Position numbers and translations under genes: made by a program. Below are positions 1-55,916 of a stretch of DNA of 55,916 nt, piece after piece; the first letter of the stretch is position 1, and the number at the start of each line of letters is the position of its first letter. The DNA is from Candidatus Woesearchaeota archaeon (lineage in GTDB: Archaea > Nanobdellota > Nanobdellia > Woesearchaeales > DSVV01). The notes beneath the pieces were generated by a model. The model had not been told where the DNA came from, did not search any database, and saw only the letters and a list, made by a program, of their open reading frames with translations. Location: the NCBI GenBank assembly GCA_016214075.1, contig JACRPI010000020.1, positions 1 through 55,916 on the forward strand, in the 5' to 3' direction.

Positions 1-79
1 GTTCATCCGGAATTCTCCAACCATCATCTCTAACAACTAATCCCATCGGGTCACCTCTTCTCATTCTCACGTGACCCAT
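1..79 (-). CDS. IS5-family transposase, N-terminal fragment (runs off window)
   Basis: An open frame on the minus strand starts at ATG (base 79) and reads through base 1 without a stop. The visible 26 residues include MGLVVRDDGWRIPDE, which matches the N-terminus of IS5/IS427-type DDE transposases, where DGWRIPD.LW precedes the PLLP motif. Internal ATGs at residues 6 and 12 are alternative starts; the last of these is preceded by GAGGTGA, which resembles the ribosome binding sites used elsewhere in the window. The catalytic DDE residues lie beyond the edge, so intactness cannot be judged. Identification rests on a short peptide and on the IS-like terminus just upstream. Confidence 0.65.
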   Translation of the reverse strand, partial: MGHVRMRRGDPMGLVVRDDGWRIPDE

Positions 80-134
80 TCCCTAATATCTATTCAATGA
101 GAAAGCTACTATTTATTCCTTTCGGGATAGGCTC
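1..134 (-). mobile_element. End of an IS5-like (IS427/IS1031-type) insertion sequence
   Basis: The minus strand read from base 134 begins GAGCCTATCCCGAA, which matches the terminal inverted repeat typical of IS1031/IS427-group elements of the IS5 family. A transposase reading frame starts about 55 bases inside this end and runs off the window at base 1. The adjoining bases 135-137 are TTA, a good candidate for the 3-bp TNA target duplication of this group. The other end lies outside the window, so the full length and second repeat cannot be checked. The element has interrupted the DUF1828-like gene that continues from base 135. Confidence 0.7.
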
Positions 135-530
135 TTAGAACGTGAGAGGGTATATTCCACTTTTTTTGAAGATTTTAAAATTTCAATGAATGAAGTAATA
201 AAAAAAAAGAAAATCAAACTGCACTTTAACACTTATGACTCTCATGACAGAAATAAAGAGTATCCCATTGATTGTCTAATAGAAACAAAAAAAGAACCAA
301 TATACATATTTGCAATTAATAACGACAATAAATGTAGAGATGCAATGATCTCTATCATGATGTTTGAAAGGTGGAGTATTCAGTTTCATCCTGTGGGTGT
401 TTTTGAAGATCAAACTGAAATAAGTAGAAGGGTGTTAGCAAAGTTTTCAAATGTATGTGAAAAGCAGATATCTAGTTTAGAAGGTATAGATTATTTTGAA
501 AAGTATTTGGAAACTCACATTAATTATTAA
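135..530 (+). pseudogene. DUF1828-like protein, 5' end removed by the IS element
   Basis: The frame is open from the IS boundary (TTA at 135) to the stop at 528-530, giving about 131 residues; an internal ATG lies at 186. The segment YPIDCLIETKKEPIYIFAIN followed by NDNKCRDA and then VFEDQTEISRR resembles the C-terminal part of DUF1828-type proteins, which have a conserved (L/V)F.DQ(T/S)EI.R motif. The residues before the ATG, LLERERVYSTFFEDFKIS, fit the same protein, so translation originally began further upstream and the N-terminal half has been displaced by the insertion. DUF1828 proteins have no settled function; some occur near toxin-antitoxin or phage genes. A 114-residue product from ATG 186 is possible but would be incomplete. 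Confidence 0.6.
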
Positions 531-594
531 GTTTAAGTACCTTCTCACGTATAGCTTCCTTTATGAGTTCTGTTCTTTTTTAATTTATTTTCCC

Positions 595-2790
595 CTACCC
601 AACAACTCCTTCCAACACCATCACCGCAACGGTGTTGAAGATCAACGTAATCACGAACGCAATACCCACATACAACAATGTAGAATACAGCAGATTCTTC
701 CCAATGAGGAATTTCTCATTCAAATTGTCCGCGCCATTCTCAATACCATTCGCTAAAATCGTTAAAATAAACGTAATTTGGACAACATAAATCCCTACAA
801 TTGCCTGGAAAAAGTAACTCGGAATGCCCATGCCAAACAAATCCGTCGGTAATTGTCCTGCGCTTCCTGCTCCCGCGCTGCCTACTGATTGTTGTTGCAG
901 CATTGGACCAAGTTTTCCTAAAATATTTGAAATCATAGACGTAATACCAACGACAATCCCCGCAATTACAGGGGTCATAAAACTGATTTGGGATTTCATC
1001 GAAGAAATGACTTCCGCGAGCAAGTCTTTCAATCGTTCATCCACGCGATGCATTTCTTTGATATACTGCGAGACATTAATGACTGCCTGCGCCGCGATCT
1101 TTGGTCCTTTTCTCGCAGACTCTACTAAAACTTTCATTGAACTTTCAATCATCTTTGAAGGAAAATACTGCACAGCGCCTATTTTCTCATCAAACAGCGC
1201 TCGTTCAATACTCATACCCATCCTGTTAATGTTGTCGCTTACCTGCCTGAAGAATTTTCCTGTTGTTGTTCCTTCCATAACTTCTGCGACTTTCATAAAC
1301 GCGATTTCCGCAGGAATACCATCTCCTAATCTATTCCCCAATTGGAATAATCCTGACGCAAACTCTTGCTCTAATTTCTTTGATTCCTCTCGAATTTTGA
1401 TGACATTTTGTGAGCGAAGTTTATAGTACAAACCAATGCTGAGTCCAATTGCAAGCGGAAAGCATAAACTGACAATCGCTGCAAACAAACTGAATGGTCC
1501 GCGCGCTTCTCCTTCTGGATTTGTTCTATAATCTAAAATACAATATTTGTAGCCGCAATCTGTCGTGCTATCATCATCTCCAAACCCAATGTCTGGGACA
1601 CCTACAAAGTGCATCAGCAGCGGAAGTATTCCTATTAAGAGGAGTATTGTTCCAATAAACACACTGAGATACATTGGAGAAACTTCTATTTCTTTTTTCC
1701 CTAAATTGATAATCATATTTTTGTGCTTTCGTAATTCAGGATGCACTTCTGAAATATCGACATCTCCATATCCTGTTGGTCTGCTGGTGAGAATAGTTCT
1801 TCCCATGATGTAAACCGCTGCTGGAAGCGCAACATTGTACAGCGCAGCAATGTGAATCCAGGATACTTCTACCATAAAGCTGACGACAAGTGGGAGAATA
1901 ACTAAGCCGAGAATAGGAAGGATAATTCCAAGCATGTGTAATGTGGTAATTGGTCCTTTCAGATTTTGCGCATAATGCATCATTTTCTCGTATGTTTCTT
2001 CTAAGATGACATCTAATGATTTGTCCAGTAATGAAACTCGTCTTGTTTCTGATCCTTCATAGAGAGATGATTCAATCAGATGGAACGCTTCGACAAATTC
2101 AAAGTTTGTTTCTTTCCATGTATCAAGATACACATCTAGCGCGTCTTTGACATTTTGATATTTCCCTGTTTCTACATTCCATAATATTTTTTTTAGATCC
2201 AACGCAAGTGGACCCGAAAGATGATCTGCCGCAAACTGAATGGCGCGCTCTAAGTTTGAGGTATGTCGCATATACGTGACAATGTAGAAGATGCAGAGCA
2301 CCATCTGGTTGCTTGCTTCCATGCGCCAGGTATTCGCAATATACATTGGGATTTGCTGCATGGGATAGATAAGCACTGCTCCTGTCAGGAGGCTGCCCAT
2401 GATGAAGAATAATGACGGATCTTGTCCAAAAAACGCAGGGATAAACATGCTCAGCACAATGCCGATAAACATTAACGCGAGTGGTCCGAGAATTGAAAGG
2501 CTGTAGACTCCTGTTGGTGTAATCTGCAGATGCACCGCATCAATATCTTTTTGGATAAGGGGGATTTTCTTTTTGTCTGGACTAATTTTGAGAATCTTTT
2601 CTGCTGTGTTACACGCCTTCTCATAGATGGTCATTTTTACAGGAAGGAGTTCTTCTTTGAATGTTTCATATTGTTTGGAAATTATTTTCTCTGAGAGCTC
2701 TATCTTCTTTTCCATCTCTTCTTTACCGCCAAGCTTTTCTTCCAACTTGCGTTTGTATCTTGCTTTAATTTCTTCGAGTGTGTCTGTCAT
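595..2790 (-). CDS. Type II/IV pilus platform membrane protein (TadC/ArlJ-like, T2SSF)
   Basis: This 731-residue protein has a basic, coiled N-terminal segment (about residues 1-75) followed by two similar halves, each with a cytosolic helical domain and clusters of membrane helices (roughly 95-165, 285-345, 375-395, 440-460, 595-625 and 670-725). Length and architecture match archaeal platform proteins of the T2SSF family (TadC, ArlJ, PilC relatives), which sit in the cytoplasmic membrane, contact the pilus ATPase and transmit its motion to the growing filament. It lies 18 bases downstream of the ATPase gene on the same strand, so the two form an operon. An acidic, cysteine-containing loop near residue 410 (DDDSTTDCGYKYC) is unusual. 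No archaellin or pilin gene is adjacent, so pilus, archaellum-like and secretion roles cannot be separated. Confidence 0.85.
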   Translation of the reverse strand: MTDTLEEIKARYKRKLEEKLGGKEEMEKKIELSEKIISKQYETFKEELLPVKMTIYEKACNTAEKILKISPDKKKIPLIQKDIDAVHLQITPTGVYSLSILGPLALMFIGIVLSMFIPAFFGQDPSLFFIMGSLLTGAVLIYPMQQIPMYIANTWRMEASNQMVLCIFYIVTYMRHTSNLERAIQFAADHLSGPLALDLKKILWNVETGKYQNVKDALDVYLDTWKETNFEFVEAFHLIESSLYEGSETRRVSLLDKSLDVILEETYEKMMHYAQNLKGPITTLHMLGIILPILGLVILPLVVSFMVEVSWIHIAALYNVALPAAVYIMGRTILTSRPTGYGDVDISEVHPELRKHKNMIINLGKKEIEVSPMYLSVFIGTILLLIGILPLLMHFVGVPDIGFGDDDSTTDCGYKYCILDYRTNPEGEARGPFSLFAAIVSLCFPLAIGLSIGLYYKLRSQNVIKIREESKKLEQEFASGLFQLGNRLGDGIPAEIAFMKVAEVMEGTTTGKFFRQVSDNINRMGMSIERALFDEKIGAVQYFPSKMIESSMKVLVESARKGPKIAAQAVINVSQYIKEMHRVDERLKDLLAEVISSMKSQISFMTPVIAGIVVGITSMISNILGKLGPMLQQQSVGSAGAGSAGQLPTDLFGMGIPSYFFQAIVGIYVVQITFILTILANGIENGADNLNEKFLIGKNLLYSTLLYVGIAFVITLIFNTVAVMVLEGVVG

Positions 2791-2808
2791 GATTTTTTGC
2801 CTTGCTTA

Positions 2809-5097
2809 TCATATCCTTTTCGCTTCTTTCTTTATCCACTGTTGCCAGTCATATAATATTCTTTTGGAATCTAAATATCCTACTTCTTCTTTAATGCTCT
2901 CGGAAAGCAAGTGAAATTTGTCATTTGCCTTAATGACAAACGGCGCTTCAAGCATATTCTGATCATTTGTCTTTGCCGCGTACTCCACAATTTCTTGCTT
3001 TATTTTTGTTCGAAGTTCAATATTCTCTCGCACCGCATCCCAATTTCCCGCGAACTCTTTGATATTTGACGCAATTGTTTTCAAGATTTCTGATTCTCCA
3101 TTTATGATCGCGTCTGTCGCTTGCAACTTGTCTGTTTTTGCGTCATATTTCATTAAATCCATAAATCCGCCCTCTGTGAGTGGATCGTTTTCCCACTGCT
3201 TTCGCACTTCTGTAATCTGCGTGACTCGTCTGCTTTTGTGCAAGCCATCCGCGCTCTTTATAGGATTCGCGACGATGATGACATCTGTTGCTTTAAACGA
3301 TGTTTTTGGAACGCCAATATCATTGACGACACGGTCATAGACGCCGTACGGACTGTCGCTGTGGATTGTTCCCGCTACCACGTTTGCAGCTGCGCCGACA
3401 CGCATTGCTTCATAGAGCGCAATCGCTTCTTTACTTCGTACTTCACCGACAAACAGCGCGGAATCTCCCAATCGAAGTGTTGCGCGAATTCCATCCGCGG
3501 CGCTCATTTCTGTTGATTCTTTCGCGAGCGCAGCCGCGACTTTAATTTGCTGGAGGTTGAACCCAAGATCGCGCAATGATTTTCCTGGCAATTCGAGGGT
3601 GTCCTCTATAGTGAGAATTCTATACTTTCGCATGATCTCGACCATAATTGCGCCAAGGAAGGATGTTTTTCCTGAGCTTCTTGTTCCACAAACTAACAGT
3701 GTTCGTGTTCCATCGATAAGGAAGCTGATTAATCCTGCAGCTTCAGGAGTAATCATCTTTTGTTTGACAAATAACGGCAGGGTCCATGGATTTTCTCTGT
3801 GTCTTCGGAATGAGAACGCAAGGCCAGTTGGATCGAGTGGTCTTGTGATGACAGAAACTCTTGTGGAAACTCCTGGGAGCTCTAACTCCGTATCGAGAAT
3901 TGGATCTGCTTCATCGAGTGGTCTACCCGAAATCATTCGCAGTTTTGTTGCCCAACTTTCCGCTTCCGCGTTCGTTGGGATAATATTTGTTGTACATTCA
4001 TTATAATCTCCATGGACAATATAGATGGGCTGTTTTCCCATTGGACTATTTACAGAAATATCTTGGATTTTTTCGTCTTGAAGGAGCACTTCGATTAATC
4101 CAAAGCCGACTGTGTAACGAACAAGGATATTGGTGAGCGCATCAATCTCTGTTTGCTTTAAACGAATCCCTTTTGTCTGCGCAAGCTCTTCCATGAGATC
4201 TCTTCCAATATTGAAGAACACTTGTCGCATTCGTTTTGGATCGGTAAACTCTTCTTGTCTTGGCTTATGCTCTGCCATTATTTTTCTCGCAAGATCAAGC
4301 AGCTCATACTTTTCTTCAGAGAGTTTGAACTCTGGTGGAATTACATGATAGGTTGTTTCAATCGAATCAGGATACGTAAAAACAGTTACTTCTGCTTCTT
4401 CTCCAATGGTGTAGCTGTCTTTTTCTTCTCCATTCGCAGGATAATCTGCCATAAGTTTAGTAAACATGAAATCTGGCTTTATTGTTGGACTGAAGATGGT
4501 TCGATACAGCGTTCTGTCTCCAATCTGGTAGCCTGCAAGCTGCTGTATAACGAGTTGCAGAATTTTTAGTTTTTCTATTTGTCCTGTGATGTAATTCAGA
4601 AGCGCAAGATAGCGCTGCCCAAGCATCTGGTCGCGCGGGTTTGTTGCTTTGTCGAGTTCTATTTTCTCATTTCTCGCAAGTCGCTTGAGTTCAAGATAGG
4701 TTCCAATCGGATCACTCTTTAATGTTCTGTAAATAATACTCTGCACTGTCGCGTATTGATTATGTACTCTGTTCATTTCTGTTGGACTGAGATTTGCGGT
4801 GCTGTAGCCAAAGATTGCTTTATCTTTCACAAACTTTCTGTATAATTGCGCAAGCTCGACTATAATTGCAGTTTGATTAAATTCATATTCATAATCTCTT
4901 TTCTGCGTGAAGACAATTTTTGTTACTCGATCAAGTTGGGTCAGTATTTCAACAGTCTTCCCCATCATGAATGCGTTGTCTTCTATGGATGGGATGTATG
5001 GCGCGCTTTCTACATAAATGAAGAGGATATTTTCTTCTCCTTCTTCCAATACTTCATATTCCCAATCTTTTTTTGTTTCTTCTGGTCGTTGTCCCAT
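2809..5097 (-). CDS. Type II/IV secretion ATPase (TadA/ArlI-like)
   Basis: A 762-residue cytosolic motor ATPase. The first 300 residues are an archaeal N-terminal extension; the C-terminal half is the secretion-ATPase core. The Walker A loop GTRSSGKTS lies near residue 470, the Asp box region ILTIEDTLELPG just after it, and Walker B LFVGEVRS near residue 550, followed by the His-box-like AGTIHSDSPYGVYDRV. The segment VRYTVGFGLIEVLLQDEKIQDISVNSP is typical of the N2 domain of this family. These enzymes form hexamers that power assembly of type IV pilus-like filaments in archaea. The gene precedes the T2SSF partner by 18 bases. At about 760 residues it is longer than ArlI (about 500-550), resembling the larger pilus ATPases of archaea. 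Confidence 0.9.
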   Translation of the reverse strand: MGQRPEETKKDWEYEVLEEGEENILFIYVESAPYIPSIEDNAFMMGKTVEILTQLDRVTKIVFTQKRDYEYEFNQTAIIVELAQLYRKFVKDKAIFGYSTANLSPTEMNRVHNQYATVQSIIYRTLKSDPIGTYLELKRLARNEKIELDKATNPRDQMLGQRYLALLNYITGQIEKLKILQLVIQQLAGYQIGDRTLYRTIFSPTIKPDFMFTKLMADYPANGEEKDSYTIGEEAEVTVFTYPDSIETTYHVIPPEFKLSEEKYELLDLARKIMAEHKPRQEEFTDPKRMRQVFFNIGRDLMEELAQTKGIRLKQTEIDALTNILVRYTVGFGLIEVLLQDEKIQDISVNSPMGKQPIYIVHGDYNECTTNIIPTNAEAESWATKLRMISGRPLDEADPILDTELELPGVSTRVSVITRPLDPTGLAFSFRRHRENPWTLPLFVKQKMITPEAAGLISFLIDGTRTLLVCGTRSSGKTSFLGAIMVEIMRKYRILTIEDTLELPGKSLRDLGFNLQQIKVAAALAKESTEMSAADGIRATLRLGDSALFVGEVRSKEAIALYEAMRVGAAANVVAGTIHSDSPYGVYDRVVNDIGVPKTSFKATDVIIVANPIKSADGLHKSRRVTQITEVRKQWENDPLTEGGFMDLMKYDAKTDKLQATDAIINGESEILKTIASNIKEFAGNWDAVRENIELRTKIKQEIVEYAAKTNDQNMLEAPFVIKANDKFHLLSESIKEEVGYLDSKRILYDWQQWIKKEAKRI

Positions 5098-5163
5098 GCT
5101 ATTGTCTCTTTGTTTTCTCTATTTTATCTTTATGATTTTTCATTTATTTCACTATTTTACTTT

Positions 5164-5409
5164 TTATAATAGATTGCGTTTGTGTTGTGTGGACGTTGCT
5201 CGTGCGTGCGTTTTCTGTTTTCCTGTGCGTGTACTTTGTGTTGCTAATTGAGTGTTGTTTCCTGTTTCTATCTCTTCTTCTTGTTTTAATTTACGGAGCG
5301 CAACTTCAACTAGATGTGATTTATTTCTATACTTTGATTGGGATTGAGAATACGTTGTCAGCCATTGAACAAGATCTTCTTCTACTGTGAAACTGATAAT
5401 TTTCTTCAT
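5164..5409 (-). CDS. Small ribbon-helix-helix-like protein
   Basis: An 81-residue basic protein. The first 44 residues, beginning MKKIISFTVEEDLVQWL and continuing with YRNKSHLVEVALRKL, fit the beta-helix-helix plan of ribbon-helix-helix DNA-binding proteins (MetJ/Arc type), where the short N-terminal strand enters the major groove. The rest (EEEIETGNN to the end) is rich in Thr, Arg and Gln and probably disordered. A TATA box (AATTATATAAAG) lies about 30-40 bases upstream of the start on the same strand. The gene precedes the pilus ATPase by 66 bases, so it could regulate or be cotranscribed with it, or be a stand-alone antitoxin-like regulator. No partner toxin is visible. Confidence 0.6.
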   Translation of the reverse strand: MKKIISFTVEEDLVQWLTTYSQSQSKYRNKSHLVEVALRKLKQEEEIETGNNTQLATQSTRTGKQKTHARATSTQHKRNLL

Positions 5410-5578
5410 AAAGCCTCTTTCTTTCTTCTTTTTTGCTTTTTTCTTTATATAATTTTCTATTATAAGATAATATATTATAATATCTTTCTTAACTTCCTAA
5501 ATTAGCTATTGCAAAAAGGATATTTGAAAAGAAATTCTATTTTTTTAGGTATGATTGGGCAGAGTTATGTAATATATC

Positions 5579-5947
5579 TCAAGCAATAATCCTTACTCCT
5601 TCCAATCCTCTAAAATCATTATCTCCTGTTATCAATTCAGCATTCTTGATTTGCGCTGTTGCATAAATCAATGCATCCATTGCTCCAAGCTTTTTGTCCA
5701 CTGCAAGTTGCGCTGCTTTCTCGCTAATTTCTATTTCAGGAACAATAATTCCACTTCTTTCTTTCACAAATTTTAGAAATTGTTGCCAATCTTTATTTAA
5801 CAACAGCAATCTTTTCTTTATTTCAAAAAGACATAGGGAAGAAGTAATGATGAGTCCTTCTTTGTCAATTATTTCTTTTATTTCAGATGATGTTGCAAAA
5901 TGATACGCGAGCCATGCCGAAGAGTCCAAACATTTAATATCTGTCAC
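5579..5947 (-). CDS. vapC: PIN-domain ribonuclease toxin (VapC)
   Basis: A 122-residue PIN-domain protein. The acidic active-site residues can be placed at D8 (CLDSSAWLAY), E42 (SLCLFEIKKR), D95 (LGAMDALIYATA) and D113-115 (LITGDNDFRGL). These coordinate divalent metal in VapC endoribonucleases, which cleave tRNA or rRNA when freed from their antitoxin. The start codon overlaps the end of the upstream antitoxin gene by 14 bases, the usual arrangement for translationally coupled vapBC. Length is normal for the family. It is downstream of an operator-like palindrome shared with vapB. Confidence 0.85.
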   Translation of the reverse strand: MTDIKCLDSSAWLAYHFATSSEIKEIIDKEGLIITSSLCLFEIKKRLLLLNKDWQQFLKFVKERSGIIVPEIEISEKAAQLAVDKKLGAMDALIYATAQIKNAELITGDNDFRGLEGVRIIA

Positions 5948-6140
5948 TCTTATCCCTCAAATCCTTCAGTATTTCTTTCATACTTAATTTTCCACCTGCT
6001 CCCCACATTGATTTCTTTGGCTTTACAGCTTTTGTTATCAATATCTTCAGAAGCGCGTCATAGGATGGAACTTTGAATTGGTCTCGTAATAATTTTAATA
6101 CATTTACTGTTTCTTCGTTTACTTGTATTGTTGTTGTCAT
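5934..6140 (-). CDS. vapB: VapB-type antitoxin
   Basis: A 68-residue protein whose first half (TTTIQVNEETVNVLKLLRDQ) has the beta-strand plus two-helix plan of ribbon-helix-helix antitoxins of the archaeal VapB type, with V/I residues alternating in the strand. The C-terminal segment KPKKSMWGAGGKLSMKEIL is the probable toxin-binding tail: an aromatic-glycine patch and amphipathic helix that would cover the VapC active site. It overlaps vapC by 14 bases and is the first gene of the pair. A TATA box and a 7-bp inverted repeat lie immediately upstream, consistent with autoregulation by the VapBC complex. Confidence 0.8.
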   Translation of the reverse strand: MTTTIQVNEETVNVLKLLRDQFKVPSYDALLKILITKAVKPKKSMWGAGGKLSMKEILKDLRDKSDRY

Positions 6141-6146
6141 ACTTAT

Positions 6147-6173
6147 ACTATAGTGCTATAGTTTAAATATTTT
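6147..6173 (-). promoter_or_regulatory. vapBC promoter with operator-like palindrome
   Basis: On the minus strand a TATA box (AAATATTTAAAC, bases 6172-6161) is followed at once by ACTATAG-CA-CTATAGT (6162-6147), a perfect 7-bp inverted repeat with a 2-base spacer. It lies 6 bases before the vapB start codon, so a dimeric protein bound here would block TBP/TFB or RNA polymerase. Ribbon-helix-helix antitoxins usually bind such short palindromes in their own promoters. Confidence 0.55.
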
Positions 6174-6222
6174 CCCCCCCCAAACCGCAACCTTTATTAT
6201 CTTCCCTTGCTTTATTGTTCTC

Positions 6223-6729
6223 ATGGAACAAGCAAGCATTCTGGAAGGATATGAGGAGTATGGAAAACATACTGCTCCTGAACAAAAGAAATCAGGTTTC
6301 TTTGCTTCGAAGCCAGACACAACAGCAAATCCTTTTCCTGCGTCTGATACCACCGATCAACTCCGCGAACTGAGCAGAAGACTTCGTATCTTAGAAGAAC
6401 GCTACGCAAATCAGCGGAAAAATATTCAAGTTCTTGAACATAATGTGCTTGCGGAAAATAAAAAAATGCAGGCGCAACTGCGCACTGCTCAATCTGACAA
6501 CGATGATCTCAAAAAACAACTCTATGAAATGAAGCAAAAGTTCGATCTTATTGGCTCAGAACTTTCTGATACCGCGAAACGACAAGATGTTATTGTTCTT
6601 GAGAAATACATTAATTTGTGGGAACCATTAAACTTTGTGACGCGCAATGAAGTGGAAAAGCTTATTAACTCCATTGTAGAGAGCAAGAAAGGTCTTCCGA
6701 AATCAGTGAAAGCAAAGGATGGAGAATGA
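6223..6729 (+). CDS. Coiled-coil protein of unknown function
   Basis: A 168-residue soluble protein. Residues 1-45 are low in secondary structure; residues 46-115 have strong heptad character (LRELSRRLRILEERYANQ, then repeated leucines to about 115) and should form a parallel coiled coil. A short hydrophobic C-terminal segment, VIVLEKYINLWEPLNFVTRN, follows. This layout recalls the archaellum accessory proteins ArlC/D/E, which have coiled coils and a conserved C-terminal domain, but the similarity is in layout only. It overlaps the next gene by 11 bases, so the two are probably made together. No signal peptide or membrane helix. The role is not known; the nearby pilus motor makes an accessory role possible. 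Confidence 0.7.
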   Translation: MEQASILEGYEEYGKHTAPEQKKSGFFASKPDTTANPFPASDTTDQLRELSRRLRILEERYANQRKNIQVLEHNVLAENKKMQAQLRTAQSDNDDLKKQLYEMKQKFDLIGSELSDTAKRQDVIVLEKYINLWEPLNFVTRNEVEKLINSIVESKKGLPKSVKAKDGE

Positions 6730-7567
6730 AACTATGGCAGGACCACAACAAGTTGTTCGACCATCAAGCGTTCCTACAGATAAAGTCCTTGACATGCGCA
6801 CGCAGGGATTATCCAACAATCAAGTGATTCAAATTTTACAGCGGGACGGGTATGAACTTCCCGCAATCTTTAACGCGTTAAATCAGGCAGACATCAAAGG
6901 GGGCATTGAAGCAGTTCCCGCAAGCGCTGTTCCTCATAATGAATTTCCTGCTCAAGAAACTGGAGGGTATCCTATGGCTCAACAACCAACGCAACAAATG
7001 CCGATGCAATCTATGCAACAACCAATGCAGCAAATGCAACAAGGACAACCGATGGGTTATGGTGATCAAGTTCCTATGCTTCAAGATACTGGCATGATGC
7101 AAGACTATGGCGGCATGGGCGCTCCAGAAGGAATGCCTCAAGATCAGGGGATGCCGATGCAACCGATGCAAGGTCCTATGGAGTATCCACAACAGCAAAA
7201 TTTTGCTCCTCCAGGTGGACAGAGTTATGGCCCAAGTTTTGAAACGCAACGCATTGAAGAACTCGCGGAAGCGATCATTGATGAAAAATGGAATGAAATT
7301 GTGCGCAGCATTAACAAAATCATTGATTGGAAAGAGCGTGTCGAAGCTCGCGTCACCAAAATGGAACAGCAACTTGATGACATGAACAAGAATTTTGATA
7401 TGCTCCACAAAGGCGTTCTAGGTAAAATCAGCGAGTATGATCGCAATCTTACCAACGTTGGCGCTGAAATTAAAGCAATGGATAAAGTGTTCCAGAAAGT
7501 CTTGCCTTCTTTGACTGAAAATGTCAGTGAGTTAAGTAGAATTACAAGTGGGATGCGGAAGAAGTAG
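6719..7567 (+). CDS. Gln/Met/Pro-rich protein with C-terminal coiled coil
   Basis: A 282-residue protein in three parts. Residues 10-60 form a helical domain (VPTDKVLDMRTQGLSNNQVIQILQRDG) that looks like a small UBA-like or HTH-like fold. Residues 75-175 are low complexity, dominated by Gln, Met, Pro and Gly with repeated PMQ.M units. Residues 178-282 are a coiled coil (FETQRIEELAEAIIDEKWNE and on). It overlaps the preceding coiled-coil gene by 11 bases; a second in-frame ATG at 6734 is an alternative start. Gene order and coiled coils suggest a scaffolding pair, possibly for the pilus motor encoded 1 kb away, but no catalytic motif is visible and this is inference. Confidence 0.7.
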   Translation: MENETMAGPQQVVRPSSVPTDKVLDMRTQGLSNNQVIQILQRDGYELPAIFNALNQADIKGGIEAVPASAVPHNEFPAQETGGYPMAQQPTQQMPMQSMQQPMQQMQQGQPMGYGDQVPMLQDTGMMQDYGGMGAPEGMPQDQGMPMQPMQGPMEYPQQQNFAPPGGQSYGPSFETQRIEELAEAIIDEKWNEIVRSINKIIDWKERVEARVTKMEQQLDDMNKNFDMLHKGVLGKISEYDRNLTNVGAEIKAMDKVFQKVLPSLTENVSELSRITSGMRKK

Positions 7568-7589
7568 TTTCTATTATTCTTTTTTCATT

Positions 7590-8282
7590 TTAATTAGACA
7601 TCGCGTGGGATGGATAAAGAACAGAGAATGGGCTATGTACAATACCAATGTCAGTTAAATTTAAGGATCCGTACGAGCGGCGTTCACGTTCTAACTCCTT
7701 TTGCACTGGAAATTGTTGCTCTCTTATGATAACATCAAGAAGAGTGTTTGAACGAAGCATTGTCGTCAATGAGTACAATTCTCTCCCATACAACGTTCTT
7801 TTTCTGTTCATTCTATCATCATGCAGTTTTTGAACTGTCCAATGATCGTTAACAGTATATCCATGAGAAGAAAGAACGTTTCTTGTCTCGTCTCGTACTG
7901 TCATATAAATTATTTGTTCATTCTTTGTATCATCTATATGTTTGCTAAATTGCGCTAACGCCGGAGACGTTCCCTCCACGACCACTCGTATATCAATATC
8001 AGCATACCTTCTTTCTCCTCTTTTTCCCAAAAAGCGATCTACTGTTGTTAATTTTTCTCTTACTTCCCAATGATATTCTGAAAATGTTGAACTTCCTACC
8101 GCAAGTAGCGCAACATCAATGCCCCGCTCATATAATTTGCGATGGAGAAGATCTCCTGTTTCCATAAGCGGATCTATGTCTTCAGGCCGTAAGAAATCAT
8201 CAATGTACTCATACTTGAAAATCTCTGCAGAAGGAATTTCTCGTTTTTTCCAGAGTTCCGCTATTACATTCCACTTAACCAT
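7590..8282 (-). CDS. Hypothetical protein, possibly nucleotidyltransferase fold
   Basis: A 230-residue soluble protein. The segment VALLAVGSSTFSEYHW followed later by RRYADIDIRVVVEG resembles the GS...D.D signature of the polymerase-beta-like nucleotidyltransferase fold, in which the two aspartates bind metal and the GS loop holds the nucleotide. The spacing between them (about 35 residues) is longer than usual, so this is tentative. A later helix, YGRELYSLTTMLRSNTLLDV, could be the helical partner domain. The gene is monocistronic with a TATA box (ATATTTATAAG) about 20 bases before the start, giving a leaderless transcript, and it converges on the coiled-coil pair with 22 bases between stops. 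Confidence 0.5.
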   Translation of the reverse strand: MVKWNVIAELWKKREIPSAEIFKYEYIDDFLRPEDIDPLMETGDLLHRKLYERGIDVALLAVGSSTFSEYHWEVREKLTTVDRFLGKRGERRYADIDIRVVVEGTSPALAQFSKHIDDTKNEQIIYMTVRDETRNVLSSHGYTVNDHWTVQKLHDDRMNRKRTLYGRELYSLTTMLRSNTLLDVIIREQQFPVQKELERERRSYGSLNLTDIGIVHSPFSVLYPSHAMSN

Positions 8283-8329
8283 ACGAGAAGTAGTTTATTT
8301 GTTCTTATAAATATTTTCATTAAAATCAG

Positions 8330-8959
8330 CTAATGATGTCCGCCACCATGACCGCCGCCACTGTCTTCATAGGGCCAGTCTTCGCGCATCTTTGGCGTCA
8401 TCGCGCGAATAGTAAACGCTGCAATGACCAGAATCAAAATCATTCCTAATATCTTTGGATTAAATAATGTTGCGATGAGATTTTGTTGATAACTTGATGT
8501 CGCAGTACTTCCTTCGCCTGCTTCTGTTGCAGCATCACGAACCTCTGAAATATCTGCACTGTATCCAAGCAATTTCTGTCCAAACCCCGCGCCTAAGCCA
8601 AACAAAAGGATTATTATTCCTAACGCAAGAATTGTATATTGCAACGCGCTTGCATTTGCCATGACATTTTTGATTTGATCATCTGTCGCTCCAAACAGTT
8701 TGTATGCCATCAGAATGAAAATGACAAAAATAAACAAGACGGTAAACCATGGCGCAATCACTTGCACAACAGTTATTGCTTCTGTGGAAAATAAGAATAT
8801 CACTGCAATAAAAAAACCGATAAGCGCATGAAGAATTTTATTCTCTCCAAGGAATTTTGTGAACTGAAGAATTCCATAGATCATGACAAACACTAACACA
8901 AAGATAAAAATAGGAGAAAAATATTGTAAAAAACTAATGTTTAATGTTGGGGTAGCCAT
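8330..8959 (-). CDS. Small polytopic membrane protein, paralogue 1 (His-rich tail)
   Basis: A 209-residue protein with five or six predicted membrane helices (about residues 13-30, 40-60, 65-87, 103-127 and 167-187) and a hydrophilic, Gly/His-rich C-terminus, GGGHGGGHH. It shares size, helix layout and the small acidic/His tail with the next two upstream genes at 8966 and 9673; all start with a short amphipathic segment followed by a helix of the form LPF.L.F...F...... It is 6 bases downstream of paralogue 2, so they form an operon. Family function is not known to me. The repeated occurrence beside a TadA/TadC-like motor suggests a membrane part of that apparatus; the tail could bind metal. 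Confidence 0.7.
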   Translation of the reverse strand: MATPTLNISFLQYFSPIFIFVLVFVMIYGILQFTKFLGENKILHALIGFFIAVIFLFSTEAITVVQVIAPWFTVLFIFVIFILMAYKLFGATDDQIKNVMANASALQYTILALGIIILLFGLGAGFGQKLLGYSADISEVRDAATEAGEGSTATSSYQQNLIATLFNPKILGMILILVIAAFTIRAMTPKMREDWPYEDSGGGHGGGHH

Positions 8960-8965
8960 GGGAAT

Positions 8966-9565
8966 TTAATGATGGCCGCCGCCACCGCCTCCAAAGAGTT
9001 TTCCTACTTCGTCAAGCAAGCCTTTTGTTTTCGCAGCCGCATCCGCCGGCGTGTCTTCTTTCGTGACATACCAAATCACAATCGCGAACACTAAAATGAC
9101 AATGACCAATGTAATGGTGTCCTGCGCAAACCAATTGAACATAATATTGTTCCACCATCCTGCTGCGCCGCCAAAGATGTAAATGATTCCCGCGAACGCG
9201 GCAATCGCGATTCCTCCTGTGAGTGAACCGCCCATCCATTTTGCTTCGCCGCCAAGTAATCCAAGGAGAAGAAGTGCCATAACTACTGCAACAACAACAA
9301 TAGACACTTCAGGAAGCGCTTTGTTTAAGATTTCGACAAGATCATATCTTCCTGGATAGCTTCCTGTAATATGCGGGATGACGACTAACGCGGCAATGAT
9401 GAACGCAACCATAACGTTGAAGTTCTTTTTGCCCGCGCCAAGAATCTTTGTCTTTTGCAACATCGCAAAAAGGATAGTAAATATCAACAAGAACGGAAGC
9501 AACGCGTCTGTTAATCCATAGCTCTCCAATGTTCTGAATAAATCAACAAAATTATTTGCAGCCAT
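8966..9565 (-). CDS. Small polytopic membrane protein, paralogue 2 (His-rich tail)
   Basis: About 199 residues from the ATG at 9565 (MAANNFVDLFRTLE); an ATG at 9574 would add three residues. The lower start is preferred because a GAGGTG ribosome binding site lies upstream across a perfect hairpin that would bring it to the right distance. Helices are predicted near residues 22-40, 50-70, 87-107, 113-135 and 148-165. The tail GGGGGGHH resembles that of paralogue 1. The segment YGLTDALLPFLLIFTILFA matches YDVILPFILVFTLVFA in paralogue 3, showing that the three descend from one gene. Probably cotranscribed with paralogue 1 from the TATA box at 9653-9661. Confidence 0.7.
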   Translation of the reverse strand: MAANNFVDLFRTLESYGLTDALLPFLLIFTILFAMLQKTKILGAGKKNFNVMVAFIIAALVVIPHITGSYPGRYDLVEILNKALPEVSIVVVAVVMALLLLGLLGGEAKWMGGSLTGGIAIAAFAGIIYIFGGAAGWWNNIMFNWFAQDTITLVIVILVFAIVIWYVTKEDTPADAAAKTKGLLDEVGKLFGGGGGGHH

Positions 9566-9570
9566 CTTTT

Positions 9571-9600
9571 CCATTCTTTTTTAAGAATGGATTCACCTCT
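9571..9600 (-). promoter_or_regulatory. Ribosome binding site separated from start by a hairpin
   Basis: Reading the minus strand, GAGGTG (9598-9593) is followed by CCATTCTT-AAAA-AAGAATGG (9590-9571), a perfect 8-bp stem with a 4-base loop, then AAAAG and the ATG at 9565. With the hairpin folded, the effective distance from GAGGTG to ATG is about 8 bases, ideal for initiation; unfolded it is 27. An ATG at 9574 lies inside the stem and would be hidden when it is folded. Confidence 0.5.
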
Positions 9601-9652
9601 TTTCTCTTTTTTGGGAAATCCTCTTTCTTTATTGCATAATTGTACTTTACTA

Positions 9653-9661
9653 GTTTATATA
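9653..9661 (-). promoter_or_regulatory. TATA box for the two-gene membrane-protein operon
   Basis: TATATAAAC on the minus strand (9661-9653) is a strong archaeal TATA element. Transcription would start near 9630, leaving a leader of about 60 bases that includes the hairpin and GAGGTG site at 9571-9600. This is one of few clearly leadered promoters in the window. Confidence 0.5.
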
Positions 9662-9672
9662 CTTACTGCTGA

Positions 9673-10272
9673 CTAATGTGATCCATGCGATTCTGATTTG
9701 CCATGCTCTTCTTTCCCGCCTTTACTTGGTTCTCTGATAATGTAAAACATAAACCCAAGGACGACAACCATAAGGATAATTGAACTTACTGCTGTTGTAC
9801 TGTAGTTATCCACTAAAAATTCCATGATCCAGGTTAGGAATGATTGTCCAGATTCTGTCGGAATTGCGTACAGGAAAATTGCGAGGATACCGACAAACAT
9901 AATGACCATAAACATCATTTTCCAGCCGCTGCTGAGCAATACTTCCTCTTTTTCCGAATAAAAAATACCCACTAATAACAGGAAGAAAACACCGAGGAAA
10001 AGAAGGATCACAATATTTGGAAGCGCGCTGTTAATGAGAGATACTGCTTGCGATGACGCAATGACCAGAAACGCAATCACAAACGCGCTCATCGCGTTGA
10101 GATTTTTCTTAGGATAGGATTTTCCATTGACTTCTTCTGTTCCCAATACTTTTGTTCGTTCAAAGATCGCGAAAACAAGGGTGAAGACTAGAATAAATGG
10201 AAGAATGACATCATAGACTCCGAGTCTGTCAAAGAATTCTAAAACTTCCCTAAATGCAGATGTTGTTGCCAT
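9673..10272 (-). CDS. Small polytopic membrane protein, paralogue 3 (His-rich tail)
   Basis: About 199 residues from the ATG at 10272 (MATTSAFREVLEFFDRLGVY). A longer frame reaches 10362, but it would cross the divergent promoter and overlap the neighbouring gene, so it is rejected. Five helices are predicted (about residues 20-38, 55-77, 83-103, 112-132 and 153-175). The C-terminus, EEHGKSESHGSH, is again histidine-containing. The N-terminal YDVILPFILVFTLVFAIFERTKVLG aligns with paralogue 2 (LLPFLLIFTILFAMLQKTKILG), including the KTK.LG turn. It has its own promoter, a palindromic TATA box shared with translin on the other strand. Function unknown. Confidence 0.7.
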   Translation of the reverse strand: MATTSAFREVLEFFDRLGVYDVILPFILVFTLVFAIFERTKVLGTEEVNGKSYPKKNLNAMSAFVIAFLVIASSQAVSLINSALPNIVILLFLGVFFLLLVGIFYSEKEEVLLSSGWKMMFMVIMFVGILAIFLYAIPTESGQSFLTWIMEFLVDNYSTTAVSSIILMVVVLGFMFYIIREPSKGGKEEHGKSESHGSH

Positions 10273-10293
10273 ATCCGTCTGTTTTTGGAAAAC

Positions 10294-10305
10294 TTTATAT
10301 ATAAA
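10294..10305. promoter_or_regulatory. Palindromic TATA box serving two divergent leaderless genes
   Basis: TTTATATATAAA is a perfect 12-base palindrome, centred 27 bases from the ATG at 10272 on the minus strand and 25 bases from the ATG at 10324 on the plus strand. That is the normal distance from an archaeal TATA box to a leaderless start in both directions. One element therefore appears to drive both membrane paralogue 3 and translin; orientation would depend on flanking BRE sequences. Confidence 0.65.
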
Positions 10306-10323
10306 CCTTTCGATAATTGTCTT

Positions 10324-10932
10324 ATGTTCTCCAAGAAAAATTTTGAGAAAATCCGCAAGCAACTTACTGACTATTCAAAGCGGCGCGAACACATTATTAA
10401 ATCATCCAGAGACATTCTTCGTTTTTCCAAAATGGCGATTTCGTGCATTCATCGGCACGATCTTAAAGCAGCTGAAGAACATCTTGTTGCGGCGGAGAAG
10501 TTGCTGAAAGAAGTCAAAAAACTCGCTGTGCTTGACGCAGCGCTTTCTGTTCTTGGGGCGTATACTGTCGCGATCCAAGAATATGTTGAGGCGAAAACAT
10601 TTCTTCACTTTGTGAACACCAACACGCTTCTTGATTTGGATAGTTTAGGCGTTGAACCAGAAGACTATCTTATGGGGTTAAGCGATTTGACTGGTGAACT
10701 GGGAAGACGCGCTGTTTTGAAAACGATCAGCAAAAATTATGGCGATGTGCATATTGTTCGTGACTTTGTCGCAGGAGTTCATGATTTCTTTCTCACGCTT
10801 GATATGGGTAATGGTGATCTTCGTAAAAAATATGACGCGATCAAATGGAATCTTAAAAAGATAGAAGACATTATCTACGATATTGAAACAAAGCGGGGAA
10901 ACATCCAGCACAATGACAGTGAACACTCTTGA
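10324..10932 (+). CDS. Translin family RNA/ssDNA-binding protein
   Basis: A 202-residue all-helical protein from the ATG at 10324 (MFSKKNFEKIRKQL). A 13-residue upstream extension exists but lies in the promoter. The N-terminal basic helices (YSKRREHIIKSSRDILRFSK) and the signature EDYLMGLSDLTGELGRRAV are characteristic of archaeal translin, which assembles into octamers with an internal cavity that binds RNA or single-stranded DNA. In eukaryotes the TRAX subunit supplies ribonuclease activity; archaeal homologues are partly TRAX-like. Length is normal. The gene overlaps the start of the following hydrolase by 20 bases, implying coupled translation. Confidence 0.85.
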   Translation: MFSKKNFEKIRKQLTDYSKRREHIIKSSRDILRFSKMAISCIHRHDLKAAEEHLVAAEKLLKEVKKLAVLDAALSVLGAYTVAIQEYVEAKTFLHFVNTNTLLDLDSLGVEPEDYLMGLSDLTGELGRRAVLKTISKNYGDVHIVRDFVAGVHDFFLTLDMGNGDLRKKYDAIKWNLKKIEDIIYDIETKRGNIQHNDSEHS

Positions 10933-11578
10933 ATACAAATGGTTTGGCCATGCGTCAATTAAACTAATCGGCGAAAAAATCATCTACATTGATCCTTTTC
11001 AGATTCCCAAGACCTTTTCTGACGCAGATATTATTTTATGCACGCATGATCACTACGATCATTGCAGCATTGATGATATCAAAAAAGTCATGAAAGAAAC
11101 AACAACGCTTGTTTGCCCTCCAGATTGTTTAAGCAAATTCAAAGGGTTTTTGGTGAAAGAAGTTATTCCTGTTGAACCAGGGCAGGAGATTACTGTCAAA
11201 GGAATTTCTATTGAAACTATTCCCGCGTATAATGTCAATAAATTTCGCGCGCCCGGTATGCCTTTTCATCCTAAAGATAATTATTGGGTGGGATATGTGG
11301 TGACGATTGGCGGACTTCGCATTTATCATTCTGGGGACACAGACAAAATTCCTGAGATGAATTTGCTTCACGATATTGATCTCGCGTTTATGGCAGTGGG
11401 TGGAACATATACGATGACCGCATCTGAAGCTGTTGAAGCAGTGCTTTCGTTTCGACCAAAAAAAGCGCTCCCTATTCATTATGGTTCTGTTGTAGGAAGT
11501 GTGCAGGACGCAATTACTTTTCGTGAAGGTGTTAGTGTCCATAAAATAAAAAGTGACGTGATGAGCACGTTTAGTTGA
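10913..11578 (+). CDS. Metallo-beta-lactamase-fold hydrolase (UPF0173/UlaG-like)
   Basis: A 221-residue protein from the ATG at 10913 (MTVNTLEYKWFGHASIKL). The metal-binding motif CTHDHYDHC, a later D in YHSGDTDKIPEM, and the C-terminal histidine in ALPIHYGSVVG are all present, so it should bind two metal ions. The WFGHAS start and compact size place it with the UPF0173/L-ascorbate-6-phosphate-lactonase-like group, many of which are of unknown substrate in archaea. It overlaps translin by 20 bases, which could hint at nucleic-acid or nucleotide hydrolysis, though that is only context. Followed directly by a small membrane peptide gene. Confidence 0.85.
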   Translation: MTVNTLEYKWFGHASIKLIGEKIIYIDPFQIPKTFSDADIILCTHDHYDHCSIDDIKKVMKETTTLVCPPDCLSKFKGFLVKEVIPVEPGQEITVKGISIETIPAYNVNKFRAPGMPFHPKDNYWVGYVVTIGGLRIYHSGDTDKIPEMNLLHDIDLAFMAVGGTYTMTASEAVEAVLSFRPKKALPIHYGSVVGSVQDAITFREGVSVHKIKSDVMSTFS

Positions 11579-11591
11579 GAAGGTGAAAAAT

Positions 11592-11684
11592 ATGAAAAAA
11601 ACAAAAAAAATGTTATTATTTATTATTGGTTTATTTTCTGTGTTTCTTCTTTTTTGGTATACTTCTATCACTCCAAAGGGGTAA
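11592..11684 (+). CDS. 30-residue single-pass membrane peptide
   Basis: ATG at 11592 gives MKKTKKMLLFIIGLFSVFLL then FWYTSITPKG. The basic N-terminus and roughly 17 hydrophobic residues form one membrane helix. It is preceded by AGGTGAAAAAT, the same ribosome binding site style as other genes here, 13 bases after the hydrolase stop. No family is recognised. It may be a genuine small membrane peptide or a leftover signal-peptide fragment of a lost exported protein, since exported proteins follow immediately downstream. Confidence 0.5.
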   Translation: MKKTKKMLLFIIGLFSVFLLFWYTSITPKG

Positions 11685-11685
11685 A

Positions 11686-11695
11686 CTTTATAAAG
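11686..11695 (+). promoter_or_regulatory. TATA box of the paralogue-cluster operon
   Basis: CTTTATAAAG lies directly after the stop of the 30-residue peptide gene. Transcription would begin near 11715-11720, some 175 bases before the first start codon of the following operon. Such a long leader is exceptional here and contains the structured RNA described at 11737-11890. Confidence 0.55.
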
Positions 11696-11736
11696 AGATT
11701 TTGCTTTCTTTGTGTTAGTCATACTTTTAGTAGGAT

Positions 11737-11890
11737 GTGGGTTGGAGATGCTTACAAAGCAAAGCTTTGTGGCAACATTGATCTCTTCGAGTTCAATGTT
11801 AACAACCATGAACAATGAGCCGGGTTGGAGATAACAACCGTGAACAGATGAGTTCTAAAAACTACCATCTACGGAAACGTAGGGGGTAGT
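11737..11890 (+). promoter_or_regulatory. Structured 5' leader RNA, riboswitch-like candidate
   Basis: Several perfect helices can be drawn. GGTTG (11740-11744) pairs with CAACC (11803-11807) and encloses two hairpins: ACAAAGC-AAA-GCTTTGT (11754-11770), and AACATTGA/TCAATGTT (11774-11800) with CTC-TTC-GAG at its tip. A second unit, GGTTG-GAGATAA-CAACC (11823-11839), repeats the flanks of the first: both begin GGGTTGGAGAT and end AACAACC, then RTGAACA and ATGAG. A third hairpin, ACTACC..CTACG-GAAA-CGTAG..GGTAGT (11861-11890), has a GNRA loop and holds the GGGGGT segment just upstream of ATG 11895, so it could hide the ribosome binding site. The layout of a multi-helix domain followed by a start-site hairpin is that of a cis-regulatory RNA. 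It matches no class that I recognise. Confidence 0.6.
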
Positions 11891-11894
11891 GAAA

Positions 11895-12575
11895 ATGGAA
11901 CAAAAAAATATTGATGCTTTAGTTTTTATTGAAGAGCGTGAAGACGCGTATGTTCTCCATAATGTTTCTTATTTAGGAGTTCCTCATGATGTTGATGTTC
12001 GCAAGGCATTGTTAGAAAAGGTCGTGACACATACACTAGATGATTCGGTAAACTTAATAAAAGAACTTCCTTCTGGTCCGCTGTACTTTGCAGCTGCTCG
12101 TTCATTGTATGAAAATAAAGATCATCTTGATGCAAAGCAATGCAGACTCGTTGAAAAAGTAAGGAAGATGTTCGCTTCAGATATAAAACATGGTGTGATG
12201 ACAAGTACTCGCGTTACCTATAGTGCGAGGGGTTATGATAAGGTTACTCATGATGCGAGCTATCCAACAGAAAGAGTGATTGGCGCGGTAATTGTTTGTC
12301 CAAATGGTTATATTAATGATTCAAATTTTGGTTCTGTAACAGAAGCACTTCTTGGTGAAGCAGACACGCAGAAAATTGAAGCGGTTGGTCAATACATTAT
12401 TGGAAAACCTGCGTATTTGTGGCAGAGAAATAAGGAACCAATGCAAGATACTACGCTTGCGTTGGGGTTTGACGCCTATGATGGTAGGTTCGGCGTCAGT
12501 GCTAATATCGCCTTATACGGCAGCAACTGGCGTGCTCGCGGGATGGTCGCACGTCGCGCCGAAAATTCTCCATAG
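11895..12575 (+). CDS. Family A protein A0 (unknown function), first gene of cluster
   Basis: A 226-residue protein with no signal peptide; start taken at ATG 11895, as the in-frame GTG at 11889 lies in the leader hairpin. It is a divergent member of a family with four other members in this operon (13371, 14058, 17446, 22683). Shared features are a central segment of the form G.LYF/PY.WE..(R)SLY followed by a Q..LV/L helix (here LDAKQCRLVEKVRKMF), and a C-terminal block in which a hydrophobic strand precedes GS..(A)RG (here FGVSANIALYGSNWRARGMV). The C-terminus resembles that of 22683 (LGILYGSDGASRG). No catalytic motif or named family is recognised. The AYDGRFG tail suggests a beta-rich C-terminal domain. 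Confidence 0.65.
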   Translation: MEQKNIDALVFIEEREDAYVLHNVSYLGVPHDVDVRKALLEKVVTHTLDDSVNLIKELPSGPLYFAAARSLYENKDHLDAKQCRLVEKVRKMFASDIKHGVMTSTRVTYSARGYDKVTHDASYPTERVIGAVIVCPNGYINDSNFGSVTEALLGEADTQKIEAVGQYIIGKPAYLWQRNKEPMQDTTLALGFDAYDGRFGVSANIALYGSNWRARGMVARRAENSP

Positions 12576-12602
12576 GAAATGATGAGTATGAGGTAGTTGA
12601 AA

Positions 12603-13358
12603 ATGAAAACAAACAAGATAGTGGGATTACTTGGATTATTATTACCATCAACAGCGCACGCTGACGAATGGAAAATTTCAGACGCAGAACAATCTCTTTG
12701 TTATGAAACGACAACTCCTCTTGGCATCACCGCGTACGCGCTTCTTGATACAGGATCTCCTGTTGCTCTTGAAGCCATTTCTCTCTCCTCAACAAACGTT
12801 TGTTATGCTTTTCCTCGGGAAGAGACAGCAACCATTACTCTTACTGGAACCTACGGGAATACTTTACCTTTGCATAAAAAGAGATTTTATGTTTATCGTG
12901 GACAGCTCTATGAAGAACCGTTTACTCTGGAAAGCACTGTCGCGCCTTCACCTTCGCATACAAATACAGCTTATGTTTATGATGGAGAGCTCTCTGAAGA
13001 ACTGTTTATTGTGGCAAGCACAATCGCACCTTCCGCGCTTGCCATTACTCGAGATACTGTTTCATTTACTGATGATAATGCTTTACGAATGAAAGCGTAT
13101 GGTGTTATCTATGAACCTGGAACAGACACCTCTCATCACGTTGAATTGACAAAAATCACTGAAAATACTACGACCGCGACTTTTCTCATCCCAACAGACG
13201 ATGTTATCCGCACGCTTTCTCATTCTCCTGTTGGCAGTGTTTCAAGGTACTATGCTGTTGACAGAAATGGAAATCACTCTTTAACTTATATCTCTATGTC
13301 GGGAATGTTTTTCGCTTTCTCAGATTCATCGAAGAAGGAAAATCAAAGAAATGAATAA
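12603..13358 (+). CDS. Exported protein with repeated beta-rich modules (family B)
   Basis: A 251-residue protein starting at ATG 12603 after GGTAGTTGAAA. The N-terminus MKTNKIVGLLGLLLPSTAHA, preceded by two residues, is a classical signal peptide with cleavage expected after AHA. The mature part holds an N-terminal beta-rich region (about 25-95), a short stretch where YVYRGQLYEEPFTLESTVAP and YVYDGELSEELFIVASTIAP are tandem copies, and a C-terminal module (VSFTDDNALRMKAYGVIYEP through SRYYAVDRNGNHS). The D.NGN.S ending is reminiscent of Ig-like surface domains. The C-terminal module recurs in 14835, 18263, 19944 and, more weakly, 21715. Likely a surface-exposed or secreted protein; partner unknown. 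Confidence 0.7.
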   Translation: MKTNKIVGLLGLLLPSTAHADEWKISDAEQSLCYETTTPLGITAYALLDTGSPVALEAISLSSTNVCYAFPREETATITLTGTYGNTLPLHKKRFYVYRGQLYEEPFTLESTVAPSPSHTNTAYVYDGELSEELFIVASTIAPSALAITRDTVSFTDDNALRMKAYGVIYEPGTDTSHHVELTKITENTTTATFLIPTDDVIRTLSHSPVGSVSRYYAVDRNGNHSLTYISMSGMFFAFSDSSKKENQRNE

Positions 13359-13370
13359 TGGTGAATAAAA

Positions 13371-14051
13371 ATGGTTGAAACAGTTGTTTATGGTGGATTA
13401 GAATGGGAATTGTTTGCTCAGCGAGAGCGAGAACTTACTCGTTCGGAAAGAATTGCTGTTTTTTTTAGCGATGATTCAAAACTTCCAGAAAAAAGGGAAA
13501 TGACTGTTGAAAGACATCATCGACGACTTGCTGAATTACCAGCCATAAATAAATTGCCTGGTAATCTGAACTGGCGCGCGCCTTATATTTGGGAAGTAAA
13601 CAGATTACATATTGATGGACTCAGAAAAAGACTCAATCCTCAACAAATGCGCTTATGGCATGATATGTTTTCTCATGGCGTGGGAGAATGGTATGATCTG
13701 GGTATTTCTCGAGAACGAGATGTTCTTACTCTTCATTATTCTTCTCATTTAGACGATCTATCTCCAGTTAGGTATCGCGCTTCAATGCCTCTTCATCTTG
13801 AGGATTGTTTTCCGTCTCATGATTCATCGTATTCTCATCCTATTTCTAAAGCAACTCCTTTATTTACCAAGCTTTTGTATGATCGTCTTCCGGAACAGCT
13901 TCCTTCTGCGATACGTCAAGAACAAATTATTATTCCCTACGTAAGAAAGTCTATCTGTCCTGCCGGTCGCAAAGATGGCTATTGCATTGCTGTTGATGAG
14001 AGATTCGCCTCTCGCGGTGTTCGTGAACTGAAAAGTTATAGTGGTAGGTGA
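13371..14051 (+). CDS. Family A protein A1 (unknown function)
   Basis: A 226-residue protein without a signal peptide, closely related to the next gene; they share runs such as VYGGLEWEL, LPEKREMT, LNPQQMRLWHDMFSH and ASRGVRELKSYS. Conserved elements across family A are a WRAPY.WE motif near residue 64, an EWYD motif near 105, and a terminal CPAG..DGY.I..D..FASRGVR block. A WR.P..WE segment and terminal RG.R recall the sulfatase-modifying/DUF1566 (C-type-lectin-like) folds, but order and spacing differ, so this is only a hint. The stop codon TGA is part of the AGGTGA ribosome binding site of the following gene. Confidence 0.7.
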   Translation: MVETVVYGGLEWELFAQRERELTRSERIAVFFSDDSKLPEKREMTVERHHRRLAELPAINKLPGNLNWRAPYIWEVNRLHIDGLRKRLNPQQMRLWHDMFSHGVGEWYDLGISRERDVLTLHYSSHLDDLSPVRYRASMPLHLEDCFPSHDSSYSHPISKATPLFTKLLYDRLPEQLPSAIRQEQIIIPYVRKSICPAGRKDGYCIAVDERFASRGVRELKSYSGR

Positions 14052-14057
14052 ATAGAC

Positions 14058-14828
14058 ATGTTTGAGACAGTTGTTTATGGTGGTCTTGAGTGGGAATTGC
14101 TTGCTTCAAGAGAGAGGGAATTGACTTTTTGGGAACGTTTTGCGGTTTCTTTTGAACATAAAAGCGAACTCCCAGAAAAAAGGGAAATGACTTTTAGAGA
14201 ACATCATGAACGACTTGCTCAATTATCAGCCATACATAAATTGCCAGGCAGTGAATCATGGCGTGGACCTTATCTTTGGGAAGTCAACAGATTATACATT
14301 GATGGAGTACGAAACAGACTTAATCCTCAACAAATGCGCTTATGGCATGATATGTTTTCTCATGATATGGGAGAATGGTACGATATTGGTCTTTCTAAAC
14401 CAAAAGATGTTCTTATTCTTCATTATTCTTCTTTTTTAGACGCTCAATCTCAAATTACCTATCGCAAATCGATGCGTTTTCATGTCGAAGATTGTTTTAC
14501 GTCTGATGGTCGCAGAGGGGGCTCTCGGGGGAGTTGTTTAGGGTTTTCATATTTTCCTGTTTTTGACGCAACTCCGCTGTTTAGCATGTTTTTGTATAAT
14601 TGTTTTCCGGAACAGCTTCCCTGTCCGTTGCCAGGAGGGCGAGATTATATTCAGTTTCCAACTCCAGACTATAAAGATCTCGATGAAAAAAATGGATTTG
14701 CTCCTCTTTCTCTCCAGGAGCGCTCTCTTATTTTTCCTGCCGGTCATAAAGATGGCTATTGCATTGGTCTTGATGAGAAATTCGCATCTCGTGGTGTTCG
14801 TGAATTGAAAAGTTATAGTGATAGGTGA
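14058..14828 (+). CDS. Family A protein A2 (unknown function)
   Basis: A 256-residue tandem duplicate of the preceding gene, with identity concentrated in the first 130 residues and in the last 30 (CIGLDEKFASRGVRELKSYS). It differs by an insertion near residues 155-165 (GRRGGSRGSCLGFSYFP) and by a longer loop near 200. No signal peptide is present although neighbours are exported, so family A may act inside the cell or be surface-associated by another route. Its start lies 6 bases after the A1 stop, with the ribosome binding site AGGTGA made from that stop codon; the same arrangement follows at its own end. Confidence 0.7.
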   Translation: MFETVVYGGLEWELLASRERELTFWERFAVSFEHKSELPEKREMTFREHHERLAQLSAIHKLPGSESWRGPYLWEVNRLYIDGVRNRLNPQQMRLWHDMFSHDMGEWYDIGLSKPKDVLILHYSSFLDAQSQITYRKSMRFHVEDCFTSDGRRGGSRGSCLGFSYFPVFDATPLFSMFLYNCFPEQLPCPLPGGRDYIQFPTPDYKDLDEKNGFAPLSLQERSLIFPAGHKDGYCIGLDEKFASRGVRELKSYSDR

Positions 14829-14834
14829 ATAAAA

Positions 14835-15695
14835 ATGAAAACAAACACTTTAAGCTTAGTCGGACTGTTGTGCGCAACTGGTGTTGGCTGTACTGCTCAT
14901 AAAGAGATGCATGATTATGTTGAGCAAGTCAAACACAGTTCTGAAGATGTTGCTATTATTCCAAGTTCTACTGAAGTAGATGCAAAAGCTCTTGAGTATT
15001 TTCGAGAATTTGGCTACAACGATCCTCTTTTAGATATGACACCATTCTGTTTTGTTGATTACTATCAGCGTCCTTTTGTTCAAGATGCGGTAAAAGTAAC
15101 TCATGGAGGCTCTCTAATAGCTGTTTGGCGCCTACCAATCCTCTATGTCAAAGATGATAAACATGATCCTGTCGTGTTACCGATCTCTTCTTATAATAAT
15201 TGTAATACTGGTGTGCCTGCATACGATATTCCTGCCTATTTTCTTGAACAGCCTTCTTTTATTATTTATGATGAGCGGTTTGCTCGTGCTGAGCGGGACG
15301 TTCATGGTTTTGACACCGGCTTTTCGGAAACTTATTACACACTTGATGGATATATTTCTAAAAGTCCCTTTTTGTTAGATACCGAAAAAGCTCCTCGCAG
15401 TTTGGGTTTTTGGCTTGATAACACTCTGCAATTTCAGGATGACAATGTTATAGGAATAGAAGGATATGCCCTTGTTTCTGCTTCAGGTGAGCAACAGCTT
15501 ATTCATCTTTCTTCCTTGCCTTATGATAATAATGAGATCGTTTCATTCCGTGTCACAAATGATATTGTCTGCACTATGACTGGATTTTATGCTCTTGATA
15601 GAGATAAGAACAGTTCTGCTATTTATACCCCTTCTCCAGAGAGAAAGGCTCAAGCTTGTGAAAAAGTGGGGCAGGCATCGAAGACTAATAGGTGA
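14835..15695 (+). CDS. Putative exported lipoprotein with family B module
   Basis: A 286-residue protein. The N-terminus MKTNTLSLVGLLCATGVGC is a signal peptide ending in a lipobox-like VGC, so the mature protein may be lipid-anchored at C19. The middle (residues 60-170) is unlike the other members. The C-terminal 110 residues carry the family B module: DGYISKSPFLLDTEKAP, then FQDDNVIGIEGYALV, then TGFYALDRDKNSS, aligning with 12603, 18263 and 19944. Six cysteines are spread over the mature part. The gene follows A2 by 6 bases and uses an AGGTGA site formed by the A2 stop codon. Confidence 0.7.
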   Translation: MKTNTLSLVGLLCATGVGCTAHKEMHDYVEQVKHSSEDVAIIPSSTEVDAKALEYFREFGYNDPLLDMTPFCFVDYYQRPFVQDAVKVTHGGSLIAVWRLPILYVKDDKHDPVVLPISSYNNCNTGVPAYDIPAYFLEQPSFIIYDERFARAERDVHGFDTGFSETYYTLDGYISKSPFLLDTEKAPRSLGFWLDNTLQFQDDNVIGIEGYALVSASGEQQLIHLSSLPYDNNEIVSFRVTNDIVCTMTGFYALDRDKNSSAIYTPSPERKAQACEKVGQASKTNR

Positions 15696-15700
15696 AACAA

Positions 15701-17437
15701 ATGATCACCGCTCTTCTTGGACTTACCTCGTGCGCTACTCTTGAAAAAAGAATTGTTCCCGCGTACCAACACGCATGTGAACAAGAAGAAAGTGTGGCGT
15801 GCGATGACGCGACCATTCGTGTCGCAAAATATGTTGACGAAGCTGATAACGCCGCTCTTCAGCAAAAAAAGTTATGGCAGAAGCAAACATTGGATTTTAT
15901 TGCTGTTCTTCACGCTGAATTGGAAACCGCTTCCTGCTATCATGATTCAATGATTGGTTCTCGAGCTGTTACCAATACTCGGGATTATTATACGAACACT
16001 GCTGATTATTCTACAGGAGGAATAAGTAATGCGCATTTTCCTCAGAATGTCGAAGCTCTTTGCTCAGATAATGTTAAACCAATAGATTACAACGACAATG
16101 GCACAAAAAGTTCCTTCATTGGCGCGAAAACAGGAAGAAAAATTCAATGCACTGGAGAACGGCAGGCGATTCCAGATTGTCAGTATAAAGATAAAGATGT
16201 TTCTTTTTTTCTTGATCGAAGTAATTTCACCTCTTCCCCTTCTTTCTGTTCTTCAATTGAAGAAGATTTTGTCTTTTCTTTCGCGGATATTGAATACACT
16301 TATCACTGGCAGAATAAAACAGGAAAAATAACAACCACAGAATTGCGTTTTGCTTCTTCTTCCTGGCATTATACTCTTCTTTGCGATGCTCTGACTACAG
16401 GAGAAATGTTTTGCGCAGCAGAAGCCAAAACAGAACACTATAGACACACGCTCTCTACAAACTCTCTCGACTGTCCCGCTTTGCTTGGATTATTTTCTGA
16501 TGACTGGATTCCTCACAAAGAAATTGTTACCGCGCTTTCAGAAACAGAGCTTCAAAAAATGCGTACTCTTGTTCGCGAAAATAATGAACAGCAGGAGACA
16601 CAACAAGTTGCGCAGCGAAAAATACCTGTTGTTCAGGAAGATCAGCCAGGATATTTCTTAACTTCTCAAGTGCTTGTATTTGCCGGGCAATCCGCGGACA
16701 TTCCGTATCGAGACAAACCAACATTTCCTGGCGTTGAAAATATTGAATCCATTCTCACTCCTTTCGCGCAAGAAAATATTTTTTATACTTATGCGTTTGA
16801 CGCAAAGACAAAATATTTCAGCACCGCTGTGACGCTTGTCGGTTATACAGAACAGCAAACTGATGTCATCCGAGAGCAGTTAAATATTCTTGTCATTCTT
16901 TTTATGAGCGAGCTCACCGCGTCAGGAAAAAGTATGGTGAAGATCACTCTTGGTGATCAACAATTGGATCATATTCCAGCGACCGCTAGTTTTGGTGTCA
17001 GCTATCCAATGTCCACAAAGATGATGACTGAGCACACCGCCGCGCAACAAAATCCGTATCGGATTATTTGCCCTGAAAGTATTGCTGCGGACAATGCTTC
17101 TTTCGCAGTATTTCAACGTGACCTTTTAGGATACAAATTAGAATGCGTTATGGAAAAAGATAATGCTCCCGCACTTTGGGGTGTTGCTTCTTTTGTTTGG
17201 AACCAATGGCAACATCAGCCATTTGCGGTTGAAACAATGGATAATGGACAGTACGCTTCTTTTACGAAAGGAGAGTATCAGCTAAAACATGCTGCTTGCC
17301 ATAATGGAACAACATGGACAGCGTATGAGAACGGATCAGCATCTGTCCAGACATTTTCATCACAATCTCTTGGAAAAGAATTCAGCGGCGAAGCACTGAA
17401 TAAAAAAACCGCAGAAAAATTCTGCGAGGAAAGGTAA
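15701..17437 (+). CDS. Large family C protein, probably exported
   Basis: A 578-residue protein from ATG 15701; a GTG at 15692 would add MKQ and supply the positive charge a signal peptide needs. The N-terminus ITALLGLTSCATLEKRIVPA has a short hydrophobic run and a lipobox-like LTSC. Residues 10-300 align with the first 300 residues of 18263: both have PAYQ.ACEQ.ESVACDDAT, QQKKLW.KQ.LDFIAVL.AELETA, and near 280 CPAL.GL.S..WIPH.EI.TALSE. The segment is cysteine-rich, as expected for an exported, disulphide-stabilised protein. Residues 320-578 are unique and include a helical region near 400 and an Asn/Thr-rich C-terminus. No enzyme motif is recognised. Confidence 0.65.
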   Translation: MITALLGLTSCATLEKRIVPAYQHACEQEESVACDDATIRVAKYVDEADNAALQQKKLWQKQTLDFIAVLHAELETASCYHDSMIGSRAVTNTRDYYTNTADYSTGGISNAHFPQNVEALCSDNVKPIDYNDNGTKSSFIGAKTGRKIQCTGERQAIPDCQYKDKDVSFFLDRSNFTSSPSFCSSIEEDFVFSFADIEYTYHWQNKTGKITTTELRFASSSWHYTLLCDALTTGEMFCAAEAKTEHYRHTLSTNSLDCPALLGLFSDDWIPHKEIVTALSETELQKMRTLVRENNEQQETQQVAQRKIPVVQEDQPGYFLTSQVLVFAGQSADIPYRDKPTFPGVENIESILTPFAQENIFYTYAFDAKTKYFSTAVTLVGYTEQQTDVIREQLNILVILFMSELTASGKSMVKITLGDQQLDHIPATASFGVSYPMSTKMMTEHTAAQQNPYRIICPESIAADNASFAVFQRDLLGYKLECVMEKDNAPALWGVASFVWNQWQHQPFAVETMDNGQYASFTKGEYQLKHAACHNGTTWTAYENGSASVQTFSSQSLGKEFSGEALNKKTAEKFCEER

Positions 17438-17445
17438 AAGGAAAA

Positions 17446-18258
17446 ATGGTTCCTCATGGAAGTAAGAAGTATGGGAATACTAGTTTTAGCAATAGATATA
17501 ATAGTATCGTTGAGACAAGAACTTGTCTGGGGATGGATTGGGAAATTGTAGAAAACCAAACGCCATTGACTATTGAACGTATATTAAATATAGAGTCCTA
17601 TCGGCAGAGATTTCCGTTTTCTCCTCCAAGGCAATCTATATCTTTTGATCAGCATCTTGCGCGAATGCGTGCATTAGGAGAAGGATGGCGCGCCCCATAT
17701 CCTTGGGAAATCGCTCAATTATACCATTATTTAGAAAGAGGGTTACCTCGTCTATATTTTGATGCAAGACAAGCAACTATTCCGGAATTGTGGAATGACA
17801 TCTTCGACCACCATATTACGGAATGGACTGACATTGCATTTCAGGTTGCTCCACGCGCTAACACTCTTACAGTCTATGTTTCTCCAAGAAGAGTAGACGA
17901 ATCTAGTATACATTATCTTCATTCTCGAACATTTGACCTTCCTGAGAGTAAGGATGTGTTTGGTATTCCACATCATAAGAGAGAATACCGCTCTTTTGAG
18001 CTTCCTGAATTAGCATTTTATTTGTCTGGTCGTTATCCTTCTCGTCCAAATGAAGAATTATTCTCTGATATAAGAGATACCTTTGCATTCGACAATTTTA
18101 GAATTGTTATTCCTCCCGATGACGGACATCTTTGGCCTGTTACTTTGCATAGTGACTATGCGGTATCTTGTGGTATCCATTCATCTGAATCCTCTGCTTC
18201 TTCTCGCGCTATACGTCCAAATAAATATTATATTTGTAATAGTTCAGGTAAACGGTGA
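17446..18258 (+). CDS. Family A protein A3 (unknown function)
   Basis: A 270-residue protein, divergent from A1 and A2 but sharing the family plan: IVETRTCLGMDWEIVE at the N-terminus, GEGWRAPYPWEIAQLYHYLE in the middle, then ELWNDIFDHHITEWTDIAF, and a C-terminal YAVSCGIHSSESSASSRAIR. The WRAPY.WE and EW.D motifs are at the same relative positions. It has a Ser/Asn-rich first 20 residues that could be a wrongly included extension, but no better internal start is evident. It lies between the two family C genes, continuing the alternation of family A and exported genes. Its stop codon forms the GGTGA site of the next gene. Confidence 0.65.
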   Translation: MVPHGSKKYGNTSFSNRYNSIVETRTCLGMDWEIVENQTPLTIERILNIESYRQRFPFSPPRQSISFDQHLARMRALGEGWRAPYPWEIAQLYHYLERGLPRLYFDARQATIPELWNDIFDHHITEWTDIAFQVAPRANTLTVYVSPRRVDESSIHYLHSRTFDLPESKDVFGIPHHKREYRSFELPELAFYLSGRYPSRPNEELFSDIRDTFAFDNFRIVIPPDDGHLWPVTLHSDYAVSCGIHSSESSASSRAIRPNKYYICNSSGKR

Positions 18259-18262
18259 AAAC

Positions 18263-19927
18263 ATGATGATTCCTCTTTTTGAACTTACCTCGTGCGCAAC
18301 ACTTGAAAAAAAGATTGTTCCTGCGTATCAACAAGCATGCGAACAAGGAGAAAGCGTGGCATGCGATGACGCGACACGACGCATCGCGCCATTTGTGGAA
18401 GAAGCAAATGCTGCCGCTCTTCAACAAAAAAAATTATGGAGGAAGCAATCATTGGATTTTATCGCTGTTCTTGATGCTGAATTGGAAACCGCAGTCTGCT
18501 ATCATCATCTGATTATCGGAAGCCATGTGGTTTCTGAAGATGGCATTCATGGCATTCGTGCTGCCTATATTCCCTCCGACGCAAAAAATACTTGTTCTGA
18601 CGCTGTTACACCAACACAAAATACTAATGATGGGTCAGAAAGTCAGTATTTGGGGATAAAAACAGGACAGGAAATCATCTGCACAGGAAATCGTCAAGCA
18701 GCGCCGGAGTGTATGTATAAAGATGAAAAAATGGTTTATCTTACCGCACCACAGGTGGGATCAAATACATTGTTTTGTAAATCTGTGAAAGAGGCAATCT
18801 CCACTTTTAGTGATATCAATGGTTTACCTAAAATTAGCGAGGTTGATAGTCGAGTTGGAAACATGACACAAAAGGAAATTCGTTTTGATGATAAAGACTA
18901 TTATAGATATGCATGGGATGCTACACTTGATTGTTATATCATGGACACTTATATATTTTGCGAAGCAATAGGAAGGGATGGCTATACAACTTCTCTCGCA
19001 TGTCCTGCACTGATTGGGCTTCTTTCTAACCATTGGATACCTCATCAAGAGATTATTACCGCGCTCTCAGAACAAGAGTTAGGTGAAATACAGACATTTA
19101 TTTCTGAAAATACGCAACAAAAAAAGAAGGTAGGAGAGCAGGTCGCTAACACAACAACGCCTGTTGTTGATGATTCATTGGATTATGTTTCTGCTCCTAT
19201 AACACTTTCTTCATCCGCTGAACAGTGCCCTTCGCAGTACTATCGAGGGTTATGGGGGATCTATCAGACATCAACTGGTTCTCTTCCTGCATACAACAAG
19301 AAAACAGAACAATTTGATTTTGTTTCAGTTTCTCCTGGTGATATTTGCTATGATGGTCCGTATCCTTCAATTGCCAGCGTCTCCATTGTTCATGGTTCTA
19401 CAACTCTTCCTCTTATTCGTTATGAAGATAGGAATTATGAACATTGTGATTGCTTTCCTCTTCCAGCAGATGTCCTGCGCTTTGACCCCCCAACTTTTGT
19501 GGTTCATGGTCAGGATTCTTCAGGATCTATTATTCCTCCTGTAAAATTTGCTATTTCAGAGGCTGGAACTATTTATCCTATTAGCTTAGATCGAGAAATT
19601 TATCGGCTTGATGGTATTGAATCTTCTACTCCGTTTGTTATGGATAGCACACAAGCGCCAAAAGTTACGCTTACACCATCTGGTTTAGAAGTTACCGATG
19701 ACAATGCCATTGGCATGCAAGCTTTTGCTCTTGTCAAACATCCAGGCAATGAAACTATTGAATATATTCCATTAGATATCACACGCGGTACCGCACAAGG
19801 TGCACTTTTTTCTATTCCTTCTGACATTACCTCTCAAATTATTGGTTATTACGCATTAGATAGAAATAATAATAAATCAGTCACAGTGGATCCAACAGGC
19901 AAGAAACTTGTTGAAATAGTTAAATAA
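18263..19927 (+). CDS. Family C-B fusion protein, probably exported
   Basis: A 554-residue protein from ATG 18263; the longer open frame upstream overlaps A3 and lacks a ribosome binding site, whereas GGTGAAAAC precedes this ATG. Residues 1-305 are family C, aligned to 15701 (ELTSCATLEKKIVPAYQQAC and on). Residues about 335-455 are a separate beta-rich domain with paired cysteines (EHCDCFP). Residues 460-554 are the family B module, with DGIESSTPFVMDSTQAPK, then DDNAIGMQAFALV, then IGYYALDRNNNKS. The protein thus joins elements that are separate genes elsewhere in the operon. The N-terminus is a weak signal peptide (contains Glu), so export is inferred mainly from the module content. Confidence 0.65.
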   Translation: MMIPLFELTSCATLEKKIVPAYQQACEQGESVACDDATRRIAPFVEEANAAALQQKKLWRKQSLDFIAVLDAELETAVCYHHLIIGSHVVSEDGIHGIRAAYIPSDAKNTCSDAVTPTQNTNDGSESQYLGIKTGQEIICTGNRQAAPECMYKDEKMVYLTAPQVGSNTLFCKSVKEAISTFSDINGLPKISEVDSRVGNMTQKEIRFDDKDYYRYAWDATLDCYIMDTYIFCEAIGRDGYTTSLACPALIGLLSNHWIPHQEIITALSEQELGEIQTFISENTQQKKKVGEQVANTTTPVVDDSLDYVSAPITLSSSAEQCPSQYYRGLWGIYQTSTGSLPAYNKKTEQFDFVSVSPGDICYDGPYPSIASVSIVHGSTTLPLIRYEDRNYEHCDCFPLPADVLRFDPPTFVVHGQDSSGSIIPPVKFAISEAGTIYPISLDREIYRLDGIESSTPFVMDSTQAPKVTLTPSGLEVTDDNAIGMQAFALVKHPGNETIEYIPLDITRGTAQGALFSIPSDITSQIIGYYALDRNNNKSVTVDPTGKKLVEIVK

Positions 19928-19943
19928 ATAAGGGTGAAAACAA

Positions 19944-20735
19944 ATGAAAACAAGAATACTTTCAATAGGAGCAGTTGGCTTTATTACGCCCGCGATCCAG
20001 CACGCAGACAGCTGGGAAATAACAAAACCAGAAAAACCTGCCGCGTTTGTTGAGCATATCACCCAGATAAAAACATACGCTCTTGGTACTGAGGTTTCTG
20101 TTTCCATGGACTTTGAACCCGCGCAATCTCTTTGTTATAACACAAAAAATTCAGAAGGAATTGAAGCGTATGTTCTTGATGATTCTGGCTTTGCGGAACC
20201 TCTTACTGCTCTTTCACAATCTCGTGATTCTGTCTGCTACGCTCTTCCTGTTCTTGAAACAACAACAACGCTTACTCTTGCGGGAACGTACGCAAATGGA
20301 GTGCCTCTGCAACAAAAAAAAGTGCATGTTCTGGATGGGTATCTTTCAGAACACCCTTTTGTTTTAGAAAGCGTTGTCGCGCCGCAGCGTCCTGAAATTA
20401 TGATGGATGGTACTCTTGTCTCTTTTGAGGATGACAACGCGTTGGGCATGACCGCGTTCGCTCTTGTGTATGATCATCCAATGATGAAATATTACTCTGT
20501 TGAACTTGAACCTTATGTCGAAAACACTGTTGGCGCTGTTTTTCTTCTTCCAGATAATTCAACTCTTTCTGTTACTGGCGTTTACGCGAAGGATAGAAAT
20601 GACAATTCTTCTTTGCTGTATCATGTTTCTGATGGCATCATTCTTGGTGATCCTACCAAAATGACTTCTCAAACACCGGAAGAAGCTTTTCGTGAAAAGG
20701 GATTTGAGAAAATGAATCGGCGGGGGAGCAAATGA
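19944..20735 (+). CDS. Exported protein with family B modules
   Basis: A 263-residue protein preceded by GGGTGAAAACAA. The N-terminus MKTRILSIGAVGFITPAIQH is a signal-peptide-like segment with possible cleavage near QHA-D. It is the closest relative of 12603: shared features are the region around SLCY.T, the phrase S.D/NVCYA.P..E(T/A), TGTY/AGTY.N..PL..K, and the C-terminal module DGYLSEHPFVLESVVAP, FEDDNALGMTAFALVY, TGVYAKDRNDNSS. After the module comes a charged tail (about 35 residues) ending MNRRGSK. The last bases overlap the ATG of the next gene (ATGA), so translation is coupled. Confidence 0.7.
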   Translation: MKTRILSIGAVGFITPAIQHADSWEITKPEKPAAFVEHITQIKTYALGTEVSVSMDFEPAQSLCYNTKNSEGIEAYVLDDSGFAEPLTALSQSRDSVCYALPVLETTTTLTLAGTYANGVPLQQKKVHVLDGYLSEHPFVLESVVAPQRPEIMMDGTLVSFEDDNALGMTAFALVYDHPMMKYYSVELEPYVENTVGAVFLLPDNSTLSVTGVYAKDRNDNSSLLYHVSDGIILGDPTKMTSQTPEEAFREKGFEKMNRRGSK

Positions 20736-21718
20736 TATCGCCTTTAACAGCATCATTATTGGCACCCGCGTACGCAGGTGAATGGCTAGAGCCTGAAAAA
20801 ATTATTCTTCATGAAGGAGAAGTTATGATCGCGGAATACCGCGCGGAACGTGGTATTGCTGTTCTTGAGCGAAAAGCAGAGCTTCAAAATGACACCACTG
20901 CTTATAAGATTTGTTATCGTCGTGCTTCTAATGATCCTTTTTATTATGATGCCGCCTTTCTGGATTCTCCATTTAATGTTATTACTTTTGGTTCTGAGCT
21001 TGTTCGACTTGATACGTTTCCTTCTTCAGAATCTGATCTTTTGTGTTATCTTCTTCCAAGGGGTACTGAGAATGATGATGGTGCTTTTGATATTTATCTT
21101 GTTTCGCAAAGGGATCATTATTATCCTATATCTGATGTTAAAACGCGTACTGACATTCTTATTTATTATGATTCTGAGCGCATGAGATATTATACTGGCT
21201 CTGTCACTATTGATGGAGAAGTATCTCGCATTATTACCTCTTCGCAAAAGGATATAGGCAGAGAATTTTCCACAAAAAAACAACTTCCATACACTGTTAC
21301 AAGAACAAACAAACAGGCGTTTGAAGAATATTTTCCAGTATGGGAAATTACCGTGCCTCACGCTCTTCCTCCTTCAGACCTTACTGTGTGTGAATATTTT
21401 ATGACAGAACAAACAGTTGGCGATGGCTATTATCTCTCTCCAGCACAAGGGCGTCCTCCTTTTGATAGACCTATTTCCCAGCAGCATCTTTCTCCTAGTG
21501 CTGCTTATTTTAGACCATTACATTCAGATTCTAAACCCGCTCTTCTTGTTCTGTCATACGCTGATGACAATCTTGAATCGATAGTTTCTGCTTTTGTTTA
21601 TTCTCCAGGCAAAACCACACTTAAACATGTCGAAGTTCCTTCTGACTTGCCTGCATGCGAAACTTGGGAAAAACAAACAGAAGAAACTAAGAAAAAGAAA
21701 CGGGGGAAAAACAAATGA
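20732..21718 (+). CDS. Exported protein of unknown function
   Basis: A 328-residue protein starting ATGATA at the stop of the previous gene. MISPLTASLLAPAYA-G is a signal peptide with an AYA cleavage site. The mature N-terminus GEWLEPEKIILHEGEVMIAE aligns with the next protein (GNWLEPKMLVRTSGMAIADV), and both have a CYLLPRGT/CFYLPPGT block near residue 110, so 20732 and 21715 are paralogues of each other. The C-terminal part contains YADDNLESIVSAFVYSPGKT, a faded form of the family B module. The extreme C-terminus is a lysine-rich tail (EETKKKKRGKNK). Overlaps the following gene by 4 bases. Confidence 0.65.
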   Translation: MISPLTASLLAPAYAGEWLEPEKIILHEGEVMIAEYRAERGIAVLERKAELQNDTTAYKICYRRASNDPFYYDAAFLDSPFNVITFGSELVRLDTFPSSESDLLCYLLPRGTENDDGAFDIYLVSQRDHYYPISDVKTRTDILIYYDSERMRYYTGSVTIDGEVSRIITSSQKDIGREFSTKKQLPYTVTRTNKQAFEEYFPVWEITVPHALPPSDLTVCEYFMTEQTVGDGYYLSPAQGRPPFDRPISQQHLSPSAAYFRPLHSDSKPALLVLSYADDNLESIVSAFVYSPGKTTLKHVEVPSDLPACETWEKQTEETKKKKRGKNK

Positions 21719-22686
21719 TCAGCATTCTTGCACTCCTTTATACTGCGCACGCAGCAAAACCAAAACCATTTGTTGAAAATGGAAATTGGCTGGAACCAAA
21801 AATGCTTGTTCGTACAAGCGGTATGGCTATTGCCGATGTTTATGACATGGAAAAAATGAATCCTGCTGATCCAGAAAGCATCGCTATCAAAACATTGCAG
21901 GATCGTCAAGTGGCAAGCATTGGCGCGACTGGCCACTGGCAAACGTATGAACTTTGTTTTATGCCAAACACTACTGACCCTAAAACAAAAAAACCAACTC
22001 CTCTCATTGATCCAAAGGCAGTGAACGCGTTCATGCATTCAGAAGCGGATAAAGATCTTCTTGGAGATGTTTCGATTGCTCTCGGTTCTTCCTACGAAGA
22101 GGCAAACAAATACGTGCTTGATACTTCTTCTGGACAACAGCCGCTTTGCTTTTATCTTCCTCCTGGCACTGCAAGCAGAAAGGATACTTTAGAAATTTAT
22201 TTTATGCAAGATGGAAAAGGGTTGCTCGCAAAAAAAACATATTATACAGTTGACGCGATTATTGATGAAGAATCGTTTGGCTATATTTCTGACAAACCAA
22301 TTCCATTGGAAACTTCTGCCGCGCCATCTTCTCTTGCCTTAGAAACAGCGCGAGAAAGGGAGTGGTATTGGACAGTGACTGATGATTTCGCTCCAGCGAT
22401 GCGCGCGTGCCTTGTTTTTACAAAAAATGAGGAGGAATATAATCTTGCCATCACAAAAACAGAAGAGTATTTTACCACTGCTGTTTTTACTTCTCCTCCT
22501 TTGCGATATGGCACTGCTGAAGATGTTACGTTTGTCGCGATAGACAGAAACAAGAATATGACCGCTTTTTCCTATGCAGCAACTGTTGATGGCGAAGGAT
22601 TTCTTGTTCCAATTACTCAGAAAACTTCTTTGCCTGTTGGATATGTTCCATGCGCAAAGAAACAAGGAAATAGTGAGACACAATGA
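21715..22686 (+). CDS. Exported protein, paralogue of the preceding gene
   Basis: A 323-residue protein; MISILALLYTAHA-AKP is a short signal peptide. Shared with 20732 are the W-LEP start of the mature chain, the LPPGT block and a comparable length. The C-terminal region has the family B ending, DVTFVAIDRNKNMT, and a preceding LETSAAPSSLALET segment equivalent to LESTVAPS in 12603. It therefore links the 20732-type N-domain with the B module. It overlaps both neighbours by 4 bases (ATGA and ATGAGC), indicating tight translational coupling. No catalytic residues recognised. Confidence 0.65.
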   Translation: MISILALLYTAHAAKPKPFVENGNWLEPKMLVRTSGMAIADVYDMEKMNPADPESIAIKTLQDRQVASIGATGHWQTYELCFMPNTTDPKTKKPTPLIDPKAVNAFMHSEADKDLLGDVSIALGSSYEEANKYVLDTSSGQQPLCFYLPPGTASRKDTLEIYFMQDGKGLLAKKTYYTVDAIIDEESFGYISDKPIPLETSAAPSSLALETAREREWYWTVTDDFAPAMRACLVFTKNEEEYNLAITKTEEYFTTAVFTSPPLRYGTAEDVTFVAIDRNKNMTAFSYAATVDGEGFLVPITQKTSLPVGYVPCAKKQGNSETQ

Positions 22687-23333
22687 GCGCAATTACGTAC
22701 AATAATCTTTCATTAGAAGATCGAACATATCAAGAGAATGGAGAGACAAAACTTCTTCCTTATGATCAAAGCCTTGCACGATTGCGGCAAGCTGGATTTA
22801 CTCGACACCTTTATCCTGTCGAAGCATTTCAATTTATTATCGATGGCTTAGAAATGAAATTGGCTCCTCATCAACATCTCTTTTGCGCTCAGATGCTTAC
22901 CTCTCCTGCTGAATGGTTGAACATAGCGATAGGTGTTGAAGAAAAAAAACACTTCCTCTGGCATCCTTCACGTACATTAACTCTTTATTTTGATCCTGAA
23001 GGTCTTGTCTGGGATCCAAAGAAACGTCAATACAACACGCAGAAATTTACCTATTCTCGCAAACAAGACTTTGATATTACTTCTCTTCCTGTCGCGCAAT
23101 ATGTCGATCTCTCTCATTTCTCTGATTCTTTTGCTCTCGCGGTTACTGGGCGCTCATGCGCTTCTTTACCAAAAAATTTACGCGATAAAAATGATTCACG
23201 GCGAGTGCAGGTTTACATTCCGCGCGTTGGCACTCTTTGTCCCGCTGCTCGTGTTGGATACAAAAGATACGTTGTTCGATTAGGTATACTCTATGGCAGT
23301 GATGGCGCTTCTCGCGGCGCAAAAACTTTGTGA
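22683..23333 (+). CDS. Family A protein A4 (unknown function), last gene of cluster
   Basis: A 216-residue protein without a signal peptide. It keeps the family plan in a reduced form: YDQSLARLRQAGFTRHLYPV corresponds to FDQHLARMRALGEGWRAPYP of A3, followed by EAFQFIIDGLEMKLAPHQHL, an AEWLNIAIG segment (equivalent to EWYDLGIS), a Tyr/Phe-rich strand region, and the ending LCPAARVGYKRYVVRLG then ILYGSDGASRG. Here the WR of WRAPY is replaced by RHL. The start codon overlaps the previous stop by 4 bases. A new promoter (aspS) follows, so this gene closes the operon. Confidence 0.65.
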   Translation: MSAITYNNLSLEDRTYQENGETKLLPYDQSLARLRQAGFTRHLYPVEAFQFIIDGLEMKLAPHQHLFCAQMLTSPAEWLNIAIGVEEKKHFLWHPSRTLTLYFDPEGLVWDPKKRQYNTQKFTYSRKQDFDITSLPVAQYVDLSHFSDSFALAVTGRSCASLPKNLRDKNDSRRVQVYIPRVGTLCPAARVGYKRYVVRLGILYGSDGASRGAKTL

Positions 23334-23345
23334 TCTGTTCCATTA

Positions 23346-23358
23346 CTTTTATAAATCT
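23346..23358 (+). promoter_or_regulatory. TATA box for aspS
   Basis: CTTTTATAAATCT lies 12 bases after the last cluster gene and 21-33 bases before the aspS ATG. This position predicts a leaderless or near-leaderless transcript and separates aspS from the upstream operon. Confidence 0.55.
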
Positions 23359-23378
23359 GTTCTTCATTTCCTTTTGCT

Positions 23379-25136
23379 ATGTTACGAACACACACGTGCG
23401 GTGAATTACGCCTTACAGAAAAAGGCAACCACGTTCAGCTTTGTGGTTGGATGGAAACTGTGCGAACACACGGCGGCATCAGCTTTCTCTGGCTTCGCGA
23501 TAGATATGGCATTACCCAAGTTGTCTTTGATGAAAAGCATAATAAACAAATATGCGAACACGCATTACAATTACGCAGAGAAGATGTGGTTCAGATTTCT
23601 GGTAAAGTTAGGTATCGCGGCGATGGATTAGTCAATCCAAACCTTTCTACTGGCGAAGTAGAGGTTCTTGCAGACACGCTCACTGTTCTCGCGCAATCAG
23701 ACATTCTTCCCATGGAACTTGATGATAAAAATCCCGCGTCAGAAGAAATGCGATTAAAATATCGCTACTTAGATTTGCGCAGACCGACCATGCAAAATAA
23801 TTTAATCATGCGCCATAAATTTACCCAAGCTGTTCGCGAATACATGACTTCGCAGCATTTTGTGGAGATTGAAACGCCTCTTCTTATGAAATCCACGCCA
23901 GAAGGCGCACGAGATTATGTTGTCCCCAGCAGAGTGCATCCAGGACAATTTTACGCGCTCCCGCAAAGTCCCCAGTTGTATAAACAAATTTTAATGGTTT
24001 CTGGCATGGATAAATATTTCCAACTCGCGCGCTGCTTGCGTGATGAAGATTTACGCGCGGATCGGCAGCCAGAACACACGCAAATTGATATTGAAATGAG
24101 TTTTGTTGAAGAAAAAGATATTCACGCGCTTGCAGAAGGGATGTTGAAATTTTCTTTTAAAAAAGCAGCACATATTGATCTTCACACTCCCTTCCCTCGT
24201 ATTTCTCATGTTGACGCGATGGAACGTTATGGGATCGACAAACCAGACATTCGCTTTGGTTTAGAATTAAAGACAGTGACAGACATTGTCAAGCATTCTG
24301 ATTTTGGCGTTTTTAAAACAATCATTGAATCTGGTGGCATTGTTAAAGCAATCAACGCAGAACAGTGTGGAGAAAAATTTTCCAGAAAAGACATTGACGC
24401 GTATATTAAACTCGCGACTGACAACGGCGCGAAAGGACTCGCATATGTAAAGGTTACTCCTACTGGATTTGATTCTGGCATCGCGAAATTTTTGAGCAAA
24501 CAAATTCAGGACTTATTGATGGAAAAATTAGCGGTAAAACCAGGAGACTTATTGTTTTTCTGCGCAGATAAACCTAAAATAGTGAATGATGTTTTAAGTA
24601 AGGTTCGCAATACTCTTGGCAGTCAGCTTGGTCTTATTGATACAAATACCTACGCTTTTTGCTGGATAGTGGATTTCCCTCTTTTTGATTGGAACGATGA
24701 TGAAAAGATGTGGGAACCTGCGCATCACATGTTTTGCATGCCTAAACAAGAGCATCTTGATATTCTTGAATCAGATCCTGGAAAAGTGTATTGCCACCAG
24801 TATGATTTAGTTTTGAATGGCATGGAAATGGCTTCTGGCAGTTTGCGTATTAACAGACCGGAAATTCAGGAACGAGTTATGCGTGTTGTTGGGTATCCAA
24901 AAGAGAGAGCGCAGCAACGGTTTGGCTTTTTGTTAGAAGCATTCAAATATGGCGCTCCTCCGCATGGTGGGATTGGAATTGGATTGGATAGAATGGTCGC
25001 GATGTTGTTGAAACTGACTGATATTCGCGAAGTGATCGCGTTTCCAAAAAATAAACAAGCGCAATGTCCAATGGATGGTTCTCCAAACGTTATTGATCAG
25101 AAACAGTTGGATGAGTTAAAGCTAAACATAAAATAG
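23379..25136 (+). CDS. aspS: Aspartyl-tRNA synthetase, bacterial type
   Basis: A 585-residue class II synthetase that charges tRNA-Asp. Residues 1-105 are the OB-fold anticodon-binding domain (MLRTHTCGELRLTEKGNHVQ...). Motif 2 is seen in CLRDEDLRADRQPEHTQ and motif 3 in GIGIGLDRMVAML. Between them, residues about 285-415 form the GAD insertion domain, found in bacterial but not archaeal or eukaryotic AspRS; the total length of 585 is also bacterial (archaeal enzymes are about 430). The gene therefore probably entered this lineage from bacteria. With AsnRS also present at 39750, Asn-tRNA need not be formed by transamidation, though discrimination by this enzyme cannot be judged from sequence alone. 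Confidence 0.95.
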   Translation: MLRTHTCGELRLTEKGNHVQLCGWMETVRTHGGISFLWLRDRYGITQVVFDEKHNKQICEHALQLRREDVVQISGKVRYRGDGLVNPNLSTGEVEVLADTLTVLAQSDILPMELDDKNPASEEMRLKYRYLDLRRPTMQNNLIMRHKFTQAVREYMTSQHFVEIETPLLMKSTPEGARDYVVPSRVHPGQFYALPQSPQLYKQILMVSGMDKYFQLARCLRDEDLRADRQPEHTQIDIEMSFVEEKDIHALAEGMLKFSFKKAAHIDLHTPFPRISHVDAMERYGIDKPDIRFGLELKTVTDIVKHSDFGVFKTIIESGGIVKAINAEQCGEKFSRKDIDAYIKLATDNGAKGLAYVKVTPTGFDSGIAKFLSKQIQDLLMEKLAVKPGDLLFFCADKPKIVNDVLSKVRNTLGSQLGLIDTNTYAFCWIVDFPLFDWNDDEKMWEPAHHMFCMPKQEHLDILESDPGKVYCHQYDLVLNGMEMASGSLRINRPEIQERVMRVVGYPKERAQQRFGFLLEAFKYGAPPHGGIGIGLDRMVAMLLKLTDIREVIAFPKNKQAQCPMDGSPNVIDQKQLDELKLNIK

Positions 25137-25171
25137 AAAGGTTTAAATTATTCTCTCTTCTTTGATTGATT

Positions 25172-26095
25172 ATGCCTCATGGAAACATTCTTGAAATTAC
25201 TGATTTCTCTCAAAAAGAATTTATGCTGCTCATAAAAGAGGCAATCGCGTACAAACAAAATATTCATCGGCATAAAAAGGTGTTACAAGGCAAACGTGTG
25301 TGTTTATTATTTGACAGCAGTTCTTTGAGAACACGCTTGTCTTTTGAATCAGCAATGCATCTTCTTGGAGGAACGACGTATTTTATTGACACTGATTCTG
25401 TTTTGCATGAAAAGGATGGTACTCCCCGAGAAACGTATGAAGATATCATTGAGAGCATTGACCGAATGGTTGACGCGTATGTTGTGCGCGATTATTCGCA
25501 AAACATGCTTGAAGTTCTAAAACGAAAACAGTATCCCCCCATTATCAATGGTTTTTGCCAGACCGGGCATCCAAGTCAGGCATTAGCTGATTTATCTGTG
25601 ATCCTGTGGAAAAAAGGCACTTGGAAACTTCATTTCGTCGCTGTTTGTCCTTCTGAAGGAAGCGGAGTTATAGAATCTTTTGTGTATGCGGTTCTTTTAC
25701 TTGGCCAACACATTACCCTCATTACTCCTTCTGGAGAATTTGTCGGCAAAAATCTTGGTTTTCATAAAACAGTAAAAATGCTTTCTAAATATGGCGGAAA
25801 ATTAACTCTTACAAAAGATATTCATACAACTATGAAAACCGCTGCTGTCTTGTATGTTGATGAGTGGTGGGAAAATAAAAAAGATTTTCTGAAGCGGCAG
25901 ATCGGAAAATATCAAGTCGACAAATCATTTCTCAAGAATGCAAAAAAGAATCTTGTTATTCTGCATTGCCTCCCTGCGCACCATGATCGAGAAATAGCAA
26001 AAAATGTCATTTATTCTCCACAATCTATTATTTTTGATCAAGCGGAGTTTCGCGTTTATTCCGCAATGGCTTTATTGAAGCATGTTATATGTTAG
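25172..26095 (+). CDS. Ornithine carbamoyltransferase-like protein (altered active-site motifs)
   Basis: A 307-residue member of the aspartate/ornithine carbamoyltransferase family. Start is ATG 25172; a TTG-initiated longer frame begins at 25166. A TATA-like GTTTAAATTATTC lies about 25 bases upstream. The carbamoyl-phosphate loop is SSLRTR rather than STRTR, the HPCQ motif is HPSQALAD, and HCLPA is intact (HCLPAHHDREI), which points to the ornithine rather than aspartate branch. The SMG loop that normally closes over ornithine is absent; the corresponding segment is DEWWENKK. Substrate is therefore uncertain: ornithine, putrescine-like or another amine are possible. No other arginine or arginine-deiminase pathway genes are in the window. 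Confidence 0.75.
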   Translation: MPHGNILEITDFSQKEFMLLIKEAIAYKQNIHRHKKVLQGKRVCLLFDSSSLRTRLSFESAMHLLGGTTYFIDTDSVLHEKDGTPRETYEDIIESIDRMVDAYVVRDYSQNMLEVLKRKQYPPIINGFCQTGHPSQALADLSVILWKKGTWKLHFVAVCPSEGSGVIESFVYAVLLLGQHITLITPSGEFVGKNLGFHKTVKMLSKYGGKLTLTKDIHTTMKTAAVLYVDEWWENKKDFLKRQIGKYQVDKSFLKNAKKNLVILHCLPAHHDREIAKNVIYSPQSIIFDQAEFRVYSAMALLKHVIC

Positions 26096-26113
26096 TGTTG
26101 GAGTTTTGTTTTA

Positions 26114-27163
26114 TTATATTTTTCTTACGATTCCTTTATCAGCATCCACTTCAACGATATCTCCATCTTTAAATACTTTTGTTGCTCTTCTTGTACTCAT
26201 GATACATGGCTTATCAAGCTCTCGGGCAACAATCGCAATGTGACTTGTTAATCCTCCTTCATCCGTCACTATTGCTTTTGCTCGCTCTATTGCGGGCAAG
26301 AAATCAGGCGCGGTCATTGGTGTGATAAGAATATCCGCGTTAAAATCTTTCACTTGCTCTGAATTAAAGATAACTCCTACTTTCCCTCTTGCTACGCCTC
26401 TGCATGCGGTCATTCCTTTTACGCTCTCTTCTTGTTTTTCTTCAGCGAGAAATAATTTGTGCTCCGCAAGGAATTTCTTCAGATTTTCAGTAGGGTTTAT
26501 TGTTCCATTCATATAAAAAAATCCTTTGAAGCGTTTGTCTAGATCACTTTTCTTTGGCGCGGTTCCTTGTGTAAGCGCGTCTATCTCTTCCACACTCAAA
26601 ATCTTTACGTATTCTTTTGGAATCTTGCTTTTCTCTAAAAGTGGACCAAGCAATTCGCGCATGAAATTATCATTTTTTTTTATGCATCCTTCACTGTGAA
26701 TTCTGCTTTTCATTAGTCGTGGAAGTATCGCTTCTGCTTCTTTTCCATTTATCTTTACAAAATCTTCACGCCACGCTCCTGGAATAAAAACACCAATGGG
26801 ATATAAGACATACATTTTTTTGAAAAGAGCTTTTAATTTTTGAATATGCGAATAAACATTTTTAACAGAATTTGGATCCACTTGTAATGCTTCTCTAAAT
26901 GCATCTACATTTTTTCTAAATGTTATATGAAGCTCTTCGCTAAATATGTCACTCTCTGGATTTTTATGTGTCATGAACTCTTTGAGTTCAGCATTTTCAT
27001 CTTTATATCGATACCATGTATATGATTTGCCATCAAAATAAACCATTTGGTCATTTAATCCTTTTCCCCAAAGCGCAGGAATCTCTTTTGCAAATGTTTC
27101 TTTCACTAATTGATTAGACCATTGGTTAAAATCACGAACAAAGATGTGTTGAATTTCTTTCAT
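26114..27163 (-). CDS. Stand-alone PEP-utiliser swivelling-domain protein 4
   Basis: A 349-residue protein. The last 90 residues are the phosphohistidine swivelling domain of PEP synthase, pyruvate phosphate dikinase and rifampin phosphotransferase; the phospho-accepting His lies in EGGLTSHAAIVAREL, and CRGVARGKV plus ITPMTAPDFLPAI are the usual flanks. The first 250 residues (W- and K-rich, helical, e.g. FNQWSNQLVKETFAKEIPAL) resemble neither an ATP-grasp nor a PEP barrel domain, and may bind the phosphate acceptor. It would need the separate PPDK_N protein at 31445 or another to phosphorylate its His. A TATA box (AAAGTTATAAAAG) lies upstream. It is shorter than the other three relatives (492-522 residues). 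Confidence 0.8.
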   Translation of the reverse strand: MKEIQHIFVRDFNQWSNQLVKETFAKEIPALWGKGLNDQMVYFDGKSYTWYRYKDENAELKEFMTHKNPESDIFSEELHITFRKNVDAFREALQVDPNSVKNVYSHIQKLKALFKKMYVLYPIGVFIPGAWREDFVKINGKEAEAILPRLMKSRIHSEGCIKKNDNFMRELLGPLLEKSKIPKEYVKILSVEEIDALTQGTAPKKSDLDKRFKGFFYMNGTINPTENLKKFLAEHKLFLAEEKQEESVKGMTACRGVARGKVGVIFNSEQVKDFNADILITPMTAPDFLPAIERAKAIVTDEGGLTSHIAIVARELDKPCIMSTRRATKVFKDGDIVEVDADKGIVRKI

Positions 27164-27219
27164 TTTGTTATGGAGAATTTTCTTCTTTTATAACTTTTAT
27201 TATAGCAAAATTAATTCTT

Positions 27220-27669
27220 TTACTTTCTATACGATGCTTTCGTCTTCCTAAATGATTCTTCAAACGCTTCCTGCGCAATCTCTGCTGCTTTCTCGTTTGT
27301 GAATTCAGGAATCTGATATGATTTGTTTGCTGCTTTGTTTCGTGCTATGAGGCTTGCATATTCTCTGAGTTTTTGTTCTACTGTTACACAGTATGCTTTT
27401 CTATGTTCTTCTGATACATCTGTTTTTACTTGTTGGTTCCCACTAAAAGAACTTTTTTGGAGTGCAACTGCTCCTCCATACGCAACTTCAAATGTTTGTT
27501 GCTCTAAAAGAGGGGAGTATAATTTTAGAAGAACATCAATGTGACTTCTTATTGTGTTAGGATACCCTTCTCCAATAATTGTTGCTACTTTTGTAATCTC
27601 TTCTCTTCCTATTTTCTTCTCTAAATTCTCAAATTCTCTCGCTACATTTCTGTCATCGTGTTGTGTCAT
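27220..27669 (-). CDS. Hypothetical helical protein
   Basis: A 149-residue protein from ATG 27669; the frame extends to 27744 but the TATA box TTATATAAAAG lies inside that extension, so the shorter start is used. Sequence such as VAREFENLEKKIGREEITKV and LREYASLIARNKAANKSYQI is helical and highly charged. It has one cysteine and no membrane segment. The C-terminus SFRKTKASYRK is basic. I do not recognise a family. It lies downstream of the HTH regulator on the same strand with 78 bases between, possibly in the same transcription unit but more likely with its own promoter. Confidence 0.6.
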   Translation of the reverse strand: MTQHDDRNVAREFENLEKKIGREEITKVATIIGEGYPNTIRSHIDVLLKLYSPLLEQQTFEVAYGGAVALQKSSFSGNQQVKTDVSEEHRKAYCVTVEQKLREYASLIARNKAANKSYQIPEFTNEKAAEIAQEAFEESFRKTKASYRK

Positions 27670-27747
27670 TGTTATCACTATTAGAAAGAATGTTTCACTT
27701 TTATATAAGTCTTTACCCTGATATGTCTGGTATTGAAGAAACATTGA

Positions 27748-28383
27748 TCATGCTTTTTTCGCCATTGCATGAATCAATTTATTTTCCGCTTTGAGAAGAT
27801 GTTCTCCAGCTGTTGCCGATGTAAGTTGAAGTGCTTTCGCAATCTTTGCGATGGTTGTTTTTCTTGGCAATTCATAATATCCCTGCTCATATGCGTAGTG
27901 AAATATATTTTTTTGTTGGGGGGAAAGAAGATGCTGAGTAAAATCTACTTTGCCAATATACAGTGTCTTTAAATTTCCTGCTTTTTTGAGCTCTTTTCTT
28001 ATCTTTTCAATTGTTTTTCTTTCTACAACTCCTACATGCCAGTATTCGTAGCCTTCAGAGACTGTGTGAAGATCAATGAAAAATCCGTTATATTTCTGAA
28101 TTGTGTTCTGGATATAGCCTGTCTGATAAAGAATGACTAATAAAACAAGTGTGTCTCTTGATCGCTCCACTTCTTTTGTACATTTATATGTTTTTGATTT
28201 TTGTAAATAACTTATTATTTTGTCAAACTCTTTTTGATTTCCTTTAATGTAGTACAAATACTGCTTTTTTTTTGAGTCTTTTGCCTGAATATCAAGAACA
28301 GTAATATGATGCTCTGGGAACTTGATGCTTAGTCCTGTTTCTGAGCAGTTTTTGTGTCTTATTTTGAAGCTGAACTTGTACAT
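27748..28383 (-). CDS. Bacterio-opsin-activator-type HTH transcription regulator
   Basis: A 211-residue protein. The C-terminal 55 residues match the HTH_10 (Bat/DmsR) family: LSPQQKNIFHYAYEQGYYEL then PRKTTIAKIAKALQLTSATA. In this family the typical pattern is LT.RQ...L..A...GYFD.PR..T..E.A..L..S..T..E.L..A. The N-terminal 150 residues are an uncharacterised sensing region, beta-strand-rich (YKFSFKIRHKNCSETGLSIK) and containing YWHVGVVERKT. Length is typical for the shorter members. It likely binds promoter DNA and controls nearby genes such as the PEP-utiliser proteins or the GNAT enzyme, but no operator is evident. Confidence 0.8.
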   Translation of the reverse strand: MYKFSFKIRHKNCSETGLSIKFPEHHITVLDIQAKDSKKKQYLYYIKGNQKEFDKIISYLQKSKTYKCTKEVERSRDTLVLLVILYQTGYIQNTIQKYNGFFIDLHTVSEGYEYWHVGVVERKTIEKIRKELKKAGNLKTLYIGKVDFTQHLLSPQQKNIFHYAYEQGYYELPRKTTIAKIAKALQLTSATAGEHLLKAENKLIHAMAKKA

Positions 28384-28426
28384 GATTACATTAGAATTGT
28401 TTTGATATAATAGTGTTTCTATTTTC

Positions 28427-28900
28427 CTAAATCTTTTTCTCCATTCTTTTGTTTTTATGAATGCTAAATCCGCGTCGTTTATACAACTCTTCAGCAGCTT
28501 TATTTTGCGGAGTCACTTCGAGAAACAAAGAAACCGCCTTGTTTACTTTCTTTTTCACAAGATATTGAATAAAATTTGTTGCAACTCCTTTTCCTCTCCA
28601 CTCTTTCTTGACAAAAAGTTCATCAATATACACAATATTTCCGCCATATTCATTACTCCAGAAATTAATCAATATAGAATATCCTATAATTTCTTTTCCA
28701 CTTTCAAATACCATTATTGTTCCTTTTTCTTTATATTTCAAAAGTGTTCTTATTGTCCTTTTTATCTTTTCATCAGACATTCCTTGTGGTGTTGGATCTT
28801 CATGGAATAAACCTTTGATATATTGTGTGATGACTTTTTCTTCGCCTTTCTTCATAGGCCTATATTTTATCTTTAACTGCGTTTTCTCATCATTCTTCAT
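28427..28900 (-). CDS. GNAT-family N-acetyltransferase
   Basis: A 157-residue protein of the GCN5-related acetyltransferase fold. The acetyl-CoA-binding motif A is IDELFVKKEWRGKGVATNFI (R/Q-x-x-G-x-A/G seen as RGKGVA), and motif B is FLEVTPQNKAAEELYKRRGF, with the usual N..A..LY...GF pattern. The first 60 residues form the substrate-facing part. The substrate (protein N-terminus, amino acid or small molecule) cannot be predicted. The gene is divergent from a RelE toxin, and a palindrome lies between the two TATA boxes, which suggests shared regulation. Confidence 0.85.
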   Translation of the reverse strand: MKNDEKTQLKIKYRPMKKGEEKVITQYIKGLFHEDPTPQGMSDEKIKRTIRTLLKYKEKGTIMVFESGKEIIGYSILINFWSNEYGGNIVYIDELFVKKEWRGKGVATNFIQYLVKKKVNKAVSLFLEVTPQNKAAEELYKRRGFSIHKNKRMEKKI

Positions 28901-28930
28901 ATCATATCAAATTCACATATTTTTTTGCTT

Positions 28931-28974
28931 CTATATAAATTCTAGTTTTTTCGAGAAAACTAGTATTTATATAT
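28931..28974. promoter_or_regulatory. Divergent TATA boxes flanking a palindrome (GNAT / RelE-like toxin)
   Basis: CTATATAAAT (28931-28940; read as ATTTATATAG on the minus strand) serves the GNAT gene, and TATTTATATAT (28964-28974) serves the toxin gene. Between them, CTAGTTTT-TTCGAG-AAAACTAG (28942-28963) is a perfect 8-bp inverted repeat with a 6-base spacer, abutting both TATA boxes. A protein bound here would cover the BRE region of both promoters. Confidence 0.5.
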
Positions 28975-28995
28975 TTCTTCACATCATTTTGTCTC

Positions 28996-29310
28996 ATGTC
29001 TTACAAAATTATGATAACTGACGAATTTGACCATGACTTTCAGAAGTTAGATCATTCTTTACAGATTCAAATAAGCAAAGAGATTTCTCAATTAGAGCAA
29101 AATCCTTATGTGGGGAAACCTCTTGGGTTCACTTTCTTTCGTGAGAAAAAGGTTCATAACTATCGTGTGTATTATCTTGTTTATGATGACTATGTTCTCG
29201 TCTTTGTTATTGCTTTAAGCACAAAAAAAGATCAACAAGAAGTCATTAACAAAATTAAACATCTTTTACCTTATTATAAAGAAGAAGTCAAGAAGAAATT
29301 TAATGTATAG
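28996..29310 (+). CDS. RelE/ParE-family toxin
   Basis: A 104-residue protein of the RelE-like mRNA interferase/ParE fold. Typical features are YKIMITDEFDHDFQKLD, the helical hairpin following it, the strand GKPLGFTFFREKKVHNYRVY with basic residues equivalent to RelE catalytic positions, and YLVYDDYVLVFVIALSTKKD. RelE toxins cleave mRNA in the ribosomal A site. No antitoxin lies upstream. Instead, a 48-residue gene on the opposite strand overlaps its 3' end (29300-29446) and looks like the antitoxin. The toxin has its own TATA box and an operator-like palindrome. Confidence 0.8.
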   Translation: MSYKIMITDEFDHDFQKLDHSLQIQISKEISQLEQNPYVGKPLGFTFFREKKVHNYRVYYLVYDDYVLVFVIALSTKKDQQEVINKIKHLLPYYKEEVKKKFNV

Positions 29311-29446
29311 GTTTCCAGGGTTTTACTCTTCCTGCTTTTATGTCTTCTAATCCTCTAATGAGTTTCATAAGCAAATCATCTACTGTTTCTGCTTTCTTTT
29401 TCAATTCAATATACTCTTCTTTTGGGATTGTTATTGTCTCTTCCAT
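29300..29446 (-). CDS. Small antitoxin candidate, convergent with RelE-like toxin
   Basis: A 48-residue protein read on the minus strand: MEETITIPKEEYIELKKKAE followed by TVDDLLMKLIRGLEDIKAGR and VKPWKPIH. The N-terminal TITIPKEEYIEL matches the strand-helix start of short archaeal antitoxins, and the C-terminal helix could wrap the toxin. It resembles the 50-residue antitoxin candidate at 54271 (METITIAKDEYEGMKHELES), which is likewise convergent with a RelE-like toxin. A TATA box (ACTTATATAAACC) lies about 25-35 bases upstream. The 3' ends of toxin and antitoxin overlap by 11 bases. Antitoxin function is an inference from size, motif and position. Confidence 0.65.
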   Translation of the reverse strand: MEETITIPKEEYIELKKKAETVDDLLMKLIRGLEDIKAGRVKPWKPIH

Positions 29447-29490
29447 TTATGTTATTAGTTGTTTGAGGTTTATATAAGTTTCTTTCTTGT

Positions 29491-30651
29491 TTACACCAAA
29501 CTCACATTCTTCTGCTTCTTTGCTTTTGGTTGTTCTTTCTTCTTTCCAAAACTTTTCGCAAACTCTTTCTCAAACTTTTGATATCTATTTTCTTTAATCG
29601 CACACTTTGCTTCATTCATCAAGCGTTTCATAAACGCGATATTGTGATAGGTTTTCAAACGCATCGCGATTGGTTCTTCACTCTTCGCAAGATGACAGAC
29701 ATACGCTTTTGTGTAATTTTTGCAGGTGTAACAATCGCAATCTTCTTCTATTGGTGTATCGTCATGCATAAACCTTCCTTTTGCGATGTCTATCTTTCCA
29801 TTCATCGTGAACAATGTGTTATGGCGAGCATTTTGCGTTGGATAGGTGCTGTCGAAACAGTCAATGCCCATCCCAATTGTGTTGATCATTTCTACTGGAC
29901 TTCCTAAACCCATCAAATATCTTGGCTGCTCTTTCTTGATTATTTTGGTGACTGTGTTGACGATTTTTTTCATCACTGGAATAGGTTCTCCTGTCGCAAG
30001 TCCTCCTAACGCCATGCCATCAAATCCTACTGATTCCATAAGCTTTGCGCTCTTTTTTCTTAAATCAAGATAACTTCCTCCTTGAATAATCCCAAACAGT
30101 AATTGTTTTGGATTTATTTTGCTAGCAAGGCATTGTTTTCCCCAGTCATAGGTTTGAAGCACCGCTTCCGCATGTTTTTCTTTTGTGTGCGTATGCGCAT
30201 TGTGATCATCGAGAATCATCGCAACATCACTTCCAATTCTTCCTTGTACATGCATCACCCATTCTGGAGTCGCAAGAAATGATTTTTTCTGGTTTAATGG
30301 GTCTCTGAAGACAACTCCTTTTGGTGTTGTTTTTTCGTAGAAACTTTCTCTGATCATTTGAAAGCCACCAGAATCTGTGAAAATAGTGCCATCGTAATTC
30401 ATCATCTTGTGGATGCCACCGCGCTTTTCAATATATATTGACCCTCTGCTGAGTTCAATCACAAGTGAGTTTGCGATAACTGCTTGAATCCCTATTTGCT
30501 TAAGATCAGAACTGGTGAGATGCTTGACTGCCATTTTTGTGGCAACAGGCATGTAGAAGGGTGTTTCGACTGTTCCATGGCTTGTTTTCCATCTGGTGAT
30601 TCTTGCGCTGGTTTTGTCATCTTCTGCGATGATTTTGAAGTTGGTGTTCAT
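29491..30651 (-). CDS. tgt: tRNA-guanine transglycosylase, bacterial type
   Basis: A 386-residue enzyme that exchanges guanine in tRNA for a 7-deazaguanine. The family motifs FTDSGGFQM (general acid/base Asp), GIIQGGSYLDLR, MALGGLATGE and the nucleophile region DCFDSTYPTQNARH are present. The zinc site is CDCYTC followed by AYVCHL. Archaeal TgtA, which acts at position 15 of tRNA, is usually much longer and carries C-terminal PUA-type domains; those are missing here, and length and motifs are like bacterial TGT, which acts at anticodon position 34. The C-terminus (SFGKKKEQPKAKKQK) is a short basic tail. Queuine or preQ1 salvage is therefore possible. TATA box near 30680. Confidence 0.9.
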   Translation of the reverse strand: MNTNFKIIAEDDKTSARITRWKTSHGTVETPFYMPVATKMAVKHLTSSDLKQIGIQAVIANSLVIELSRGSIYIEKRGGIHKMMNYDGTIFTDSGGFQMIRESFYEKTTPKGVVFRDPLNQKKSFLATPEWVMHVQGRIGSDVAMILDDHNAHTHTKEKHAEAVLQTYDWGKQCLASKINPKQLLFGIIQGGSYLDLRKKSAKLMESVGFDGMALGGLATGEPIPVMKKIVNTVTKIIKKEQPRYLMGLGSPVEMINTIGMGIDCFDSTYPTQNARHNTLFTMNGKIDIAKGRFMHDDTPIEEDCDCYTCKNYTKAYVCHLAKSEEPIAMRLKTYHNIAFMKRLMNEAKCAIKENRYQKFEKEFAKSFGKKKEQPKAKKQKNVSLV

Positions 30652-30702
30652 TATTTGTTGTTTACTTTAATTTGTTTATAATACTTGCTTTCTATTTTGT
30701 AC

Positions 30703-30816
30703 AAAAAATAACAACAATAATGGCGACCTACGAACAAAATTCTAAAAAATTTTGTTCTACGCGACACCCCGAAGGGGCCATCCCCCGTCTCGTCGGTGCC
30801 ATTGTTGTTATTTTTT
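30703..30816. repeat. Cruciform-like inverted repeat with inner hairpins
   Basis: AAAAAATAACAACAAT (30703-30718) pairs perfectly with ATTGTTGTTATTTTTT (30801-30816). Inside are GAACAAAATT/AATTTTGTTC (30732-30757, 10 bp perfect) and CCCC-GAA-GGGG (30767-30777). It fills the gap between the TGT and HAD genes. On the minus strand it ends in six T residues and could terminate the HAD operon, but it is much larger than a terminator needs to be, so a MITE-like repeat or an RNA element is also possible. Confidence 0.55.
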
Positions 30817-30819
30817 TAA

Positions 30820-31416
30820 CTAGAATTTGATTGCTCTTTTCGTCAATTCATCCTTCAGTTGTTCTAAAGAACTAAAATGTATCGTCGTAATCCCCAACTC
30901 TTTTGGCGCTCTCAGATTCGCAACGCTGTCATCAATGAAAATGGTTTCTTCTGGCTTTACGTTGAACTGTTTTAGAATCATTTCAAACATCTTTGGTTCT
31001 GTTTTTCGTGCATGCGCTTGATAGGACGCAATACCTCCATCAAATAATTTGTCAAAATGCATAACCTTGTTGTTGTACTGAAATTCTTCCTCTGCATTAT
31101 TTGTCGCAAACGCAATTTTATGATGCTTTTTTAGTTTCAAAATAAGCTCTCTTACTCCTACAGCTTCTTTTGTTGCTTTTCGTCGTATATCTAAGAACTT
31201 TTCAGGCTTTTCCTTACACTTCATCTCTTTTAGGAATTGCTTAACAAACTCATATTCTGATAGTTCTCCTCGTTCAGACTTATGCATGAATGGCTTTATC
31301 ATTTCTTCAGTTTCTTTTATTTCTTTTCCTATTGCTCGTGCTAATGCTTCAAAAAATGGAAGATCATAATTCTCTGTAAGAATTCCGCCGAGGTCAAAGA
31401 TGATGAGTTTTATCAT
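30820..31416 (-). CDS. HAD-superfamily hydrolase (subfamily IA-like)
   Basis: A 198-residue HAD protein. Motif I is FDLGGILTEN: the nucleophile Asp is present but the usual second Asp (D+2) is Gly, as in the FDLGGVL subgroup. Motif II is IAFATNNAEEE, motif III a Lys in ARKTEPKMFEMIL, and motif IV IFIDDSVANLRAP. The cap is helical and inserted after motif I. Members cleave phosphate esters or C-X bonds of small molecules. It is 28 bases downstream of the free-standing ATP-grasp (PPDK_N) gene and so belongs to the split phosphotransferase operon, where it may remove the phosphate that system adds. Confidence 0.8.
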   Translation of the reverse strand: MIKLIIFDLGGILTENYDLPFFEALARAIGKEIKETEEMIKPFMHKSERGELSEYEFVKQFLKEMKCKEKPEKFLDIRRKATKEAVGVRELILKLKKHHKIAFATNNAEEEFQYNNKVMHFDKLFDGGIASYQAHARKTEPKMFEMILKQFNVKPEETIFIDDSVANLRAPKELGITTIHFSSLEQLKDELTKRAIKF

Positions 31417-31444
31417 TTTTATGTTATCTTATTCTAAATATGAG

Positions 31445-32320
31445 TTATTTTAACGTTGTTATTGGTCGCGCTTGCAAGACATGCACTTTTCCATCTTCAA
31501 TTGCCCATTCAATGTCCATTGGCTTTTTGTAGTGCTGCTCAATCTTTTTTCCAACAGTGATGAGCTCTTTCAGCTGTTCTTCGCTTAATGTTTGTTTTTC
31601 AAAATTGAGATATTGTTCTTTCACTGTTTCTTCTTTTTTATTGAGAATAAACGTGTCTGGCGTAATTTCTCCGCTGACGAGCTTTTCTCCCAACCCAAAA
31701 CATGCTTCAATAATCATTTCATCATGCGATTTGTTGATGGGATTCATCGTAAACAGCACTCCTGCGGTGTCTGCGTTGACCATCTTCTGAATGACGACCG
31801 CAAGAAACGCTTTCTCATGTGGAAAATTATTTTTTTCTCTATACATAATTGCTCGGCCGTTGAATAAGGATGCCCAGCATTTCTTTACTGCGGCAAGGAC
31901 ATCTTCCTGTCCTTCAATGTTGAGGAATGTGTCCTGTTGTCCCGCAAAACTTGCTTCTTCTAAATCTTCGCTTGTCGCGCTGGATCTTACTGCGACTTTG
32001 CCTCCTAATTTTTCATAGTTGACTCTGATTTCGTTTTCCATTTCTAGCGGGATTGTTACATCAAGAATTCTTGATTTGATGACATTCGCCACTGCTTCAA
32101 GTTCTTCTATATTCTCAATATCTCTCTTTTCCATTATTTTTAAGAATTCATCTTGATGTTGTTTTAGAACTTCTTTGTACGCAGCAACACTAATACAAAA
32201 GCCGTTTGGAACAGGCATCACGCTGGACATTTCTCCGAGTGATGATCCTTTGCCCCCGACAATCGGTGTATCGTCTTTGTCGACTTCTTCGAACCAGAGT
32301 ATGTGTTTTGTTTGTTTCAT
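31445..32320 (-). CDS. Stand-alone PEP synthase ATP-binding domain (PPDK_N)
   Basis: A 291-residue protein equal to the N-terminal ATP-grasp domain of PEP synthase and pyruvate phosphate dikinase. Motifs: VGGKGSSLGEM (residues 22-32), VAVRSSATSEDLEEASFAGQ, GVLFTMNPI, EACFGLGEKLVSGEITPD and, ending the protein, VLQARPITTLK. In whole enzymes this domain is followed by the swivelling His domain and the PEP-binding barrel; here the chain stops exactly at the domain edge. It should transfer phosphate from ATP to a His carried on another protein. Two such His proteins (32342 and 33835) lie immediately upstream in the same operon. The barrel domain is not in the window. Confidence 0.85.
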   Translation of the reverse strand: MKQTKHILWFEEVDKDDTPIVGGKGSSLGEMSSVMPVPNGFCISVAAYKEVLKQHQDEFLKIMEKRDIENIEELEAVANVIKSRILDVTIPLEMENEIRVNYEKLGGKVAVRSSATSEDLEEASFAGQQDTFLNIEGQEDVLAAVKKCWASLFNGRAIMYREKNNFPHEKAFLAVVIQKMVNADTAGVLFTMNPINKSHDEMIIEACFGLGEKLVSGEITPDTFILNKKEETVKEQYLNFEKQTLSEEQLKELITVGKKIEQHYKKPMDIEWAIEDGKVHVLQARPITTLK

Positions 32321-32341
32321 GTTTCTGTTTTGTTATGTTCT

Positions 32342-33820
32342 TTAGTTTATAATTTTAATGGTTCCTGTGCTCGTATCAAGCTCTACACGCATTCCATCTT
32401 GAAGTATCTTACTTGCCTGCTTTGTTCCTACAATACAAGGAATTTGGAGTTCCCGAGCGACAATCGCGGCATGGCAGCTCAAGCCGCCAATATCGGTAAT
32501 TATTCCTCCTGCTCCTTTCATTGCAGAGAAAAGATTTGGGTGCGTCATTACCGAAGTGAGGATTATTCCTTCTTTCATCTTTTCCATATCTTCAACTGTA
32601 TTAACTATACACACTTCTCCTCGAACATTTCCGCTACACGCGACTTGACCTTTCAGTTCTGTTATCATGTTCTTGTTTTCTTCTTCTACATTCTCTTTCA
32701 GTATCTTTGTTGCTTCTTCTTCTGTTAATGGATAACATTTTCCTTCATAACTCACAAACGCACAAAATTCTTCTCTGCTTCTTATTTCTTCAATCTTTTC
32801 TTTTGTGATTCCTTGTGTTAGCGCTTCTTCCACTTCCCAGTCAAACATTCCTCTGGTATCATCAAGACTTATATTCAGTTGTTGTCCTATCTCCTTTAGG
32901 AGAAATTCCACGCAGTAATAGGATTCCGCGAATATTCCTTTTCTAAAATATTTAAGATACACAATGTCCTGTGCAATCTCTGCGAAATTCTGCGTTTGCT
33001 CTCGAAGCGCATACTTCTTTATGTACTCCTTCTGTCTTTCTTGCAGCTTTTTTTGTTTTTCTTCGATCTGTTCTACTCTTTTTGTGGGATCTTTATGTTG
33101 TTCTATGTCTTCTTCTATTTGTCTGAGAAAATCTGCTTCGATTAGGGGAATTCCTTCAAACATATATTCTCTCCAATTCCATCTCTCTGTATGCATTCTT
33201 ATTTCTTGTTCCACATTTTGTTTCTCTGCATATTTTGCCGCGATCTTTAATCGTTCTATTTCTTCTTGCAGTAGATATGAATTTTTTGTTGGACTGCTTA
33301 AGGTACTAAATGCGTCATTAAGCATTTCTCCTTCTATTTGCTGACCTAATTTTTCCTTTAAGAGATTGCTTAAGATAGGTGTATCATGTTCTAGCATCAT
33401 GGGAATTGAGCTATACACACGCATATCTTTGAATAAGTTGCAATATTCTTGATAGAGCGCTAGAAGTTCTGCTTGACTTTTTGTTTTGTAGTTTATGTTC
33501 TTTAGATTTCTGCTGAACGCAATAAGCGCTGCTGCTCGAACATAAATCTCTTTTGTTGCATGTTCAAACCATTTTGCCTCTTCTTGGATTTTTTTAAGAA
33601 TAACCTCTGCAATTCTGAGACATTCTTCATGATTCATATACATAGGAAAATTTCTTTTTTTCCCTATGGCAACAATTGGTTTGTACGTTGTTCCTAGTGA
33701 TTTTTGCAATGTCCCTGTTCTCGCGTCAAATCCCAAAAACATTGCAAAGACATTTGCCTTATTCTCATAATAGTTGTATAAAGGATAGTTTTTGAGTGCT
33801 TCCAGCGCTTTTTCTTTCAT
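32342..33820 (-). CDS. PEP-utiliser swivelling-domain protein 2
   Basis: A 492-residue protein. Residues 1-390 are helical, Glu/Lys-rich and unlike known PEP synthase domains; by position and helical content this corresponds to the acceptor-binding region of rifampin phosphotransferase. The last 95 residues are the swivelling domain: CSGNVRGEVCIV, LTSVMTHPNLFSAMKGAGGI, and IGGLSCHAAIVARELQIPC with the phospho-His. The preceding gene (33835) is a close relative (overall layout, CYPLTEEEATKIL versus QYLITGKEAEEMI, VALACMTQPE versus ILTSVMTHPN), 14 bases apart; the ATP-grasp gene follows by 21 bases. It is likely the acceptor of phosphate from the 31445 protein. Confidence 0.8.
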   Translation of the reverse strand: MKEKALEALKNYPLYNYYENKANVFAMFLGFDARTGTLQKSLGTTYKPIVAIGKKRNFPMYMNHEECLRIAEVILKKIQEEAKWFEHATKEIYVRAAALIAFSRNLKNINYKTKSQAELLALYQEYCNLFKDMRVYSSIPMMLEHDTPILSNLLKEKLGQQIEGEMLNDAFSTLSSPTKNSYLLQEEIERLKIAAKYAEKQNVEQEIRMHTERWNWREYMFEGIPLIEADFLRQIEEDIEQHKDPTKRVEQIEEKQKKLQERQKEYIKKYALREQTQNFAEIAQDIVYLKYFRKGIFAESYYCVEFLLKEIGQQLNISLDDTRGMFDWEVEEALTQGITKEKIEEIRSREEFCAFVSYEGKCYPLTEEEATKILKENVEEENKNMITELKGQVACSGNVRGEVCIVNTVEDMEKMKEGIILTSVMTHPNLFSAMKGAGGIITDIGGLSCHAAIVARELQIPCIVGTKQASKILQDGMRVELDTSTGTIKIIN

Positions 33821-33834
33821 GATTTTCTATCCTC

Positions 33835-35403
33835 TTAATCTTTCAGTACTTTTAGATATCCTTCTGTCGCGTTCACTTCAACTTTCATGCCGTCTTTCAG
33901 TACTCGCGTTGCTTTCTTTGTGGAAATAATACATGGTTTCTTGAGTTCTCGACTGATAATCGCAGCGTGACAGGTTAAGCCCCCTTCATCTGTAATAATA
34001 GCAATCGCTTTTTTCATCGCAGGAACAAACTCTGGCTGTGTCATGCACGCGACAAGAACTTGTCCTTCTTGAAATTTCGCGACTTCTTGCATGCCACGAC
34101 AGACTTTCACTATTCCTACTGCATGTCCTTGTGACGCGCAGTGTCCTTTGAGTATTTCTTGCTCTTCATGACTGTGTTCTTGCGTCAATGCATTAATCAT
34201 TTCTTCTGCTTCTTTTCCTGTTATGAGATATTGTGTTTCTCCTTGTTCTGTAACGAAGACACTCTTTCTTTTTCGTTCTTGAAGTTCTGCTCTGCTTATT
34301 GATCTGAGAATTGCTTCTTCTATTTCATAATGAGAAATGTAGCGCATTTCCTCTAGTGGAATACAGAGTTCTTTTCCCAATCTTGTGAGTAAAAGATCAA
34401 TGAAGTGATTCGTATGAGTGATGACTTCTTTTCGCACGTCATGGATAATACCCATCGTGTCATTTATTTCGATCAATGTTTTGAGTTCCTGACTCAGATT
34501 CTGCTCTTCAATGAACTCTCTCTTTGTTTGTTCAATTGTTCTAAAGTGTTCTTCTTGTTCTTGCGCATCTTTTGCAGGATGCTTGTGTTTTTCCAGCGTG
34601 TGTTTTATTTCCTCGACAAAATGCTCTACAGAAAGGACTTTCGCTCCAGCATAGGCATTATTCATCCAGAACATTTTCTGTTGATATTCTTGGATTTTCT
34701 TGAGAATATTTTTTCCTTCAGCGCTTTGTTCTAATGTCTTCGCTATTTCATGCGCGTTCTTTTGCATGAATATTTCTTTCCATCCTTTTTCTTCTGCTTC
34801 TGCTGCGATATGAAGCATTGCGAGCGTATGTTTTCCAATAAATGAAGGGTGCAACGCTCCTGTTAAAAGACTAATCGCTTTCTCGACAAGCTCTTTCTTT
34901 CCTTTTTTCGTGAGCTCGTCTGTTATTGTGTTTCGAATAAGATCTTCTGTTGGGTAGGTGAAGCATTCAATGATCAATGAGATTGCTATTGCTTTTCTGT
35001 ACGATGCGCTGAATTCTTGATACTGTTTTACTGCTTCTTGAAATCCAAGTGTTTCAATATTTGTTTTCTCTAATTTTTTGATGAACTTTTCATGCGCTTT
35101 TCGTAGTTCTTCATCTTTCTTGAGAAGCCAAGTGAGATATGTTTTGTCTTCTTTGACTTTCTTGAGAATATTTTTTAGTCCTTCTTCAAGATCATTCCAA
35201 TCATAGAGATAATAGCATTTATCTCCTTCATAATACTCCAGAATTGTGGTGTAGCCAAACCCTAACACTTCATGTCCTTCTTTGATGTTTCCAATTGTTG
35301 GACCGCTCAGTGGAGCAGGTGTGCCGTTAAAGCCTTGGAAATACCAGTGTTTTTTGAGCAGTGCATCTTTCTTGTCTTTTGGGAGATTATGATAGAGTTT
35401 CAT
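33835..35403 (-). CDS. PEP-utiliser swivelling-domain protein 1
   Basis: A 522-residue protein, first gene of the operon. The first 60 residues (WYFQGFNGTPAPLSGPTIGN...) form a small domain not seen in protein 2; residues 60-420 are helical (YLTWLLKKDEELRKAHEKFI, YRKAIAISLIIECFTYPTED). The C-terminal swivelling domain has CASQGHAVGIVKV, VACMTQPEFVPAM and DEGGLTCHAAIISRELKKPC, including the phospho-His. The WxF.G and LSG.T elements with a following helical body are common among archaeal stand-alone PEP-utiliser proteins of unknown substrate. It is divergent from TrmB across the 35428-35704 repeat. Function: probable phosphoryl transfer to an unknown small molecule. Confidence 0.8.
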   Translation of the reverse strand: MKLYHNLPKDKKDALLKKHWYFQGFNGTPAPLSGPTIGNIKEGHEVLGFGYTTILEYYEGDKCYYLYDWNDLEEGLKNILKKVKEDKTYLTWLLKKDEELRKAHEKFIKKLEKTNIETLGFQEAVKQYQEFSASYRKAIAISLIIECFTYPTEDLIRNTITDELTKKGKKELVEKAISLLTGALHPSFIGKHTLAMLHIAAEAEEKGWKEIFMQKNAHEIAKTLEQSAEGKNILKKIQEYQQKMFWMNNAYAGAKVLSVEHFVEEIKHTLEKHKHPAKDAQEQEEHFRTIEQTKREFIEEQNLSQELKTLIEINDTMGIIHDVRKEVITHTNHFIDLLLTRLGKELCIPLEEMRYISHYEIEEAILRSISRAELQERKRKSVFVTEQGETQYLITGKEAEEMINALTQEHSHEEQEILKGHCASQGHAVGIVKVCRGMQEVAKFQEGQVLVACMTQPEFVPAMKKAIAIITDEGGLTCHAAIISRELKKPCIISTKKATRVLKDGMKVEVNATEGYLKVLKD

Positions 35404-35427
35404 TTTTACAGTCTTACCCCTTTATCC

Positions 35428-35704
35428 TTTTATTGTGAAATTTGGGTTTACTTCGGACCAAAGGTCCGTAGTATTACGAGCATAGCTCGAAATAATACCC
35501 CACAGCTTGCTGTGACCCAATTTCACAATTCCACAGACGCACCGAATTGCGAGTGGGCAATATTAATAATTTCGCTAACGATAGAGCATAATGGCGAAAT
35601 TATTAATTCCGTGAATTGCGTTTTATATCACTTGTTGACGTAATTCACGTTACCCTGCAGCTTGCTGCGATTGGGATGCCCTGCGAGCGGTGCGTCTGTG
35701 TTAT
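35428..35704. repeat. Nested palindromic repeat, copy 1 (with extra hairpins)
   Basis: Copy 1 of an element also found at 46474-46660; outside a roughly 90-base insertion the two are almost identical. TTGTGAAATTTGGGT pairs with ACCCAATTTCACAA around smaller hairpins GGACC-AAA-GGTCC, GAGC-ATA-GCTC and CACAGC-TT-GCTGTG. A second block is bounded by CACAGACGCACCG and CGGTGCGTCTGTG, a perfect 13-bp inverted repeat. Only this copy contains ATTAATAATTTCGC/GCGAAATTATTAAT (35562-35607) and GTGAATTGCG/CGTAATTCAC (35611-35648). It fills the region between divergent genes 33835 and 35752. No protein is encoded. A MITE-like element or a structured RNA are the main possibilities. Confidence 0.75.
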
Positions 35705-35751
35705 CTGAAGCGAAACGTATATATATTCTTGCTGTTATAGTTGTTACTACA

Positions 35752-36471
35752 ATGATGGGCAAACTGTTGGAGTTGGGGTTCTCGACCAATGAAGCAAAAG
35801 TCTATTTGGCTTTAGTGAAGCTGGGAAGTGGCACCACAAGTGATATCACTAAGGAATCTGGCGTGCACCGCGTCAATACCTACGAAATCATCGACAAATT
35901 AGTAAATAAAGGTTTAGTGAGTTCTCTCAAAAAAGGAGCAAAAACAATATACAGTGTTGGCGATCCAAAGAATCTTCTTCGTTTTGTTGAGCAGAAAGAA
36001 GAAATTGCAAGACAGCTTGTTCCTGAACTTTCTGGACTTTATAACATTAAAAATAAACGGGAAGAAGTTTTTTATTTTACTGGCCCTGAAGGGGTTATTA
36101 CTGCGTATTACATGATGCTTGATGAAAAAGCGCCTGTTATTTATGGTCTTGGTGGCACTGGTCTTTTACGGAAAACACTGAAGCACAGACATGAACGATT
36201 TAACGCAGATCGACTTGCGCAAGGCGTTAAATGTAAGGGACTTTATTATGAATCTGTTCGATCTGAAAAGGAAAAAAAGCCTGATAAACTCTTCGAGATT
36301 CGCTACTTGCCGGATTCTTTCAAAACGCCCGCAACTGTTGATATCTGTGGGAATGTTGTTTTAATCCTGCTTGCAGCGGATATGCCTCGCGTTATTGCTA
36401 TTCGCAACAAAGAGATAGCGGAAGCGTACAAAAACTATTTTGAGTTTATGTGGAAGTTCGCGAAGAAGTAG
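35752..36471 (+). CDS. TrmB-family transcriptional regulator
   Basis: A 239-residue protein from ATG 35752 (a second ATG follows at 35755); the longer frame upstream is inside the palindromic repeat and is rejected. An AACGTATATATATTC box about 30 bases upstream predicts a leaderless transcript. The N-terminal winged HTH (LLELGFSTNEAKVYLALVKL, then GTTSDITKESGVHRVNTYEI) is the TrmB type; the following 130 residues form the ligand or effector domain (EEVFYFTGPEGVITAYYMML). TrmB proteins control sugar transport and central carbon metabolism in archaea. It is divergent from the split phosphotransferase operon, a natural target. Confidence 0.85.
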   Translation: MMGKLLELGFSTNEAKVYLALVKLGSGTTSDITKESGVHRVNTYEIIDKLVNKGLVSSLKKGAKTIYSVGDPKNLLRFVEQKEEIARQLVPELSGLYNIKNKREEVFYFTGPEGVITAYYMMLDEKAPVIYGLGGTGLLRKTLKHRHERFNADRLAQGVKCKGLYYESVRSEKEKKPDKLFEIRYLPDSFKTPATVDICGNVVLILLAADMPRVIAIRNKEIAEAYKNYFEFMWKFAKK

Positions 36472-36528
36472 TGTAGTTATACTTATTACTACAATATTTC
36501 TTATAGTTCTTTGTTCTTTATTGTTTCT

Positions 36529-36675
36529 ATGGCTGGAAACGAAGCGTATGGCGCGTATTTGGAAACACTTCAGGAGATACCGCAAAAGAAAAAACAGCCA
36601 GTTTTAGACGACAATACTTTCTTTTTTGTCTCTCTTTTTGTATTCGTTGCTCTTTTGCTTTGGATCTTTTTGTAG
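36529..36675 (+). CDS. 48-residue tail-anchored membrane protein
   Basis: ATG 36529 gives MAGNEAYGAYLETLQEIPQK, then a short basic linker (KKQPVLDD) and a hydrophobic C-terminal helix of about 20 residues (NTFFFVSLFVFVALLLWIFL). The gene follows the TrmB regulator by 57 bases. A single C-terminal helix with a 28-residue cytosolic head is the plan of a tail-anchored small protein. No family is recognised. Its codon use and the clean start-stop frame argue that it is real, though evidence is limited by its length. Confidence 0.5.
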   Translation: MAGNEAYGAYLETLQEIPQKKKQPVLDDNTFFFVSLFVFVALLLWIFL

Positions 36676-36752
36676 TTGTATCTATTACAGCAAAGGTATA
36701 TAAGTTTAGGCCTAACTATACACAGTGAAAACAGAGATTATGGGTGTAAGAA

Positions 36753-37547
36753 ATGACAATGATAGAGACTACAACTGGACAACGAACAGTGCATTTAATT
36801 CGACATGGGGAAAAGAACCCAAGCACTGCAGCAGTTGATCCTAATCAATTGAATGAAAAAGGAAGGCGTGGTGCACTTGCATATGGTGTTGCATTGCGAA
36901 GTACTCCTACTCTTGAAGTGTATTGTTCTACAGATGCTGATGGAAGAGCAGTTGATCGAAGCCATGACACTGGCTGGTATATTCACGCAGGATATGCTGG
37001 ATTAGAATATGATGCGGCAAATGCTTTGTTTCGTTCTGATTCTGCTGAAAAACAACAGTTTGTTCCTGGACTTGAACAGCGGTTAGAACAGCGTGTTCCT
37101 GATCGTATTTTGAAAGAATATAAAGCAGGTACATTAACTCGCGCAGAAGCAATGGAACAGTGTTATAGAATGCTTGCGGCAAATACTGAAGGAGTTGATC
37201 CTGCTGAACATGCGCTCATGCTTCATGGCGCACAATCGTATCTTGTTGCGGTGATTTATCACATTGTTGGACGCTCTCCTCAAGAAATACAACCACGTGA
37301 CGCTTCTCACGCAATTGTTTTAGTTGGACATGATCCTAACATTGGTGGATTACAACAACATTTGGAGCCAACAATGCAGTTCACGGAGCTTGCTCCTTTG
37401 GAGGGTATTACTGTTACTCGCGGATATCTAGAAATCATACACTATTCTTTTGGGAAAAATAGAGATTCTTTGGGTTTTCTTTCTCTTTCTCTGACTGATT
37501 GTTTAAGATATTCTCACGATATGGGTGATATGAGGCGTGTGCTGTAA
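36753..37547 (+). CDS. Histidine phosphatase-superfamily protein
   Basis: A 264-residue protein. The catalytic LIRHGEK motif is at residues 15-21, and the second active-site His in AIVLVGHDPNIGG at about residue 188; a downstream Glu-rich segment follows. This is the phosphoglycerate mutase-like (histidine phosphatase) superfamily, whose members remove phosphate from small metabolites or proteins via a phospho-His. The N-terminal seven residues before VHLIRHG are short, so ATG 36753 or 36759 may be used. The next gene, a HAD hydrolase, overlaps by one base, followed by a swivelling-domain protein, so all three are one operon. A TATA-like AAAGGTATATAAG precedes it. Confidence 0.8.
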   Translation: MTMIETTTGQRTVHLIRHGEKNPSTAAVDPNQLNEKGRRGALAYGVALRSTPTLEVYCSTDADGRAVDRSHDTGWYIHAGYAGLEYDAANALFRSDSAEKQQFVPGLEQRLEQRVPDRILKEYKAGTLTRAEAMEQCYRMLAANTEGVDPAEHALMLHGAQSYLVAVIYHIVGRSPQEIQPRDASHAIVLVGHDPNIGGLQQHLEPTMQFTELAPLEGITVTRGYLEIIHYSFGKNRDSLGFLSLSLTDCLRYSHDMGDMRRVL

Positions 37548-38185
37548 TGAACACAACTCACATATGGTTCGACCTTGAAGGAACATTACTAAAAAATCCT
37601 TTGTATGACGCTGCTGTAGAAGACTTTGCCTATCAATTATATCTTCAAGAAACTGGAAAACAGCGAACAGCAGAGACGAAAAAGGAATTTGACGCATTGC
37701 TCAAGCAACAGGGTAGAAAATCTCTCATTTTTGTTTCGTTAGGAAAGTCAAAGAAATTCTACGCAGAAGCATTTGCCACGCAGTTTCCCTTTCAAAACTA
37801 TATTTCTCGAGATGAAGATGTTCAGAATGTTATTTCCTTCCTGAAACAAAAAAAAATTGGTCTTGGTGTTTATACGTCGGTTCCTCGTGGTCAGCTTATT
37901 ACTATTCTTGGATTACTTGGTTTAGATCCTCTTGACTTTACGCTGCTTTCTGGCGACGATGTCCAAAACGCAAAACCTGATCCAGAGGGTTTTGAGAAAA
38001 TTGTCCAATGTTGTGGCGTTCCTGCTGAACAGCTCATTTTTGTGGGTGATAGTGAAAAAAAGGACATTATTCCCGCGAAAAGTGTTGGCATGAAAACAAT
38101 TCTTGTTTGTGGTTCTTCTTTAGTTGCGGATTATTCTGCTCTTGATTTCAAAGAACTTCTCTCTTTTTTCCAAAAAGATTTATAA
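37547..38185 (+). CDS. HAD-superfamily hydrolase
   Basis: A 212-residue HAD protein. Motif I reads WFDLEGTLL: the first Asp is kept but the D+2 residue is Glu in place of Asp. Motif II is LGVYTSVPRG, motif III a Lys in NAKPDPEGFEKIV, and motif IV QLIFVGDSEKKDIIPAK. The helical cap falls between residues 15 and 90. The D-to-E change could slow catalysis or alter specificity. The start overlaps the histidine phosphatase stop (ATGA-type overlap), and the next gene, a PEP-utiliser swivelling-domain protein, follows after 22 bases. Pairing of HAD and PEP-utiliser genes also occurs at 30820-35403. Confidence 0.8.
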   Translation: MNTTHIWFDLEGTLLKNPLYDAAVEDFAYQLYLQETGKQRTAETKKEFDALLKQQGRKSLIFVSLGKSKKFYAEAFATQFPFQNYISRDEDVQNVISFLKQKKIGLGVYTSVPRGQLITILGLLGLDPLDFTLLSGDDVQNAKPDPEGFEKIVQCCGVPAEQLIFVGDSEKKDIIPAKSVGMKTILVCGSSLVADYSALDFKELLSFFQKDL

Positions 38186-38207
38186 CTCATAATGAGATGA
38201 TATCTTC

Positions 38208-39704
38208 ATGATCAATCCAGAAAATATTCTTAAAGAAGCGCGGGGAAAAACGCTCTACCTTCAAGCAGGTGAAGCAACTCCTATTAATGTAAGTTTTCCT
38301 TTGACTTCTCTTTTGAGGATGCACAAGTATTATGGAACTCATTATCCATTTTGGGTTGCGCATGTGAAGAATAATTATCTCACTAATTATGTTTCTATGG
38401 AAGGTATGAGAGAACTTGCTCTCTTTTTCCTTGAAAAACAAAAAAAAGATCCAAAATATATTGATTTTATCGAGAAAACATGGCAGAAATCCTTTGAACC
38501 AATGCAAAAAACAGTTGCGTCTTTGCAAACACTTGATTTTTCCAAATGTTCTGAAAAAGAACTACTCGCTCATTTGCAGACACTTATAGAACAAGGCGCA
38601 GAACAATGGTGTCCACTCATTTTTATTGATTCATTTGACGCAGAAGGGAATCAATTTCTTGAGGCAGAAATAAAAAAGCATACCCCTCAGCTTCTTTCTG
38701 AACTAGGAACACTCACTACTCCTTCTGCAATGTCGTATTCACAACGAGAAAAGCTTGCATTTTTGAAACTTGCTCTTCTTGCTTTGAAGGAAAAAAATAT
38801 TATTTTGAAAGCAAAAAAAGCAAAAGAACTTTCATCTTCTCTTCAAAAACTACTTCACGCTCATGAGCAGCAATTTTATTGGAGTAAAAATAATTATGCA
38901 CACATTTTCTATCTTGATGCACAATTCTTTTTGAAAGAGTTGCAGAAACTCTTGTCTTCTTCTTCTGAGAAACAAATTACTGATGAAATTCGTCGTATTG
39001 AGACATCATCCACTACGCAACTCAAAAAACGAGACCATCTGCTTTCCATTGCTCCTGTTTCTGTTCAGAGTATTTGTTATTTCTTCCAGAAACTGACTGT
39101 GCTTCGCGACATTCGCAAGGAAAAACAATGCATTTTGGTGATGTGGGTGAAGTTGCTCAGTCAAGCACTTGCAAAGAAAATGAATTGCGATCCTGTCTTG
39201 CTTGAACGAATGGTATACTCGGAAATTCCCAGGCTTTCCACTGATCGAAAACAATTTCTTAAGGAACTTCAGGAACGAACAGAAGTTGTGTATGTGATGT
39301 CTGATTTGCATGATACTGTTCTCTTTACCAATCAAGAAGCAGCCCAGCTTCATACTTTTCTTGAATCCAAAATTTCTCCGTCTTCTGGATTGAAAGGTAT
39401 GGTCGCGTCTTCTGGAAAAGCAGTAGGAATTGTTCGCGTGATCAACAAAGTCTCTGAGTTTGGAAGTTTTCAGAAAGGAGACATTCTTGTTTCCGCGATG
39501 ACACGACCAGAATTTTTACCAATTATGGGAAAAGCAGCAGCAATCGTGACTGATGAAGGGGGCATTACTTCTCACGCAGCGATTGTTTCTCGCGAATTAG
39601 GGATTCCATGCATTATTGGAACACAAACAGCGACTCGTGTCTTGAAGACTGGGCAGAAAGTTGAAGTTGACGCAGTCCATGGGATTGTGACAATATTGCA
39701 CTAA
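38208..39704 (+). CDS. PEP-utiliser swivelling-domain protein 3
   Basis: A 498-residue protein. Residues 1-400 are helical and Lys/Gln-rich ([40 protein letters not shown]); the C-terminal 95 residues are the phosphohistidine domain, with [30 protein letters not shown] and [20 protein letters not shown] including the His. It is related in plan to the 32342 and 33835 proteins, with similar length, but is encoded on the other strand in an operon with HAD and histidine phosphatases. No ATP-grasp partner is adjacent, so it might use the 31445 protein in trans or another donor outside the window. It ends 45 bases before asnS. Confidence 0.8.
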
Positions 39705-39749
39705 TCCACGTCACAATATTTATAAATTCCTCAGAACTTTCTTTTTTTC

Positions 39750-41066
39750 ATGACAACTACAAAAACAAACACCCCTTTTCTTAGTATTCAGGACGCAATG
39801 AACCACGGCAGTGGCGATGTCTCTATTCGTGGCTGGGTCTATCGAGAACGAGGGAGTAACAAACTCAAATTCATTACTTTACGAGATTCTTCCACTATTA
39901 TCCAATGTGTTATTGAAAAAGATATTGTTGGAGAACAAAAATTTACTACTGCTGACAAAGTTCAAATGGAAACATCCATGGAAATTCATGGAACTATCAA
40001 AAAAGATGACCGCGCGCCAACAGGCTATGAAATTGCGGTGAAAGATTTCATTGTTGTCGGTTCTTCAGATTCTTTCCCTATTAACAAAGACCAAAGCGTT
40101 GAATTTTTGGCAGATAACAGACATCTCTGGCTTCGCAGCAGAAAAATGACTGCTGTTTTAAAGATTAGAAGCACTGTTTTTGGCGCGATAGATGAATACT
40201 TTCGCATGAACGGATTTTATGAATATCATTCTCCTATCTTTCAGGCAATCCAATGTGAAGGAGGAAGCACGCTCTTTGAAGTAGATTATTTTAAACAAAA
40301 AGGGGTCTTTTTATCCCAAAGCTGGCAACTGTACGCTGAACCCGCGATTTTTGCGCTTGAGAAAATTTATACTATTTCTCCTTCTTTCCGTGCAGAGAAA
40401 TCCAAAACAAGCAGACACTTAACAGAATACTGGCACGCAGAAATGGAAGAAGCGTGGGCTTCATTTGATCAAATTATTGACCATGGCGAAGGGGTTTTGA
40501 AACATATTGTCAAGAAGGTTCTTGCTCAAAATCAGGCAGAGTTGAAGATTCTTGAGCGAGATCAACAGAAATTGATTCCCGCAACGCAGAAAGCTTTTCC
40601 TCGCATGACGTATGATGACGCTCTTGTTATTTTGAAAAAACAAGGAATGGACGTGGAGTGGGGTAAAGATTTGCGCACGATTGAAGAAGATGTTCTTAGT
40701 AAACTCTACGATACTCCTATCGCAGTTACGCGATATCCAAAAATTGTCAAAGCATTTTACATGAAAGAAGATCCAAAGAATCCAAACGTTGTTCTTGGCG
40801 TTGACTTTATTGCGCCAGAGGGATATGGCGAGATTATTGGCGGCTCTGAACGAGAAGCGGATATTGAAAAAATCAAAGAACGCTTGACTGCTCAAGGAGA
40901 AAATCCAAAAGAATATGAGTTCTATCTTGATACTCGACGGTATGGTTCTGTGCCGCATGGTGGTTTTGGGATGGGCGTTGAACGAGTTATTGCTTGGGTT
41001 TGTGGACTTGAGAATATCAAAGACGCAATTCCATTCCCGCGAACGATGATTCGATGGAAGCCATAA
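39750..41066 (+). CDS. asnS: Asparaginyl-tRNA synthetase
   Basis: A 438-residue class II synthetase. The N-terminal OB-fold (VSIRGWVYRERGSNKLKFIT) binds the anticodon. Motif 2 lies near FRAEKSKTSRHLTEYWHAEM, and motif 3 is GFGMGVERVIAW. The pattern of QAIQCEGGSTLFEVDYF, IIGGSEREAD and ERLTAQGENPKEYEFYLDTR is that of AsnRS rather than AspRS; in the related archaeal AspRS the corresponding parts differ. Length (438) is as expected. TATA box AATATTTATAAATTCC lies about 25-35 bases upstream, making the transcript leaderless or nearly so. With this gene present, Asn-tRNA can be formed directly. It is followed by a 430-base repeat-rich gap. Confidence 0.9.
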   Translation: MTTTKTNTPFLSIQDAMNHGSGDVSIRGWVYRERGSNKLKFITLRDSSTIIQCVIEKDIVGEQKFTTADKVQMETSMEIHGTIKKDDRAPTGYEIAVKDFIVVGSSDSFPINKDQSVEFLADNRHLWLRSRKMTAVLKIRSTVFGAIDEYFRMNGFYEYHSPIFQAIQCEGGSTLFEVDYFKQKGVFLSQSWQLYAEPAIFALEKIYTISPSFRAEKSKTSRHLTEYWHAEMEEAWASFDQIIDHGEGVLKHIVKKVLAQNQAELKILERDQQKLIPATQKAFPRMTYDDALVILKKQGMDVEWGKDLRTIEEDVLSKLYDTPIAVTRYPKIVKAFYMKEDPKNPNVVLGVDFIAPEGYGEIIGGSEREADIEKIKERLTAQGENPKEYEFYLDTRRYGSVPHGGFGMGVERVIAWVCGLENIKDAIPFPRTMIRWKP

Positions 41067-41138
41067 CATATTTTTAGTTTTTTCTTCATTTTTTAGATTC
41101 GTTCTTTTTTGTACATCTTGTTTCCAAATGAAATGAAT

Positions 41139-41271
41139 ACAAATTCCTAAAAATTCACCATCCCAATCGGAGCAGAGCTCCGGGGTATCGGTGAATTTTC
41201 TTAACGGAATTTGTGTCATTACGCTCATGGGTTTTCGAATCCGCAGCAGAGCTGCGGGGTATTAAACCCAT
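41139..41271. repeat. Nested hairpins with AGA triloops
   Basis: Two nested structures. First: ACAAATTCC (41139) pairs GGAATTTGT (41206-41214), inside it AAAATTCACC/GGTGAATTTT (41150-41199), and innermost CGGAGC-AGA-GCTCCG (41168-41182). Second: ATGGGTTT (41227) pairs AAACCCAT (41264-41271) around CGCAGC-AGA-GCTGCG (41242-41256). Each inner hairpin is followed by GGGGTAT, which recurs, as ATACCCC on the other strand, in the repeats at 35428 and 46474. No gene lies in 41067-41496, and this element with the 38-base repeat near 41364 is all that could be recognised there. Confidence 0.65.
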
Positions 41272-41363
41272 TAGGTAATAAATAATAAAAGCATAGGGAT
41301 TCTCAAGGACTGTAAGGCGATTCAAACAATGGTAAGGCAAATTTTCCTATTAGCAAAGAAAAT

Positions 41364-41401
41364 ACACGCACTTGCAAAAGCAAAATGTCAGGGGGACCCA
41401 T
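41364..41401 (-). repeat. 38-base dispersed repeat, copy 1
   Basis: The reverse complement of this stretch, starting ATGGGTCCCCCTGACATTTT, matches the plus strand at 46911-46948 in most positions, with differences mainly in one three-base block. The copies lie 5.5 kb apart in opposite orientation, each next to palindromic elements. It may be an end or remnant of a mobile palindromic element. Confidence 0.5.
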
Positions 41402-41496
41402 GCAACGCGGAGCATTGCAGGGGGTTATTTTTACATATTATTAATCAAAGAAATCTATTAAATCTTGAAAGAAACAAAGATTAAATCAAAAAATCT

Positions 41497-41901
41497 CTAA
41501 TACGAATCATCTTGCGTGCTGTATGCTTGTTCGCTTGCATCATTTCTGTCCATCTCTTCTTCTGCAGCTTCACACGTCATGTAGGTGACTCGCGCGACCA
41601 TACGACCATGACTCATTACATATTCCTGCTTCCCAACTGTACAGACATCCTGTTCTAAGCATGTTCCTCGCGCTTGGCAATCTCTTTTGAGAAAAGGGCT
41701 GATAGCCATCGCTGTGGGTGTATCAGAATCTAAATATGATTGTTCTTCGCCTTCAGTAATCTTAATGATATACTCATCCATTTCATTTGATCCCCAATAT
41801 TTTCCTTCTGTTGCGGTCATCACGAAAAGGAACGCAAACGCAAGAATTGCAAAACCAGCAGTTACTGTTTCTGCATGAATTTTTTTATGATATTTACTCA
41901 T
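41497..41901 (-). CDS. Small membrane-anchored protein with cysteines outside
   Basis: A 134-residue protein from ATG 41901 (MSKYHKKIHAETVTAGFAIL); eight extra residues are possible with an ATG at 41925, but the shorter start overlaps the upstream stop in the usual way. One membrane helix is predicted at about residues 14-32 (TVTAGFAILAFAFLFVMTAT), after a basic stretch, so the C-terminal part should be outside. That part has four cysteines (CQARGTCLEQDVC and a later C) that could form disulphides. The C-terminus is acidic. It overlaps the preceding gene by 8 bases. No family is recognised; the two proteins look like a functional pair. Confidence 0.6.
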   Translation of the reverse strand: MSKYHKKIHAETVTAGFAILAFAFLFVMTATEGKYWGSNEMDEYIIKITEGEEQSYLDSDTPTAMAISPFLKRDCQARGTCLEQDVCTVGKQEYVMSHGRMVARVTYMTCEAAEEEMDRNDASEQAYSTQDDSY

Positions 41902-42193
41902 TCTGGAACTCCGATCGATCGTCACTCAAATATAATCGTGGGATTGCTTTATCCTTTCCTTTTGACATTCCATCCACTTCTTCTCTGCATTTTTGGATCT
42001 CATCCCACATCCACTTTCCATAAAGATCTCTTCCGTATTTTTTTAGGCACTGTTCAAATTTGTATGATTCTCCTGCAACTGCGCCGGTAAGCGTCGTATC
42101 CTGTTTTCCAAGAAATGAGAATGAGGAGAGTACCAATAATCCAATAAGCGCAATTGCACCAATTGTTACAACTTTTCTTTCACTTTCGTCCAT
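41894..42193 (-). CDS. Small membrane-anchored protein
   Basis: A 99-residue protein with a hydrophobic helix at residues 9-27 (VTIGAIALIGLLVLSSFSFL) following a short charged start (MDESERK), so it is either an N-terminal anchor or uncleaved signal. The rest is hydrophilic with paired cysteines (EQC and KCREE). It is followed by, and overlaps, the 41497 gene by 8 bases, an operon. The promoter is likely the TATATTTATATACT region near 42215. No function can be assigned. Confidence 0.6.
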   Translation of the reverse strand: MDESERKVVTIGAIALIGLLVLSSFSFLGKQDTTLTGAVAGESYKFEQCLKKYGRDLYGKWMWDEIQKCREEVDGMSKGKDKAIPRLYLSDDRSEFQNE

Positions 42194-42275
42194 TCTGTTA
42201 TTTTTGAGGAAATTAGTATATAAATATGTCGGTTCATGAGTATTAATCTTTTTTTAGAATAAGCGCTTGAGAATA

Positions 42276-42315
42276 AAAAGAAAAAAAAGATGGAGTCAAG
42301 TCACCTCAACTCCAT
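42276..42315 (-). terminator. Hairpin and T-tract terminator after the lysine-rich peptide gene
   Basis: On the minus strand ATGGAGT (42315-42309) pairs with ACTCCAT (42296-42290) around a 12-base loop and is followed by CTTTTTTTTCTTTTTATT. It lies just after the stop codon of the 20-residue lysine-rich peptide gene. The hairpin plus T-run has the form of a terminator; archaea also stop at T-runs alone. Confidence 0.5.
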
Positions 42316-42324
42316 GTTATATCA

Positions 42325-42387
42325 TTATCTCTTTTTTTTCTTTTTACTTCCAGACTTCTTTGCTGCTTTCTTTTTCTTTGCTGCCAT
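42325..42387 (-). CDS. 20-residue lysine/alanine-rich basic peptide
   Basis: ATG 42387 reads MAAKKKKAAKKSGSKKKKKR and stops. The upstream sequence GAGGTGTCAAA is a fair ribosome binding site. The alternating Ala/Lys pattern is like the C-terminal tails of histone H1 or bacterial histone-like proteins, and it could bind nucleic acids. Supporting evidence is the strong terminator after it and the promoter before the upstream peptide gene. Because it is so short, it may be a spurious frame; proteomics or conservation would decide. Confidence 0.45.
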   Translation of the reverse strand: MAAKKKKAAKKSGSKKKKKR

Positions 42388-42430
42388 TTTGACACCTCTT
42401 TTTATTTCTCAGAGAGTTTCCTCTCTTTGA

Positions 42431-42517
42431 TCATTTGTTTTTTTTATGACTTGCGCTGTAATAATTTGTTTTACTCATCTGTTTCAGAATTTGTTTTGTT
42501 TTTTTTTGCGCACTCAT
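42431..42517 (-). CDS. 28-residue basic peptide
   Basis: ATG 42517 reads MSAQKKTKQILKQMSKTNYY followed by SASHKKNK and a TGA stop. It is basic and hydrophilic, with no membrane segment. A TATA element (GTTTATATATGAG) is about 45-60 bases upstream, and the next peptide gene follows after 43 bases. Together they look like a small operon of basic peptides. No family is recognised, and the coding status is uncertain at this length. Confidence 0.4.
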   Translation of the reverse strand: MSAQKKTKQILKQMSKTNYYSASHKKNK

Positions 42518-42712
42518 TTTGTTTTTCTAACAATTTTTTTTAATTTCTCTTTTATGGACAATCTCATATATAAACATTTCGAATTCTAAATTTTTTTCCT
42601 TATCTTTTTTTCAAAAAATTTGAAACAAAAATTATTTTCTTTCAAAAATTTTGAACATTTTCCCAAACATATTTATTCTTGCTTCACTTATTTTTTTTAA
42701 AGAGGTGTTTTT

Positions 42713-44185
42713 GTGCAATCATACAAACTGTACATTAATGGGAAATGGGTTAATTCCTCGTCGAAAAAGACGTTCACAAGCAAAAATCCCGCAAATCCAA
42801 AAGATATTCTTGGAGTTTTTCAAGAAAGTACCTCTGCTGAGGTTTCTCTCGCGGTTGCTGCTGCCCAAAAAGCGTTTGTCCAGTGGAGCGCGCTTCCTGC
42901 TCCACGGCGCGGAGATATTCTTCTTCGTGTTGCATCGCTTCTTCGGCAGGAAAAGAAAAAGCTTGCTGCTCTTGTGACGAGAGAAATGGGTAAACAGTAT
43001 ATAGAAGGTCTTGCGGATGTTCAAGAAGCAATTGATGTCGCGGAATATATGGGCAGTGAAGGAAGGAGATTTTTTGGATCTACGACGCCAAGCGAGCTTC
43101 CTCAAAAATTTTGCATGACTGTTCGCAGACCGCTTGGCGTTGTTGGTTTAATCACTCCATGGAATTTCCCCATCGCAATTCCTGCATGGAAAATTATGGC
43201 TGCGTTGATTTGTGGCAACACTTGTGTTCTCAAACCGTCGAGTGATACGCCGCTTTGCGCTTTGACGTATGTCCAGCTCCTCGAAAAAGCAGGTGTTCCT
43301 CGTGGTGTTGTCAATGTGGTGACTGGCGATGGCTCTGTTGTTGGTGACGCTCTTGTTGCACATCCACAAGTTCGCGCTCTTTCTTTTACAGGATCCAAAG
43401 ACGTTGGTGCACATGTTCTTGCACACGCAGGCATTAAAAAAGTTGGTTTGGAAATGGGTGGCAAGAACGCAATTATCATTATGGATGACGCGGATCTTCC
43501 TCTCGCTGTTGAAGGAGTTCTTTGGGGCGCGTTTGGCACGACGGGGCAACGTTGCACTGCCGCAAGCAGAGTGATTGTGCATAAAAAAATTCAGAAACAA
43601 TTTGAACACTTGTTGTTGAAACAAGTTCGTGGGTTGCGGGCAGGAGATGGCATGCATTATAATTTTGGTCCTCTTGTCAACCAAGCTGCACTTGAAAAAA
43701 CAGAAAAGTATGTTCAGATTGGATTGCAGGAGGGCGCGCAGCTTCTTTTTGGAGGGAAACGAATTTCTCACAAGCAAGGGTATTTTCATGAGCCGACCAT
43801 CTTTACTCATGTTCATCCGTCTATGCGGATTGCTCAAGAAGAAATTTTTGGTCCAGTGTTGAGTATTTTGACGTGCACCACTCTTGCGGACGCGATCCGA
43901 ATTGCGAACGACATAGAATATGGATTAAGCAGCGCATTATATACACAGAACATTCGTAACGCGTTCCTCGCGATCGAACATCTTGACGCAGGGATTACCT
44001 ACATTAACTCCAGCACGATTGGCGCGGAAGTGCACTTGCCATTTGGCGGGGTGAAGAAAACAGGCAATGGCACGCGAGAAGCCGGTATCTTGGGGATTGA
44101 TGAGTTCAGCGAAGTGAAGACGGTTTACATAGATTACAGTGGCAAATTACAAAATGCGCAGATTGATATGTTTGCGCGGAAATAG
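42713..44185 (+). CDS. NAD(P)-dependent aldehyde dehydrogenase
   Basis: A 490-residue aldehyde dehydrogenase. The GTG start at 42713 follows GAGGTG at a 5-base spacing. Catalytic residues are E in EMGGKNAII (about residue 247) and C in TTGQRCTAAS (about residue 283); FTGSKDVGAHV is the nucleotide-binding loop and PWNFPIAIPAWK the oxyanion Asn region. The fold and the KTGNGTREAG C-terminal motif suit the succinate/ketoglutarate semialdehyde-type group, but the aldehyde cannot be deduced. It oxidises an aldehyde to its acid. No dedicated pathway neighbours are in the window. A CATATTTATTC TATA-like site lies about 40-50 bases upstream. Confidence 0.9.
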   Translation: MQSYKLYINGKWVNSSSKKTFTSKNPANPKDILGVFQESTSAEVSLAVAAAQKAFVQWSALPAPRRGDILLRVASLLRQEKKKLAALVTREMGKQYIEGLADVQEAIDVAEYMGSEGRRFFGSTTPSELPQKFCMTVRRPLGVVGLITPWNFPIAIPAWKIMAALICGNTCVLKPSSDTPLCALTYVQLLEKAGVPRGVVNVVTGDGSVVGDALVAHPQVRALSFTGSKDVGAHVLAHAGIKKVGLEMGGKNAIIIMDDADLPLAVEGVLWGAFGTTGQRCTAASRVIVHKKIQKQFEHLLLKQVRGLRAGDGMHYNFGPLVNQAALEKTEKYVQIGLQEGAQLLFGGKRISHKQGYFHEPTIFTHVHPSMRIAQEEIFGPVLSILTCTTLADAIRIANDIEYGLSSALYTQNIRNAFLAIEHLDAGITYINSSTIGAEVHLPFGGVKKTGNGTREAGILGIDEFSEVKTVYIDYSGKLQNAQIDMFARK

Positions 44186-44250
44186 TGTGGTTCTTGTGCG
44201 TGTATAAGTCACAACACATAAAAAGCACGCTTTCTTCTTTCTCTCTCTCT

Positions 44251-44583
44251 ATGAATATAGAAGTGTTGTTGGGGATTGAACCTACTGGTGTTGAGGATGG
44301 TAAATCTCTGTATAATTTAGAACTTGAAGTGAAAAACAGAAGGTATACCGCACGTCTCAGTCTCGAACGCGCAGAACTTCATATTGTCGCAATGAATGTT
44401 CTCTCTGTTATTGAAGGAAATAGTATTCGCAATCCTATCTATGTTTTTAATTGGAAAGGAGAAGATGAAAAGCAGCGAGCCAGTACTATCGCATCTCTCA
44501 CTGAAATGCTTTATCATCGAGAAGCATATCTGCGCGCATTTGGAGTAGATCAAAATGCATCTTTCCCTCATCCAGAAGCTTAA
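44251..44583 (+). CDS. Hypothetical 110-residue protein
   Basis: Start at ATG 44251 (MNIEVLLGIEPTGVEDGKSL); the frame extends 22 residues upstream into a T/C-rich segment that looks like promoter DNA. The sequence has short beta strands (YTARLSLERAELHIVAMNVL) and a C-terminal helix (SLTEMLYHREAYLRAF). No membrane helix, cysteine or catalytic motif. It lies 27 bases before the mre11 start, but the mre11 gene may have its own TATA-like site, TTAATAAATTC. I do not recognise a family. It could be a small partner of Mre11, judged only by position. Confidence 0.55.
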   Translation: MNIEVLLGIEPTGVEDGKSLYNLELEVKNRRYTARLSLERAELHIVAMNVLSVIEGNSIRNPIYVFNWKGEDEKQRASTIASLTEMLYHREAYLRAFGVDQNASFPHPEA

Positions 44584-44609
44584 TAAATTCTAGACGCCTT
44601 CTTTTTTTC

Positions 44610-45824
44610 ATGAAATTCTCCCATCTCGCAGACTGTCACATTGGTTCTTGGCGAGATGAAAAACTCAACAGCTTATCGACAGACGCATTTATTCGCGCAT
44701 TGGATATTTCCATGCAGGAACAGGTTGATTTCATCTTGATTGCAGGAGATATTTTCAACACAAGCCTGCCTGCGATTGAGAAACTCAAGACAGCCACCAA
44801 GAAATTGAAGCAGGTTAAGGATTATGGCATTCCTGCCTATATTATTCCTGGCTCTCATGATTTTTCTCCTTCTGGAAAAACAATGCTTGATGTGCTTGAG
44901 CATGCTGGTCTTTTCATTAACGTGGTGAAAGGAACTGTTACTCCGGAAAATAAACTGCAACTTCGCTTTACCATTGATCCGAAAACAGGCGCGAAAATTA
45001 CTGGCTTGCTTGGTCGAAAAGGGAGTTTGGAGCGACGCTATTATGAAACACTTGATCCGACAAACATTGAGCAGGAGGAGGGGTTCAAGATTTTTCTTTT
45101 CCACACTGCACTTGCAGAACTTAAACCTGTGGAGCTTGAAAAAATGGAGGCACAGCCTGTTTCTTTTCTCCCGAAGAATTGCAATTATTACGCAGGAGGG
45201 CATGTTCATATTGTGAAGCACGCGTCACTTCCTGGCTATCAGAACCTTGTCTATCCTGGTCCTCTCTTTCCCAACAGCTTTTCTGAACTCGAAAAATTAC
45301 AAAACGGCGGCTTTTATCTTTATGATAATGGCAATCTTCGGTATGTACCAATCGTTTTACATCCAGTTATTGCGCTTTCTGTTGTTGCTCATCATTGTTC
45401 CGCGCAGGATGTGTACAAGATGCTTTTTGACAACATTACTTCTTGCGATCCAAACAACGCAATTGTTCTGCTTCGTGTTACTGGGGAACTTTCTGAAGGA
45501 AAATCCAGTGATATTGACTTCAAAACATTGCGCGATCTCCTTGAACAGCGCGGCGCATGGTCTGTACTGAAAAATACTTCTTTGCTCAAAACAAAAGAAT
45601 TTTCCGCAATTACTGTCAAAGGAGCAAGCACACAGGATATTGAGGAAAAAGTGCTTGCAGAACACATTGGACAATTTTCTTCCTCGCTTTTTTCTGCTGA
45701 AGAGCAAAAACAATTGACTCTGCAATTATTGCATCTTCTGAATACAGAAAAATTAGAGGGAGAAAGGGTTGCTGATTTTGAGAATAGAGTTCGAAAGGAT
45801 GCGCAGGACGTTATTACACTTTAG
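44610..45824 (+). CDS. mre11: Mre11/SbcD DNA double-strand-break repair nuclease
   Basis: A 404-residue calcineurin-like phosphoesterase. The metal-binding motifs are DCHIGSWR (motif I, residues 8-15), LIAGDIFNTS (motif II), IIPGSHDFS (motif III, in which GNHD is GSHD), FLFHTALAEL (IV) and AGGHVHIVKH (V). The residues after 290 are the capping and Rad50-binding part (LLHLLNTEKLEGERVADFEN). Mre11 processes DNA ends with Rad50, HerA and NurA. HerA is 1.2 kb away, on the opposite strand, separated by an exported protein and repeats; Rad50 and NurA are absent from the window. The Asn-to-Ser change in motif III may affect catalysis, since that Asn helps orient the metal-bound phosphate. Confidence 0.85.
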   Translation: MKFSHLADCHIGSWRDEKLNSLSTDAFIRALDISMQEQVDFILIAGDIFNTSLPAIEKLKTATKKLKQVKDYGIPAYIIPGSHDFSPSGKTMLDVLEHAGLFINVVKGTVTPENKLQLRFTIDPKTGAKITGLLGRKGSLERRYYETLDPTNIEQEEGFKIFLFHTALAELKPVELEKMEAQPVSFLPKNCNYYAGGHVHIVKHASLPGYQNLVYPGPLFPNSFSELEKLQNGGFYLYDNGNLRYVPIVLHPVIALSVVAHHCSAQDVYKMLFDNITSCDPNNAIVLLRVTGELSEGKSSDIDFKTLRDLLEQRGAWSVLKNTSLLKTKEFSAITVKGASTQDIEEKVLAEHIGQFSSSLFSAEEQKQLTLQLLHLLNTEKLEGERVADFENRVRKDAQDVITL

Positions 45825-45848
45825 ATTAAAGCAATAGTATATTCGTTT

Positions 45849-46421
45849 CTATCCAAATATCCAAGAAAATATTTTTGCGAGAATTCCTTTGCTCTCTTTT
45901 GGTTCTTCTGTTGTTGTGCTTGTTTGTTCTTCGTTATCTTTCGCGTCTATTGAAAGACCGGTGACATCATAGCCGCTAATTCTTACGACGGTGCTGTCTC
46001 CTACTTCTTTCATTGCCACTTCTTCAACTTCACCTGTTTCTGTTTCTTCTTTGTCACCAAAATAAAATTGAACGACTGTTTCTCCAATAATCTCTTCTTT
46101 TATTTCACTTTCTTTCTCTTCTTCCATTCCAGAATAGATAAATTCGCATCTATCCCCTGTTTTTGATTCACTGTTGACAGGATAGACTTCCTGTACATAT
46201 ATGGTGATGCCATCTACAGTTACTTTATCTCTTCGATCGACGACCACTGTTTTTCCATTGACCTTGAAAATACACGCGCTGTCTTCTTGTGTATCTCCAG
46301 TACTGACGTCGATAAGGACGATGGATTGCTCTGCCGCGAGGGCGATTGTACTTACTGTAAGAATGCCTATTAAGAATAGAATCAGTGCACTTTTTATTTT
46401 CCGTTCTTTTTGGTGTTTCAT
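45849..46421 (-). CDS. Exported or membrane-anchored acidic protein, unknown
   Basis: A 190-residue protein; start taken at ATG 46421 (MKHQKERKIKSALILFLIGI) because the TATA box TATATATAGA near 46465 would put the transcript start at about 46440, downstream of the ATG at 46457. A basic stretch then a helix (SALILFLIGILTVSTIALA-A) is a signal peptide or anchor. The mature part has a beta-rich domain (SIVLIDVSTGDTQEDSACIF, KVTVDGITIYVQEV) and a Glu/Thr-rich C-terminal linker ending in a hydrophobic ILAKIFSWIFG. It ends 24 bases after the mre11 stop on the opposite strand. No family is recognised. Confidence 0.6.
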   Translation of the reverse strand: MKHQKERKIKSALILFLIGILTVSTIALAAEQSIVLIDVSTGDTQEDSACIFKVNGKTVVVDRRDKVTVDGITIYVQEVYPVNSESKTGDRCEFIYSGMEEEKESEIKEEIIGETVVQFYFGDKEETETGEVEEVAMKEVGDSTVVRISGYDVTGLSIDAKDNEEQTSTTTEEPKESKGILAKIFSWIFG

Positions 46422-46473
46422 CTTTTTTTGATGTTTGTTTATTTCTTTGAGAACCATTCTATATATATTTTGT

Positions 46474-46660
46474 TTTTATTGTGAAATTTGGGTTTACTTC
46501 GGACCAAAGGTCCGTAGTATTACGAGCATAGCTCGAAATAATACCCCCCTGCTTGCTGTGACCCAATTTCACAATTCCACAGACGCACCGAATTGCGAGC
46601 GGGCAATACTCTGCAGCTTGCTGCGATTGGGATGCCCTGCGAGCGGTGCGTCTGTGTTAT
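46474..46660. repeat. Nested palindromic repeat, copy 2 (short form)
   Basis: Almost identical to 35428-35704 except that the stretch equivalent to the insertion there is only CTCTGCAGC. It keeps the outer pair TTGTGAAATTTGGGT/ACCCAATTTCACAA, the small hairpins GGACC-AAA-GGTCC and GAGC-ATA-GCTC, the second block bounded by CACAGACGCACCG/CGGTGCGTCTGTG, and a CTGCAGC-TT-GCTGCG hairpin within. The middle hairpin differs by a few bases (CTGCTTGCTGTG rather than CACAGCTTGCTGTG). It lies upstream of the exported protein gene at 45849, starting only about 10 bases before its TATA box. No protein coding is evident. Confidence 0.75.
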
Positions 46661-46731
46661 TATGCTCCTTTATCTTCATTTTGTCTTTATTCTATATCAA
46701 AAAGACCCCATTGCACAATTCTTTCGCCATA

Positions 46732-46862
46732 CTCTGAGCAAAGCTCAGAGAACTTTGATCAGAGATCAAAGAATTGGAAGCGAGATCAAGTACGACCATT
46801 TCGAATCTTCGATTCGTAATGAATTGGAACACGTTCCAATCACTCACTCCGTTCGGTCGTAC
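46732..46862. repeat. Array of near-perfect 8-bp hairpins
   Basis: Five stems in 131 bases. CTCTGAGC-AAA-GCTCAGAG (46732-46750) and CTTTGATC-AGA-GATCAAAG (46753-46771) are adjacent, with 3-base loops. GTACGACC (46790-46797) pairs with GGTCGTAC (46855-46862) and encloses CGAATC-TTC-GATTCG (46802-46816) and ATTGGAAC-AC-GTTCCAAT (46823-46840). All stems are perfect, but their sequences differ, so the structures rather than the bases are repeated. It sits between the palindromic repeat copy 2 and the 38-base repeat copy 2. Confidence 0.7.
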
Positions 46863-46910
46863 GCTCAACTACTGCTCTTATTCGCAATGATGGTTTATGT
46901 TGTTTGTGCA

Positions 46911-46948
46911 ATGGGTCCCCCTGACACTTTGCTTTTGTTTGCGCGTGT
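46911..46948 (+). repeat. 38-base dispersed repeat, copy 2
   Basis: ATGGGTCCCCCTGACACTTT and the following bases match the reverse complement of 41364-41401. Both copies are at the edge of palindrome-rich gaps and run toward an AT-rich stretch. The region 46661-46993 contains no gene; this repeat and the hairpin array are what it holds. Confidence 0.5.
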
Positions 46949-46993
46949 CTTTATTTATTCTGCTGAGCGATTATAAACTATTTTTTCTTCTTC

Positions 46994-48571
46994 TTACTCT
47001 AACCCAATCCCTTCGAATGTTAATTTCTCCTGCATCCCATTTCGTCCAACACGTTCAATATCTTTCTCTGCGTATTCTTTGAATAACGGCGTCTTTATTG
47101 GTATCGCAAACCGCGCGAAATTACTGGTAATCACTGCTTCTCCTTTATCGAGACTTGCGATATTCCTGCCATCCTGACTGAGATCTTGCGCAGCGCTTTC
47201 GATGATTGCCTGGCGCTCCGCCGCCATTTCTGTGCCGAGAATTATTTTTGTATTCATATTCGCAAGAATTTCCCGTGGAATCAAACTTGGCAGCTGCGTG
47301 ATCGCGCATAATCCCACTTGGAACTTTCTGCCTTCTCTCGCGATCGTACTAAAGATGTTTCCTCCTCGTTCAATCACGTCTTTTCCTAAGACTCGTGGCG
47401 CTTCTTCTAGCACGATTGAGATAACTGGTTTTTGCCTGAGTGTGCCGAGGCGTTTGTACTGCTGATAGCGCTGCAAAATTTCTGTACTGATCATGGAGCC
47501 AATCAACAATTCTGTCGCTCCTTTGAAACTTGACGTATCTATTATGACTGTCTTTTTCTCTTCCAATTCTGTGGCAATATCTTTTATTGTTGTTTTTCCC
47601 GCGCTCAAATCAAAAATTCCTTGGCTGTTGAGTTGTTGTCCATTCCATTCTAAATCCAACAAACTCAGAAGACGTCGTCTTACCACTGTTACTGTCGCTT
47701 CATTGAAATTGCCTGTTCTTTCTAACTGCACATTCATAATGATCTTTTCGATCCATGTATTCCCATACTCTCTGTAATACGCGTAGAGCGCTTGTTCCTG
47801 CGGATCGCTCCACTGCACCACTCCCGCAAAATGCTGTGGCTTAATCAGTGTAATATTAATTCTCAGTGTTTTCGCGCCAATCGGTGGATCTTTTGGAGTA
47901 TAATAACTGACTCGCTCTTTGTAGGGGTGATCTTTGAGACCAATTCCTTCATGGTCTCTGCCGTAATACTCGTCGTGCGGATCAAGGACAAGAATTCCGC
48001 AATACTCCTGTTTTGTCGCGTCCCAAAGCATGACTGAAGTGAGGTTTGATTTTCCTTTTCCTGTTGTCGCGCTAATAAGAATGTGGTGGCTGAACACTTC
48101 TTTTCCTGGAAGATACACTTCAACAGGCAATGTTTTGCTGCCGCTTCGCAATTTTCCCATAAATAGTGGTTCATCAGGCGTTGTCATAAACGCGACATCT
48201 TCTTCTCTTATTTCACGGACTGCCGCGAGAAACGGTGGAAGCGCTTTGCACGCGCCAACGCTTTCGTTTTGTATACTGATGATTCCTTTTGCCACCGCGA
48301 GCTTGTAATTTCTTAGCTCTGGCTCCATAATCTGTATTGTTTCTTCTTCAAAGAATTCTTTTTTTGTTCCATTTTCCAGTTGCATGCCCGAAATCAATTC
48401 GACATGCTGCTCTGAAAGCTGGCTGCCATAAATAAGATCAAAAACCTGCAACAGTATTTTTTGTCCATTCGCTTCTGCGACAAGAAGTTCCCCTAACTCA
48501 ATATCCGCGCCTGCTTTTTCCCGAATGAGTATTTTTCCAATCTCTCCACGGATGACAAGCCCTTTTTTCAT
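46994..48571 (-). CDS. herA: HerA DNA helicase/translocase
   Basis: A 525-residue hexameric ATPase. The N-terminal beta-barrel (HAS domain) spans about residues 1-95 ([20 protein letters not shown]). Walker A is ATTGKGKSN near residue 172; Walker B-like segments are [12 protein letters not shown] near 200 and [14 protein letters not shown] near 400; [20 protein letters not shown] is the sensor region and the Arg-rich [11 protein letters not shown] part lies between. HerA works with NurA nuclease to resect DNA ends for Mre11-Rad50. Length is normal. A TATA box CTTTATATAGCG lies about 22-30 bases before the start, giving a leaderless transcript. Mre11 is encoded nearby on the other strand. Confidence 0.9.
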
Positions 48572-48676
48572 AGATTTTGTGATCGCTGTGCGCTATATAA
48601 AGCTTTAGATTCGTCTCCACTCTGGAATGGAAAATTATATAAAGATTGTTCATTCATGTTTTCTTAGGGATGACCA

Positions 48677-49930
48677 GTGGCAACGACTTCTAAAGATAAC
48701 AAAGAGAATCCTGTCTTGAAACAGGAAAAAGACCGGCTTGCGCGCGAATTTGTTCATCTTGAAAAGACACAGAAGACAGGCATGCTTTCTTCTCAGGAAT
48801 ATTCCACCGCGAAAAAATCCCTTGAAAAAAAACAGCGTTTCATTGAACAAAAAGAAAAACAAGAAACCGCGAAAGAGAAAGCTGTTGAAGAAATATTAGG
48901 CAGCGCGTCTATTCTTCCTGTTTCGAGTAAATCTTCTTCATCTTTACCTCCACAGGATCAGGTTTCTGACAAAAAGCGCCATCAGAAATATTTTATGAAA
49001 CTCGATACTCCTAAACAGCAGCCTTCCCCTGTATTAGAAAAAACTAAGTTAGAAAAAACTAAGGGAAATCTCAAGGAAGATACAAAGGAGAACCTCAAAG
49101 AAAATCTAAAAGAGCATTCTAAAAAAGGATATGATAAACATTCTGATAGAAAAATTCTTAAGAAAGCAGAAAAGAAAAAAGAGCCAGAAACTCCTGCAGT
49201 TCAAATTATTTCTGTTGATAAGAAGCCAGTAGAGCAGCATCCTCAGCCAGAACAACATCAGCACGTCCATAGGGAAACTTCATCTGCATCCAGCTCATTT
49301 GGTTCACCAATACAACCTTCTCTTTCTTCAGAAGAATACAAAGATATTGATGACCTTACTCCTGATGATGAAAATCACTGGCGCTTCGCGCTTGCGTTGT
49401 TGACGATCTTTCTCTTGATTTTACTCTATGTCAAATTCACGTCGTATGGAAATGCCGCTGATGTTATTACACTGGACGCCTATCTTGATCCTACTTCCTC
49501 TTATAGCAAGGATATGTATCTTGCGCTTCAGTCTCTCATTGGAGAATACGGCGATGCGCTCTGGGTTGATTATCATCTTATCGGCGTCACGGACCACGCG
49601 ATTCTTGTGAGTCACGCCATGTTTTGCGCGGAGAAAGAAGGCCATGGGACAGAATATCTTTCGTATTATTTTGCTCAGGATGTTCTTGCATCTGACATGG
49701 AAAGTATGTTGTCTTACGCAACTGCTCTCGGTCTTGACAGCGCCGCGTTTGAAATTTGCCTCTCTGATACCTCTTATGCCACACTTTATGCGGAACAGCA
49801 AGCGCAGGCAAAAGAACTTGACATCACCTATACCCCCACTCTTCTTGTGAATAATAAGAAAATAGTTGGCGCAGTTGGCGCGGACGCTATTCGCGTTGTT
49901 CTGGATCAGGAATTGACAAAGATTGGATAA
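48677..49930 (+). CDS. Membrane-anchored DsbA-fold protein lacking active-site cysteines
   Basis: A 417-residue protein with a GTG start at 48677; the ATG at 48670 is in another frame and stops after seven codons. Residues 1-70 are a charged, helical SHOCT-like stretch (FVHLEKTQKTGMLSSQEYST); residues 75-235 are low complexity, Lys/Glu/Ser-rich, probably disordered; one membrane helix lies at about 240-260 (FALALLTIFLLILLYVKF). The outside domain (about 270-417) has a DsbA/thioredoxin layout, with TYTPTLLVNNKKIVGAV containing the cis-Pro and the final strand and helix. The position of the CXXC motif reads DPTSSYSK, so no redox pair is present. It may be a chaperone-like or binding domain, or a former DsbA. 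Two cysteines occur elsewhere. Confidence 0.7.
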   Translation: MATTSKDNKENPVLKQEKDRLAREFVHLEKTQKTGMLSSQEYSTAKKSLEKKQRFIEQKEKQETAKEKAVEEILGSASILPVSSKSSSSLPPQDQVSDKKRHQKYFMKLDTPKQQPSPVLEKTKLEKTKGNLKEDTKENLKENLKEHSKKGYDKHSDRKILKKAEKKKEPETPAVQIISVDKKPVEQHPQPEQHQHVHRETSSASSSFGSPIQPSLSSEEYKDIDDLTPDDENHWRFALALLTIFLLILLYVKFTSYGNAADVITLDAYLDPTSSYSKDMYLALQSLIGEYGDALWVDYHLIGVTDHAILVSHAMFCAEKEGHGTEYLSYYFAQDVLASDMESMLSYATALGLDSAAFEICLSDTSYATLYAEQQAQAKELDITYTPTLLVNNKKIVGAVGADAIRVVLDQELTKIG

Positions 49931-49995
49931 TGGATAGCTTTTGAGCGTGTCCATAGAGCGATAGGATTAAATAGTTCTTTCTCTTAAGCGATTGC

Positions 49996-50655
49996 ATGAG
50001 CAAGAAGCGCAAGAAGTTGGATCAGCCTTTGAACACTACACTTGATAAGAAAGATGCTTCGATATCTCCTTCTTCTCCTCACGCGCTTCATCATTCTGTC
50101 AAAGATGATATTATCGCTGTTCTTCGTAACGGCATTAAAGCATTGCTCAAAGGAGATCTTGTCGCGCTTCGTGAAGAAAGCGATCACATCATTCACTGCT
50201 CCGCGATATTTCAGCGCCAAGAGTCCATTCAAACAGCTGTTGTTATTTACGCGCTCGCGAAAATTCTCGAACGAGGAAAAACCATTGACGCAAAAGTGAT
50301 TGCGGCAATAGAAAAAGCAATTAGTTTTATGCAGGCAGATAATCTTCGCGGTTTTAATACAGAAATCAAAGCGATTTATGACATGATCGGCGCTGTTGAT
50401 GATCAGCTCAGCATGTACATGCAGCACGTTGTTACAGAAGCGCAAATCAAAAAAGGGTCACGTATTTATGAGCACGGCATTTCTCTTGGACAAACTGCGC
50501 AGATCTTTGGTTTATCCCAATGGGAACTCATGAAATATGTGGGAAAAACTCGTGTCAGTGAAGAGGCAGGGGACATTGTGCCTATTCGTACTCGCATTAC
50601 TTTTGCACGAACACTCTTTAATTCAAATGGTGTTTTGCGAGGTACAGGAAAATGA
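49996..50655 (+). CDS. Hypothetical helical protein, partner of PIN protein
   Basis: A 219-residue basic protein. Residues 1-35 are Lys/Ser-rich; residues 36-150 are helical (VKDDIIAVLRNGIKALLKGD, SDHIIHCSAIFQRQESIQTA); residues 165-185 (ISLGQTAQIFGLSQWELMKY) look like a short HTH-type recognition segment. It overlaps the following PIN-domain gene by 4 bases (ATGA), suggesting a regulator-nuclease or antitoxin-toxin pair, although it is bigger than typical antitoxins. Length, helical content and context are all that can be offered; no named family is recognised. Confidence 0.6.
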   Translation: MSKKRKKLDQPLNTTLDKKDASISPSSPHALHHSVKDDIIAVLRNGIKALLKGDLVALREESDHIIHCSAIFQRQESIQTAVVIYALAKILERGKTIDAKVIAAIEKAISFMQADNLRGFNTEIKAIYDMIGAVDDQLSMYMQHVVTEAQIKKGSRIYEHGISLGQTAQIFGLSQWELMKYVGKTRVSEEAGDIVPIRTRITFARTLFNSNGVLRGTGK

Positions 50656-51356
50656 CTAAAGCACTTGTCTTTGATACAGGGCCTATCATTAGTTTGACCA
50701 TTAATAATCTTCTTTGGGTTCTTGAGAGTCTTAAGAATGAGTACAAAGGAGAATTCTATATCACTCCTGCAGTCTATGATGAATTGATTAGCAAGCCCTT
50801 GAATACGCGCAAGTATAAATTAGAAGCACTTCAAGTTTTACCTTATATCACAAAAGGAACGCTTAAGATTTACAACAATCTTCCCATGATCAGCATTGCA
50901 AAGGATGTCGCGGATTACGCGAATCATTCCTTTGAAATTGATGGTAATTTTATTGAAATTGTGCACAAAGGTGAAATTGAAGCAGTCGCAACAGCAATTT
51001 CTTTACAGGCAGACGCAATTGTTATCGATGAGCGAACAACGCGGCATCTCATTGAAAGTCCTGAAAAAATCGCGTGGCACATGGAAAGCACTATGCATCA
51101 AAAAGTTTTGATTAACAGGCAAAATCTCAATAAAGTGAAAGAACTTGTTGGCACATTACGGGTTATTCGCTCTGTTGAACTCGTGACCATCGCGTACGAA
51201 AAAGGATTTCTTAATCGATTTACGGATAACGCATCGACAAAAATTGTCCCTAATATTAAACAGGCTGTTCTTGAAGGAGCGCTTTGGGGTGTCAAATTAA
51301 ATGGATGTTCTGTTAAAGAGCAGGAAATTGTGGATATATTGAAGATGGAGAAATAA
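50652..51356 (+). CDS. PIN-domain protein (putative ribonuclease)
   Basis: A 234-residue protein, larger than VapC. The acidic residues of the PIN active site appear in LVFDTGPIISL (D8), AVYDELISK (E44), HKGEIEAVATAI (E110) and DAIVIDERTTRHL (D125-E126). Insertions between strands and a C-terminal helical extension (KVKELVGTLRVIRSVELVTI and on) add about 80 residues. Catalysis of RNA cleavage is likely if all four acids are used. It starts at the stop codon of the preceding gene, so they are translationally coupled. Archaeal relatives occur in rRNA and tRNA processing as well as in toxin systems; nothing here decides between these. Confidence 0.8.
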   Translation: MTKALVFDTGPIISLTINNLLWVLESLKNEYKGEFYITPAVYDELISKPLNTRKYKLEALQVLPYITKGTLKIYNNLPMISIAKDVADYANHSFEIDGNFIEIVHKGEIEAVATAISLQADAIVIDERTTRHLIESPEKIAWHMESTMHQKVLINRQNLNKVKELVGTLRVIRSVELVTIAYEKGFLNRFTDNASTKIVPNIKQAVLEGALWGVKLNGCSVKEQEIVDILKMEK

Positions 51357-51371
51357 AAAATATTTTCGTTC

Positions 51372-51614
51372 TTACTTTCTCTTCTTTGGTTTCCGGAGAA
51401 TAATTTTACTTAACGAAAGCGCTTCTTTTTCAAACTCTTTTGTTTCGTTTCTTAATTCTTCAAATGTGGGGATGTGTTTCTTTTCCTCTTTCTTCGCGCG
51501 GAGAAGCGCAGGGACTTCTCTTGCTTTAATTTTTATTCTTTGGCGAAGCTTGAGCTTGTTTTTTGGTTTCTTCGTGTTTTTTTTCATGCTTCTTTTTTCG
51601 ACTTTCTTTACCAT
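51372..51614 (-). CDS. 80-residue basic protein
   Basis: The product starts MVKKVEKRSMKKNTKKPKNK and ends SKIILRKPKKRK. It is very lysine/arginine-rich, with helical character in the middle (EELRNETKEFEKEALSLSKI). Such composition suggests a nucleic-acid or ribosome-associated small protein. An internal ATG at residue 10 could also be used. It is the only gene on the minus strand between the PIN protein and the 51805 gene. No family is recognised, and the possibility of an artefact is moderate because low-complexity frames are long by chance in AT-rich DNA. Confidence 0.5.
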   Translation of the reverse strand: MVKKVEKRSMKKNTKKPKNKLKLRQRIKIKAREVPALLRAKKEEKKHIPTFEELRNETKEFEKEALSLSKIILRKPKKRK

Positions 51615-51719
51615 TATCTCTTATTTTGTGTTATCGTCCTATTTAATAATTTCTAAATTAATCATCGTTTGTTTGTATTTTTGAAAGAGTTTCTTATTAT
51701 TGCTCATAGCATTCTCTCA

Positions 51720-51758
51720 TGAATCTCCGCTTTCCCTATTGACGAACAGGGTGATTCA
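51720..51758 (+). promoter_or_regulatory. Inverted repeat upstream of the 51805 gene promoter
   Basis: TGAATC (51720-51725) pairs with GATTCA (51753-51758), and CCCT (51734-51737) with AGGG (51748-51751), inside. It lies just upstream of the TATA box (CTTTTATATATTCC, about 51772-51785) of the next gene. It may be an operator, but the arms are short and this could be chance. Confidence 0.25.
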
Positions 51759-51804
51759 CTTTGTCTTCACTACTTTTATATATTCCACTCTTTCTTTGTA
51801 CTGC

Positions 51805-52899
51805 ATGGAGAAGGCTCAGTTGAACGTAATATTCAAACAATTGATTGCTATTCATATAACTGACTATTTTCCAAAGAATGGAATAATACGTACCCGTTAT
51901 TCTACTGATCCATCAACATGGCTCAGAGACACTGTTCATTTTTCTCTTAATGAATCAGCAGGATCTATCTCTGCATTTAGTTCGCCAAATATGAGAGGTT
52001 CATCGTGGTCAAATGAAAAGTTTGCAATCTTGATCCCTTTTGATAAATTATACACTCAATCTAAGAATCAGTTACAAACTATTAGCGTCACAGATACTTA
52101 TTTTCTTGGAAATATTACCATTCCTCCAGGATCTGTTTTTCTTGTTCTTGGACATGGCATCTCAGACGCAATCCATAATGGAATAACTACTCAAGATGAA
52201 GTTTTTAGTCATTTCGGTGATATGAGCTCTCCTGCCGCGAAAAAAAAGACTGTATTTTATGTTAAAAAAATTAACGGTGTTGAATACATCATTTACAATT
52301 ATTGGGAAAATGGGAGTGTAGGAGAACTTGTGAAACAAGTTGTTGTACAAATGGGGTTCTCAACTCATCTTAATATACCTTGGCGTATTTTAAATGATGC
52401 TCTTGGTCCTGCGTTCAAGCAGCATTCTGATCATTGGACTTCTGATATGGAAGATTTTGGGGCTCTCACAAAAAATATGGAAGAAATAGTTGATTATATC
52501 TTTATTTTCTTGAAACGGTTAAAAAGCAAAGGAGTTACTTTGCCGTTAGTTAATATACATGGTGATCTTGACTTCTCCATTCATCATGATAACGAATTAA
52601 CTGACGCAAAAAGGAAAAAGTTCAGAAGCATACTTTTATATCAAGACTTTTCTCATGAAGAATTAGAGGGTGCTCAAATCCTTGGTAATTCTCTTATTTA
52701 TTCATCTTATGAAATTAAACTAACATTACAACTGCCATTGCGCCGTGGTTTAGAACTCCTTCAACGGGTTCCTGTTGAATATCATAAAACGATACAGACC
52801 TATTTGAGAAGCTATCAAGCAAAAGTAAAAAAACAACTTCCAAAAGAAGTTATTACCCTTTGCCCAAGTTTGTTAAAATTACTCGAGCAGAGCTTTTAG
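51805..52899 (+). CDS. Hypothetical 364-residue protein
   Basis: Start at ATG 51805 (MEKAQLNVIFKQLIAIHITD), as the TATA box at about 51775 lies inside the longer open frame that begins at 51700. The protein is soluble with a mixed alpha/beta pattern, few cysteines and no membrane helix. Segments such as PPGSVFLVLGHGISDAIHNG, IPWRILNDALGPAFKQHSDH and PLVNIHGDLDFSIHHDNELT carry His and Asp residues that could bind metal, but no family signature is recognised. It stands alone, with its own promoter. I cannot assign a function. Confidence 0.6.
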   Translation: MEKAQLNVIFKQLIAIHITDYFPKNGIIRTRYSTDPSTWLRDTVHFSLNESAGSISAFSSPNMRGSSWSNEKFAILIPFDKLYTQSKNQLQTISVTDTYFLGNITIPPGSVFLVLGHGISDAIHNGITTQDEVFSHFGDMSSPAAKKKTVFYVKKINGVEYIIYNYWENGSVGELVKQVVVQMGFSTHLNIPWRILNDALGPAFKQHSDHWTSDMEDFGALTKNMEEIVDYIFIFLKRLKSKGVTLPLVNIHGDLDFSIHHDNELTDAKRKKFRSILLYQDFSHEELEGAQILGNSLIYSSYEIKLTLQLPLRRGLELLQRVPVEYHKTIQTYLRSYQAKVKKQLPKEVITLCPSLLKLLEQSF

Positions 52900-52998
52900 G
52901 GAGTGAAAAATGGTGTTCCTTTCTCCTTCTGTCTTGCTTGAATATATGCTCATTTCATTAAAGCAACCTTTTTATATCTCAAAGTTTCTTATTTCTTC

Positions 52999-54186
52999 AT
53001 GGAAAAAACTGTTGGGGACTTTTTCATGCTCTTTCGTCCATTGGGCATGAAAGAACGCGAACTTGTCAGCCATGTCAAAGACTATGTCGATGCCGCTCAG
53101 CTTCGTGATCTAATCTCGCTTCTCAAACAAAAAAAGATTTCTGCATCTCTCATGTACCTGCCTATTTCCAAAGATCTCTTCGCGCAGACAGAACAATGTG
53201 TTATCTTTAAAGCAGAAACACAAGACTCTGAGGTTCATGAATATATCCTTGAGGCAAATCAGGCAATACAAAAAAAATTCTTCAAAAAACAATACGCCTC
53301 TTTCGCGGAACATGCTCCAGAAATCTTGCCGAAACTTATCGCGCCGCACATTATCGGGCATGATGTCATTAAACATGCTGTATCCATTCAGCTTTTCGCT
53401 TCAGAACCAATCCACATTCTTCTCCTCGGTGATCCAGCTATTGGAAAAACTGACATTATCAGAAGCATCGCTGATTTTCATCCAATCTCAACCTACGGAC
53501 TAGGTTCTGGTATGAGTGGTGTTGGTCTCGCGGTCACTACTATTGGCGATGTTATTGAACCAGGATTATTGCCGCAGGCAGATCAGGGCATCTGCTGCAT
53601 TGATGAACTGAATTTACTTAAAGAGGAGAGCCGTGGCGCGTTGTACAACGCAATGGAAAAAGGATTTATTACGTATGACAAAAAAGGAAAACACCTCAAG
53701 CTTGACGCGCGTGTTCGCGTGCTTGCGACAGCAAATCCCATTGGTGATAAATTCATAGGAAAAACTGTCGCAGAACTCAAAAAACAAATTCCTTTTGATG
53801 ACGCGTTGCTCACTCGATTTCATCTTGTATTTCTTGTTCGTAAACCAGACACGTATCAATTTATGAAAATAACCGACGCGATTTTGAAGCAGAAACACGA
53901 TACTGGACTGACAAAAACAGATCTTGAATTCATCAAAAGTTATGTTTTCCACGCAGAACAACTGAAGGTAACATTGCCTGAGGTTTATCATCAAGACATT
54001 GTTTCTTTTGTTGGAGAGCTCAAGAAAAAGGAAAGTAAATGCCTTTTTGAGATTTCTCCTCGGCTTGTTGTTGGACTCATTCGTCTTGTGCAGGCTCGCG
54101 CACGAATGTGCTTGCGAGAAAAAGTAAAACAGGAAGATATTGACGCAGTAAAGGTAATTGTTGAACGCGCGTTGAAGATTACCTGA
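52999..54186 (+). CDS. Short MCM-like AAA+ ATPase
   Basis: A 395-residue protein. Residues 1-110 are an unknown N-terminal region; residues about 115-310 are an MCM-type AAA+ module: PHIIGHDVIKHAVSIQLF (the linker preceding it), Walker A GDPAIGKTD, the pre-sensor region (TTIGDVIEPGLLPQADQGIC), Walker B ICCIDELNLL, sensor 1 VLATANPIG, and the Arg-finger region DALLTRFHLVFLV. Residues 330-395 match the C-terminal helical/lid region (ISPRLVVGLIRLVQARARMC). Canonical archaeal MCM helicase (about 650-700 residues) has an N-terminal OB/zinc domain that is missing here. It is therefore a paralogue rather than the main replicative helicase. TATA box (CTTTTTATATCTC) about 20-30 bases upstream. Confidence 0.8.
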   Translation: MEKTVGDFFMLFRPLGMKERELVSHVKDYVDAAQLRDLISLLKQKKISASLMYLPISKDLFAQTEQCVIFKAETQDSEVHEYILEANQAIQKKFFKKQYASFAEHAPEILPKLIAPHIIGHDVIKHAVSIQLFASEPIHILLLGDPAIGKTDIIRSIADFHPISTYGLGSGMSGVGLAVTTIGDVIEPGLLPQADQGICCIDELNLLKEESRGALYNAMEKGFITYDKKGKHLKLDARVRVLATANPIGDKFIGKTVAELKKQIPFDDALLTRFHLVFLVRKPDTYQFMKITDAILKQKHDTGLTKTDLEFIKSYVFHAEQLKVTLPEVYHQDIVSFVGELKKKESKCLFEISPRLVVGLIRLVQARARMCLREKVKQEDIDAVKVIVERALKIT

Positions 54187-54270
54187 TCATTTTCAATGAA
54201 TCTCTATGATAAACATATTCTTTGAAAAATTTAAGCAAACTATATATAGAAGAATATGTGCATACCCCTT

Positions 54271-54423
54271 ATGGAAACAATAACAATTGCAAAAGATGAA
54301 TATGAAGGAATGAAGCATGAATTAGAATCATTGCGAAATACTGCGCTCTATAAACGATTACTTGATTTTGAAAAGAACATTGCAGAAGGAAAGAAATTTA
54401 CACGGAAAGATCTTGGTTTTTAG
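54271..54423 (+). CDS. Small antitoxin candidate, convergent with RelE-like toxin
   Basis: A 50-residue protein: METITIAKDEYEGMKHELES, then LRNTALYKRLLDFEKNIAEG and KKFTRKDLGF. It resembles the 48-residue candidate at 29300 (METITI.KEEY versus METITIAKDEY). An N-terminal strand and two helices are predicted. Its 3' end overlaps the end of a RelE-like toxin gene on the other strand by 26 bases. A TATA box (ACTATATATAGAAG) lies about 20-30 bases before the ATG. Antitoxin role is inferred by analogy and position. Confidence 0.65.
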   Translation: METITIAKDEYEGMKHELESLRNTALYKRLLDFEKNIAEGKKFTRKDLGF

Positions 54424-54736
54424 TTTCCATAATGCTTTTCTTCAATCGGGAGATGGTTTTCTTCTGTTTTTCTGGACTTGTTTTCATCTCAAATTCAAAA
54501 ACATAAATTTCATCCGTTTCTTTTTTGTGCTTATAATAAAGACGAAGAGGAGGATGTTTGTTTTTAACTTCATACAAAAAAAGTTTGGAATCCAACAGTT
54601 CTCCCGCATATTGTCCGAGAAGTTCAATTTTGTCAAGCATTCTGGTAAGGATTTTTCTGATATGACTGTTTGATGCTTCTTTTTGAAGTTGTTTGACAAT
54701 AATTTCATCAAAAATTAAGGGGTATTTTTTCTCCAT
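54398..54736 (-). CDS. RelE/HigB-like toxin
   Basis: A 112-residue protein from ATG 54736 (a GTG at 54739 is also in frame). The body has the RelE/YoeB/HigB-like fold: FDEIIVKQLQKEASNSHIRK (helices), IELLGQYAGELLDSKLFLYE, then RLYYKHKKETDEIYVFEFEM (strands), and a C-terminal helix KTSPEKQKKTISRLKKSIME. Basic residues (R, K, Y) on the strands would be the RNA-cleavage site. Its likely antitoxin is the convergent 50-residue gene, sharing 26 bases of 3' overlap. It is divergent from secF, with the start about 85 bases away. Confidence 0.75.
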   Translation of the reverse strand: MEKKYPLIFDEIIVKQLQKEASNSHIRKILTRMLDKIELLGQYAGELLDSKLFLYEVKNKHPPLRLYYKHKKETDEIYVFEFEMKTSPEKQKKTISRLKKSIMETKNQDLSV

Positions 54737-54820
54737 CACTAAATTATGAGAATAGGAATATTTAATGGTTTAGAAATAATTTCCACAACGTTTAAAAACA
54801 ATAAGCTATTTTTTCTCTTT

Positions 54821-55723
54821 ATGTTAGACCAAATAAAACATTTTTACGAAACAAAATACATGTTCTTCTTGATTTTTACTTCTTTTATTCTCTTTACCGC
54901 GCTCGCGCAAATTGGATGGCAATATTATACTACTGGTGATTTCCTCCACAAAGGAGTCAGCTTGAAAGGCGGCGCGACTGTTACTGTCCCAGATTATTAT
55001 GACGCGCTTGGTTTACACGCTGTGCTTGCTGCTTCGTATGAAGGGTATGATATTTCTGTTCGTGAACTTCGCGGTTCATCTGGCGCGCAATCCGGCGTTA
55101 TTGTGGACATTGATATTCTTGATCAAGAAACCCTTGGGGTATTCGTTTCTCAGGTTTCTTCTGAGACTGGTATTCCAGAAAACATGATGAGCATTGAAAC
55201 GTTTGGATCCCGCCTGAGCGGTGATTTCTTCTCTCAACTGCTTCTTGGTCTTCTTGTCGCGTTCCTCTTTATGGGCTGTGTTGTCTTTTTGTATTTCAAG
55301 GACTTGATTCCAAGCATCGCTGTTATGCTTGCGGCAGGATCTGACATTATTATTACGCTTGCAATTATCAATGTGTTAGGGATTAAACTTTCCACAGCAG
55401 GGATTGCCGCGTTTCTTATGTTGATTGGCTATTCTGTTGATACAGATATTCTTCTCACTATTCGTGTTCTGAAACAAAAAGAAGATGGGAACCTTAATGA
55501 ACGTATTTATGGATCATTCAAAACAGGCGGTCTCATGACCTTTACCGCAATTGTCGCGGTCGGAACTGTTTTACTTTTTACAAACTCTGATGTCTTGTTT
55601 CAAATCATGCTTATCCTTTTCATTGGTTTATTTGTGGACATCATGACGACATGGGTACAGAATGTCAGCATTCTTCGCTGGCATCTTCGTGATAAGGAAC
55701 ATACTAAAGAAGGTGGCCACTAA
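54821..55723 (+). CDS. secF: Protein translocase subunit SecF
   Basis: About 300 residues from ATG 54821 (MLDQIKHFYETKYMFFLIFT); the longer frame to 54746 crosses the TATA-like GTTTAAAAAC and is less likely. The first helix is followed by the SecF signature GVSLKGGATVTVPD, a periplasmic-type loop of about 90 residues (YEGYDISVRELRGSSG), and a block of five helices including FLMLIGYSVDTDILLTIRVL, the conserved SecF D..N/D-like motif in the fourth helix. SecDF uses the proton gradient to assist protein export through Sec. The stop overlaps the start of secD by one base, so they form one operon. Confidence 0.9.
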   Translation: MLDQIKHFYETKYMFFLIFTSFILFTALAQIGWQYYTTGDFLHKGVSLKGGATVTVPDYYDALGLHAVLAASYEGYDISVRELRGSSGAQSGVIVDIDILDQETLGVFVSQVSSETGIPENMMSIETFGSRLSGDFFSQLLLGLLVAFLFMGCVVFLYFKDLIPSIAVMLAAGSDIIITLAIINVLGIKLSTAGIAAFLMLIGYSVDTDILLTIRVLKQKEDGNLNERIYGSFKTGGLMTFTAIVAVGTVLLFTNSDVLFQIMLILFIGLFVDIMTTWVQNVSILRWHLRDKEHTKEGGH

Positions 55724-55916
55724 TGGCAGACTTTGCATCAGTTAAAGCGCTTTTTTTCCGCTGGCGTGTTCTTATGCTTGTGTTTTTCCTCTTTGCTTCT
55801 CTTCTTATGATTCAGCCTTCTTTTTTTTCAGAAGGCGTCGCGATTCGAAGTATCGAGAAAGACAGCCCTGCCGCGCTTGCAGGCATCCATAGTCCATACG
55901 CAAAAGACAAGCCGAT
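55723..55916 (+). CDS. secD: Protein translocase subunit SecD, N-terminal fragment (runs off window)
   Basis: Starts at ATG 55723, whose A is the last base of the secF stop. The visible 64 residues read MADFASVKALFFRWRVLMLV, then a membrane helix, then PSFFSEGVAIRSIEKDSPAALAGIHS. The GVAIRSIE.DSPA..AGI segment is the PDZ-like start of archaeal SecD, which continues with the GIDLQGG-type motif beyond the edge. Order secF-secD is common in archaea. Only the first part is visible, so completeness cannot be judged. Confidence 0.8.
   Translation, partial: MADFASVKALFFRWRVLMLVFFLFASLLMIQPSFFSEGVAIRSIEKDSPAALAGIHSPYAKDKP

Follow-up and report, generated by a model that had tools for sequence, protein, structure and literature searches.

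The operon and its leader

Between positions 11895 and 23333 of the window, that is, of the whole stretch of 55,916 nucleotides that was analysed, eleven consecutive open reading frames are encoded on the + strand. The ORF list contains all eleven in the order and with the tight spacing that the original prediction had given them, with intergenic gaps mostly of 4-16 bases or 4-base overlaps, and a first gap of 27 bases. The DNA had been attributed to a DPANN archaeon, which is borne out by the named relative, a Woesearchaeota MAG.

The leader that was expected ahead of these genes is present, structured, and about 155 nt long (11737..11892, + strand). The region 11735-11897 folds with -52.8 kcal/mol (z = -5.4 against shuffled sequences), and the last hairpin of the leader (CUACC AUCUACG GAAA CGUAG GG GGUAG) covers the SD-like GGGGGU found before the ATG, so that this hairpin may set the translation of the first gene. 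A second copy, 93% identical, is located on contig C13 of the window's genome. The search in 241 other genomes gave only short matches at the level of chance, and an Rfam search based on an E-value threshold gave no family above its gathering score. The leader is known, in consequence, from two near-identical copies, both in the same genome.

The copy on C13 precedes a unit that encodes a 463-aa protein, which has no family match, and a sigma-54-like DNA-binding protein of 260 aa. The gene for the latter (L003:7664-8446) is the second one behind the leader, and its product matches the sigma-54 DNA-binding domain PF04552 with an E-value of 5e-9, above the curated cut-off. The occurrence of the leader in front of two units suggests that they share their control, the mechanism of which we infer.

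Other features of these two regions can be mentioned here. The 463-aa protein encoded directly behind the C13 leader (L003:8443-9834) holds AGHG...HTCG stretches and appears peptidase-like by eye, and it is flanked on its other side by a 585-aa protein (L003:10088-11845) with a weak match to DUF4347 (E 0.007). Further along the window, the ORF list shows a repeated occurrence of PEP-utilizing/PPDK-like proteins (26114-27163, 31445-35403, and 38208-39704), with the swivelling-domain motif TDEGG.T.HAAI.

Two families of non-secreted proteins

Five proteins of the operon had been predicted to lack a signal peptide, and no signal-like N-terminus can be recognised in them by eye. Their grouping into a single family of five members stands only for four of them. 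The proteins encoded at 13371..14051, 14058..14828 (65% identical to the former), 17446..18258 (which shows the WR.PY.WE form), and 22683..23333 (the member closest to the copies of the genome nzgw44 described below), all on the + strand, do belong together and constitute family A. The product of the first gene, a protein of 226 aa encoded at 11895..12575 (+ strand), is a member of a different family, as its homologs form a family of their own, and the comparison of both families (A7 against A11) with hhalign yielded a probability of 0.2%. The single family was rejected because no similarity was observed when the profiles of the A, 11895, and AvpA families were compared. The RG-type ends that A and 11895 have in common do not seem to reflect any detectable homology.

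None of the operon proteins had been recognised as a member of a named family, and this agrees with the searches of the window proteins against Pfam, NCBIfam, PHROGs, PADLOC, and PDB sequences, which provided no usable match. What escaped that first reading, and holds the key to this locus, is that both non-secreted families are target families of diversity-generating retroelements (DGRs), whose reverse transcriptase (RT) rewrites their genes from a template, as detailed in the following sections. Family A was not found in viral contigs. The AF2 model of this family, for which the alignment was shallow (12 rows), has a pLDDT of 67.5, with values below 50 in the variable end, and Foldseek found no match for it. 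By analogy with the precedent described in archaea (PMC5006420), a C-type lectin fold would be expected.

Gene 11895 and its relatives linked to DGRs

The homologs of gene 11895 are accompanied by an adjacent template repeat (TR), from which their variable regions (VR) differ in an adenine-directed manner. These differences are located at adenines in 14/14 cases in G199, 8/8 in G046, 13/13 in G434, and 12/12 in G128, and an RT gene adjoins each of these pairs.

The genus-mate G286 has two DGR RTs, both encoded at contig starts. Its contig C116 opens within an 11895-type gene, the 3' end of which is followed by the template and then by a truncated RT. The end of this gene matches positions 12436-12582 of the window at 77%, and the last 52 bases or so, through the stop codon, are nearly identical, which defines a constant 3' end for gene 11895 (12530..12582, + strand). 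The match stops at 12582, where G286 continues to the TR and the RT and the window to gene 12603. In G286, 17 of the 18 differences between its own VR and its own template are found at adenines. When the variable region of gene 11895 (12455..12547, + strand) is aligned to this template, which is that of another species, 17 of 23 differences are at template adenines (p=3e-6), and the six remaining ones are expected if the template comes from another species or if the VR has drifted since. In addition, 18 of the 21 codons in this region are NNY, and the proportion at choice codons is 10/12, versus 56/110 in the rest of the gene (p=0.03). Gene 11895 has the end and the adenine-directed VR of a DGR target gene, and we read it, from its sequence, as a target that is separated from its template and RT.

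The comparison with this genus-mate also bears on the origin of the operon. Between the gene for a metallo-beta-lactamase-fold protein and aspS, G286 holds only two exported genes, with no A gene and no leader, which makes growth of the operon in the lineage of the window most likely, the alternative being a loss in G286. Because of contig breaks in G286, the start of its 11895-type gene, on C134, could be joined neither to the end on C116 nor to that on C37.

Family A in other genomes

Family A is present in three of the 145 genomes of the order: the window's genome, G100 (one copy), and G091, which is the Candidatus Woesearchaeota MAG nzgw44 (twenty matches). A wider profile search detected it in 16 of the 371 genomes of the phylum. 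As in the case of 11895, homologs are found with an adjacent TR and with adenine-directed differences in the VR. The A gene of G310 precedes a template repeat and an RT, and the four differences in the aligned repeat are all at template adenines. In G292, a protein of 721 residues with two A domains is encoded beside a template repeat, and 11 of the 13 differences between this repeat and one VR are at adenines (p=2.9e-6). No RT was found on the contig that holds this gene, though three RTs are encoded in the G292 genome. Families A and 11895 are both, in these relatives, target families of DGRs.

The genome nzgw44 carries about 29 family-A places in total when the extra copies are included. 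The C-terminal segments of these proteins, delimited by 'WPV.R' and 'ASRGV', consist of NNY codons, with NNY at 162 of 194 choice codons versus 1012 of 2459 upstream (p about 1e-31, which must be taken as indicative since paralogs are not independent), and the pairwise identity is 25% in this segment versus 74% in the framework. Adenine mutagenesis of AAY codons leaves precisely this signature. The nzgw44 assembly, which is 96% complete, yielded neither an RT nor a template.

Several observations were made on the same genomes. The A genes of nzgw44 (L010-L032 and L055-L080) are dispersed, with hypervariable ends, and many of them are inserted singly between housekeeping genes. Contig C2 of this bin (L043, 4108 bases) bears gag-pol-like retrotransposon fragments (RVT_1, along with protease- and integrase-like sequences by eye) and probably represents eukaryotic contamination. 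G355 encodes two adjacent giant proteins of 1403 and 1026 aa (L126:583-7920) with many internal repeats, each of which ends in a family-A domain. Two contigs of G100 (L041:1-586 and L042:1-586) each start with half of a DGR RT, the two halves being near-identical, as though DGR repeats had broken the assembly.

Diversification of the operon genes

Only one RT, detected by a match to RVT_1, was found in the genome of the window. It is encoded on contig C3 in a complete DGR (L039:6761-9495), which consists of an AvpA-type target, a template, the RT, and an HTH_40 protein. The target is a homolog of AvpA (PDB 5IOO, E 6.5e-19), and the ten differences between template and VR are all at template adenines (p=7.5e-7). 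A similar arrangement exists in G107, a genome of the same family, with 12/12 differences at adenines. A tblastn search of the window with the C3 RT gave nothing above chance, and a DNA search for a template of the operon genes in their own assembly (98% complete, in 46 contigs), at the sensitivity of BLAST, found only the leader copy, so that neither of these two components of a complete DGR was detected for the operon in the window.

Two connections between this DGR and the operon were considered and rejected. The C3 template matches its own AvpA-type target and nothing else convincingly in the genome, which means that the window genes are not targets of the C3 DGR and that its RT does not act on them. 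The possibility that 11895 is a homolog of the C3 target was also dropped, because BLASTP revealed no similarity.

The A genes of the window are without sign of recent retromutagenesis. The closest pair, 13371 and 14058, shows 69% identity in the variable part versus 62% in the framework, and the variable parts of the window copies exhibit no NNY enrichment. The dN/dS values of three pairs of A paralogs (0.58, 0.39, and 0.36, which are rough, with dS >1 in two of the pairs) suggest that these proteins are maintained. According to these data, the A genes of the window look fixed.

As the assembly is divided into 46 contigs, a second DGR may be missed, and repeats of DGRs do appear at contig ends in G286 and G100. 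Moreover, remote targets of DGRs are known (PMC8144416, PMC8867640), and the VR of 11895 shows the NNY enrichment described above. It could be proposed from this that the operon genes are remote targets diversified in trans by a DGR missing from the assembly. We nevertheless regard such a situation as unlikely, since the template of the only RT found does not match, the homology to the DGR of the genus-mate ends at 12582, and the variable parts of the A genes are not enriched in NNY and, in the closest pair, do not exceed the framework in variability.

Exported proteins of the operon

The N-termini of the proteins predicted to be exported, judged by eye, are signal-like (AHA|DE, AYA|GE, and similar) or lipobox-like. 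The B module is indeed common to the products of 12603, 14835, 18263, 19944, and 21715, among which the D, G, S, A, P, DD, F, A, DR, and N positions do not vary, and the C module is common to those of 15692 and 18263, which are 51% identical over about 300 residues. All the corresponding genes are located on the + strand. The first B protein (12603..13358) presents a signal peptide by eye and an Ig-like module with a partial second module copy; the second one (14835..15695) has a lipobox-like N-terminus (GVGC); and two others (19944..20735 and 21715..22686) also have signal peptides by eye. The gene 15692..17437 encodes a cysteine-rich C protein with a lipobox-like N-terminus (LTSC), and in the product of 18263..19927 the C module is fused to a B module. 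Finally, the protein encoded at 20732..21718 appears to be exported by eye and has no confident module.

The Ig-like domains that had been anticipated for B were found in the structural model of 19944 (mean pLDDT 67.7), in which tandem beta-sandwiches resemble Ig/FN3-like folds. Its best PDB match is the Bap C region (7dm0, E 1.3e-5, prob 1.00), followed by Ig/FN3 domains of receptors and filamins, with low TM-scores due to the uncertain angle between domains. The B proteins are thus predicted by modelling to be tandem Ig-like domains, which would be exported according to their N-termini as seen by eye.

The B module was detected in the window's genome and, weakly, in G286 and G010, and is almost confined to the genus. 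C is an orphan, found in no other of the 242 genomes, and A occurs elsewhere without either of them. The conserved co-occurrence of A with B and C that would have been expected in relatives of a surface or contact system for host interaction is not supported. A role in contact remains plausible.

Possible functions of the operon

Taken together, it is probable that the operon represents an orphaned set of genes for DGR-type variable proteins (neither RT nor template was found for them) that is transcribed together with genes for exported proteins of tandem Ig-like domains. The assignment to DGR families is strong, while the function is what we infer. Each variable protein would bind a ligand through its C-terminal variable surface, and the recognition repertoire, now presumably fixed, would have grown by gene duplication, with the exported B and C proteins acting as putative cell-surface partners. 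Such a set may serve to recognise a partner or host cell, or else an invader. Contact and defence would both be forms of recognition, and the evidence does not separate the two.

With regard to defence, the soluble DGR-type proteins could form an intracellular sensor/effector (conflict) system against viruses or other invaders, as proposed for the bacterial DGRs linked to MoxR-vWA proteins or kinases (PMC7159879, PMC10907252). The neighbours of these families in relatives point in this direction, because 11895-type genes adjoin a gene for an AAA_5 (MoxR-like) protein in G199 and, in G128, one for a protein kinase (Pkinase, E 1.9e-29), and family A occurs in G133 as a fusion with a Prok-RING-like domain and in nzgw44 next to a VWA_2 gene. 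The leader ahead of the second unit, with its sigma-54-type DNA-binding protein, is also consistent with this role. However, no NTPase, vWA, kinase, nuclease, or protease domain was found in the window operon, whose partners are exported, and for these reasons we consider a conflict system possible but short of probable.

The original prediction had suggested, as an example, a system for host interaction at the surface (appendage, matrix, or contact). In the adhesion system considered here along these lines, the A proteins would be partners in the secretion or assembly of B and C. The exported tandem Ig-like B proteins do resemble a region of an adhesin, the B gene 21715 and the A gene 22683 overlap translationally by 4 bases, the DPANN lifestyle is compatible with such a system, and the authors who have studied DGRs infer an interaction with the host (PMC5006420, PMC8867640). 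The A proteins, in turn, have no signal peptides and occur in other genomes without B or C, and their nature as a DGR target family fits recognition better than assembly. A dedicated adhesion system is therefore a conceivable function to which we give somewhat less than even credence. Returning to the orphaned recognition set, contact with another cell is the use that is favoured by the exported Ig-like nature of its partners in the window.

Comparison with known systems

The operon resembles the archaeal DPANN DGRs with AvpA (PDB 5IOO) in that their targets lack signal peptides and known domains and end in a C-terminal variable region of AAY-derived codons, and a DGR of the AvpA type is indeed present on C3. 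The difference is that the window operon holds neither RT nor template, and that no similarity of its two families to the AvpA-type profile can be detected. From the Woesearchaeota AR3 and AR17, DGR-less homologs of AvpA have been listed as AvpA-like sequences (PMC5006420). They are also DGR-type proteins unlinked to a retroelement, but the window contains two other families, in an operon with exported proteins, and its genus-mate retains a linked template and RT.

DGR-diversified lectin-fold domains are used by the bacterial MoxR-vWA ternary conflict systems (PMC7159879), with which the operon shares recognition domains of the DGR type, and the same families, in relatives, adjoin AAA_5, VWA, kinase, or RING-like domains. 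In contrast, the NTPase and vWA parts are missing from the operon, where exported Ig-like proteins are encoded instead; a MoxR AAA ATPase with a vWA protein was not found in it, and is present only near relatives of 11895 and A. The DGRs of the DPANN clade 5F have been described as lacking a link with conflict domains (PMC10907252). Among the Woesearchaeota examined here, DGR target families were observed next to genes for AAA_5, protein kinase, or VWA proteins, or in fusion with a Prok-RING-like domain (L148, L145, L124, and L016).

Many dispersed targets, with 18 TR/VR loci, have been reported in Trichodesmium (PMC8867640). The family-A places of nzgw44, with their hypervariable ends of NNY codons, are similar, except that neither an RT nor a template was detected in that assembly. 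The presence of multiple DGR loci in DPANN has already been described, and so have remote targets (PMC10907252, PMC8144416, PMC8867640). As far as checked, and leaving aside the 2017 survey of DPANN DGRs, the new elements are the operon, the identification of the two families as targets, the comparison at the genus level, and the expansion in nzgw44.

A broader scenario, which we advance tentatively and hold to be rather doubtful, is that a DPANN lineage has turned hypermutating binding proteins into a fixed, duplicated, regulated, germline-like repertoire with exported Ig-like partners and a leader shared with a second unit.

For DGRs, which are widespread in DPANN, the locus offers two target families that Pfam, NCBIfam, and PHROGs do not recognise, as well as a pair at the genus level in which a target gene can be compared with and without its retroelement. 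It also supplies candidate exported partners in the same operon, which makes the ligand and the site of action testable. Since DGR-type target genes persist and multiply where no RT is found, surveys that start from the RT may undercount the repertoire.
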